Shown here piece after piece: positions 1-64,000 of a DNA stretch of 64,000 nucleotides. The notes below the pieces were generated by a model that saw nothing but the letters and a program-made list of their open reading frames with translations, was not told where the DNA came from and ran no database searches. The stretch lies in contig CM034546.1 of assembly GCA_020055645.1 (NCBI GenBank), forward strand, positions 89,032,001 to 89,096,000, in the 5' to 3' direction. Made by a program: the position numbers and the translations under genes. How positions within the stretch are numbered: position 1 is the stretch's first letter; the number at the start of each line of letters is the position of its first letter. The stretch comes from Tomocerus qinae (taxonomy: Eukaryota > Arthropoda > Collembola > Entomobryomorpha > Tomoceridae).

Positions 1-3000
1 ACTCTTAAACACAACACTCGAACGTAAACTAAGTCTTCTTTCCCACATCAACTTCAGCCGATACATAGCATTTACCGAGTCACCAGAATAACAGAACAGA
101 GGCCAGAAATGCTCCACACCCAAATGCACACGAAATACCTTACAAGTCCAAATGATTGACAAGAAATTCTCCTCCGTCTTCTAAACTCACTCTATTAACA
201 TTAATCCCTGTGCACCTGTTACATGTATAGAGCAGTAGTAAGGAGCAAACTGATGACTGTAGCATAATAGAAGTGAATGCAATAATTGCAAAGACGATTC
301 TAAATGCACAAATATGAATTCTATAGAGACAGTTGGAGATAGTGGAGGAATAAAGAGTGTACGTGAGTGCATTCTGTAAAGGAATTCTAAATTGACACTT
401 TGCCGCAAATCTCCGTTCGGCTGTATTTTGGACCTCCTTTCAGTGTTGGCTGTTGGTGGGAAAAAACTTGGCTTGGTTAATGTTTCATTTTATTCTGCTC
501 TTCGTCTCGCCCTCCTAGCTTCACGTACGTCGGAACAGCATCCACTAGAAACGAGGCTTTTGGTGAAATATCGCCGACTCTTCAACTCTGAACTTAATTC
601 TACATACAACGGAAAAGGTAAGAAAAGACAGACAAATTACTCAGATTTGTAACTGTTGCTTTACTCGCTTCCACAATGTTCTTGAATATTGCATGGGTTT
701 GGGTGGGAGTAGGAGATGGATATGCACTCCATCGGTTTTCGCTTCCCAGCTTTAGAATTTTTGGTGTAAACTGATGCTTTATTCTCCACGGGTGCACTAA
801 ACAGATATTCTACACACTCAGTCACATTTATCATTACCTGCAACAAAATAAACAAAGTCAAATCACCCTGCTCAAAACAGTGATGCTTTGTGAATAAAAG
901 GAAATACAGAGGCATTAGTTTACATATCCAAAAGTGTAAAATGGTGTAAATGAACGCTGTAAATAGTAATGGCTTCTCTATCTATCTCACGTGTATTCAC
1001 ATTGTTAACGTTGCAGCTCAAATTCCACAAATATCATCTTTTCATCCTGCGCCAACATACAATGACTCAGTCAAGTACTATGCACTAGGCACACAAAATG
1101 AATTACTTTAGCTAAATGCAAGATGCAAGTCAGTAAAAATACAAAAAGAGACGTAACCGACATAAACAAGCATTTTTAATGTCAGCATTCAGGAAGTTGA
1201 AACTGCATGTTATGTTCAATATTTAAATCTCATTTCGTTTCATGAAAATGAAAATCTTCTCTGCTATTAGATTAAAGTACACGCCCATTTGTATTTACTA
1301 GCGAATACTAATATAGTGTGAATTACCATTTGATATCTGCAAATCCTAAACTCATTGTCCTGCATTGATTATTACTAACTCTTTAGTCAAATGCAAAAGC
1401 GTTGTAGGAGCAGTGCCATTTTGTTGTGGAATTCCTTTCTTTTGGGGTTTGTAGTTGTACTCTACCAGAAACGACGACTCTACTTTTAAATGCTGCCAGC
1501 TACATTTGCAATTAGTAATAGTAGTACTACAGGCCGTTGGTTAAAGAATGGACAGCCAAGTTGAGCACGCTTTACTCAATCCTTTGGTCTTCATCGATGG
1601 AGATGCAGCCATATACACGGTAGTCTATGTAGTACAGGTATCAGAACAAAGTTCCCGAATTTATTCGGACTATTGTCATCTCTAGGGAAATGCCAGCGGA
1701 ACGAAACTCCACCGTGCAATTATTTTCACTAGTCTGATGAACAAGATAACTTTCTTCTGTGGATGACACCTCAGGAGTTTAACAAGTCGATGGAAATGAC
1801 AAATCTGATAGAGAGATCGACATATTTACATTTTCCCTTACATAATAAAGTAGACAAAGTCTAATTGAGTTCATACACGAGAATTAGTTGTGTTCCAATA
1901 TCATAAATAGCTCTAAACAAAGCATGCAATTTGGCATTTTTCCTCAGGTGCTACTTTCAAGAGACGCAGCTAAGGCATATACGCATCATTTTATATATTT
2001 TCAATGGTGAGATACAACCTAGAATCGTTTACAATTATATGCTGTTAATAAAGCGATGCATAAGTCATTAGTACCAGGAAATTATAGGGACACAAAGGAA
2101 CATTTCTGGTAAACACCGTCTCATCCGTCTTCAAAGTAAAGGGATGTCTTTACCTCATTTCCGTACTTTAAGGAAGGGAAAGTAAAAGACAAAATGAATT
2201 GGCAATGCGAACATAATTATATCTCAGGAACTACAGTAAAACCTGTTTAAAATGATATGAATTGTCTAAAACGAGATGTTGGTGCATGGCTTATTGCTTA
2301 AAATATTGATCTAAAGAACATTCTTTTGAGAACTGAATCGGGAATTCAGAAGCTTCCCGTTTTGCACACAATTTACTTACGTTGAAGCATTTTCAAAAAT
2401 TCTTCATTGTAAATGAAGTCTGTATGAAATACTAATACAGAAAGTATCTGAAGTGCATGTATAGGCAAGTATAAGTAGCTTACGTAATTTATGTAGTCAC
2501 AATCAGCTTGTTTAATTTGGAAGTTACAATGGGTATTACATAACGCACTTGTATGTACACTTATATGGGGGATTATGATAGTTTTGCAAGTAGAAGTAGG
2601 TATTTAATGTCAAAGTGTGTATAATTACAGAGTATTTACAATTACTTATTGCACGATGGTGAGACGTGAGAGTAACAAGCATTGAAACAACAAAATGAAC
2701 CACTCTTTAAACAAAGAAATTATTATGTGAATTCAGCTGAAAGTCGTTTCCAGTTGAATCCAGTTACGAGTTTTCAACCGCGTTGCACGAGTCTGGCACG
2801 CCATGCAAAAGGACGGGTCGAATTCCCGTTGGTAGGTACCCATGTGTGTATTTACAAATACTCGGTGTATTTGTTGGATTATAATAAGTCACTGAATAGT
2901 CGCTATTAGCGTCGAGTCCAGCCTGAAGAGTAGCCCTTTTGTGTGTGTCAGTTGAATAGGGAAGTGTGGGCAGAGGGACAGAGAACAAAGTCAGTTGTCA

Positions 3001-5049
3001 GTTCCCGTTCGGAGCATCTTATTCCAAATTTTATCTGAAATGTGCATTAGACACTAAGTGAATGTAATTTCATGGGTGGGAGTGAGTGCAGTGGGTCCAT
3101 GCAGTTCTTCTCATTGTCAGTCAATCACCCGCAATCAGTCCAGCCGCAGCAGAAGAGTCGAGCAGATGTTGCCGAGAGAACATTTTCAACTCTGGATGAC
3201 TGATATTGACGAAAGACAGGCGAGGAGGAAAAGAGATAGCAGAGCACACTATTTAGCCATTTTGCTAATTCCCCTAATTCCTTCGATGTATAACAATACG
3301 CTGTCAGTGTCAGAGTTAAATGAACGTGTTTGCACAGCCAAGCGTAATGATATCCTTACAGACAATTGTTGTGTCTGGGAATTATGGCCATGCCAGAGAG
3401 ATACCTTTTTGGCTAACTAATGCTAATGTTAATACAGGGCAATTACGTTGAATTATAGACATTCCGTTTGTGCTGGCTAATAATAATAATGCTCTTGCCC
3501 TCCAGTTCTCTTCTTTCTCTCTTTGATTTCCCCGTCACCATCCCAGACCATATCCATCGCTTATTGCATTGCAATTCTTTTATGTTGAGGGAAATTCACA
3601 AATGACGATATCTCCATTGAACGATCCCCCCGCACATATGGGGAATCTGTTTCTGCATTGTTTACTCTTTCTAGGCAAGTTCTGCATTCTTCTTTTCAGT
3701 ACTACTAGTGGGACTTTGTACAAAAACGAGAATTTACAGACGAGTCCAGTAATTTAGAGAGGATGGCCATACAGAGTATGAAATTTCAAGCCTAATTGGC
3801 TAATTAACCCAGGAACCCACTCGATTCTGCTGACACAATAACAGTCAGAGCAAAAACAAGTTTGTTGTCTGGAAGAGAATGACAAGCTCCACCCACCCCA
3901 GACTCCTGACATGGTGACGCTGTGATATTTGAATTCTCCTTTAGATAAACGTAGTAATGCTCATTCGATTAGGTTATGAGGATTGGATAGAGCCGAATTA
4001 CCTATAGTTAATTTTACTTTGCGTTTGAGTGCTTGTTTTGTTGTGGAGCATCGAAGGACAGTCGAACCATAAACATGCTCTCTCATCCTCCTCTCTCATT
4101 CACATTGCTCAGTATACACCTATTTACTCTTCTACTACATACACAGACATCGTGTAAATTTAGCTCTCTTAATGTATACCTACTAATACCAAGTCAGAAG
4201 TGAGTATGTGTACATTTCTATTATTAGGACAAATCAAAGATGAGGATTCCCTACATTGAACTTTCCTTAACTGCACTACACAATGAATCTACATAAAACT
4301 ATATTACCTACGCATTACTATTATTACCCGTTTAATCGTTTTACTTTTGGCCGAGGAATCTCAAGTTTTAGCTAGATGCAATCAAATCTGCGTTAAAAAT
4401 GTTATCTCTAGTATGCTAATTTGTGTTCCCCACTATAGCCACATCAAACCTCAAAGTTTGCACATGTACTCAACCTACGCTTACCTAAGTTAACTCATTT
4501 TTTATCTTCCGATGTTGTAGCAAGGAGTAGAGCTAAATTATGCGTAATTACATCCAATCGTCCAAAATTTTTGGTTAATGACTAAATCTGGTTTATTCTA
4601 CACTTAGCTAGAAAACCTTCATTTATGAACACTTGCCAATTAAAATGTCATAATTAGTTATTCTCTGCTTTATTCTGGTTGTGAATGAGAAGGGGTTTGA
4701 TACAATAATTTGCAAAGAACCCAGTCGCGGTAACCTGTCTTACTAAACAGCTCATTATTCAACAACACAATTTATGTAAAAAAAGTATAAACAGGCTTTA
4801 CCTATACATTCGCTTCCAGAGATAATTAGCGTTAAGCAACGATAATCTCCGGTGCACTACTCCGGGATAGAAAAATACTGAGTTGACTGAGCATTTGCCT
4901 TTTTAGGGGCATCTGCCACATTTCTCACTAATTAGTGGGTATTTTGCAATGAAATCTTTTACCTGCTGACATCACTCTGTGACAGTGAGGAAACTTGCAT
5001 ATGGCACAGACGAAAATTAATACCTATATACTATTGCCTATTGTGATCT
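1..5049. other. Intergenic DNA, no gene seen
   Basis: A+T-rich sequence with only short chance frames. The longest (3058-3420) has no ATG start, no recognisable domain and no flanking splice pattern. I see no RNA gene, repeat array or transposon end here. Confidence 0.6.
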
Positions 5050-5743
5050 CAATTAAGGATTCTAGGCTATTTAGGCCAATCCAATTAGGCCAATAGGCAA
5101 AACCCATTTAGGCCAAACCAAAAACTCTGAAAACCCATTTAGGCCAAAAAAAAGTGACCTTTTAGGCCAAAACTTTATTTGCGCAGGAATTAGTCACATA
5201 TAGTAAATAATCAATGGAAATGTGTAAGTTATTCAACATTTTGCAATATTTAAGAACGTTTTAGATAATATATAAGTAATTTTAAGCAAATAGTGTAATA
5301 ATGTAGAAATGCACACATAATTTGAGCTAAAATCCAATTCAAATTAATTCTTTTGGTGATATAAATTCTGGAACAGGCTCGAAGAAAGTCAATACGTGAT
5401 TTGTTGTAGTATTGCATGACTTGAAAACGAATTCTCTTGTCCAATCTCAGGTAACGGGGCAGTCGAGGTAGGGTTTCCCCTTGTGCAAATAGTTCTAGCA
5501 TAATGGAGCAATGCTTATGTTCTGATTGCAACAGTGGTATGAGTTTCCAAATGGACGGATGAGCCTTGTCGACACCTGACACACTGCCTTACCAACAACT
5601 GTGCATTATTTATAATGTCCCCATTCAACAAATCTTCAATCAGCGATGCTGTACATTTTCTACTGTTTCTTTCGGTGCACCTCCAATATTTTTTATTTTT
5701 AATAACAATTTTTATGTAATAACCAAGATGCCTTGATTGGTCC

Positions 5744-5910
5744 CATGGCTACGCCTCTCAGGGGCAAGGTGACGACATGCTCCAGAAAACTGGTTTCCCC
5801 CAACCAGTTCTTTCCAACCACTTTACCCCCGATTTCGATTCGGAGAACTGGTTGGGGGAAACCAGTTTTCTGGAGCATGTCGTCACTTTGTCCCTGAGGG
5901 CGGAGCCCTG
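5744..5910. mobile_element. Nested palindromic MITE with hAT-like ends
   Basis: Two ~68-base arms face each other across a short spacer. They share GTGACGACATGCTCCAGAAA and AACTGGTTGGGGGAAACCAG. The right end, read inward, is CAGGGCTCCGCC, which resembles hAT termini; the left is CATGGCTACGCC. I found no matching 8-bp flanks. It lies in the extra ~700 bases of the larger element's left arm. Confidence 0.65.
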
Positions 5911-7085
5911 GAAACATTCAAATCACTTTGGTAATAACAATATTTATTTTTAAACCCTTCTCGGTGGAGTTTTTCTTGCTTAGCACGCTTACGTCCGCCA
6001 TCCATGGTAAGCAAGGAAATACTAAAAGCTTACTGCTACTTATTTTTTGTGAATGTTTTGTTTATCGTTCACTGATTATCATTATGACGGTGTAATTTCC
6101 ATATTTCTTTCACTATGCATATACATATGAGCGTTTCGAACGAAAAAGGAGGAATATAAAATCAATTTACTATTTAGTTTAATCCATAGTTACTAATGTG
6201 TCAATTTTGATAATAATGAAAAGTCAGGGGTAGGATTTACCGACGATAAGTTAGCAATTGCAATGAAAGTAAACCGTCTTTCCTGCAATGCAATTAAAGG
6301 GAGCGTGTGTAAAAACAAGTAAGGAAACTTATATGGTGTCAGATCGGTTTAAGTATTGTGCACTTTTGTTCTTCATCAGTTCAATTTAAAGTCGCTTGAA
6401 ATTAACTTAAACATTGGGAACTAAATTTTCTAAATAAGGAAGTAGTATTACAAATACTAGTGTAATGATTTTGTCTATTTTTTAAAAACCGCGAATTTCG
6501 GTTGACCTGCTTTATAGTGTGTGTAGCACAGGTTACTGTTGTTTCAATGACATCCTTTCAATAATGACAATACTTTGCATTATTGACAGAAACGATGTCA
6601 ATTTTAAATTTTGGTAATATTTAAGCACCCCATTGAATTGGCGGTAGATAATCATATAATATAATACTTTATAGCTAACTAAGCCCCCAGTATTAATGCT
6701 GAATTTCAAAATGATTAGGCATATTAACAATGTTTAATTTTCGAAATAAGCTAATCATTCATATTGGACTTCCTTGTTTTATGAAATATGCATTATGTAC
6801 AGTTTTATTATATAGCGATGGAGTTAAAGATTTTCACGCTAAAAGAGCGGTTCAGCTTGTTGGTAATAAATAATGAAAACATAATATTCCCACAATAAAA
6901 TTGATGTCAATTTTAGCCGAAAATGCAGGCAAAGCACGTTCAAAGGAGGGAATATAAACTTTTCACTTTGTTTATTTGCTTTTGAAGTAATTGGTATTTG
7001 TGTTAACTACGAAATAATTTTGTCTGTATGACATCAATAACTTGGAAAACTAAGTACCTAAGCCTAGATAATTTCTTACATGTTA

Positions 7086-7312
7086 TTGGGACTGGGATCA
7101 GGTAAGCTGATAGTCCGAGTAAACGAATTAAAATTTCAATTTCTTTCTTATTTTATTTTCATATGCAGCAGTAGGACTACTCTCCCTATCTCACCCTGCC
7201 CTTTGCTTACTAGCATTCATTTTGGCACAAAATTGTCGAATTTAAAAAAATGAAAAAAAATCGATTTTAATTTTTTGCATTTGACTACCAACCTACCTGA
7301 TCCCAGTCCCAA
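7086..7312. mobile_element. Nested TA-flanked MITE (Tc1/mariner type)
   Basis: Perfect 19-base inverted ends, TTGGGACTGGGATCAGGTA on the left and its complement on the right, are flanked by TA on each side (7084-7085 and 7313-7314). The element is 227 bp and A+T-rich with no coding frame. It sits in the central part of the 5058-8007 element and so probably inserted later. Confidence 0.75.
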
Positions 7313-8015
7313 TAATAGTCACTTAGGTAGTTATTACGACTTCGTTCTTGAGTAAAACCAATCTTGTATTAGTTTTTAAAAAACCCATTATGTTAAGTGT
7401 TGTATTATAAACTGGAACCGCGTCTTAAGTGCTGAGGGCTTCTCAAGACGTCCAATCGTCGAACCGATACGTAGAAATCGGCGTCTTGACGACTGTAATA
7501 AAATTCATACCCCTAGTGCCCGTCCATCATTTGTCGCAATTCCATAGTTGAAAAATTTTACCCCTGATATTTAATTTTTATCTTAATTGTAACTATGGAT
7601 TAAATAATCATAAAATAAAACTTTATATTCCTCCTTTTTCGTCCGAAACGCTCATATGAATCAATAACATCGTAGGTATGTGTAAGAAATATAGAAAGAG
7701 AGCTACCAAGCACCAAACGTCATAAACGTAATCAAATTACACACAGGCAACGAATTTTAGCTCAAATTATATGTGTATTTCTACATTATTAAACTATTTG
7801 CTTAAAATTACTTATATATTGTCTAAAATGTTCTTAAATATTGCAAAATGTTGAATAACTTACACATTTCCATCGATTATTTACTATATGTGACTAATTC
7901 CTGCGCAAATAAAGTTTTGGCCTAAAAGGTCACTTTTTTTTGGCCTAAATGGGTTTTCAGAGTTTTTGGTTTGGCCTAAATGGGTTTTGCCTATTGGCCT
8001 AAACACCCAATTAAG

Positions 8016-11000
8016 TCTGTGCTTTAAAGCTTGTTGTTTCCGGGCAAGCAGTACGACTATAATATCTGATCAAGTCACGGTAGTTATAATTGTGTCTTTT
8101 GTCACCTCTATCTGTATAAATAGGCCATTATAATCTGTTCCTTGTACGAATGTCAATTGGCAGCTATGAACTATTATAGATATGTACATGATGAAAACAA
8201 TGAGGGAACGAAACTATTGTCTGAGCCTTATTGACATTATTAATGTTATTTGAACAAGGGACAAGGGTGCACATGAATATGTATTAGATGGTATTAGAGA
8301 CATCGGTGATGGAATCACTAGCTTGTTCCTATTTTAGTAGGCGAGATTAAACTATATAGACACAGCTTGGGTTGCGGTTACGAAGTTATTTAACTATGCT
8401 AACTCACTCTGCTCTATGTTAATTCTGCAATCAACCGAGTCTGAATAATGAAAACCGTATGTGCGAGTTTGTCGTGGTAGTTTATATTGAGAAAATTATT
8501 CCATGCGTAGGAGCAGCCTTTCCAACTGTTATTTGCAGCATAAGGAAGTTTCAAATAAAGTATTAGGATTCTATAGCCTAGCGATTGTATGTACATATGC
8601 TACAATTAATCCCTGGTACACTACTATACAAAGTAGATAGAAGCATTTCAGATTAAGAGCTCAAAACTTATAGGCATCTATTCCATGACCAATGTTTAGT
8701 TAATGAAATAATGTCTTTATAAGTATAGTAACGTATTGCAATTTCATATTCAGTGATTTTCTATCATAATAGAAATTAATACCGTGATCATGAGAGTAAT
8801 TAATAAAACGGTACACTTAAATTGGCAAGGTTAACTCAGCCAGCTAGATCGAGAAGTTGTGCAGGAAGGTCGCACTCTCGCGCTATCAACCTTGCGAATT
8901 CTAACAAGTCTAATAACTATATTATTCCATCATCGACACAATTCAAGGACAGATGAAGCAACTCTCCAAAAGCTTTTAACTCTAGACAGGTAAATTACCG
9001 TAACAGTGTATACAATTTTACTTCATTTATCAGAGGCATCAATTGTAAGTAGGAAGGAATGTTCCACTGCAATTTTATTATTGTGTTGTTTTCCGTGACG
9101 GTATATAGTACATATATATATAGATACTAGGTACTGCAAAATTCGAAAGCAGTTTAATGTATGGTACCATTGTACATAATACAAGAAACTATTATCACAT
9201 CATTAGGTATACGGTTGCATAATCCAGGTTAAAATTATTAAAGTTGCATTAGCTAACTTTTTTTGTTCAAATAAACATCATTACGCTACTAAATCATTTG
9301 AGAATGATAGATTGAGAATTTATTGTCATAATTAGTTTTACTAGACACATTATTTATTATTGTTAGTGTTATGAACACAGCATAAGTTTTCAACTAACAC
9401 GAAGTGCTAAAAACTAAAGCAGCTGCCTACATACTACTAGACTGGGTATGTGTTAAGGAAACAAATCCTCGTATAATATTTAAAAGAGAGTAAGACAAGA
9501 CTACAAAGCATGCATACTAGAAGGGGTAGAAGGAAAGGGAAATGCAGAACAATATTCAGAGCAAATTACGTTGTATTATACTCTATAAAGAAGATTCCAC
9601 TCTCACTCATTACCCTTATTGTTATTACTAAGCCATATTCATCCTGTACTATCATCCCCCACAACAGAAATCATGAAAATAACGTGATCAGTGTATACGC
9701 ATGCTATTAGAGCGGATTACCCACATCATGCAGACATTAGTGAAGCTCTGCTCATAACAGTTAATCTCTGAATAATGTATTTTATACAGGAACATCATGC
9801 AATGATTACATAATGACATCAAAGACTTTTACTTATTGACCTTTCAGAAAGACCACTAAATCACCGCAAAAAATGATATTAGAGGAGCTATTTTCCTTAG
9901 TTATGAAATCCAAGACCCTGTGTTCATCGTCGCAGCACAGATCGGAAAGATGGGACTATATGACCTAAAAATTCTGACTGATGATATTGAATATATTTTC
10001 ATAAATCAAAAGCGATTGATTAAAAAATTAAAGAAAATGTAATTGCTGAACCAGAATTAGAATCGTAAACAAAGAGAAATAGAAACTTGTAATCTCAAAT
10101 ATTCATAATTTTTTTTGTTTCATATCCAGTCTCTGATTGATGTTGAGGAATAGATCACATGCATTGGGAGAGTTGATATTTTCTTTGCGTGGATAGCATT
10201 AAATGTGCTAGAGATCGTTTAGAGTCACCTATCTATGAGATCTTTCTTCTGCATAATCAACATAAGCTAAAAGGATATCCGGCTATTGGATCATCTTACC
10301 AAGCAAATACTTTACGTACTGTACATTGTAAGCTCTGATGCCCATGACCATGTCCATTTAGGATAGCTTCATAACATCAACTTATATACTGATGTAATAC
10401 TACTATACTATACTCTATTCAAGTTCGCAGAGAAACGGAATTCCTTACTTCTTAATTACTGCAGGGACGCATCTGCTATCTACTCATTCTTGTTTTAGAA
10501 CTCTCTTATTAAATATATATTGATAGACCTGTTTTGTCTGTATAATAAATAATATAGATAGACAAACTTCGATACAATTCTTTTACCTAGATTGTGGGTT
10601 GATTATGTTGTTGGTTGTGGTATGATTATTGGTAATTAGAAATATTTATGCCTATTGGGAAGACGTAATTGTCAACACCTTTTCTGTCAACAAGTGTTTT
10701 TGAAATCCCAATTTGTCAACTGCGTTTAAGAATTGAAATACCATTATTATGTACAATATTCTAGATAGATTTACCTATACACAGTTCCATACATTTACAT
10801 CTGAATGGTTTATAAAAAATTGCAAAAGCACATTTTACGCAAGAGTTTCAAGGTATTAGGCAAAGCATGGGTTTTAATGCATAATCGAATGTTGTTCAGA
10901 GTTCAGACTATGCTAGACTGGCTCATAAAAATGCATGATTAAGTACATACATATTTCTATTAGCATATTCGGTAGAATTATATCCTCATTTCTCTTTTGA

Positions 11001-12733
11001 TGCATACAAATGTAATGGTAGACTTAGAATATGCAAATTATTCAGCATTAGATCTTTTACCTCGCACACAATAAAAGTGCCTACTTATCATTGAGATATG
11101 CTTAACATGCTAAACTTAGGTGGATGGCCAATACATGCCATAATCTCTTGTACAAATTGGATTACTAGTGAACCCTGCCTTACCCTAGACGTGCATCTGC
11201 TGACTGCATTTGCTTTTGACAAAATCATCGGTTCAGATTTAAAAATCTAGAGACGATTTTCGACGCTTGGCTTGTCTATAGACTGCCATCAACTTTCGAT
11301 AAAACTGAAGCTTATTACTAATTTCATTTGTCAACGCTTATGGTCTTTAATGTTGCGAATAATGGCTAAATTGTATTGTGTTTCGGGAATGCTGTCAGTA
11401 AGTGAGGAGTCGTGAAATGGTGTAGACTGCAGAGTGACATATCATAGGAAACATTATATTCTCTCTCCGGAGAGAGTATCTCCAGAGCAGAAGAACATTA
11501 GTTCTTTCCACAGACTAGACAGATAGTATTTGATTACATGAGAAACTGCGATGTAGCGCTTTATACCTTCTACACGTGCAACGATGTTACGTTTACATTA
11601 ACGATCATTGGCAATTTTGAGAGCATTTGGACACGTTGCGTTGTTGAGGAAGAAGGGAGATTAGAGGAGGATGCCCTGCATTGCATTACGACGGTATCCC
11701 ATCTATAATAGAGGTGATTTCATTGCGTTGGCTCTTTTTATGTTCCTTGCGCCTTCATGCTCAAAGGAAATTAGACTAAACGAACGGAACGAGGAGAGAA
11801 AACCAAATCAAACCGAACAATGCGATCCTTGCAATCCGTCCGACTGGAAGGCTTCGTGTCTTCTAAAGGTTACTAAAGCCGGCTATCATCACATTAATAT
11901 GCTCTATATAATATTATATCTATATAATATAAGTCAAATGGATACCCTGAGTATATCTTGGAGAACTTCACTATTATTTATTTACTATGCATCAATGAGT
12001 ATGCGAATACAAAGCGTTGTCCTTTTACCTGCCCATTCAAAAATATTATCCTACTTCTCGGTTCTATGCAACCATAAAACAATGCAAAATGGTCGCATAA
12101 ATGTTTTAATATCAATAATAAGGTTTGTGACTCAAATAACTCAAGCAGAGTCAGTGAAATGGGCATTTAATTTTAAATAAGCCAATCCAGAGCTAATCAA
12201 CTTTTCAAGCCAGGCAATTGGACTCCACACACAAGATGCGTACTTTACACTTAGATGCTCAAGTATCAGTTTAATAGGGAATAAATCGCAAAATAATGTG
12301 GATCGACTTGACTTGAATGATTGTGTAAATTATAGTGCGTTACGAAAAGTAAATGTCGAAAATTAGTGGGGATATATCTTGTGCTTCTGTTATCATACAA
12401 GAACGTATCCGATTGAAGAGACGGGGAATATTTCAGATAAGAAATAGGGAGCAGAGTTAAAATGGAATGGCATTCGTTTCAAATGGATTGGATTCAATAG
12501 AATTTTATAGCGTTAAACAGAGAAGTTTTTGGACGAGAGTCAAAAGAGAGAAAACTTTGTAAAGTATTCAAGACAGATACTTTCCTCCCCACTAATCACA
12601 TTCTTACTACGCCAACAGATATACATGCGTCACCGCCCATTGACCCACACACGCCATATCAATGACATGGTCTACTCCACAATTCACTCCTTTTATAAGT
12701 AACACTTGACTTTATTCACAAAATTATCATTTA
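8016..12733. other. Intergenic DNA, no gene seen
   Basis: A+T-rich sequence. The longest open frame (11671-12180, plus strand, 169 codons) has no recognisable domain and is within what chance produces at this composition. No repeats or RNA genes were seen. Confidence 0.55.
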
Positions 12734-12989
12734 TCTTTACTCTACATAAACATAAAGTGGGGCATGCGCATGGGATTCTTTCACTATTCTTGAATAAATG
12801 TTTGTATCTATGTCCGTAATATTTTGTAATTAATGAGTAAGGGTAATATTTTGTAATTAATGAGCAAGGACTAGGCTATCAGTACTGAGTCCAATCAACG
12901 GTCTATGAAATTCGGGCCAATGCGCAGTCGCTAGAAATTTACTGATTTCAACATTTTCTAGCACACTTTATGTGCTAGGATTCAACTAG
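12734..12989 (+). mobile_element. Non-autonomous Helitron, copy 1
   Basis: It begins TCTTTACTCTAC after a host A and ends CTAG before a host T. Seven bases before the CTAG lies a perfect 8-bp hairpin, CTAGCACA / TGTGCTAG with a 5-base loop (12958-12978). These are the hallmarks of a Helitron: 5' TC, a 3' hairpin followed by CTRR, insertion between A and T, and no target duplication or inverted ends. The body contains a 21-base direct duplication (TAATATTTTGTAATTAATGAG) and no coding sequence. A second copy of identical length at 25570-25825 defines both ends independently. Confidence 0.88.
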
Positions 12990-15900
12990 TCATACATAAT
13001 AACAACTACTATAGAACTAGTTGTAACCTACCACAATCACGTATGCTACAAAACTGTCGAAATAATATGAAGATACCAATCGATTGCAATCGACAAATAA
13101 ACGGGCATGCTGTGATTTGCCACATTGAGTAGGCCAGGTTAGGTAAAAATTGGCTTAGTTGCTTTACCAGAATGCGGCAGATTAACACACAATAGTACAT
13201 ATATAGTACATATATTTTGCTGCGCATGTCCGAATTTTGAGCTTATGCTATAATAATGATTTACAAATACACTTTAAGATTGAGTTCAAATACATAATTT
13301 TTAGAAACTCAATAAAATTCAAGAACAATCTAATTTTTAAAAAATTACAAAATATTCTTAAAGGGGTCTGGAGTTTTGTTTGCTTTAAAAAGTATTTTAA
13401 CTATTTCACAATAGCCACTATGAGTTTCACAGTCCAAAATTGTCAGAGCGTTGTGACCCTCCACGGACTTTAATTTTTAGATTATACTAACTATGTCCAG
13501 ATTGATGGAAAATATATTATGAGAGTTATCCATAATCAGGTGAAGTAGGAATACAAAACCAAAGCCTCCCCTTGCAGTTAATTACCCTTTAATTTATACA
13601 GAAATCTCTCCCACTAGCAATGTGACCTGAAAACAATTGTTAAGCTTAATAAAACCAAACCTAAACGGTTTTCCAGATAATATCTCCATACACTTTTTTA
13701 ACCTTTCTCACTATTCTCGCCTTTAAACTTGTAAAAAAGTAATCTTAAAATTAGATATATCCAAATAGGCAGATTTAGTACATGGTATTAGTTTGGCGAT
13801 GCACCCAACGGGCAATGACGTATTATGGAAATATACACCTATATTTTATATACATAACGCACTTACCACTACTACTTCTGTTTGATCTCCATCTTCTATG
13901 CTAATGTAATCTTTGGAGTTGAAAGCATAGGAACAATATTATTTCTATAAAACACATATTAATATGTCCGTATGTACATACTGACTCTCACCTACTTTAA
14001 TAGAAGTACATCCACAGATCATAGTAGGGTATAGCAGGTGTTAGAGTTAAACTCAGTTATATAATAATAGTACTACAGTTATGGAGTAGGGACTCCTTCC
14101 GTCCTTTCCCATTAAAAGCATAACCTGAGAAAATAAGCAACCCAATCTACATGTTAGGATTGAGAGTCGAAATTGGTTATTTACATAGTAATCTGGAGAT
14201 TTGCAATTCCAAACCAGTACGTAAACCTTTAACTTGGCCTACTTATATTTAATCCTTAATTTCGTCTATAGACCAGTGAAACAATTGACTAAGGTTACTA
14301 TTTGAATTACATTCCATAAATGTATATAGTGCAAATTCTAAATATACTTCCTATCTTGTAATAATTGTATTACGCATGTAAGGTTATCAAGTTCACGTCA
14401 TTACTGTTGTAAACCAAACATTAATTTAATGGTGGAGGACTAATAAACTCAGTAAACACGGTGTATAATAAAGTTATTTTAAAGTTAAAGTATTTTTGTG
14501 ACCTAGTGGATCTAGGGTAAAGAGACCCAAAAATGTTGTAAAGCCAACCTTATTGGCAGATGGTAATAGACATCCAGATCAGTCACGTATGTACGTAGGC
14601 ATAATTCACTGGCATACGACGACTACGTACAACTTTCAGAAGTATCAACAATAATTTCAACCTAAACCCACTTTTACGATCGCTACCTCTTGTCCGACGA
14701 AGATATCTCAAATGGCTCACATAAATATTAAATTACATACGTAATAATATAGCATTTTGCGATGCGAAGAAAAACGTTTCTTAAACCCTAGAATATACAG
14801 CCCGTATGTGTGGCCAATTAGGCACAACTCTTTATATTTAGGTCCTTATATTTGTATAACAGTCTCCTTGTTTATCTGTGTGCATGCTTCGAACCAACAC
14901 GTATGTATGAATAAGCTAGTTAAAGCTGAGGTCGCTGTTTCTGTCTTCTGGATTAGCCAACCTTATAATACGGGATCCTACGCAGTCCCACTGGTAGTCA
15001 AATATAGCCAAAGTGTAGATAGGCTAAAGAAACTCGTCGTTGATCCTCCTAGGCAAGTCTTAGTTGAGTTAATCTGTTTTATTTACTACCTGATTACACG
15101 TTCACTTGACTTCGTTTGATGTGGCTACGCGACAAGTCTAGCTAAAGGTCAGGTTCATTACTTTTTACTCTTTCCAAGCATTTCTATTGATGCTGTGCAC
15201 TACACACTCAAGAATATCATTTAAATCTCCACATTTTTGGTTTATTTATGATAAGCAATTACACCGTCTATTTGCCCTTCTATGTGTAAGACTAATATTT
15301 CGATTCCAGCTTTCTTCCCCTACATTGCCATTACTAAGTCCGTGTCTACTCAAATCTTTTGTTTGTCTATTAAATTCCAGTTTTTTCGTTATCTGTCCCT
15401 TTGCAGAGTTGTAGTATTATTGTAAGCCGTATAGTTGATAAAGTGCTGGCTCTAAGTAAAAAGGCCAAACCAGAAAACAAAGTGTGAAATGTCCCTAAAT
15501 GACTCGCATTGCATTGCTTGGATTTCTCTTGACTTTTTGGCGACTATAGGGATCCTCTATTCTGAAACCTTATTGCGAGTGTGAGCCACAGAAAGCGCGC
15601 AATGTATATGCTACAAAACACACGTTGGGGCGGCCCTACTCTTCGCCAGCTTGAGCATGAAAAATGCTATCTTCCATGTTTTAAATCATAAAAATATGAA
15701 ATGTTTTTTAAAAATACTGACTCGTTATTGCAATCATTATAGGAACAAAAATATCTTCAAAATGTTCATATGTTGACCACAATTAATTTTTTAGCATTAA
15801 GTGTGCTTTAAAATACAGCTTCCTACGCCCCGGCGTGGCTTTGGTCGTTTACTTACGCGCCACGCATGAGCAAAGGAATGGAGGGTGCCTATATACGACT

Positions 15901-16594
15901 ATATAGGACCTAACTATAAGCACTAAGTTTTAATATGGCTCAGCTTGGCTGGCTAAGCCAACAAAATAACCAAAGCAAGGCACGGCACTTGACTAACGAT
16001 ATTGTCTCCAATTCTCTAAAAGGAAAGAGAACATTAGTTTCACAAAAAAAATTACCTTCTTCTATAGCTACTTGACTCCAACCAGTCGAGTCGAGCAACT
16101 CTACGTAAAACGTAACCAACCATGTGTTTTAAAATTCCGATAAAATAAAGACTAAAGACATTTACTCGAGAACAGATATTTTGCTAATTAAATTAATTTT
16201 AATAATCTTTCTGGAAAGTCAAAAATGGGTACATTACAATAATGATAATAAAATACAACAAGATGCTAAAACTCAGTTTATTCAATTCATTGTACTTTCA
16301 CTCACTTCTAAGTAAAGTAAATCTATTTTATACCTCTATATTTAAAACTGGTATTAAACAAATTCTACTGCAATTTTTTAGGCTTAAGTATGTCACGGAT
16401 TGCAAATCTATCGAATCACAAACACAAAATCATCATAACGTGTATTTTCTGAACAACTAACAAACTGGGAAAATTCCCGTTCGTTTTCGATGTAATATAC
16501 TAATTATCTGCAAATATAACCACTATCTTAAATAACCGTTGCCGGTTCCATTCCCCTTTAGTATATTATACTCATTCTAAATATACTCATAAGT
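12990..16594. other. Intergenic DNA downstream of CDC45, no gene seen
   Basis: Only chance frames are present (for example 14757-15119, without recognisable motifs). On the minus strand the first AATAAA after the CDC45 stop is at 16282-16277, about 315 bases downstream, and may be its poly(A) signal. Confidence 0.5.
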
Positions 16595-19136
16595 CTACAA
16601 TAGTAGCAGCAACAAAGAGTCCAGAAAAATATTTTTCTCTGCAGACTTGACTTGGATGACGCAAGGATCGAAATAATCCATGATGACAGAATCTTTCATG
16701 TTTTTAGCAACATGCTCAAAAGCTGCCCCCAAAATGCTATACAAAACAGAATCTAAAATGAGCTAAAAGCGACATGAATGAATGTTGTTGGATGTTAAGT
16801 TCTAGATCGAACCTCTGATTTGAATCGACAGCTAGTGGAGGTACACTGACAACAAGATGAACGTTGTCGTCCATTGGTGTCATCACGACCATTGGGAGCT
16901 GATGCAGCTGACGGTCCTTACGACTAGATACAACTGCTTTGGTCAAAAACAGGGCAAAATATTTGACTGCATTTGGGTGGCAGAAATACTTGACGTCCAA
17001 ATTCTAAAAAAAACTTTCATTAGTAAAAGCAAAAATTATATCCTGCCTGACATTAATATTTCATTATATTTTTTCATACACTTACAAACTGTACTTGAAC
17101 GCACATGAAGGAGCCATAAACTAGCAATTGATTTAAGTCACAAATGGTTTGAACTTCCTTATACACGGCACTGATTAAAGTCTTTGCGTGGCTTAATCCA
17201 CTTTCCACTTTGCTTCCGTTGATGCTGAACCATTTAAATTGTAAACTAACTACAGTATAATAAATTAGCAAAAATCATAAAATAAAGTAAAATTTACTTA
17301 TGCAAAAAGTCCAAAGCATTCATAAACTTCTCCGAAGAAGAGAATTGGATTTCTGGGGACTCAAGTATAGCCATTGCTCCAAAGGCCGTATCCAGAGCAT
17401 TGTGTTTAGTTTGGTATCCTATTTGAGCTGAGAATGTACCCATTGTAAGTTCGTCAAAATGGTACTTGGAACGAATCCGCGGAGAACAGAAAATGTCTTT
17501 GAGAATTCTTCGAATATAGAGATCCATAGAAGCATAATTTTGTCTCACTTCCCTTAAAGGCAGGCTAAATGAACACAAATTAAAGACAATAGATTAATTG
17601 TTTGGGAAAAAGGGCACAAAAATATGAACTGACCCAGCATCAGCCAGAAATTCGTGATAGCGTTGCTCTCCTTTGTAACACCAGGATCGAAATTTGGAAG
17701 CGCAGTAAGGAGTCATTTTGATGCTGTCATACAGATTCCAGTGTCGGTACAATAGAAGGCACAAACTAAAGAATGGTGACAATAGTGATTACTTGACACT
17801 TGGGCTCTTGAAAAACAATAATACAATGAGTATTTACTCGTTTTCAAACACAACTTTCAAGCAGTCTCTTGAAATGTTTTGACCATGCGATACTCGAGCA
17901 ACTTGATCTTGGAGTTGAGTGACAAACAAGAGATAACGGGCACGTGGTAATTTCTCCAAAAGATAAGACTCCGTTAAACTGACGGCTGTCCACCAAATTA
18001 TTTCAGTATGATCTTTGGACAACTTCCAAGCCAATTCCATCGCAGTAAGTGACGCCTGAAAATTTAATCATCGTCCGTATTGTACACACATTATATTAAG
18101 AATTTACAATTTACACCATTTACTAAGGTAATATACCGGAGGGCCGTAAGACGTGTATTTTGAGTACTCGTACAAAATTTCTCGTCGCTTCTTTTTCCAT
18201 TCCATCAGTTGTTTCTTTTTTACCAAAACTGCTGGATCCATGCGACCTCTTTTTCGCTTTACTCCTGGGACGGGCACACGGTCACTGTCAGTAATATCAT
18301 CTTCGCACCCACTTTCACTATCTTCCTCATCTTCTAGATCAACCTGTAGTATAGTTGATAGTAATAAATATAATGATAGCCAAAGTGATATTTAAGAAAC
18401 ACTAAATTAGAACGTACGTCATTATGCCTGAACAACTCGTCAAACGACGGAATATTAGAATACTCCTCAACAGAAGACACAACACGAACCTAAATGAATA
18501 AAAAATACCGCAGTTAAAATAGATTAAAAGATTTTTGTAAATTAAGAATGTGTACATAGTACATATCAAGATCAGATATCCATTAAATTCTAAGCTTTTA
18601 CATTTAATCACTTACCAGCTTGGACTCATCATAGATATTCAAGATGTGAGTGGGCTTGTGGCTATCAATTATGTAGATTGGCTGACGAGGTTTGTCTAGG
18701 ATTTCCATCACATCCATACTTCCTCCACAGTTTACCAAAACTAACACGTCCACCTATCATTAGAAAAGCATTGGAGTTTATGCCGGGACATTCCGTGTTG
18801 TGATGTTAATGTTAATAACTATTTATGAAAATATGAACCCACACTTAGCTGCATCTTCAGATAAGTTATCCGCATGTCTTCAATACCTTTTATTGGCTTG
18901 ATAACATACATTATTCCATCATCATGAAAAAGCTTTTGAAGTATTTTGCAAGTACATAACGAATCCACATCATGGTTGGCCATCAGGAGTACTTGCTATA
19001 ATTGATAAAGACAAAAGATGAATGTTAAAGTTTCAAATTATATATATGAAACGCAATAAGCGGTTATTTAATCTACTATATGTACCTTGCCCAACAGCTG
19101 AAAGTAGAATTCTTTCTTTAAATCCTCAATGAACAT
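16595..19136 (-). CDS. CDC45: CDC45, replication-fork helicase subunit
   Basis: CDC45 joins MCM2-7 and GINS in the CMG helicase that unwinds DNA at replication forks in the nucleus. Eleven exons read on the minus strand: 19136-19086, 18995-18843, 18753-18616, 18489-18418, 18343-18137, 18055-17838, 17765-17634, 17564-17298, 17245-17086, 17003-16813, 16736-16595. Phases agree throughout and give 576 residues (human about 566). The start MFIEDLKKEFY matches the family's N-terminus. NHDVDSL (residues 24-30) and DSHKPTH (98-104) are the degenerate DHH-phosphoesterase motifs. An acidic, then lysine-rich linker covers about 139-200. Later family blocks include ELAWKLSKD, YRHWNLYDS and EFLADAGLPL. 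Introns are 60-135 bases. The intron 10 donor (GTTCGA) is weak but restores the family's C-terminus, ending FLDSLLLLL. No breaks seen. Confidence 0.97.
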
Positions 19137-19317
19137 TTTTATTTTCAGAATTCGAAAGCGACAGGCAACAAAAACTATATTATATACATAAAATCTATAT
19201 TAATGCATATAGACAACACTTTTTTACTTCTTCTGTACAATTCAATAAATTATATTATATTCTATAGCTTGTCTAAACTATGCAATAAATTTATGAAAAT
19301 TAAACTTTGAACCTCTA

Positions 19318-19585
19318 CTGTAAAAGGAAAAGTAAATAGAGCCCTGGGATTTCTTTGTAAGTTATTTGGCACGCGAATTTCATTGTTATCATTTTTGAAG
19401 TTGTTTTATGCGAAATAAATATGGAAATAAACAGTATTCAACAGTGACATTATGCGGTTGTCTAGGATAATAGAGGTAGTTGCCAAGACAGTTGCCAATA
19501 AAATTTTGCGTTTTTCTGAAAACCTTTCAAAATTCGCTTATGGAAATTCGGGCTCCCAGGGCTCTATTTACTTTTCCTTCGACAG
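19318..19585. mobile_element. TA-flanked MITE upstream of CDC45
   Basis: The ends are 32-base inverted repeats with two mismatches: CTGTAAAAGGAAAAG on the left against CTGTCGAAGGAAAAG on the complement of the right, then a shared AAATAGAGCCCTGGGA. They are flanked by TA (19316-19317 and 19586-19587), as in Tc1/mariner-type elements. The 268-bp element has no coding frame. It starts 182 bases upstream of the CDC45 start codon, in the region where its promoter should be. Confidence 0.82.
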
Positions 19586-19587
19586 TA

Positions 19588-20356
19588 GATTCTTCTAGAT
19601 TCTGGATTGGATGTTTTTTGGAGCTAATCAAGAACATGCAGGCAGATTACAGATAGATGCAACATGTAACTAACTGTCAGCGTTAATCCACGGTGTGGAA
19701 TCTTTTTATTAGTGACGTACATGTAAAGCGTAATAGAAAGAACGGTCGGAATATTCAGCATTGAAGTAATGTAATTATTAATTAACTAGAAAACCCAGCT
19801 AAGGGACAAACCTAGCACTCACGAGGAATTCAGCAAGCCACCCAACACAATAATAAAAACAATTTTGAAAAGAGACCTTAGGTTATTATGTAAACTTTGT
19901 AAATACCAAGTATATTTAAATTAATATACTTTCGGTTACAAAATTAGCTGCAGCCCCAACTTCCTGCTAAAAAGAATTTCTTAAACCAAAATATTAACTG
20001 TGCATCGTACCATCGAATACAGGGAACAATGAAAGACTCCTTTTTTGAAAAAAAGCCCACAAAGTCACCAAAAAGCTCCCTTTTTAAATCAGAAAAATAA
20101 GATTCCCCCTGGGATTTTGGAAAAACGTACAGATCCCATGAATACAACTTACGAATAAATATTTTTAAAGAATAAATAGTGTAATAAATCCCAGTACTGT
20201 TATTTAATTCTACAAAAAACTGCCAACGGAATGTCCCCTTTCGCTAATCATTTCCCTTCAATCACGACTCACCACCATTCAACCTTCTTATGTAAATTTC
20301 TATTCTTTTTTTGATGTTACAATAATATGAAACGACTCATTTCGGTTGTTTAAAGG
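19588..20356. other. Intergenic DNA, nothing recognised
   Basis: A+T-rich sequence without a supported gene, RNA or repeat. Confidence 0.5.
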
Positions 20357-20455
20357 AATAAACGTTTTTTAATTATGTACCCCAAAGCATACCTTGCTAC
20401 GTAAAATTTAGTACATGAAGGTATGCTTTGGGGTACATGAGTGAAAACGTTTATT
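20357..20455. repeat. Strong hairpin (about 99 nt)
   Basis: A perfect 20-bp stem, TGTACCCCAAAGCATACCTT (20376-20395) with its complement at 20418-20437, closes a 22-base loop. An imperfect outer stem extends it (AATAAACGTTTT at 20357 with AAAACGTTTATT at 20444). It could be a tiny palindromic MITE, a foldback remnant or a precursor of a small RNA; the sequence alone does not decide. Confidence 0.7.
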
Positions 20456-20749
20456 GGGCTTGCGCATTTTGCTTTAAAGGAACATGCATGTATTGCGTGT
20501 GCAGTTGATAGGAGGAGGAAGTACTCAAAAGTGTTGCAGTCAACACTTGCGTTACACATGAGGGAGTGGGTTTTGCGTTACGTAGTATATGCAGGTTTCC
20601 TAAGCTCTCCTACCAGACAAATATAGATAGATTCGTAATTTTTTCCAAGTCTGGGATTATATTATAGATGTTTCAATAATAATAAATAATCATGTTCAAA
20701 TCGATGTAAAAAAGTAGCGGCAATAGAGTATAACAGTGTCTATTTTTAG

Positions 20750-21250
20750 TTTAATAATGTTCGTTAAGTCATTCTGATATCAAACGCAAGGCCGCAGCGA
20801 GGGGGGGCACCGGGGCACGTGCCTTCCCCCCGAAATCGAGAAAAATAAAGAAATGTTTGTCCAAAATCGCAAAAAATCGCTAATGCGGCCCTGATTCGAA
20901 CGAGGTATTAAACGATTTTTTAGGACGAATATAACGAAATTTACGTCAATTTTTATGTTTTTACCCCATTCCCCTGTTAGGGGATGACTATAACCTACTT
21001 AATAGTGGTCTTTAAATCATTCTGATGTCGAACGAGATACTAAGCGATTTTTTAGGACGAATATAACGGAATTTACGTCAATTTTTATGTTTTTACCCCA
21101 TTCCCCTGTCAGGGGATGACTGTAATCTACTTAATAGTGTCCTTTGAATCTTTCTGATGTCGACCGAGGTATTACACGACTTTCTACGACATACATAACC
21201 GAAGTTACGTCAATTTTTAATTTTTGAACCGCACCCCTGGTCAGGAAGTG
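20750..21250. repeat. Tandem repeat, about 131-bp unit, nearly three copies
   Basis: Units starting near 20750, 21007 and 21139 share TCTGATGTCGAACGAG, TTTTTTAGGACGAATATAAC, TTTACGTCAATTTTTATG and CCCCATTCCCCTG. The first unit is split by a hAT-type MITE; without it the period is about 131. The third is the most diverged. Just downstream, 21261-21352 ends in a short ACAGACAG stretch and looks like part of the same larger repeat family, whose full extent I cannot define. Confidence 0.75.
20787..20894. mobile_element. hAT-type MITE inside the tandem repeat
   Basis: The left end is CAAGGCCGCA and the right end is TGCGGCCCTG, the complement of CAGGGCCGCA, which is a typical hAT terminus. The ~107-bp body contains a G-rich run and the palindromic GGCACGTGCC. 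The 8-bp flanks ATCAAACG and TTCGAACG match at six positions and both resemble GTCGAACG, the unit's own sequence at that point. That supports a duplicated target that has since diverged. Confidence 0.7.
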
Positions 21251-21352
21251 TGGCCGATTTTGCCCATTCACGAACTTGATCTGTCTTTTGACACCTACAA
21301 TGCGTAAAAAAATCTCATTCCGTTCGGAAGTTATCATGCTAACGGACAGACA

Positions 21353-24300
21353 GACTGTAGCATGTTTATTTTTAGTTAGGATAGGGCAAAAAAGAGGCAA
21401 AAATAGTGACAGGAGGCAAATAGAAAAGATAATAGGTGAAGTGGCTAAACTTGGAGCAAGGGGGGCAATTGAGCAACGAGATCCCACTAACGAACGAACA
21501 CTAATTGCAGGGTGGCCAAGATTTAAGTCTAGGATAAATCACGAAAATAGATAAAGAAGACAGTACAATGAAATTGCTTCTGAAGCAATTGCATGGCTTT
21601 TCTTGCAAATGACCAGATAATATTCGCTCCCACTTCACTCCAAAAAACATATAATTAAGGAATTTTAGGGAAAAGAAGCCCAGGCTGGTTCTTAGGAAAT
21701 ATACAGTGCATTAATAAAATTATTAAGACTAATTATTAAATTCCTATTCCCTATGGGGGATGGCTTATCAATATTCTGCATATCGACGTGACGCAGCTTT
21801 AAGTCCCAGGAGGTACCTCGGCTGCGGCCACTTTTCCCTGCTCAAATGCATTGGAGTGAAAGTTGTATTTATAACTATCATTTAACAATAGATATAGAAA
21901 GAGAGTATCTTGCTATTTCTATGGATTCAACGCCAGTGGGTAGTGCAGTGTAGTGTCGCAGCGGTTTCCGAGGTTGAAAAGTGAGAGTATATTGAGGTAA
22001 AAAGCGGTTCTTAATCTGGGATAACTGTTCATTAATAAAGTTTTCAGTTTCGAAATTAATAAGTGTCTTATTGCTCTCATTTTTGAAAATGACAATATGA
22101 AGGAGTAACGGTGCATGCAAATCAGGCAAAGAGTGTTGCTCGAGATTTGAGATAATATTTAAACTGTTTGCTCTTTGTTGTGGCAGGTAATAAAACTTAA
22201 ATGTAAGACAATAATGATAATAATGTATGATAATAATTGAGAAATTATCATTTTCAAATTGAATTATTATAATTAAATTGAATAAATTATATTTATAATA
22301 TGTAAATTGAGCTGGGCTTGGGCAACTGTTTCCATTGTTAGAATTAATAGTGCATGTTATAAAAGATACATCAATACACAGCGCAAGCAGAGTAGCTGTA
22401 CGCATCGGCATCGCATCACACATCCAGCCCAAGTTCTTATTTGTGTATGTTTTAGTACAAGAGTACTCTCATTTTCTTGTTATTAACACGATGGTCTTAA
22501 GACATTACACTAATGTAGTCGTAAAGTAGATATAACAGTAAAACGAGTGCTTAGTGTGGCAGTGAACTTTTATTTGCACAGAAACACGGTTAATGTGGAC
22601 AATTATGGGTAATAATAATGTCCATAATAAAGTGGCGACACGAAATAGTTATCGCAGTCATCATTAGTCGGATCAGTCTTACTTTTAAAGCACTTCTCCA
22701 GACAAGAAGACAGTAATCTATTTAATTTACGTAGAAATGCGTTCAATAAGCTAATTGATACCCAGTTAAGTTCAGACAGACATTTTACACATTTACTGCA
22801 CTTACGCCGCATTTTGCAGCTCTAGACTAGACAGCAGCCTCAGTGTAGTCTATAATATAGTGGAGTCGAGAGCTTAACTTGACTATTAATTAATTACACA
22901 TGTTCTTGAAGTAATTTACCTGCAAATGACATATTGCTGATTGCAATGTGTACCAGTATTGTTTGATTAAGTGCTTTCTCCTAAGCTTAGTACCCATATA
23001 AGACCATTGTTTAATGTAAACTATTTATATTACGTGGGGCTGTGTTAAAAGTTTACCGTATAATAGAGCTGGTGGAAATACATGTAGTTATATGGTAGGC
23101 AGATTATTAAATTGTGAATTGACTAGTGCTTTGTTTAATAGTTCCGAGTGGATTGCCCAATAAGCCATTAGGAGTAGGTATACTTCATGGCAATTGGCAG
23201 CAATGGTTTGTCTCTACGTCTGTCTCTGTCTATCAGGGTCCACGAAATACACAAATATGAATTCTGCTTTGGAAATAGAAAATGTAGGTTGGTATGGATG
23301 TATAGAGTTCGTTAAAGGGAATAAGGAACACATAAGAGGTTGGGGCAATCACAAAACCACGTCTTGCATCTGGCCTGGCCATTTCTTCCAATACTTAGGT
23401 GTACCGGCGAAATCAATTGGTTTATTTATTTTTCCTTTTAGCGTTTTATTTTTGTTAAATTGGAACTGGAAAACCTTTTGGAATAACTACCGTTTTTGAA
23501 ACACAAAGGGAAATGACAATGACATATTATCCGTATTGTGGATAAGTCGAATTTTAAAGAGGTTTAGATGAGAAAGGATGATTACTGAAGCAAGCATAAT
23601 TGTGTTTTATATATTTTCGCACTAAAACAGTCCATAAACATTTTGCCATTGATGACATGGGGATTTATTACTGTCGAATGCCCACCAGGGTCCGATCGTC
23701 AGAGTTGATTCAGTAGAAACAAAAGCTTATTGTGTAGAAAGGTTTATGGTTCATAAAAGTAGTTTTTAAATGGTAGGGACCTTGATGTGTCGATGTGGAT
23801 GGCAGTTTTGGGAATGAGTAACGATGTCTGTGTAATAAAATAATAATGTTGGTTGACATATTGTTTCCTTTCCACCAGACGATTTGTCATCATTTTCTTG
23901 GCTTAAGTTAACTTTCGTTAGTGATGGACTTTCTCAGCCACTTTCTCCTTGCAGAAATATTTATCATTCTGACATTTACTTAGCACCCAATAATATAGAC
24001 CAATAATGCCAGGAAGAGGAATACCACTTTAGTTCAGTGGTGCATGGCAATCCCCATTTCATTTTTCATCACGTCACAATTTGTAGATTCTTCTTAATCT
24101 CGTGTGACAATCGTATACCTCGAGAAGATAACTGAATTGACTGAAATGAAAGCGTAAGTAGAGTTAATGTAAATACACACACGTTCCCTAAGTCTCCAGC
24201 CAGTTAAATCCGCAATAAGAAAATCCTCTGCCCAGAATAAGCTATTTCCACGGATTGTCCTCACATCTTCTGTAATTCCATCTTTTTTCTCAGTTCTGTT

Positions 24301-25569
24301 AGAGAAATGATGCATATTGCATATTTATTCAAATCGTGACTGAGAATCTCTCTGCTGAATTACGAATTTCTTCTCATTTCGCTTTGGGTCCAGCAGAAAT
24401 TCCTCCAGCCTTCCCCAGGATCAGGAAATCTAGAAATTACAGCTTTCTCAAATAGAAAATAAGAAATTCTTATTCAGTAACTTGACTTGACCTTCATCCT
24501 CAATATCCAATCCCTTACTATTCTTTTATGAGACACTTAAAACATTCTGTACCCTGCTCGCCTAAGCTACTCCACTCCCTCATCTACGTACTTACCACTC
24601 CTCCACTTTCATCCCATTACATTATATGTATGTTATACTACATCATATATTATTATGTTAGAGCTTTTCTCTTAGTACTGCCATTGCAATAGAAAAAGAG
24701 AGATGAAATGAAAATGCAAGGCAAGGCTATAAAACAACTATGGATCAATTTCATTCCGACATACTTAGACTACTGACTTACATATTCCGTTTCTATCTCC
24801 ATCCACGACTTATCTCTCCTACCTACGCAATGCTTTCACTCTACCACTCCAACTCTCGTCACCCTCATTTACCTTTTCTCCATTTAGTTCACACATTCAT
24901 ATTTCTAGTATTATATGATATAATATACAGTTTGGTCAGTAATAGCTAAATGGGACAAAAATTACAATCCCTACTTGAGGATAGTTCATACAATTGAGGA
25001 CACAGCTGATTTATATGTTAAATTCAATAGTGAACCTTGGAAGGATTTAGCCAGGGGTTGAATGAAAATGTGAACTAAAATGGAACTACTGTTGAACAAA
25101 TGTTGTAAAACGGAGGAAATCATTATATTTTGGACAATTAGGTACCATTTCTTGTCTTCCTTTGAAAAGCTTTATTATGCCACCCCTCTAATATGAGGCA
25201 AAATCATGTGAAAATCTTGTCTAATTAATTACACTCTATCCTTTATGAATGAATGACGTTTGTAGTTTGTTGTAACATTACCTATTAAATTAAATGCTAC
25301 ATAATACTATTCTTATCTATTATACTATTATAATACTATTAGTATACACACCTTATGAAAAGCATACAAGCGCGTAGAAGAAAATTGTCCTAATTTAAGC
25401 AAAACTTTTTACAGTAAAATTCTCTTGTGAATACTAAATTCAGAACTATTAAATAGGTGCCTATCAATCACGCACAGACTTTGCATTTAATGTATATTGG
25501 TGCATATTACAAATGATGAGGAGGGACACAAAAATAATTTTCGACGGGTACCAACAGTTTTATGTATTA
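21353..25569. other. Intergenic DNA, no supported gene
   Basis: The longest frame (21878-22432, minus, 184 codons) is rich in runs of Ile, Asn and Tyr codons typical of random A+T-rich DNA and shows no domain. I see no transposon ends or RNA genes. Confidence 0.5.
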
Positions 25570-25825
25570 CTAGTTGAATCCTAGCACACAAAGTGTGCTT
25601 GAAAATGTTGAAATCAGTAAATTTCTAGCTACTGCGCATTGGCCCGAATTTCATGAACCGTTGATTAGACTCAGTACTGATAGTCTAGTCCTTGCTCATT
25701 AATTACAAAATATTACCCTTACTCATTAATTACAAAATATTACGGACATAGATACAAACATTTATTCAAGAATAGTGAAAGAATCCCATGCGCATGCCCC
25801 ACTTTATGTTTATGTAGAGTAAAGA
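25570..25825 (-). mobile_element. Non-autonomous Helitron, copy 2
   Basis: This is the reverse-complement copy of the element at 12734-12989 and is also 256 bp. On the minus strand it starts TCTTTACTCTAC after an A and ends CTAG before a T. The 3' hairpin stem has one mismatch here. It carries the same internal 21-base duplication. The copies differ by scattered substitutions, so they are related but not a very recent pair. Confidence 0.88.
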
Positions 25826-28800
25826 TATTTACTTAGCTTCATTTACTAGTCCTACTTGTCTAGTATTATGTACAGAATAATCGGCGGTCTTCAAGACTCA
25901 AAAACAATCGCGTTTAGCACAAGTGGGTTTTCTTTCTCTAAGGTCTATAGAAAAGAAAGCCGAGATTGGGAAAGCAAAACAGAGTATGTCGGTAAACAGG
26001 AGTTCTTCATGAAGTTGTTTGCCAAAGATAAGCCAATTCGATCTGCTAAACCAACAGCCAAGTGAAAGTCTCTTCCTTATCAACTCCGTTGTCTTATCTA
26101 TCACACTGCTCCACAAAAACCAAAATCATGTTCACCTCCCTAATGCTTTTCCTTTTTGCTGGACACATAATTCAATATACTCAAGTAATCATAAATACAG
26201 ATTATCGTCATCCCCATCATATATTTCCCTGTCAGACTATCCAACGTACTGCAGCTTTGCTTTCAGCAGTGTACTAAGTAGATATATATGTTGGAGGTAT
26301 AAGAAGTGTTAGACGATCAAGCAGTATCATACAAATAGGTATGTATAGTAGGTAGAGTCCGTGAACAAGTCCTTATCTTAGAAACGAAAGTACATGTCAA
26401 TGAAACTGGCCTTTTACAGGCCAGAAAGAGTAGTTCATTTTTGTTAAGCATTGCAAAAATTTTATTACAATTGCAGTGCAAATAGAGAGCACTGAATGAT
26501 TTTAAAAGGTTTATTAAAATCACGTAGCAATTCACTAAGTAATTAATGTAATAATCTGCTGCTCCCCACATAACAGATAAAACCGAAAAAATGGCAGTCA
26601 TGAAGGTTATTTCTCTTTGAAGAATCTCTGTTAGTATTTACGGTATAGTAAAGAGCCTATTACGGTCTCCTGAGATTTTCATAAAATGTTGTGTATATCA
26701 CAGATCTCCAGGCAAGAAATTAATATTATTATCTTATCACGTACAGTTGAAATGTTCTCATAAAGGAAAGTGACTGTAACAGGACAAGCAATGTTATTTG
26801 CATTTACTTAAAATGTAACTAACTGCTGACACAGAATCCATGCGAAGATATTTTTAACAGTTCTTAGTCTGCTCTTTAAATATTTTATAGCAAGTAGTGG
26901 TATCTGCAGTAAAAGCGTTTACACAAAGTATTCTGGGACTAGAGGTGTTTAAGTGTTTAGTGCGACTCGATGTACACTTAGTACACAATAACGATGCGTT
27001 GATATTATTAACGTATCTATTACTTGCTACGCTATATCTACATTGTGTAGTTTAGTACAGTAACCTATATTATTCCATTATATATTATTGTGTTTGATTA
27101 GCACGTAGTGAAAAAAAACTGTTTTCATTTGGCCATGTCTTCAAAAGCACTTAATTTAATATTTTGAGTACATAATATTTACATGTGCATTATATATAGA
27201 CATTGCAGTGGTTGACACAAGTAGACGTGGACATGCCATTTGTTTTCATTTAGAATCCATCTACAATATGACAGTACTGTAGGAAGTTCATATACCACTA
27301 GTGCATAGTGGGATTTAGAAAATAGGTCCACCTATTTCTTACTATGTAAGTAAGCACTATGCTTGTGAATAGTAGTAGCAGATAAACAAAAGATTTCATT
27401 TAGGTTATGAAAATTTTGAGAGTATGGAACAGGGAGAGAAGAGAAACATGAAGTACATCTGTGATGATAACGATTCCATCTGCATTAAGTAGGTAGCTAT
27501 TGTTTTGTGATAGAATAAATATTGTTAGTGCTGGGCAGGTACTTAGTGTGTAATTTGTAAGACGTAGGAAGAAGTTGTGTTGATGGTGAGTATAGGAAAT
27601 GTGTTGGTTGTTCTGTCGTGTCATGTCACTGCAGACGAAGATAAAATGAAATCAATTTGAGTTTGGAGTGTGTAGTGCATGTGTGATATTGTGTTGGTGA
27701 AAACAAATAGCGAAGCTTCTCCACATCATGCTCCATGAATCATTTCGGTAATAATAATTGAGGCAGTTGCTCATTAATAACGAGGCCAAACGCTGCCAGG
27801 AGCCAAGTAACCCAGTCAGGATAAGGCTCATCTAACCTGAGTAACGATCCGTGTGACAAAATGTGACAGACTCAAGCAAACCTACTTGAGATTCAAGAAA
27901 CTCTACTCAAGTGGCGAACACTGACGCAACAACACCGCCGTTCCACTCTCCTCTCTATGTACAGGGCAAGTCCGTCATCTCCACAAACCTCGTTCATTAA
28001 CAAAAATATTAAAACTTTCAGAAAAAGGTATTTTCATAAATATAGGGAGGTAAAAATCTGTCGATTCTTTCAATTTATTCAATTATTACCAATAGAGTAA
28101 CCAAATGAATATACTAAATAGTATTTGATTAGTTCTGCATGCTAGTTATTTTTAATCGATTTACTGTCTATGATATTATAAGACTATTACTTATGAACGG
28201 TTATATGGTATGACTGAATGTGATAATGTAGGTAGAAGTTGAATTAGATTGTGGCTGAAGTGGCCAGTGTGTGCTTGGGGTTGAGGGTTTGTCGAATCAG
28301 CCTGTATGAAATTCTTATATACCTACCTGCTGTTTATTGTTAAACGCACGAATACATTTAAGATGTGAATGTGTGTGTTTGGCATATGATGACTTTTATA
28401 ATGTGCTGCAGAGATGCAAAATGCAAATATGTTTTCTGTGAGTGTGTATGATGGACAAACAGCTAGCAATGAAAAGCGAGAAATCTTATCACCTAATTCC
28501 AACCTACTTATAAACACACGCTCTACTTCCACCAAAATCTCATAAAATGCACCATTTATGCATCTAAAGTATTTACATGACGAGTTTTCGTTTTTTCAGA
28601 AATCTATTAGGTGTCTGTAGCCATATTATTCTTACGTATTCATTAGATCTACTATTCATTCACAAAGTACAAATGCATTCCCTTTAATTTTATGCTCAAG
28701 TGCAAAGGATTAAAGTGGCACCAGCACGATGATACGATATAATAAGTACCTACGCTGGCATTTGGCATGTGTGCACAAGCAAAGGGTATAACAATGTGTT

Positions 28801-29827
28801 TTCCGTATACTCGATACTCGAACCTATACCCTAGGGGCTTCAATGAAATGCAATTATAGGAATGAATCGAATGATGAGTAATGTAATCAGGAGTGAAGAG
28901 GATGTTACACTATATACACAGTATCATGGTTTATTATATAATATCTCTGTTCGAACATCTCTATTTAATATTCTCTTTCTTGCTACCTATATTTCACATA
29001 CTCTCTACTAAACGCCAATGCGTATTCTAAATTGTAGCTAGTACGTAGAAATAAATTATAGCTATTATATACAACGTTATACTTTCAATTCAGAATATAA
29101 AAGTGTATGTATATCAGGCTACGATCGCCAGGAAGGTCTTATCTAAACTCAAGTTGTGATTTTCGAAGGACGTAGCTAAGGATTAGACTCGGGAGGAGGG
29201 AGTTGCTATTACTGACGACTTGGAAAATGGGAAATCCGCCTTTGTACATCATACGATGTACATTTAGGAGTTTCGGCTGGTTTTTGCGTACTTTTTATTC
29301 ATTCAGGTGGGATCATTGGTATATGCACTATCACTATACTGCAAAGTCTTAGAGCCTCTGTCTGTGAGTAGAATACGTTTAAATAAATATTAAATTGATT
29401 TTCTGTGTTCATTGGAAATTGGGGAGCCACACCTCTTGAGCAAACCAGTAGAATGGGTTCCGTCTTTGAGTGGATTTGAGCATATTGAATGAATGGGGTG
29501 TTCAATATGTACCTATATACTAGCTACTTACATGTCTACTATTTATACTTACAGCCACAGACTCAATAAATAATCCTCTGACCATTACCAAGGCCATAGT
29601 GATTACCTATTCAATCAAACTGCTGATAACACAAATAGTATGTAAATTGAATGCATGAGTAATCCCAACATTTTATGTTTAGTGCTCTACTGGCCGACTG
29701 AAAGTATTTGTAATCGTAGGGGCTCAGCATTTTGAATTATCCTGAATTTAGTTACTTGTACTGGTCATTTTAATATTCAAATTGCATTCAGTGTTCAAAG
29801 ATTCATATTTAGCAAACATCTCCGAAA
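25826..29827. other. Intergenic DNA upstream of the acetyltransferase gene
   Basis: Only chance frames were seen, with no recognisable domains, RNA genes or repeats. Confidence 0.5.
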
Positions 29828-30576
29828 ATGACATCTCATGTTGAAGGGAAATGGAAACAGTTCGAGTTTCGGATGATTACGACTCGGGAAGTCTACCCTA
29901 TGGTTTTAGATCATCTCCATAAATTCTTTTGTCATAGTACACCTATGCACAGAGGATTGGAGCGTTCTCAAGAATACTTTGATGAAATTGATAAAATATA
30001 TCTAACTACTCTGCCACAAAACCTCAGTTTTTATGCTTTGGATTTGGAAACCAATGAAGTGAGTTGTGATTGCATATTGTTTAATTCTTAAATTATTTTA
30101 CTTGAGCATTAAAAATGATATTTCAATGCAATCAGATTGCAGGGCTAAGGATTACATTCGTACAAGATAAGGCCTTGGAGCAGACATTCGAAAATCTGGG
30201 ATTCAAAACCAAACAGATGGAAATAATCAACAAAATTTTCGGGACTGTTAACAGAGATTCAAAAGTCTATGAAAGATTTGGAATAGATTCGTATGTGAAT
30301 TTCTTTACTGCTTGCGTCGATCCCAAATATCAAGGTCAAGGGTTGGCGACTGAGATGTACGAAAGGGCTTTGAGCCTCATCAAGTCAAACGAGAAATTTA
30401 CTTTAGTCAAAAGTAATCTGACTTCTCCTTACACTAGGAAAATATGTCACAAGTTTGGATTTCAAGAACTCTCTCGGGCTTACTTTAATGATTTCAAAGA
30501 TGAAAATGGAATACCCCTCCTTAATGGGTGCAAGGATGATGAATTTGTGGCCTTCATGTGTCTGAAATTACGATGA
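29828..30576 (+). CDS. GNAT N-acetyltransferase, arylalkylamine NAT-like
   Basis: Two exons, 29828-30058 and 30136-30576, are joined by a 77-base GT-AG intron in phase 0 (donor GTGAGT, acceptor TGCAATCAG). The product is 223 residues, usual for the insect aaNAT-like group. Acetyl-CoA binding motif A is visible: the strand FFTACVDPKY, then QGQGLA (143-148), the family's Q/R-x-x-G-x-G/A loop. A later KFGF block (about 181-184) matches the C-terminal part of the fold. The N-terminus (YPMVLDHLHKFF) fits the helix common in these enzymes. The family transfers acetyl groups to arylalkylamines such as dopamine, serotonin or polyamines. The substrate cannot be told here. No signal peptide, so probably cytosolic. 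No neighbouring gene within 10 kb. Confidence 0.88.
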
Positions 30577-30578
30577 AT

Positions 30579-30584
30579 AATAAA
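30579..30584 (+). promoter_or_regulatory. Poly(A) signal of the acetyltransferase gene
   Basis: AATAAA lies three bases after the stop codon, so the 3' untranslated region may be very short. Confidence 0.5.
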
Positions 30585-33500
30585 TAATAGATAAGACATT
30601 ATTCATCTTGTATTTAGGTCCATTCAAATTGTTTAAGACATTACAATAATACTGCTACAAGTTTTGTAAGAATACTATTGGAAGTAAAAGTGTTTTGACT
30701 TTTGGGTAAGAAAAAAATTCATAGTTTCTGTGCATCGCCAAATTGTATGTAATGGATAATTAAGTAAAAGAACAAAATGTGAACGATTGTGAGTATAGAG
30801 TAGATATGCTGGAGTCGACCGTGTAGCCTGCACCCATAGACCCCTCCATCCATACAGTTCTGGGTTGGGACACTTTCCTGAAATAGTATACAGTGAGAGA
30901 GAGAGAGAGAGAGAAGGGAGTGAATGGTATCTCGATTGAGTAGATTTACTATTTTATCCTTGCGATGCCACGCCATATCGTTTATAAATAGAATAACTGG
31001 TTTCTTCATTTCTTAACTCTCTTTTTACACTCCAGTTTACTTTGCTTACATTCTCAAATATTAGATTAGATCAAGATCACTTCAGATATAAGTATTTATC
31101 TAGTCTCGGCTGCAACTATAAACACAAACATTTTTATTGCATTGAAAACAGATACGTCACGCCAAATGGTATAAAATCTACAGTCGATGCGTACTTTCTA
31201 CACTGCTGCGGGAATCCACAGGTATTTACTTAGCTTTAAATACTTTTCTGAACTTTATGGGTCTTATTAATATACGTTTGTGTACATAAACATCAAAAAA
31301 TGGACTTCAAAGGTAAATAAAAGAACTTCTAGATAAACCAACCACATTGATTTTAAAACATAAATGAATAGCCACTGATAGAAAATTCTATAATAAAATT
31401 GAATTCCTGAATGGTAGGGAGAGTTCTATCTGATTCCTAAATGAAGCTATTATTCGTATAACTTCTTAATGCCTAATGCTTGACCTGTTTCAGTTAGGAA
31501 TTGGTTTACTCAAAGAAGATAAGAAGTATCTAGAAATTGAGAAGTGCACTTGGGTGGAAATGAAACATTAATGTAATTGCTGGTTTATAGACCAATTGAG
31601 CAATCATAGTTAGGTATTTAGTAAATTATTATTTCCCAATCAATGATAATGCCATAAGGTACAAAAAAGGAGCATAAGGTAAGCTATAGAAAGAAGCAAA
31701 TTGAAGAACATAAGAAATAGGAAACATTTAGATTTTACAAGATTGAATGAAGATTGTTTACATTCAGTTTTCTTGCATGCTCTCCACCAAAAACCAAAAA
31801 TATTCCTTTAGTTAGTGCTTTTCGAGTTTCCGAGACGAGTACAGTTAGTTGGCTCTATTACATCACACAATAAAGGTTTATGGGTTTCTTTAGCTGTAGA
31901 AACTCTGTGCCACAATCTCCAGGCAAGGAGTCTAGCAGCTGAAATAGGTTTTACACTTTGTTGACTTTTCCTAGCCTTTATTCTCAAATATAAAACTTTT
32001 ACTGCGTGTTCCTCATAAATGAAAACAAGAGAATCGCTTTAATTCACCTACAGGGAAGTACATTGGTACTCCAAAGTGCTTAAAAATAAAGAGTATTTGC
32101 GCTCAGCATACAGTGCCTACTATTTACACACGTACGCATTAATAAATGCCATGTAAACTTCCTGAAGTGCTTCATCCTGCTCATGCTTTCCATTTATTTT
32201 GGTTCAAGACTATATAGATTCGAGATTCTGACACAATACTCTTTGCATCAGGTGTTTTAATTTGCGTATCATTGAAGATACTGTTGTTTTTCTTTTGTGC
32301 AAATACATCAGTAAAAGAGCATAGGCATAAAATAATATAGGCTATTTAGATGAATCGAGAATGATTTTAAATCCGCATTTAAAAGGAACATAATGTACAA
32401 CTGCCAATAATCGATTCTAATAATTACGCAGCAACTCCAATTTTCATGCAATGAGAGATAAACTTAATGTACAATGTAGTTCTAGTTTCATTATATTAGT
32501 TCCATTTAATAATACAAAAAAGGCTTCATAATAATTGTAAAAGCATAGTAAATATTTGGGAATATGTGAATTGAAAAGTACTGTGAGTGTGCCAATACAT
32601 ATATTACCTCACTTCTAGATATAAACACAATATCTAGTGCCAAAGATGAATGAGACACGAGAGAGTGGCTGAAAGCACAAGCAACGCAGGAAACCATTCT
32701 GGCATTGTGAAAGTTTACGTTCTAACAACATTCAACTTTCTCCATCAATTGTGCTGTTTTGCTCTTCTGCCTGCGTATCTTCTACACTATACCAACAAAG
32801 ATGCACATCACAGATACACACACACATTTTGCATCATCGATATAATCTTTTTTGGCTATAATACGAAAGCATTCAACCAAAATGCATAAACTTACACGAG
32901 AATATATAATACATAGCAAAAATATGTTTCAAATCATCCAGATAGGCTGACACAAGGCAACCGAAACTGAAATCTTCAATTTACAAGCGATAAGCTAAGC
33001 AAAGAAGTTGATTGGCAGACGACTTTGCTCATTGCTACTATTGCATAAAGTATTAACCAAAGAAATCCCATTCAACTACAATATTGTATATAGAATATCC
33101 GCCGGAGAGAGCTGAATTAGAGATGTCCAAGGAGAAAGTAGTAAAACTAACCTTAAAGCCCAGCCAACATAAACCGTCGAACGGTTTCATAAGATTGTTA
33201 AAAACCTCTTTTGCAGTCGGCATTAACTGAGATGCACGATGCAAGTATAAACATGGACATTTATCATTTATAGCAACCAAAAATCAAAAGTTTGTTCGGG
33301 TGAATAGCGAGAAAAGTTACTACGCAAAATGTGTCTGATATCATTATCTATGTGAGACCCTGATTCTGATAGGCATTAGTTGAGAAGCACACATGTGGGT
33401 ATTAGGCGAAGTTCTTTTGGTAGGAGATATTTATTACCGTATTTCTCTGGATTAGGAATTCAGAGCAAACAAAAGTTCCACTTGTGGCCTTAGACGTTAC

Positions 33501-35690
33501 AAATGTAAAGCAAGACTTGACTAAAACATGAATTATTGATGACCTGGATTAAAACATCAATAATTTGTTAATGAATTTGGAATTCTAAGGTGCTGTGTGA
33601 GATTTCTTCTAATTATTGAAAATTGTAGGTTTAAGGTAAATAGGGACATATTGAGTTTTAGTGATCCGTTTACTTATAATCCTGAGTGGTAGTTATTATT
33701 AAGAACATGGTATGTTTGGTAGATGCATTGAGTGCCAGTTAATGTAGAAAGCATTCATCCGCCAATGTCATTTTTTATTATAGTAACATTGTATGTGCAT
33801 GCATGAATGTCTAATGGAACGATACATACTACAGTAATAATAATAATGCTATGAGAATTTGAACTTGAGGAAGGGGGACAGAGATCACGTTTATGGAAAA
33901 TCGGAGCGTGTGTGTCAGTTAATGTAACTGCTGTGAGCCAAATGTGCCATGCCAGCCAACGAAACGAAAAGTGAGTATTAAAAGAGGTTCGTATAGACCT
34001 CAACAATGTCTGTTATCATCCAACGCCGAAAATATTATGAGTCTGCTATGCATGCATTGTGCTCCATTCTTTTCTATTCCTATGTATACATTAGGTAATG
34101 CATTGTCGCCATGAAATGCTCAACCAACTGCCATTTCATTGGCCAGTTCTTCCACTTTAGCTATACTTAGAGAAAATCATTTCTCCTGGGAGAAAGGATT
34201 CTTCCTCACGTCGTGTTTTCCAGCATCGAAAAATCTCACAAAAAGCTGCCTACTTACTATATGAGCCATACGCAGTATAAAGCAGATCAGAATGTCTTCA
34301 AACCTTGGCATTTAGCAACGCTGTTGTGTTTCAAGAACAAACGGGTAACAAAATTTATAGCGCTTCTAGTTCCGTTGACGAATAATGCCCGGTCGGTTAT
34401 CGTACTAACAATAAGTGTAGGTAGGTATCTTGTTCTCGTTCATAACAAAACACTTTAAAATCTCCACGGCATAGTTTGCATCGCGTTGTCAGCAGATTCA
34501 AGCCATTGTCATATTCTGAGCTACACGTATACACAGAAGTATATTATTCTAGGTTTTTATTTAACTGATGATTTTCCTTTTGACTGTGATGCGATTTCCA
34601 CGTTCCAATCACATGGAGCCTCCACTCTGAAGAAGTTTATTAGTAAACAACCTATGTGGAACATTTAATGGAATAATACCTAAGCCAATTCAATCTATCA
34701 TGTCTTGGTTTGGCAGAAAGAGTAATTTAGAACTCCGGATACGAATCGTGTAATGCCAATCGAAGTCATTCCATAGAAGTTGGGCTTGATCTAGTAAATG
34801 GGAAAAGCCTAAAGACAAAAACAGTCAAGACGCAAAGAAAGTAACATTTTATGTAAAATTTCATGGCCAATCACAGACGAGCGGTACCTATAAAGTGAAA
34901 GTAGGGAAAGCAAAGAGAAAACAGTCATTAAAAGTTCGTATATCATTTCCTCCTGTCTGTTGTAATGAAGGTACTTACTTATTCCGTCGGCTCCGAATGA
35001 GTGCATACGATGCTCTTTAGCTCCATGTTTCACTTCACTTCTCTGCATATTGTTAAAGTAAGAAAAGAAATCCAATTTTTTATTTTTCCGTTCTATTTCG
35101 CCTAGTATGACCTGCTAATTTCAAATATACATGAAGTAAGATCGAAGCAAAACAAAATAGGAGAAAAAATTGGCACAAATCTATATTCACGCCTTCCTAC
35201 GTCTTTTTTCTAATCTGAATGCACTCGTCTTTGGTGTGATTCCGTTCCTTCAGGGTTCAGAATCCACTCCTCCATGCAGAAATAACATTTTCTTGAAATA
35301 TGATCGTAATTATGCTAATTTGAGTACTATCTTCTTATCAGACAGACTTTTTTCTTTCTAGAACTTTCCCCAAAAATCCATTTCATTTGTATGTACTCTT
35401 AATAATATCATGGAAGACGCAGTAGGAATACTTTGTAGTTTTTAATGGGATTTCTCCATCCGTTATGCGATAAAATGAATAGACTTTGACTTATTTACAA
35501 CCTTGAGACGTATAAAAGAAACCCAATTTAAATTCTGCCTTGGCTAATATAACTTCAAAGCTCTGTGTAAGTTTAGCTTACAGGTCATAGATTTAGACAC
35601 AACAAAATTGTAATTACCGGTTTTTTCGTAAACAAGGTTGAACTATGGAATGGAAAAAAACAACAGAATTATTATACAAATAGGTAGTTC
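30585..35690. other. Intergenic DNA with a short GA microsatellite
   Basis: About ten GA units lie at 30895-30914. The rest is A+T-rich without a supported gene. Confidence 0.5.
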
Positions 35691-35692
35691 TA

Positions 35693-35894
35693 CAGTGTGG
35701 GGAACTACAAGACTTTCACCGTGTGAACTCCAAGTACAACTTTTACTCGTGAAAGTCGTATAACTTTCTCTCTGGCATTTTTGACTTTTACTGTACAATG
35801 TTTTCAGGATTGACGTTTTATTAATGGGGCTTGAGCGTCAAAAGAAATATCTACATGGTGAAAATCAGTGAAAGTTTTCTTTCACCCCTCACTG
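35693..35894. mobile_element. Small TA-flanked element (Tc1/mariner-type MITE)
   Basis: CAGTGTGGGG on the left faces CCCCTCACTG on the right, one mismatch in ten. TA flanks both sides (35691-35692 and 35895-35896). Inner homology is looser; ACTTTCAC recurs in both halves. The 202-bp body has no coding frame. Confidence 0.6.
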
Positions 35895-35896
35895 TA

Positions 35897-38800
35897 TAAT
35901 GTAAAAAATGTGGAATCTTGAATAATATTCTTACGAAAGATCAGAGAAATCCCATCGTGCAGAAATTATTTACAAAGCCAATAGGTTAGAAATGCTACAC
36001 ATCCATAATATAATGAACAGTAATTCCACAAAATATTACATCTACCTTATCGAAGACTAGCATTTTTCGAACAAAATGGGTTATACCTCAGCATAGCATG
36101 AAACGAGTTTTTATTTATTGATAATGACAAGCAATCTATTCCAGATAAGGAAAAATGATATAGATCAGCCGAAAAACAAAATTTTTCCAAACATTTTTCC
36201 GAAATAGTTTTCCCGAATGTGATTTGGGCTTTTCGTTGGTTCCACAGGTAGATGAGGTGATAATTGCAATTGCTATGTTAGGTATTTAGAATGAGAATTT
36301 TGACGCAATGGTGAAAGAATTGAAAGGAAATGCCAGACGAAGCTAACGAGGTAGGCAAATGAGAAAAAAGAGTGAGTCGGGAGTAACAATGGGTGGAAAA
36401 TGTAATTTCAGAGAAACGAGAATTCAATTTGGGTCTTTCCACTCCGAGTAGACTGCAACAAGGAAATAGCGCTAACAAATAATACATTCGTCCGTAGAAG
36501 AAATGAGCTTTCTTTTTAAGGTTGAGTAATTTGTAGACACTCTCCACTCACCTTTTCAGGAGGGCTAATGGAAATGTTAAATACTGACAGCGTTATGATT
36601 AAATGGCGCATTGTTCCTAATATGATTGCGAGAGATTGGAATGGTGAGAGCGTGTGGATGGAATAATAGGAATGAAATTTTCGAGTGATTGGCTCTCCTT
36701 TCTTTGCGGCAGTCTTTGTATATTACGTAATTTCAGTCGATGCATGGATGGAAACAATTAGCAGAAATTAATGAACTGATTTAGTAATATTAATTATATT
36801 TCGTCGTAGCCAAATCAGGCACCTCCCTGCCAATAATGCACTCAGTAATTACTCTCGTTTGATTCCACTGCATTTGTACGTGTTGACATTATACAACAGA
36901 CGTTTTCATCAGTCTCCATTGTATTAACTCCCAAGTTAACAGAGATACGCAAATGTTGCTAACATCTTTATTGTACTGCTCAATCCTTTGTCTTCAGGCC
37001 GAATTCACCTTCGCTCCGTAAGTCGGCAAAGGGAATTTGTTTTCAGTCCGAATTTACTTCATGTAGCGAAATGAAATTGGAAATCGAGAGTGCATATACA
37101 ACATATGTTCGTTCCAGCAGTATAATGGGCCACAATGCACTGCATATGTTAGACGTGAGTGAGTGAGTGGGTATAGTCACCTGGAAAATCCAATATGTGT
37201 ACAGCAGAATTACCGATTGCTGGATTTATGAAGTCATTTTAACTGTCAAGTCAATTCAATCGAATCTAATACTCAACAGAACAATTCTGGATTTGTTGAC
37301 ATCGCTTTCCTTTGATATTGTTGTTTCTATATTGACAGTATTTCACTTTGTAATGGGCTTTGCTTTGTGACTTTGCGACCTGCTGACTTTGTCTCTCTTA
37401 CTCATTTTATACACCGTTTCTGTTGCTTAATCCGTCTACTTCCCCGTAATAACTTCCATTCATGTCCTGCCATTTCTCCTTCTTTGCAAAATACCATCAT
37501 CCAAACACTTGAAATACATTTACCTGTGTACGGTTTCTATTTACGATGTTAAGGCTGGAATAATGGCGCGTCTGGAGCCATAACCACCAAGAGAAACTCA
37601 TTTATTTACTTAGATTTTCCTCATCGAAAATGTGAATTGCGCTACGCTTTACGCCCAATATTGTATATTTAAAATACAAAATATGAAGATTTGCTGTATT
37701 TAATAAATTCCTTGAAATGTCGTTTGTAAATTGCACCTGCATTCTTAGCATGATTCGACCAATTCTATTCCAAGATACCTTAATTTTCTTGGGATGTTTG
37801 AAATGTAGGCTTTGAAAAAGTTGCGTGATAGTCGATGGACAGTGCAGACAAAAAAGTTCAAACATCAAAAACTGTCAAAAGTATGCAAGATAATACATGG
37901 ACTTCTCTTCGGTTACATGGAACGACTCCTACGAAGGATTCACTTCTAAAAGACTTTACCCTAAAGGACTCCTAATGCCGGCAATATTATGTGCAGTGCA
38001 GCTTCATCATACAATATCATCTAAAGATTGCTTTACAGTAAACTAATATTAGATATTGAGAACTAAAAAGTCCCAAAGGAAATTCTAAAATGATTAAAAA
38101 ACATTCAGTTAATATCTGCCACTAGAGAAAAAGTGTTTTTAGGAGAGTAGAGTCTTCTAGGAGTGATTTCCGTGTAGGAGGCGGTCCCGGACGGCTTCTC
38201 TTTGAGAGTCCACGTTCCACGAAGTACTTTTATTGCAACCAATGACAGCCTAGATTTGCATGACTCCTTTCTGTCTCTGTTGCTGTCCAGATAAAGCTCC
38301 TCCAGTGTAGATTAGATAAAAAGACGGCATTAGGCATATTCAAAGTATGAATTTTCTGAAAAAACTCATTTACACATGTCTAAATGTTCTTTTTTAGTGT
38401 AAAATTATTCAGAATATTTTTCAATATTTATTTTCACTTCACAGTCCTACTTTGAAAAGTTTGGACAGATATCAGGTATTCCCGGGTGTCATAAGCTACC
38501 AGATATATTTTGTTCTAAGATGGAATTCTGGGTGCTCAACATTTCACATAAACAGCGGACCTATCAATTTTGGTAATTTTTTGGCTATACTTCTGTATAA
38601 AAGGGATATTTGTATGCACTGATCTAGAATAAAGTAATTTAAAATATTAAACCTGCACTTATGCGGAGAAGGAACATCTTTTCTGAGTGTCGCATCTTGA
38701 GAGTATAACAAGACATAATAGAAATCTTACTACTCTTCAATCATGAAGGATTCAAATATCAATTCATTCAGTGCTCAAAGGGAAAATGAAAAAAATTTCA

Positions 38801-41800
38801 TGAGTTTAAATACAGTAATGCAACGAAATTGAACTTCAATCATTGACATGCTCAGGCACGCTTGTGAATTTTAATATAGTAATTGTATATTTGAATGGAA
38901 ATTGATTTACTACCCAGGCCAGGGTACCAAATTCGAGAATTTGCTATTGGCATTCTCGGTATAATAACACTCAAATATATATAGTAGGGTTATATGTACA
39001 AGTAATTTTGCGAGTTTAGTAATTCCAAATCTGGATTCTACTGTTACTGATACTTTCCTGGGTTTCCTTAATTGAAATTCATGGAACGTGGACATTTCAT
39101 GTCAATTTATTTAGTTGATGTTTTGTGAAAGACACGGCAGTATTCAAAAATCAAAAGACCTCGCTCGAAGACTTAAAAACCCGTGTCTGGAATGACATGG
39201 CAATTTCCTGCACCCTGGCAGGGGTGGATGTATTCTTTTTGTGATGATATTTATTAAAGATGTGGCTGGGTAGATGCTGCGTAGAATTCCTTCGAAATAT
39301 TATTTAGAAGAAGACATAAAAATTTGTTAAACTCTTTCTTTTCATTGCATGGTTTTTCTTTGACATTTATTGGGTTCCGGCTGTCTCTGCTCTTATATTT
39401 CGTGGAATGAAACTGACAAAAATTCCGCAATTTATTTTATCTCTCTGTATTAAAGAGTTGCTACCAGCAAATCAAAGTTCCTCGTCTTATCGAATAGTAG
39501 ACTAAGCAGCACTCTTCTGATTTTGTATTTCGATAGTATTATTCTTGTTCGCAGTTATTCTTTATTTTATATCTATCGTTCTATGAAATGCAAGAGTATC
39601 ATTTCACTTTAATAGATAGTAGTAGGTATGTAAATAAATAGGGACGTATCATCTAACACATCAATTTGTCTCAATGCTCTGATAACTTTTTCTAGGATTC
39701 TAGTTGAAAACTTAAAAGGCAGTCGAAATTGGTTGGCCAATAGGTATTTTGTTAAAAATCAATTACTTACATACCTCTACTTAGCTGTTCAAAGACAACA
39801 ATAATCGAATTTCCAACAATCCATTCCTAAGCGCCCTTGATATCCCGACCGTAGACATGCACCATCCGACACAGGTTATATTTACTGCCAAAATGGGTCT
39901 CTAAGTAGACGCTTGTAAGTGTTTCTTTTTTCCTTCAGTATCGTCAGAGAAAATCTTTGCGCATTGAACAGTTTTTGACGTTGAAATAGTAATTGATTGG
40001 ATATGATAGTAACACAATTTTGCAAAAAGTGAGTTGAGACTGTATTGAAGTACAGAATAAACGCATCACTGGCATTAGCAAGAATTGAAAATGTAAGTAC
40101 TTGACACCTTATCTCAAACGGGATCCTCTGTCATCGTTATTTCGTGTTTCCTTATCCTTATGTAACAATAGAGAAGGCAGTTCCAGCAGGATAAGTATAT
40201 GCAAATGGTGTAGCTTTTACATTGAATAAGTCATGTGAAAAGAAAAAACTCAAGTGAAAGTATTTGCAGGAGCTAAAGTCTCTCCGACGAATAGCATCAT
40301 AATATAACATATGCTGACTACGACGGGGCTGCATAGTACAGGAGATAAAGATGAGGAGAAAGTTACGAATAGCAAATAACATGTCACATCTTTTCAGAGC
40401 TCTATTCACCTACAAATTGTGAGTTGATATGTAAAATGATAGTCAAGAGCTTGAGGAGGAATTTCAATGCACTTTCTATATAGAGATAAATGTATAGAGT
40501 TATTATATAGCGTGGCAGAGATTGTGGCTTTGTTTGGTTTGCGTATGTACATAAATAACAGAGACATGATTCCTGCTCATGCAGAAGAACAAGAACACAG
40601 CCAAACGCCTTGACTTTCGCTGATTGACATGACACTCGACGAATCTCATTTTCCTCCGCAGAAAAAGGTAGGTGGATATTACACGATCCAGGGTTTCCCT
40701 TATGGCTTCACTGAATTCCTCTCGAATGTCAACACAAGACAATTATTTTCATATATTTATCAAAATTAGACATTCTCTCTAAAGTATATTTTTTAAATAA
40801 TTGCTTTAAAATGATATATTGTTTTGGTTAGACATTAGAGAGTTAAATTGCTTAACTATGCCCATGGCCGTACTTGAGTGTATTTTTATAGTCACCGGGA
40901 AAAGCCATTTCAATAAAACGTTTTTAAAAGCAGCAAAAGTTACCCTTGTGCTTCCTGTATTCTTTCCTTTACAGTCAAAGTTGTCAAAGAAAATCAAGAG
41001 ACAAGGGAGGAAGGAGTTCGTATGTAGTTCAAAGGATCTATCGTATTTCATTCCAAGATTATATACGATCCTTTTTATCTCTGTTTGTAAGTAAAGCACA
41101 ACAACAATGTAAATAAGAAATGGGACAGACGCAGACTTGGCATTGGAGCATCTCCTGGCTGCATAATATCTGTCTCTCTATGTAAACAAACATCCACAAA
41201 GATCAGGCACACTTTTGTACTTTCTTTTACTGGACCTTCCTTCCCGCAGACTATTGACGCTATCTACACATGGTACCTATCTACCCTCAATTGTTTCCCA
41301 TTTGACAACCGGAGGCGTAACCATTACTTTTTGAAAAAGTTCTGAACGTCTTTTAGAACATCTCCTAACAAACAAAAACTGACAATATTAACTAGATTAG
41401 TAGGAATTAACTTAATACTTTTAAATACTTAACCATTTCAAAACATCGGTTTATATCCACGTATCCAATTTCGTATTTCCCTTCCCAAATACTTGGGCTT
41501 TGCAGCCTGGAACTTTGTAACTATTGTACAATTTTATTATTAGTAGAAATTTCCTTCCTGATAAAATGCTAAAGAGAAAACATTTCAGTGGGTGGATATT
41601 AGTAAAAACAAATAATTTTTGGTGAACATTACATAATGGGGTCAGTTTAGGATGATCCTTTGTGTTCGTTTTAGTTACTCTCTTGTTTTTGCACAGTGCG
41701 ACTTATTTTCACTATACGGTGCATACTGCAGATTAGGGTTTGGCATGAATGTGTGCACTATCAGAGTAAAGCAGTATTACATTACAATATCGTTTTCTTA

Positions 41801-44070
41801 CTAGCAACAGCAAGTTTCTTTCTACTTACTACATAATATGTACTGGCATTCTTTTGCTTTCTTTTCGTGACTTTCCCTGCCGCAGCAAAGTGAAAGTACA
41901 CTTTCGGCTATTTATGTACAAGGGAAAGGACATTTATTTACAGCTGGCTGTATACTTATATTTTCCGTTTCTCTGCTATTCTACTGCATTGGACATTGAA
42001 TGAAATCGACGACCTATCTCCCAGTCCGCCGGTAGACAAATTCTTGTTTTTCTGATACGGATATACTGTAGTATCTCTCGGAGGTAAGCCCAACATTACG
42101 AAAGGGTCGTGGAGTATAGCAACATTATGCTTTCTAGAAAGTTTAGGGTGTACTTCATATTTTTAGCCACAGCCATAAAAATATTGTAAACATTCCAAAA
42201 TAATCCAGCAAGACAATATTATCACCTTTTACCGAGTTCATTCAACAAACAAAAAATAAAATTGGTTAAAGTTTTTTGCACTTTTGGGTTTTTCAATCAT
42301 TAATACTATTTTACTCTTTTTAAAAGCATGTTAAGTAGTATCTATCACCGCTATATAAGGTAATGTTGTCTTAATGTAATTAATATACGTAAGGACTGTC
42401 AGCCAGATCACAAAAACTTAAAAGGCAATCCGTCAAAAGTAGAGTGAAAAGGCTCAACTTTTGTTCCCTAATGTGAACTAATCCATCAAACCTTGTTGAA
42501 AAAGTATTTTCCATGAATGAGATGGATTGGAACATATAGCATTGTATTTTTGCTAGTAGGGCGGGTATTCTGTTGTTTATTTGTTTGCTTGTCTTGCAAT
42601 GCTGGACTGATAATGTAATTACCTCTATTAGCAGTATGTCCTATTTGTGGTTATTCTATGACCTAGTTTATGGTTTTGAAGACTGTTGTGAGTTGTAGAG
42701 GAAATGAAATAGAATAATAGAAAACAAGGACGCTGTCATTTTTCGGATTTTCTTGCATGAGTTTATGTCTTTTTCATTGCTCATCTCACACCGCAGTGTC
42801 ATAGACAAAGGGAGATAGACATGGCACGACATGTCATAACGACAGAGAGAAAACCATTTACAAAACAGACCGAAATGAAACTTTAACAGAGTAGGACGTA
42901 ATGCAGTCATATTCTTTTATGCTGCGACTCTACTTACACGATAAGAAAATTATTAACCCTTTCTCTTAGCAATAATTGAATGTCGGGCTGGACAAGGAAA
43001 GCGAATTTCATTATTGGCTCCCTAATAATTCCAGCAAACAAGCAAAAACAAAAACAACAAGAAAGTACATTCTCCTTTTGTGATCATCGTCTGAAATGAA
43101 ACACATATGAGGAAAGTTACAGAAGATAACAAAGTAATAGCCTTCTTCGTATCTGCTTATACTAAAACAACATCTCCAGATAAGCAACATGAACAAGGGA
43201 GTAAATCAAGGGATTCGCCACACTAAAAGTACACGGCACAGATAAACAGATATCTAACTCCAGATAAATGTATATAAATAACAAATAATCTAAAAGTACA
43301 TTTTTTCGTTTACCTCGTACTATTTCTCCTCTATCAGTTTTCTAGTCAAATTTCAAATCAGCATTTCTTTTTTTCCATTCAATTCGATATAAAGTATCCC
43401 TACGTCTGCAATAATGCACTCGGAGATAATATTTTTACACTACAATGGAATGTTTACATAATGGCGACTTATAATATAGAGTATAGCTATAATTTAATAT
43501 AGATAGAAGCATAACACAAAATGCACATATTGTAGGTGCACAGCCACTCCTGTGGGATGTCTTATCTTCTTTTACATTTATATATTTATTCACCCGAAGA
43601 AAGCAATCGCATATCATAGAAATGTAAAATTCCAGACTAACATTTTCATTTCACAATACATCCGAAACTATATTACCCACTCTGCGTACACTCCACAGCT
43701 GGAGATTTAATACTAGAATATTTAGAATATTTTGAGATACCGATATTATGTAATAAGATTCTTTTTGATTAGCTCTTTCCTTTCATGGCATTCTCTTGAT
43801 TCCACAACAAACACGACATTGTTCCATATTCCAAGTATTACTACAACGGACTCCATCTGTAATTACTGCTTTTGCTTATTGTGTCATATGGTTATATGGT
43901 TGTGCGAAGAAATGAAATCCCTGGATATATAATTAGTAGGAATATAATATTACGATGAAACAATTAAAGATATGAAGTCCCAGAGATATAATGTTAAACT
44001 ATATAGGACATTATATATAGTATACATGCAGGGAGTGAATGAGTCAAAAGTTGTCTGCAATCACATTATG
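35897..44070. other. Intergenic DNA, no supported gene
   Basis: More than 8 kb of A+T-rich sequence with chance frames only. A minus-strand stretch near 38.15-38.3 kb reads LEELYLDSN like a leucine-rich repeat, but it stands alone and has no splice context. Confidence 0.5.
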
Positions 44071-44075
44071 AATTC

Positions 44076-45178
44076 CACCCTGGGAGGAGTATAGAGAAAA
44101 GTGATATATATTATGCATATAACAAATATCACTGATTGCAGTCCTAGGGGACTCTAATAACTAGTATCTGACACTTTTTTGTGGAAAAAATTTTTCTGGG
44201 GGGCGTAATCCCCATCTGGGGCTATCTCAGTTCCCTTTGGAGGTAGGGCCTTGAAATTAGCATAGCATCTGTCTTAAAGGTAGTTTAGGTTATCTACTGA
44301 GTTTCATCACAAAATTCGCAATACTTTCTGAAATATTGCATTTTTAAGCCTAAATTTCGGCGTTTTATGACCTCATTTGACCGTCTATAACTTGCAAGAT
44401 GGGATCGATATAAGACATTTTACATTTTTAAACCATGAAAGGCATGTATGTGCATCGATTTCAATTGGAACTAGAAAAAGAACAAGCCTACTTTAGGAGA
44501 TATTGACTCTTAAAGTTTGGGTAGTAAAGGGTACAGAAATTGAGGCGAAGCTGAAGTAAGTGACCAAAGTTTAGCAACACAAAGAGTGAAATAATGGAAT
44601 TTCTTTTGAAAAAATCAGTTGCTGATCACTCTACTCCATTATGCTTTCGTTGTCAATTTCTATTTCTGCTGCATCTTCAACTCGAGTTCAACACCATGTG
44701 AAGCTTCGCCTCAATTTCTGTACCCTTTACTACCCAAACTTTAAGAGTCAATATCTCCTAAAGTAGGCTTGTTCTTTTTCTAGTTCCAATTGAAATCGAT
44801 GCACATACATGCCTTTCATGGTTTAAAAATGTAAAATGTCTTATATCGATCCCATCTTGCAAGTTATAGACGGTCAAATGAGGTCATAAAACGCCGAAAT
44901 TTAGGCTTAAAAATGCAATATTTCAGAAAGTATTGCGAATTTTGTGATGAAACTCATTAGATAACCTAAACTACCTTTAAGACAGATGCTATGCTAATTT
45001 CAAGGCCCTACCTCCAAAGGGAACTGAGATAGCCCCAGATGGGGATTACGCCCCCCAGAAAAATTTTTTCCACAAAAAAGTGTCAGATACTAGTTATTAG
45101 AGTCCCCTAGGACTGCAATCAGTGATATTTGTTATATGCATAATATATATCACTTTTCTCTATACTCCTCCCAGGGTG
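44076..45178. mobile_element. Foldback element with 477-bp near-identical arms
   Basis: The arms 44076-44552 and 44702-45178 are inverted copies of equal length around a 149-base centre. I saw one mismatch between them. Both ends read CACCCTGGGAGGAG inward, and AATTC flanks each side (44071-44075 and 45179-45183), giving a 5-bp target duplication. The whole is 1103 bp and non-coding. A CAC start with a 5-bp duplication recalls Transib elements, but the terminal heptamer is not their consensus, so the superfamily stays open. Confidence 0.88.
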
Positions 45179-45183
45179 AATTC

Positions 45184-48100
45184 AAGTCTGAGTAGTTTTA
45201 AGACTTAACATTACAAGCTGAGCCAACTTTAGAATACACGCGTCTCCAAAAATATTATCAACTCAAATTATTATTCTATTGACCTTGATAGCTTGTACAC
45301 TTATATGCGAAACGAAATATTATTATACTAAGTTTTCTCAAGCTTGCAGACAACAGGTATATAAAGAATGTGCGTTGTCTCCTGATTAGGAAGCTTGTTA
45401 GTAGAAGATTAGTCACGTCAAACTTATTTTTAGCTGGAATTTTCTGGTTTATTAGCTGGCAATTAGATTTCCTTACTTTTGCTAATTTGCTTTTGCTTTG
45501 CTACACCAAGTTTTAGAGAAATTAGTCACAGCTTCTCTAATTAGACACAGATACGTCGCCTGCTGCCTACAATATATAAGAAGTACCTACATCAGAACTT
45601 AGAAAAGGTAGGTGGTATATTATGGATCTACTGCGCTATTCTTTGCATTTCTACGTAGCATCGTCCACGAGCAAAAAGAAGTAATCACCTTCCCTAGAGG
45701 AAATTGGTGTAATTGAATACATCGTTGGACCATCAAGTAAAGATGTTTCAATTCGAGCGTAATTCCCTTTACTGTAAATACTTTTAGTTTTTGTTTTACA
45801 CTTTCTTGTGAACTTATTCTATGCAGGTACCGGTACCTAGTATTCTTTAAAACTGGATGGTAAATGTTACCCAGAAAATGCACCCTAGAAATGATTTCGG
45901 AAGAATACTACTCGGTAGCAGTCGCGAGATCATTCATTTGAGCAGTACCACAAACCCGCAACCTTTCTGCTATTGCGAAGGTCTTCTAGTCTCAAGAAAT
46001 AGTATCAATCATTTGAGCAATCGATAGAAATGTAATACTGACTTGGCCTCTTCTTCCGTTCGATTCCTGAGCCAACTCAAACTCTTAATGCTCACAAAAG
46101 ATAAAACTAGGACAAGTAATAAAAGTATAATATGAAAGATATAATAGAAATCTAGAAGTACTAGAATAGTTGGATAGATGACTAAACATATCAAATCTGC
46201 GAGTAGAGTGGCTACCAAAGTTGAACATGGCCTGCCCTACTCTTTTCCGTAGTAAACAATTCTAGTACCTACTGTAGTACGCTAATCTTCATAAAGTAAA
46301 TTGTCAATCTTTTAGTTGCTTGGTTGGATTAAAATAGGAATGATAAAAGTCAAGAAAAGTCTTTGGCTTTAGGCTGAATGCGATTCTTTAAATCCAACTA
46401 ACTGCACTGTTCTTGGCATTTAAGACAATTTAAGAGAGTCTCAACGTCTCGGTGCAATTTACTCGACTATTTACATGTTTCCTTCTTTTAACATTGTTGC
46501 TGCTGAACATTCATTTACTCGCTATATTTTTATAGCTAGTGATGTTAAATAAGTACTTACTAAAATAATAAATTTCACGATGTAAACACAGCAATCTTTA
46601 ATGAATGCCTTCTTTTTCTCATGTCAACGTGGCTATCCCCATGAACAACTCTTAAACAAAGCAGTTTCTGTACTACACACACACATCTGACTATTTTCTT
46701 CATGTTTTGTTTATCTTAATTGCTCTATAACCGTGCGGAGCCAATTTGTAGAAAAAATAAATAGAAATTCTTGACATTTTTTACACTTTCCTACAACTAC
46801 AATTGCAGCTAGCAGCTCTTCTATATGCTTAATGGAGACTAAAAATACTTAGGAAGATGAACACTTTGTTCTCTCTTCATAAGCAATGCAATTCAAATGA
46901 TATTGCTTGATATAGCTGATACGCACTCTGGTCTACTATTTCTACAGAAAATCCGATCTAGGTCAGGTCAGTCAGTCAGTCTGCTCTGTGATTTACTGCT
47001 AAAGATTCCATTGTAGGGAAATCATCCCATTGCTTCCATTGTGAACTGTTCTAAGTGTTTAGAACGCTTTTTGGCATCGCACCTTATTTTCTTACATAAG
47101 TAAACCACTGCAAAAGACCGGATTTATTAATATGAAGTAAATTCAAGATTTTGGCAATAGAAACAACATTAGAAAAGGGAGTTTTTAGAGTATAGCATTA
47201 AATTACGTATAGTAATATAGAGTAATTAGCATTTTAAAAAGTGCTAATCAGCCTCAAAAGTCTCCTGATGTCTTTTATAATTAATTATTACTGTTTTTTC
47301 AAAGATGTGAAGCGTTTGAACATTGCTTCTAATCCGCGTTATTAAGATTCTTTTACAGTGAGGAGTTTGTTAAAAAGATTTATGTAGGCTGTGATTGGAA
47401 GATACTTTCGGGGAGTACAAAGTGAAAGCATAGAAGCAAAATGAAGAGAGTAAAATTTTATTTCCTTCTAGTTTACATGTCATGAATATTCTTTTCTTTC
47501 TCCTTCTGCCTGTCGCTCGGCGTCAGCTCGGCAATAAAACATCCCAAGCTTCAGCATCCATTCAGATTTCTATTATATAGAACTCTCAAAGCTGACAATC
47601 AACAAACACACTTCTTCATCTCAGTTCATCTGTACTCCACTACACTTGTGGAGCTCTACATTATTAAACACAAGAAAGTTATGTACCACTTATATAGAAG
47701 CAAGCAACAATTTATCGCACGAGTATAACTCCCTCGGATTCTACGGCTAACAAATTCTCTATCTGAGTGTTTCTTTCTCCATTCCCAGAAAAGGGGCTTT
47801 AATCTTTTCATCCCAATAACTTTGTTCAGCCATTTAAAATTGATGCGTTTGACTTGAAAACACAATAATTGCTTCAGCCAGGTCCTAAAACAAATCTCAA
47901 AACTGAAACTACAATAGTTCATTATGCGGAAGTAGAATTTTTAAGAAAGTCATTACTAATGAGTGGTTTATTCAAAGTCGAAAAGAATAAATAATATCAA
48001 TTTGGGTCATAAAAATTGATGGGTCTGTATTTTTATGTTGGGGAGTTTATTTACGAGCGGGTATACAATACCCTGGGCAGAATAAGGCAATTCTGTGTGA

Positions 48101-50319
48101 GTATGTGGAGCGTGTATGTTGGAAGATAGTATTATGTAGTCTAGGAGTGAATAGAATAGATTTCCTTATTTGATTTCCTCGTTGGCAGTGGTTGGGATTG
48201 GTCTGTGTGTTATTGCCTGGCTGAGCCAAGACTCCTTTTCTGCTCAGATCAGCACAACAGAGATTCGACTTGTTTTTTAAATGACTTCCCCCGTATTATT
48301 CAGTTCAGCTCAACTTCACATATCGAGACGGAAACCCAACTCAAACTCTCAACTCACTGACAATCTAATAATAAAAACTAGATAAAGTCCTTATTTTATT
48401 CTCAAGGTGAAGCCATGTAAAATAAGCCAGAGACGAGACGACAAGGCTACATCCAACTTACACACTCTGCCCTCACATAAACTACAACTATGTACTAACA
48501 CGTAAAGTTAGTCAAACTTGACTTTTGTTATCCAATGCAGTTGCAGCTGCTCACTCCCCGAATGTCGTTACCTAATAAGAATTACATTATAAATTACCTG
48601 AAAATTTTCAATCACCAAACTACCCCCGCTAAGTCTAATAATATTACCCGAATTACTTACATAGGATCCTATGGCAGAGAATGGACTCTGCTCGATAGTA
48701 CATATCCTAAGTAATCCAATAACTCTAATCTAACTAAGGAACATTCACAGCCAAACTTTAACCATTAAGAGTAGAGTGCTCAGGAACGTAGCCATAAAAC
48801 ACCAAGGGCGAAATACTCTTTTCGTCTACTTAACTTGTTTAGAGGAAATATTTATCGTCCAAAGAGTTTTCACGTTATTGCTTATGCAATACCCGATTTT
48901 ACCAATGAAATAGAGATACTTTAAAATATTGACATATTTTTAAATTTCTTCCAAAGTGGTTGGTTAGTATTTACCAAACCCACCTAATTATGGCTTAGAT
49001 TAACACAATAGCTAGTATAGAAACTGTATAGATAAGGTGTGCAATTTTCAAGGATAAGCGTATGGTCCAAACATTTTTGTTCACCTACTTTTAGTGGAGT
49101 TAAAATATTTAGTAGTAGTTTAAATCTAAATAAAATGTGCCTGTATTTAGGTTAGCTAAAATTATGCTGTTCCCGAAGGTGCAATTGCCAGTTTTCTAGT
49201 ACTAAAAATGTCAAATGACTGTCATTAGTGAATACTGTGAGGTATTATTCAATTGGGGTTTGCACCATGGTGGTGCTCCGGTGCTTAGTAGGACAAGAGC
49301 ATGTCCAATAATACGCTCCTGGTTCATTTTATGTCAACTGGAAAGAAATGAAGCCTACTGGGACAGACTAGACCACACACCCATGAACTACGTAAGTAGA
49401 TCAAATCTAACAGAGCTACAGTCAAATCAACCTAAACAATTTTGTAATGTCTTACTAATTGCACTGTAATTATGTTGGCTACCTTTTAGCTCACTGCAAA
49501 TATTACTAAGGGCTGGTGTATGTAATGCTATTTATATAGTAGGCAAAGGTAATCTTATTTATGAACGAAAGAAAGAATTTTCTTCCAGGCAGCAATGTGA
49601 GCATAAAGAGGAAACAACTCCGGGAGTAGTTCATAAAGAGTTTTCGGATAGGTACTATTAAGCATAACAATCATCTATGATTCCATACCTCCCCCACTTC
49701 GTTCTCCGTTGCATTTACTTGCTTATTTCAAATTACTTAAGTAGTAAAATAGAAACAAGAAAATCTTTTTCTGTGTAATAATGCTTCATTCAGAATTGGA
49801 TTGATCCTAATTGTTAATTCTACCTTCCAAATGCGTTCAATGTACTATTATATAATTTGGCAATAATAGCCTTTGCAGCAGGTAAGCAAACATTATTTTC
49901 TCATCTATATGTAAAATTTTCTATCTAGCCTACTCCTGTATTTTATTGGACATTTTTTAGCCATTAGAAAAGTGATTGATTAAACAAAAATGACCAAATA
50001 AATTGAATATAGTAAACTGCAAAAAGACAAACATTATTATGGTAAAGGTTAACGCATTTTCCATGCCTACTTTTGCGCAGTTTATATTTAGTGACAATAG
50101 AAAGGAAAAAAACGTGAGAAATCTCTGCTTACGGATGACCTTTTTGGTTTTCTTCAAAGTAACGGAAAGTCAAGGCACATTATCATGTTTAACTTCGTTT
50201 CTCCCTTGTTTGTGTTTCCTGGCGGCCAAAAAGACAAATAGCATCGTGTCGACCTTTTAATTTGGCCGTGCAAAACGGAGAAGTTTTCAATTGAAAAAGT
50301 TAGTCTGCTCTGTGTTATA
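45184..50319. other. Intergenic DNA, no supported gene
   Basis: A+T-rich sequence with chance frames only and no repeat boundaries seen. Confidence 0.5.
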
Positions 50320-50323
50320 AACT

Positions 50324-50726
50324 TGTAAGGAGTGTCCTACACACACGTTCGTCCACCCCTTACCAGCCATTCCGCACCCCAAATACACTACATTTACCTA
50401 ACCAATTCCATTCCCTTCTATCCAAATGACCCGAACCTTTATAAGTCCTGACACCAGAACATAACTCCAGTTCCCTCAGACTCGCGACACGATTCACTCC
50501 TTTTTCCTAAATACTCTATTTCCCAACTACCATTCAGTCTAATACTCAATAAAGTCGTACAGTCCACTAAACCTACTCTGACTTGTACACTCTAACCTTT
50601 ATTCACCGAATCGGCATATCCATCTCTCACCTCATCTCTTCATCTCGTCATATCCTGTAGCTTGGATCCCGAACCTAGCAGGTTTGCTCTCCCTTTGTCC
50701 TAACATGGGGAGCCAAACCCTTTACA
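50324..50726 (+). repeat. 5' LTR
   Basis: It starts TGTAAGG and ends TTTACA, and matches the 3' LTR at equal length. Its short pyrimidine-rich segments and ATAAAG-type motifs may include promoter and poly(A) signals, but none can be fixed by eye. Confidence 0.9.
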
Positions 50727-50728
50727 AA

Positions 50729-50745
50729 TGGTGCCGAAACCCGGG
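50729..50745 (+). promoter_or_regulatory. tRNA primer-binding site
   Basis: TGGTGCCGAAACCCGGG begins with TGG, complementary to the CCA tail of a tRNA, and lies two bases after the 5' LTR. The priming tRNA was not identified. Confidence 0.8.
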
Positions 50746-51312
50746 ATTGAATCAAACCTCGAAGTGAAAAATTCATAGTTTCGTACGAGTACAAAATTTT
50801 ACAAATGCTACCGAAACCGAGTGAAAAAGATAAATTTTTTTACCAGTACAAAGCCTGTACAATTCAGAAGAACTCAAGGATTGACCAAGCCTGACGAGAG
50901 AGCCTTAATTTTCTGAAGAACTCCGGGATTGACCTAGCTTGACCAGAAGAGGAAATGAAGACTTTACAATTCTGACGAAACTTCTGGATTGACTGAAACC
51001 TGACAACCCAGTTACAATGCTACCGTTACTCTAGAATTAGAACTGTCTCCAACCCAGTATTGTTTCACCGTTTTGTGAAAGAACAGGTGTGCAAACTAGG
51101 ACGAGATGATTCCAAGAAGACAATCAGATAAAAAGCGTAATATTTTAGTATCGTTCAATTTATTGATAATCTATAATTTACAATAATATTTTAAGAATTG
51201 ATTTAACAAAACCTTCTTATATCTATATTACAGTACTCAACGGTAAACAACAATCCTCATTACGTATTGCGAAATTTACGAGACAAGGATTTGTTAAAAA
51301 GGTATCAAATAT

Positions 51313-51457
51313 TTCAGTGCAGAACGTGTTGAAAGCGTGATCCTGAAATATGAGTAATTAAAAACTTCAGTGCAGAACGTGTTGAAAGCGTGATCCTGAA
51401 ATATGAGAGTAGTTAAAAATTTCAGTGCAGAACGTGTTGAAAGCGTGATCCTGAAAT
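51313..51457. repeat. Three direct repeats in the LTR element
   Basis: A 37-base core beginning TTCAGTGCAGAACGTGTTGA recurs at 51313, 51366 and 51421 without visible change. A+T-rich linkers of slightly different length separate the copies (periods 53 and 55). Confidence 0.85.
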
Positions 51458-52337
51458 CATAATTTAAGAGTAACTAAATATAAGATAATATTAAAGTAAG
51501 ATAAAATGAACGTCAAAATATCTACTGTATCCTACGAGAAAGTGGTGAACGTAGATCTCAGAGATTAGTTTGAGTTAAGCAACTTCATGCTTCTGAAACA
51601 AAATCATTTGAGTGTTCGAGGTAACTAATTAATTACTAATTAATATTAGCGATAATTATATTTGAAACAGTATTTCATAAATTGCAGTTAAAGATAGACT
51701 AGCAATAAGAATAATTATTATTGAAGTATAAAAGAGTAATATTGATTTAAATTTTAGTTTCTCAAACAGCAATTAAGAATTTCTGAAAGCAATGCGTAGA
51801 AATCGAAAAGTATAGTAAAATTAAAAGCGACGGGAGAGACTAGAGAATAGGAATTGAGATTTGAATGCGTGGAGTTGAGGGACTCAGGAAGCGTAGACAG
51901 AGAGATAACAGATAATTTACATAGACGACCGTCGGACGCATAGCATTTTTACAAAAGATTTAAACAAACAGCATGATAATTTTACCAGGAACTAAAGAGA
52001 ATATAGAAATACAAGCATTTAGTACAGATCTTGTAGCTATATTACTTTGCATAAATGTCCTCGTATACAATAGAATATTGGAAATCAGAAGTATTAATAG
52101 CACAGTATATGAAATGTATACATGCTTGACTAAATGCAAATGTTAACTTGTTTTAAAATGCTTTTAAAATTCTAATAATTTTTTGAAACGTCCAGTAATC
52201 TCTTCTACAATTCTTTATATTGGCTTTTTCTTTGAAATTAAGATCGTATACATGTACTAATTGATAATTGATATAATTGATATACATAGATCAGTACATA
52301 GAAAGAGAATAGTAAGATATAGAAATTATTCTATAGT

Positions 52338-52670
52338 GCATGAAGTTTGCGGATGTGTTAAAATCCGGCAAACCAGAGAATGGATGATCTTTGGAATTAT
52401 TCTCTAAAATAATGTTATCTAGAAATGAAAGTTTGCGGGTGCGAAGATAGCCCAGCAGACAGGTAAATAAAATTGATGTTAATTCGATAGTAAGTCTGTA
52501 GGTGTGTGAAAGCTTAGCAGACATTAAAATTAAGAAATTAATAAACTTAATGTTAAGTAGAAAAAGATGTCTGCAGATGTTGATACATTAAAATGTTAAG
52601 AAAGTCCTAAAATTATTGTTATTTAGAACAGAAGTTTGCGGATGCTCGAAAGTCATGCAGACATAAAAAT
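52338..52670. repeat. Degenerate repeats around GTTTGCGG
   Basis: Related stretches start near 52338, 52429, 52492, 52567 and 52630. Each has a version of GTTTGCGGATG followed by GCAGACA or GGCAAAC. Spacing is 63-91 bases. They look like an old, drifted tandem array inside the LTR element. Confidence 0.5.
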
Positions 52671-53603
52671 TAATGTATTAGCAATAAGGACATTGAGATT
52701 GAGAGAGAGCTATAACAGGGATCTATAGATGCATATGTTGAGTTCTTGGAAGTGTACAATGGTACGCATTAAAGCTCAGGAAGGTGTGTATGGTAATAAA
52801 AGAAGCAACCTATCGTGAAAGGTATGGTTCACTTATAAAAGTTTGAATGATTTGAAATTAATCAAAATTTATTACTAGATACAGCCTAGAAGGCCCAAGT
52901 TTAAGTTTGTCAGTAAGGACGAGCTATGGGTATATGAAGAAGTAATACATTGTTTACAGTAGCCGGCAGTGATAGAGAAGATTACTGTGGGAGGCTTAAA
53001 CAGTTCGTTCAACGCAACGATGACCGGAAAAGAAATAAGCTGTGCTTTACGTGAAAGTATTGCTAAGCTAAGGTATCCATACTTTGAGATGTCTGGAGCT
53101 GATACAGGAAAGGTTAAAAATGATGAAAATGTTTGTACATGCAGGTATGTATTTGAAAATGGGGGAAACAACATAGATAAGCTACAGTTTTAATTTTCAT
53201 CGGGAAGGCCACTCGTTGAATAGTACAACTGGTAGGCAAGGTAAAAATCTATCCCCAGGACACAAAACACAGCATGAGTACGAATAGTTCATAGCGAAGA
53301 AGTTAGTAAGTTGAGTTAGCATGATAAACTAATTTAATAATTATGGAATTATAGCTCATATAGGAGGTTTAATAAGCAGTATTATAAAGAGATACACAGC
53401 TGAACTTTACCTATACATTAAGAAATAGAGCTTGACATGAATAAGAAATGAAATTCTAAAAATTAAGATTTTAGGAAAAATAATGTTAATTAACTTAAAA
53501 TGCATTATCACAACAGCACTCTCGAAAATACAGGACCTTGACGTGCAAGTCAGGGATACTAAACCACCACGATGACGGGGGCAGCATTTCCTGCCTAAGG
53601 CAT

Positions 53604-53817
53604 GCAGATGACCATTTCCCTATGCTTTACTGCAGGTGGCCACTTTTCGTATACCAGCCTGCAGGTGGCCACAATTTTTATCTTCACTTGCAGATGGCCA
53701 CAATTCTTTATCTTCACATGCAGGTGGCCACATTTCGTATATTCTCTTGCAGATGGCCACATTTTGCACCTCAACCAGCAGATGGCCACTTTTGTATCTC
53801 TACCTGCAGATGGCCAC
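53604..53817. repeat. 29-bp minisatellite, eight copies
   Basis: GCAGRTGGCCAC (first copy GCAGATGACCAT) recurs at 53604, 53632, 53661, 53690, 53720, 53749, 53778 and 53806. The steps are 28-30 bases. The ~17 bases between cores are A+T-rich and variable. Several frames stay open through it because the unit lacks stops, which creates spurious Trp-Pro-rich peptides. Confidence 0.9.
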
Positions 53818-54932
53818 ATTTTGGAAACACAGGGTTGTTCGACAGAATGAAGAATAAAAGGCGGCGGGATGAGAGAATCACGACATAGTAACAACGGATA
53901 CATGACTACCACACAGAATACAAAGTAGCACCACCGATCCATGAGAAATAAAATTCGTCGAGACGTCGATGAAAAGACAAACAGATCATGGCAGAAGACA
54001 CACAAACTTGGAAATTCGAATAAAGCGTAACATTTTGATAAGATATTTGAATTCTAATTTTATCGCTATTTTCCATGACGTACAGAGCGACTTCAGGAAC
54101 AACGATATCATCAAAACCCAACCAAGGATGACTTAAAAACAGCATTCTCCGACGACTAAGCAACCATTGGGACAACTCTGATTTCAAGATCAGACCACGA
54201 CTTCACTAAGCGATTGCAGCGGCATTATTTCGTTTACTGGATACAGTTCAACAATACTGGACTAACAGAGGATGCAGGATATTTTTGGTTCTTCCACACC
54301 ATGTAATCATTCCTACTCGACATCCAACTTATCCTTAAACTCAACTACGACTCTCCAAAACTTCGTCAACTCTCAGCGACCAAGTAAGCTAATATTCGCA
54401 AATAATTTTCGCGTTAGACAGTGCACACTTCATTCTTCAATACTAACCAGTGAAAGAAACAATTTAGAACTAAATCCAAAAGTTCTAACATTAAGAAAAG
54501 AAGTGATGAGACAATTACCCAAAGTGGACTAATTTCGTTTAATAGCATATTAGTTCAATCATATAGTAAGATTTAATTAGTTAATGTTATAATAATACTA
54601 TTCCTATAATATATAAGGATTTAATTGGATATATAATTATGAAATGGCTTGAAATTATAAGTATATGAGTATGACTGTACATGAATATTTAATGATGAAA
54701 TAATTCGAAATGTTATATAATATCAAATGTATGAAATTAACAGATTCAGTTTTCGATATTATTATTTTAATTATTTAATGGGATAAGAAGTGCAATTAGA
54801 ATGTTACTATAAATAATCTAAAAATAATTTGATTTTTGTCAGAATGAAAACAATTGTTATGAAGGTATGTTAAATGATTATGTAATGATGTTCAAATTTT
54901 TAATTCTTGTCAAAAAGATTGCGACGGGAGGT

Positions 54933-55335
54933 TGTAAGGAGTGTCCTACACACACGTTCGTCCACCCCTTACCAGCCATTCCGCACCCCAAATACACCAC
55001 ATTTACCTAACCAATTCCATTCCCTTCTATCCAAATGACCCGAACCTTTATAAGTCCTGACACCAGAACATAACTCCAGTTCCCTCAGACTCGCGACACG
55101 ATTCACTCCTTTTTCCTAAATACTCTATTTCCCAACTACCATTCAGTCTAATACTCAATAAAGTCGTACAGTCCACTAAACCTACTCTGACTTGTACACT
55201 CTAACCTTTATTCACCGAATCGGCATATCCATCTCTCACCTCATCTCTTCATCTCGTCATATCCTGTAGCTTGGATCCCGAACCTAGCAGGTTTGCTCTC
55301 CCTTTGTCCTAACATGGGGAGCCAAACCCTTTACA
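54933..55335 (+). repeat. 3' LTR
   Basis: It matches the 5' LTR in length and almost in sequence. It is preceded by the purine tract GACGGGAGG and followed by the target duplication AACT. Confidence 0.9.
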
Positions 55336-55339
55336 AACT

Positions 55340-58300
55340 TTTGTAAGAAATCCTCCCTAAGTAGCCCCGCTACATTGAAATTGGCGACTTCATTTTGGCA
55401 AAATCTTTATTACAACACGAAACTCTACTAAAAATTGATTTTACTCTAACGCAGTAGATTACTGTGTACCAAGACGAGGTTTAATTTATGATTTGCATGA
55501 AATGATCACTCCGAGTCTGCTGTTAATGTTAATCATCCGCATTTTGCCAAAATATTATTTGTCAAAATTTAGTCACTTTGCAAAGTTCTGCATTTAATGA
55601 CCATGCACTTGCAGCCAAATGAAAAAGATTATCTCTTTCTTACTGAAAAACTTTCTCCTTAATACTTTCAGCAAAAACTAAGGGCTGTTGGCTGCTGAAT
55701 CTCAAACTCTCATGTACACACACGACTATTCTGAGTAAACCTAAACCTTGGCAAATTATTTCCGTGTCGCAGGAGGCTATAAAAACCTTCAATAAAATCA
55801 CTACGAAGCGAAGATTCTTGTAAACTTTAGTATACTGATACAATCCTCTGCACAATGAGTGCATAATACCACTGATAAAGTATTACATGCATATATGATA
55901 AACCCATGTTTTAAAATTAATGAAGACCTTTTGATTCTAATCAACATCGAAAGTGTAAGTTTCGTCTTTTTTGGAGTTGAAAATAACTACTCAAGTACCT
56001 AACAAATTGTCTTTCGATTGAAATAAACGACTCCTCCGTACTCGAGATATAAAGACCAAAGTATAGAAGTATGTACAACCTAGAAAGTGATGCCAGGGTA
56101 TTTATAGGTATAGGTACTAGCGAGAGTGACATAAAAGTAGTCCCTAGTCTCTGGAAAGCACGAGTCAGATTTTCGTAATTATATGAGTTTATAGAAGCCG
56201 CGGGGTAGATGCAGATTGCAGACAAGTACTGGCGGTTTCTCTCCATATATCCTAATGGTTAAAGTTTCATGTAAAATGTTGTAAAGGAAACCACAGATTG
56301 AATTTGCCATCACCACAGATGCCTACTGTGCACTATAAGCATGTAGTCCAGTATCGAAAGTGGTGAAAGTTGGCTTTTACTTTTTCTGCATATGTAACAC
56401 ACGTAGACGTACATGATTGTCTATTTTGTGCTTTAGCATTGAAAAACTCCTTCGATCGAGTCAGTTGCAGTGAGTTTCATCTTTTTTTCTCGACTATGCA
56501 TTTTGATGTCTTCCGACATGTATCCCCTACATATACTTCTGTAGAACCGAACAATAAATGGTGTACAACATGTGTCGTTGGATTCTATACCGAAGCAGGT
56601 TCATCCTTTCACGTTCAATAAAAAGTTAAAACCTTTTCTGGAATTTATTGACACTAGACTCCGAAATTCAGTTGGACCTTGGACCTCAACTCCAGAAACA
56701 AAGAAATGTCTGCTTGCACTAAAATGTGTTAAGTCTTATTGTTAGCTTTGAAACTAGGGAAAGGCACAAAAGTGCTAACACAAACGTTATCTTTACACAT
56801 TATGTGATAGACTAGAGAGAATATTGGACTAGCTTCAGCACTTTTTACTTACACACTCCATTTAATGTCTTGCTTCAGAAAATTCCTTCACTCCTACAAA
56901 CTACGACGCAAAATCTTGAATGGAAACAGATGCACTCGTAGTAACTTCATTTTCATACCGCTGAAAGATGGAGAAAACTATTTGGGATCTATCTGCCTGT
57001 GTACACACGATGTACACCTCAGTACGTTCGCAACATAAAAATATCCTTTTAACTCATTTATTTACGTTCTTTCTTTCAGATAACAACCTATATGTAAGAA
57101 CCATGATGTAAACAGGTTTCTCCTGCTTTTGGTAGCCTCTTGGATAAAAATGTATCAGCTGAGTTTGTGGTGAAATCTTTGGCAAAAAACTTTCGCCGAG
57201 AAAGATATCAGGAAAGTAAAGTGTTTTTGGGTTGAATGCCTTGCCCACAGAAAAACAGTAGGAAATGATTTGCAGCTTACGTCTAAGAAACTCAATTGAG
57301 ACATTAATTGCAGCCTGCTATGCCACGGAGTTCTTCTACTTCTTACTCGGAACCCAGGACTATAAAAAAGCAGCATTTGAGTGCTCGTGTTATGCATGGA
57401 GGGGCGAAGACTTTCACTCGACCTAGTCAGTGTATCTTCCACCTTGATTCGCTTATTCTAAGGAGCTGAGTGCTTAGTCACGAAAATACGGTAGAGAGCA
57501 ACAGCAATATCCGATTAATAAGAGTACATTGCATCCCACTTTCACCGCTTGATAAATGAGTCGAAATCTTGAGTGAATTAATCGAATAGAATAACTTAGC
57601 TCCACATTCAATTTGGGGGATTTCGAATGGTTTTGGTTTTCCTTTGGCTTGGCTTCCCAATTGGCAGTCGAGCTAAGAAGTTTACCACAAGAAATGACTC
57701 CTACCTAGCAAATGGAGATTCAAAGTCGCAAAAGTCTTATGAAATGCGTAACAAATTAAGTTCCGAGGAATAACCAACTACATACATTAAGCACTCGCTC
57801 CTTCCCTTAATGTTTAAATCATTGATATAAACTTTCTACATACTTAACTTTTCCCATACATTAACTTTCTTAGGCCTAAACACATCTTTCACTTTCAAAC
57901 CAAAATTCTTAACTTTCTCTATAGTAGAACTTCTTGCGCACAATGAACACTATTGTTTTAAATTTGCAGGATTATCAGTTTATGTTCACTATATACATTA
58001 TAATATTATATAGCTCCATAATGTTATATAGCTCCATAATATTGCCTAATTAACTTTGAATTAAATAAATAAAGGAAGCGTTTCTGTATTTCACTATTGA
58101 CATTTCTTACTTATATTCAGGAGAGTAATAATTTATTTACATTTATTTAGCTTTTTAAATAAGAATTGGAAAAGTTAACTCCGTCAGTGAAATAGACAAT
58201 ATTATTAGCTGTATATGCCAGATAAAACCAAAATGACAGGGCAGTCTGAAATTGCATTTCTAATTGATTATCCCTAATGTGTGATAAAATAAAAACTGTC

Positions 58301-60580
58301 ATGGAAGTGTACATGGCGTGCTATATGGCCAAAATGTTTAGCCTGTGTATGTTCAAAGTAGGATTATTATAGGTACGTAGTTACCTTATGAAAATGTTTA
58401 CGTGATTTATGAGCTCTGACGATGACAGAATTATCTTCCTCTTTTCTTCTCGTTTCCTTTTTTCATGATTCAGTCTTGTGCATTAGTATTCTGCACTTTG
58501 AGCTCTAATATTTGTAGTGATACTATGCTTAAGAGTACTCTAGTCGGCTGGAGAGCGGATATGTGCTTGACATTGGCAGAAACTCTGTGCCAATTTTTAC
58601 GTTATACCAAAGACTTATCGACCAAAGTGGGCCGTGTAAGTAATTCAGACTTATATCCGTGGAAAAGTTTCCCAATTGTTGTTCTTGGAGCGAAGCACTT
58701 GTAAATGTTTATTTGTGGTTACACTATTCAGTTCACTAACATCCATCCATAAACATCATATGATATTGCGTATTTGTTTGTTCTACACTACGTCGTGCAT
58801 TCAACAATACGCTAGATGCTTACTCAGATGGAATGTATCGGTGATATAAAAAGACCTGCAATATTTCAAAATTAGGAGTATAGTTTGTAGTGCAAACTTT
58901 TCGCGATGTAGGGTAAGCAACGCGCTGACTTCTAAGCTGGTTACATACGTCACGATTGCATTGCGTTGATAAGAAATGCTGACTGAGGTGAATTGAGACT
59001 GTGCCTTTATAGAGCAGGGAAATGGACACACTTCCTCTTTGGTGATGCCTCAAGCAAAGGATTTTAAGGAGCACAAAATGCGTGGATATTCTGACTAGAA
59101 ATCAACTCAATTTACCGTAAGGTCAAGCCAGTTTTAATGAAACTTTCTGGAATTTTTATTGCCTATATCTCACAATTTTGTGAAAAACAAGGTATTACTT
59201 AGTAACTTAAGTAGTATATACAAATAAATGACATATGAATAAAGTTGTAGTAGTCATAATCGAAGAGTAATTTAGGTGATAATGCTTTTAGCGTTCCAAT
59301 TGACGAATCAAAATAAATAGTTATTAGTTTAAAAGCAACTCATTCTGCATCAATTTTTGTACACTTCTAAGTGAAATTAGGTTTGCGCAGAGGAGATTCA
59401 TTTCCTTATGAAGATAATTCCAGTATGTAAGTTTAAACTATACAAAGTCTCACATGAGATAATTGTCTGCGTCTTCTACATCTCAGAATAAAGTTAACTG
59501 TTATTTTTGTCATTGATTCAACTAATTTTAGAAATGCAGAGATAATAGGACGCAATGTAATTGCGTAGATGGTATAAAACAAGATAAATGCAGAAATGGG
59601 GAAAGCAATTAGGAGGAATGCTCGATCTTGTTCCATCTCCATTCACCATCAGCCATCAACAAGGTTTATATTGAAGTAAATGAGCTTTCATTTTGTCAGA
59701 AATGATAGTCATCTGCATAGTCAACGATTTCTCATCTTTCACGTAATATTTTCCACTTTATTGCTCCATTTGACTCCATCCGCCTCCTCGATCTCTGTTT
59801 CTTCTCATTTCCTTTCTTTGATTTCCCTTCTCTCTTCAACTTTCGTCTGCATTTAATCAAATGCTCTGGTAAATGTCCCTATCTTCCTTTTAGAAACAGT
59901 TAAAGTGTTGCTGCAGTGTCTTCTCTGTATCTTTACAGTAATTTGATTTTCAGGACGAAGGAACGAACTGTTAATGTTTAAATACTGTTCATTCATTATA
60001 TGTCAGTGTGCAGCAGTAGCCAAATACATCGTGGGTGGGTGAGCAGCTCATTTTCATATCTCATATCTAACTTCCTTAACATATGCTTGCAATATTAAGA
60101 AACTACAACACGTCTCTATGTAGGCAGAGGAAATTGAGTTCCATTTTTTATTGCACCATTTTCCATTGAGTGAGTCAGCCAGTCGACTTGTTGATGGATA
60201 GAAATTCGTTTGCACAATAGTTTTTCTTCGGAATATTTAACTTAATTTTCTACTCCACCATTTATGGCAACAGAAGAGAACCTGAAATACTATAATTACT
60301 CACGACCTCGACCTATATTGTTTGACCAGATTGAGATAATGTGAGAGAGCAAAAGTTCATCTCATCCACTAATTCTCATATCAGTTCTTCGGGAAAGGGC
60401 TTATGAAATTGTAATTATAACACAGAAAGTTGAATTGATACTTGCAAGCTTAAAAGTATTATGTGTGAAACTGGAATAGGATCTATATTGATATAACATT
60501 CCACAGCCTAAAGCCTTTCACGCATATAACTCGCTTCCTACAGCAAGCTTCTTGCTTTTTCCATCGTGCGTTTTCTCCGC
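55340..60580. other. Intergenic DNA, no supported gene
   Basis: A+T-rich sequence with chance frames only. A short direct duplication (TTATATAGCTCCATAAT, twice) is at about 58006-58041. AGTCGACT at 60181-60188 may be an outlying relative of the palindromes to the right. Confidence 0.5.
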
Positions 60581-60929
60581 TAACTGTCGCTGTGTGATCC
60601 CACTTAAAAAACTGCGTGATTGCATAAAATTTAAGTTTGCGCCAGAAAGAAGCAGCAGAAAGCTAGATAGTAGCTGCACACTGCGTCTACGAATAGGTGG
60701 GATCACCCAACGCGGCAAGCTGCTACCGAAATTATTGTGTCGACACAGCTGTTCTAGTTTTTGATCATTCCATCCATTGCCGTCCAACTCAATATAGTTC
60801 TCCGGCTTTAAAGAGCCATTAAATATTAAGTAATTCTGATTTTAATTACAATAGACGCGCACATCGGCCGCTTTTTGTAGGTAAACAGCAAGCTGGTCAT
60901 CGGTAGAGTATTCTGAGGAGGGTAATAAA

Positions 60930-62116
60930 ATGGGTAAGTAAATAATTATTTGAGTCGACTCAATCAGCTATGATACCGAATCATTATATCCCTAATTAAT
61001 ATTTACAGCATCGAGTCAATGTGGAAACTGTGGAAGTCAAGACGGCCATTTCCGATCCAATTGCCCAAAACCTAAAAAATTATTCATTGGAACATTGGCA
61101 CGCAGCAAAGAAACAATTCCGACGGGAGCATCCGGACGAAGTGAGAAAATTACGTGAAAGAAAAGAAGAAAACAGAAAGTGGCAAGAGGAGGGAAAGACT
61201 ATACCCGTAAGAAAATCTATTTACATACAAAATAATCATAAATATATATATATATATATAATAAAAAAGTATATTAAGTTCTGCTGTGTCGACACAAAGA
61301 TATACAAATTGAATTATATATTTATTATTTCAGTTCTCCTTATTGAATGCAGCTACATGCAACATGTTGCAAACCTTGTACGATCTTTCACAAGATTTGG
61401 ACATTTTGGGTCGTCCCATAGAGTGGGAGGCAGTCAACAACGAACTGGACTCGCTTTTGCCTCTAATCCGAGAAATTGTTAACAATGGGAAAGGGGTATA
61501 TATTTCAACAAGGTGATTATTATTGAATTTAGCAATAATGGTTGTTCAAAATGTTTTTTTGTTGTTCATGCAGTTTTTGTTTCAAAATCGCATCAAGGAT
61601 ATAGTTGATGGAGACATTTTTGTCTCCAGACTTAATGATCTGCAGGAAAGCAGAGACGAACTTGTGCAGCAAGTAAAGTCTTTCGTCAATGGAAAACTGG
61701 GCAATTTGGCGCGTATGCATGCAAGGTAATTTTGCAGTTATGTGGGTCGACCCTTAACGTTGGTATAATTAAAGTCTAATGATGTTATTGTCCTTGTAAA
61801 TATAGGAGAGATCCCGTAAGCTTCCTTCGCTATGTTTACGAGAACTACCCCCCAAAATGCAAATTCACATTCGATGCTGAGCAGCTCAATGGGTCGTCCC
61901 TAAAAAAATATTTATTGAAATCTTTGTTGCACTATCATCCTGACAAACAAGCCAATTGCCAAGCAGACTGGAAGTGCATATGTGAGACATTACTATATGC
62001 ATATAATATATTATGGTCAAATTAATTAATAATTCATTTAACAAATATTGCTTTTTTGATTTGTAGGCGAAGCAATCACAAGGTGCCTTACGGATGCATT
62101 TTCTCGATTTCAATAG
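60930..62116 (+). CDS. Zinc-knuckle / J-domain-like protein, Harbinger companion gene
   Basis: Six exons with GT-AG borders: 60930-60933 (only ATGG), 61009-61206, 61334-61495, 61574-61725, 61806-61981, 62067-62116. From the start codon, exon 2 first reads a zinc-knuckle-like CGNCGSQDGHFRSNCPKPKK (C-x2-C-x5-H-x4-C, one residue longer than the usual CCHC spacing). The rest of the gene reads in another frame, one extra base apart at an A6 run (61074-61079). Without that base the length would be 246 residues. The second part has a charged helix (EVRKLRERKEEN), a middle region, then LLKSLLHYHPDKQ and ICEAITRCLTDAFSRF. The HPD tripeptide and flanking helices resemble a shortened J-domain, the part that stimulates Hsp70. 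AATAAA lies at 62234-62239. Its role in transposition is inference. Confidence 0.7.
61242..61262. repeat. TA microsatellite
   Basis: About ten TA units lie in the second intron of the zinc-knuckle/J-domain-like gene. Confidence 0.85.
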
Positions 62117-62583
62117 GGTCGACCCTCTTTAGCTCGCCCGAGGAAGCGTTTACTGATATCCGATAAAATTGATTAATTTGTGTTTAATATATTTATCATT
62201 AGTAAATGTATATGAAGTATAATTTCTATGCAAAATAAACTACAAGCCTATAAATGGACATGGATCTGATATTTGCCTTGTTTATCATATACATAATATT
62301 ATCATTAATAGTATCATCAGATAAAACCTAGATGAAATATTTTATACTATCCGCCACAAATTTATAGCAAAAATCATTTTTACTTTTTTGCCTATACCAG
62401 ATGAAAAGAAAAGCAAATAGAGTCTCTGCAACCTTTTGACCGGGATTGAAGTTAATAATCACAAGATAACTGGTTCAATATGGTAATGTATTTTTTGTTG
62501 AACAAGTATTTTTGAAACATAATTGACATTACAGAGTAGGTCGACCTAATAATAATTATTACGTAGTTACAGGTTAGTGATAA
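62117..62583. other. Spacer between the two transposon genes
   Basis: It holds the poly(A) signal of the first gene, a palindrome at 62538, and a possible tiny first exon of the nuclease gene (ATG at 62480-62482 directly before a GTAATG donor). Confidence 0.45.
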
Positions 62584-64000
62584 AAAGAGAAAATTTTAAA
62601 GTTGCTTTTGCTGAAACGCTCAACTACGAAAAACATAAAGCGCAAATACTGGGTCCATCCAATTTTCCAAAATCGAAGTGTTGATGGCGAACACATCAAG
62701 CTGGACGAAATGCTTAAAAAGTACCCGGACCGCTTTGCAGCTTATACCCGGATGTCACCAAACACATTTATGAAGCTGCTGTCTCTAGTAGGGTCGTCCC
62801 TAATGAAGAAAGATTCTAACTGGAGAAAAGCTGTACCGGTTCGAATTAGGCTTTACGTTATTTTGAGGTAATTCATTTCTAAGTTCATTTGTTCATTTTA
62901 AAATTATTGTATACGAATTTCTATTATTTGTAGGTATCTGGCAACCGGTGACAGCTTCAGGTCTATTTCAACCAGCTTTAGCTTGGGCTACACAACCGTT
63001 TGGGAAATTGTTCACGAAGGCCTTCCAGTCATTTGGAAAAAGCTAAAGGATCTCTACGTGAAAGTAATAATCAAATAAAAAATAAGGTCGACCTTATAAT
63101 AATTTTGAATGTTTATTTTAGTTCCCTTCGACAGAGGAATGGGGGAAAATCGTGGATGGATTCTACGATAAGTGGAACTTCCTAATTGTCTTGGGTCTAT
63201 CGATGGTAAACATGTAGTAATGGAAGCTCCCCCCAATTCCGGATCACTGTATTTTAACTACAAAGGAACTTTTTAGTATTGTTCTGCTTGCCACGTGTGA
63301 TGCGGACTACAACTTTACATCAATAGACGTAGGAGGTTACGGCAAACAAAGTGACGGAGGAATTTTCTCAGGGTCGACCCTAGGACAGAGATTAGCTGCA
63401 GGAACTTTAAATACTTGCGGACCCCGATATCTTCCTTTAACCACAACGTCTATGCCATGTTGTTTTATCGGTGATGAAGCGTTTCCTTTATCTACAAGGT
63501 TGATGCGTCCTTACCTGAGGAGGGTTAAATACTCCGAAGCGAGTATTTAATTATCGTCTTTCCAGAGCAAGACGATGCATTGAAAATGCTTTTGGCATTC
63601 TAGCATCACGTTGGCGAATCTTTCGGAGACCGATCGCCGCAGAGCCAAAGCAAGTTGAAAACATTGTCTTAGGTAAGCTATACAATTTGAGTCGACTCTC
63701 GAATTTTGGAAGGGAATGTAATCTTACTTTATCTTTATAGCTTGTGTTGCGTTACACAATTTCCTGAAGAAGGAAGAAATGAAGCATGGACCTGCTGAAC
63801 GGTTTTACAATCCTGTTGGGTACGGAGACGACTCCATGAAGCAAATGGTGAATGGAGAAATGAACACCCTCCTTCTGGACTTATTGATGCTAGGCCTATA
63901 TCGGTTGCAGCGCAGGAAAGGGCTTCAAGAAAATGAGGGAGGATTTGATGAATTATTTTATGGATGTGGGTGCAGTGGATTGGCAACTGTCTAAAATAAA
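62584..64000 (+). pseudogene. PIF/Harbinger DDE transposase (HARBI1-like), decayed
   Basis: The product is a Harbinger nuclease that would cut and rejoin transposon ends. Exons: about 62602-62867, 62934-63063, 63122-63672, 63741 onward. Family blocks in order: [35 protein letters not shown] (first Asp); DADYNFTSIDVGGYGKQSDG (second Asp); FIGDEAFPL; RLSRARRCIENAFGILASRW (Glu); CVALHNFL; and a C-terminal YFMDVGAVDWQ. All catalytic positions are present. The frame is broken by five single-base changes: one missing near 63182, one extra in the T run at 63270-63274, one extra near 63521, one missing near 63844 and one missing near 63931. I saw no nonsense substitution. No ATG opens the first exon, so a short upstream exon is likely. 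No stop appears before the window ends. Confidence 0.88.

Follow-up and report, generated by a model that had tools for sequence, protein, structure and literature searches.

The last few kilobases of the DNA analysed here, a window of 64,000 bases that we take to be animal-like and that has a G+C content of 35%, raise the question of why a single transposon copy should be dotted with short symmetric sites built on GTCGAC, and what might read them. Nine of the 14 GTCGAC hexamers in the window lie at 60739–63696, and all nine extend to palindromes of 10–16 bp, as the sequence-only reading that drew attention to this locus had described; the five found elsewhere (at 5568, 21159, 30814, 50248, and 60182) are palindromic over only 6 or 8 bp. 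That reading had also listed three sites of the form GGGTCGTCCC, and exactly three occur in the window (at 61408, 61891, and 62791), with no occurrence of the reverse complement. All twelve sites of the original count are where they had been placed, with the start of the cluster given one base inside the first palindrome (60736–60747), and the count itself now stands at 13 after addition of an inverted GTCGTC site at 63824–63835. A scan allowing one core change and requiring matched flanks found, in the last 3.5 kb, GTCGAC nine times, GTCGTC three times, and its opposite-strand form GACGAC once, compared with seven scattered matches, none of the GTCGTC type, in the remaining 60.5 kb. The claim of strict palindromy holds for the arms, which are symmetric at all 13 sites, but not for the centre, which is the non-palindromic GTCGTC at four of the 13; the site class is one of symmetric arms flanking GTCG(A/T)C.

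The confinement of this site set to the element is real and striking. Since the core-change scan demands matched flanks, hexamers were also counted without that condition. The segment 60501–64000 contains nine GTCGAC, three GTCGTC, and one GACGAC, all 13 with at least two matched flanking pairs, compared with five, two, and ten in the remaining 60.5 kb, where none of the 17 has them, and the set is by this measure non-random and confined to the element within the window. GTCGAC palindromes of at least 10 bp, nine of which are observed, occurred with a mean of 0.014 and a maximum of 1 in 3000 dinucleotide shuffles of 60701–63750. When palindromes with any six-base core were considered, the densest 3-kb cluster outside the element held three (TTTAAA). 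Among classes defined by a closing pair and a four-base loop, GTCGAC has nine members in the element and GTCGTC has three, against a maximum of four elsewhere (55 overlapping segments); a (TA)n run in the element yields class counts of six and five. The element has 107 short-stem hairpins of any kind where the rest of the window predicts 70, an excess due in part to the (TA)n run and the sites themselves. A chance origin of the sites is rejected by the shuffles and by the cluster, hairpin-class, and hexamer counts.

Two genes, which may together form one complete element, lie on the plus strand. The second occupies 62584–63994, with a putative start and three inferred introns. Two of its four pieces match the Pfam family DDE_Tnp_4 above the cut-off (E = 3.3e-11 and 1.7e-6), a third matches the same family at E = 0.16, and the fourth, N-terminal piece has no match. 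D, D, and E motifs are visible in the translation, at what we take to be their motif positions. The reading frame is interrupted at at least three places, through decay or sequencing error. Judging by its sequence, gene 2 is a PIF/Harbinger-type DDE transposase in a broken copy. We saw no terminal repeats or target duplication, the window stopping just past the transposase, and no inverted 9-mer match was found between 60301–60760 and the last 100 bases of the window. Just upstream of the first site there is a 10-bp inverted repeat, GTGATCCCAC and GTGGGATCAC, at 60594–60603 and 60697–60706, possibly near the left end of the element. The observed/expected ratio of CpG is 0.96 in the element compared with 0.74 in the rest of the window, and with CpG undepleted the sites have seemingly not been eroded through loss of methylated CpG.

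A tblastn comparison of eight protein pieces with the remaining 60.5 kb of the window gave five matches, the best with E = 0.19, and none is a convincing second copy of the element. No relatives were confirmed by tblastn in viral and prokaryote collections, an absence that says little because the queries were exact peptide stretches of one sequence, reaching close relatives only; two Halocatena records from the plasmid collection align with half of the query at E = 0.1. Known RNA families were absent from the window at the gathering score. The rest of the window contains several other features. Two direct repeats of 406 bp, 99.75% identical, lie 4.6 kb from each other at 50323–50728 and 54932–55337 and could be the LTR pair of a young retrotransposon. 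A near-perfect inverted repeat with arms of about 484 bp, 99.6% identical and about 150 bp apart, occupies 44069–44552 and 44702–45184, and two further inverted pairs, one of 272 bp with 96.7% identity (12732–13003 and 25557–25827) and one of 249 bp with 97.6% identity (5085–5333 and 7754–8002), are possibly copies of short elements. An open frame at 30106–30576 (156 aa) matches GNAT acetyltransferases (Acetyltransf_10, E = 1.6e-8).

The sequence-only reading had called the locus a two-gene Harbinger element. The transposase agrees with this description, whereas the pieces of gene 1 that were scanned gave no Myb/SANT match. Among PIF/Harbinger (PHIS) transposons, Harbinger and Nuwa elements combine a nuclease with a gene for a Myb/SANT DNA-binding protein (PMC7282668, PMC12730594), and Spy elements have one reading frame (PMC11304231). 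The present element resembles PIF/Harbinger (PHIS) in having a DDE_Tnp_4 transposase beside a second gene, but differs from elements with a Myb/SANT partner in that this second gene weakly matches a J-domain instead.

Gene 1 (60930–62116) has six inferred exons, in which the start and the frame of exon 2 are unsure. Read in one frame, that exon gives a weak CCHC knuckle match below the cut-off (E = 0.075), and beyond that match no recognised DNA-binding domain was found in the pieces scanned. Neither Myb/SANT nor MADF was detected at E up to 1 in two scanned pieces; a Myb domain may nevertheless be present in divergent form, or in a first exon that escaped recognition. A DnaJ match to the last two exons (E = 0.004) and a CorA match to the central part of that query (E = 0.0044) are equally weak and both below the cut-off, which calls for caution over weak matches here. 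The J-like C-terminus, with its weak match, lies at 61810–62113 and contains an HPD motif. Seven PDB chains were returned for this stretch at E = 0.16–0.42, six of them named DnaJ, Hsp40, or Sis1; the seventh, 3ag7, is named only as uncharacterised, and we take it to be an auxilin-like J domain. A longer gene 1 query returned eight chains, two of them unrelated. In NCBIfam, all matches to six exon pieces were far below the cut-off and added no support for a J-domain, and a LegP metalloprotease model matching the J-like exon (E = 0.0041) was taken as chance. Folded alone, the J-like exon had a mean pLDDT of 51.6, a model too poor to use. The J-domain identity of gene 1 is thus a weak assignment from sequence, and the main reading of the sites is independent of it.

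Placed against the inferred gene structure, the sites run through introns, spacer, and exons, as had been proposed: one lies upstream of gene 1, five in introns, five in coding exons, one at a stop codon, and one in the spacer. Site 1 (TGTGTCGACACA, 60736–60747) is the upstream one. The intronic sites occupy five of the eight inferred introns, which are short and have GT-AG junctions; they are site 2 (TTGAGTCGACTCAA, 60950–60963) in intron 1, site 3 (TGTGTCGACACA, 61285–61296), and site 5 (GGGTCGACCC, 61744–61753) in gene 1, and site 10 (ATAAGGTCGACCTTAT, 63082–63097) and site 12 (GAGTCGACTC, 63689–63698) in the transposase gene. In four of these five introns the site centre is 20–26 bases past the donor, a stretch that we take to be under the weakest constraint in a short intron. 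Site 7 (AGGGTCGACCCT, 62115–62126) overlaps the inferred stop codon of gene 1, and site 8 (TAGGTCGACCTA, 62537–62548) lies in the spacer between the genes. The coding sites are site 4 (TGGGTCGTCCCA, 61407–61418, plus strand) and site 6 (GGGTCGTCCC, 61891–61900, plus strand, about 13 codons before the HPD of the J-like stretch) in gene 1, and site 9 (TAGGGTCGTCCCTA, 62789–62802, plus strand), site 11 (AGGGTCGACCCT, 63370–63381), and site 13 (GGAGACGACTCC, 63824–63835, minus strand, in the last coding exon) in the transposase gene. The GTCGTC core is found at four of the five exonic sites (all but site 11) compared with none of the eight others (p = 0.007 by Fisher's exact test, calculated by hand).

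The exonic sites are not a consequence of the encoded protein. When the 1704 coding bases were resampled 5000 times, keeping every residue and drawing its codon according to codon usage in the element, exonic sites occurred with a mean of 0.21 and a maximum of 3, compared with five observed, and on this ground we reject the possibility that the protein sequence forces them. The exonic sites also fall in more than one reading frame. At the first of them, the palindromic version would be synonymous (an Arg codon in the standard code), and the T at that place is therefore not forced by coding. The 12 gaps between sites range from 122 to 422 bp with a mean of 257 bp and a coefficient of variation of 0.36; in a post hoc test that assumes uniform placement, only 0.016% of random placements were as even (p = 0.00016), and the largest gap, merely 422 bp, is itself unexpectedly small (p = 0.002). 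Helical phasing of the sites was considered and rejected, the best period, 11.4, not being significant (p = 0.10).

The outer bases of the sites vary while the two halves match. Re-dealing the right halves of the nine palindromes restored all nine with a frequency of 1.25e-4 in 200,000 shuffles, which bears out the earlier proposal on this point, and symmetry continues past two flanking pairs at 10 of the 13 sites (p = 0.0002 for random flanks). The arms are also partly constrained in sequence. In the left arm, position −2 is G in 11 sites and A in two, position −1 is G, A, or T, and C occurs at neither. The four asymmetric sites comprise three on the plus and one on the minus strand. Duplication of a site module was rejected as a source of the repeated arms: pairs of sites of the same type have on average 10.1 of 30 flank bases in common, compared with 10.3 of 30 for pairs of different types, and this lack of extra common flank argues against module copying.

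The enrichment, the matching of halves, the even spacing, and the excess of exonic sites over codon resampling indicate DNA-level selection along the element, a conclusion well supported by this one copy, from which all evidence on the sites comes. Because the copy is broken in several places, selection on it may have ended. Our preferred reading, which we put forward tentatively and at somewhat less than an even chance, is that the sites are selected cis elements along a PIF/Harbinger-type transposon, read as duplex by a probably element-encoded dimer that marks or regulates the element. A symmetric dimer would read the sites as double-stranded DNA, with a half-site of the form (A/G)(G/A/T)GTCG. 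Where sites are symmetric and their half-site is partly specific, dimer reading of the duplex is the simplest mechanism; the left-arm bias and the one minus-strand GTCGTC both favour double-stranded DNA as what is read, rather than an RNA signal tied to one strand. The reader would most likely be encoded by the element, as either the gene 1 product, standing in the place of the usual Myb/SANT partner, or the transposase. The even coverage, coding DNA included, points to a function for which the entire length matters, such as marking, coating, chromatin state, or transcription control. Coating at steps of about 260 bp might label the element as self and determine its state of chromatin or transcription, for example through anti-silencing of the kind exerted by VANC at VANDAL or through self-repression of transcription as by stoperators. 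The general excess of short-stem hairpins in the element and the weakness of the DNA-binding matches in both gene products count against the preferred reading.

VANC proteins and phage stoperators are the best precedents, with VANC/VANDAL the closest; neither is matched in form. VANC binds a short motif that is dense in its own transposon family and lowers its silencing (PMC5735166), and in Arabidopsis, introns and upstream regions hold the motif repeats of VANDAL21 (PMC5735166, PMC10398659). As in that system, a short motif is enriched in one transposon, with many copies per element, and rare outside it (here, in this window). The VANDAL motif reader is an element-encoded protein, whereas here it is a prediction, and unlike the VANC21 motifs, which are in tandem, in one orientation, and mainly non-coding, the present sites are symmetric and singly dispersed at 122–422 bp, with five of 13 in coding sequence. 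Mycobacteriophage stoperators are sites for one self-encoded repressor found throughout the genome, more than twenty of them in L5 (PMC9283540), and share with the present set the spread of many sites along a mobile genome or element. Stoperators, however, are 13-base asymmetric sites that are monomer-bound, oriented with transcription, and located in promoters and short intergenic spaces (PMC9283540), whereas nine of the 13 sites here are fully palindromic, the asymmetric four are divided between strands, and exons carry them too. The available portions of the PIF/Harbinger accounts (PMC7282668, PMC12730594, PMC11304231) make no mention of dispersed symmetric sites. In the open literature, to the extent that its text was available, we found no description of dispersed GTCGAC sites in a transposon; the papers with these decamers, among the matches listed, have titles that look like those of cloning papers. 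GTCGAC is the SalI site.

In a bolder form, the sites would constitute a whole-length identity code, with self-complementary tags at intervals of about 260 bp, imposed even on coding exons, by which an element-encoded dimer coats the transposon and so escapes or controls silencing; we consider this rather doubtful. The J-domain-like product of gene 1 would in that case perhaps recruit Hsp70. Such a code would amount to a VANC-like system that arose independently in an animal-like genome and whose site code is new and symmetric, a proposition that we hold to be similarly doubtful.

The coupling of the halves is more than simple dimer binding predicts, as a plain dimer tolerating several outer bases should yield mixed halves and there are none among the sites, although, with four site types, some of this matching could be accidental. 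Here an alternative fits equally well or better, namely that the sites act as single-stranded mini-hairpins, in RNA or exposed DNA, with a G-C-closed stem of three to six pairs and a loop of TCGA or TCGT. Selection on arm pairing and loop would explain both the coupled arms, extended beyond chance, and the non-palindromic centre; a stem-TCGW-stem arrangement fits all 13 sites on one strand, and the TCGT sites are transcription-oriented in three of four cases and exonic in all four. Such hairpins could be read through the possible CCHC knuckle encoded by gene 1, but the match to that knuckle is weak (E = 0.075, below the cut-off). Furthermore, one TCGT site is on the opposite strand, the DNA hairpins have weak predicted energies (+0.8 to −3.0 kcal/mol), the avoidance of C in the left arm is not required by pairing alone, and no one mature RNA contains every site, as some are intronic, in the spacer, or upstream. 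We regard the hairpin explanation as unlikely.

It is also possible, if distinctly unlikely, that a host protein binds the sites, whether its binding protects or expresses the element or host and element share a regulator. The lack of a clearly recognised DNA-binding domain in gene 1 is in keeping with a host reader, but the absence of matched flanks from all 17 hexamers in the other 60.5 kb is unlike a broadly used host regulator, one window being a small sample for this comparison. Subterminal transposase sites occur in other DNA transposons, and the set might extend such sites inward for synapsis or excision. The transposase has weak helix-turn-helix matches, below the cut-off, and the ends of the element are outside view, so that clusters there are possible; the even run of sites through 3.1 kb, including the middle, is nevertheless unneeded for end recognition, and we consider this explanation improbable. 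Very improbable, in our view, is the absence of any present function, with the sites left over from copying or mutational bias such as small-repeat spread or template switching at short inverted repeats: template switching would keep the arms matched, and the two AGG-type sites have 18 of 30 flank bases in common, but the spacing is even, the core fixed, and the exonic sites not protein-forced, same-type sites have no general flank excess, and 17 of 30 shared bases in one different-type pair make the 18 unexceptional.

Sequence-specific detail on transposons that resist or tune silencing is known in few cases, and a motif that keeps its symmetry and even spacing across coding and non-coding DNA alike would be a readable signature for finding such systems. 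The site set would test whether transposons mark their whole length as self, and should the J-domain-like gene turn out to be the transposase's partner, the usual make-up of Harbinger elements would be questioned.
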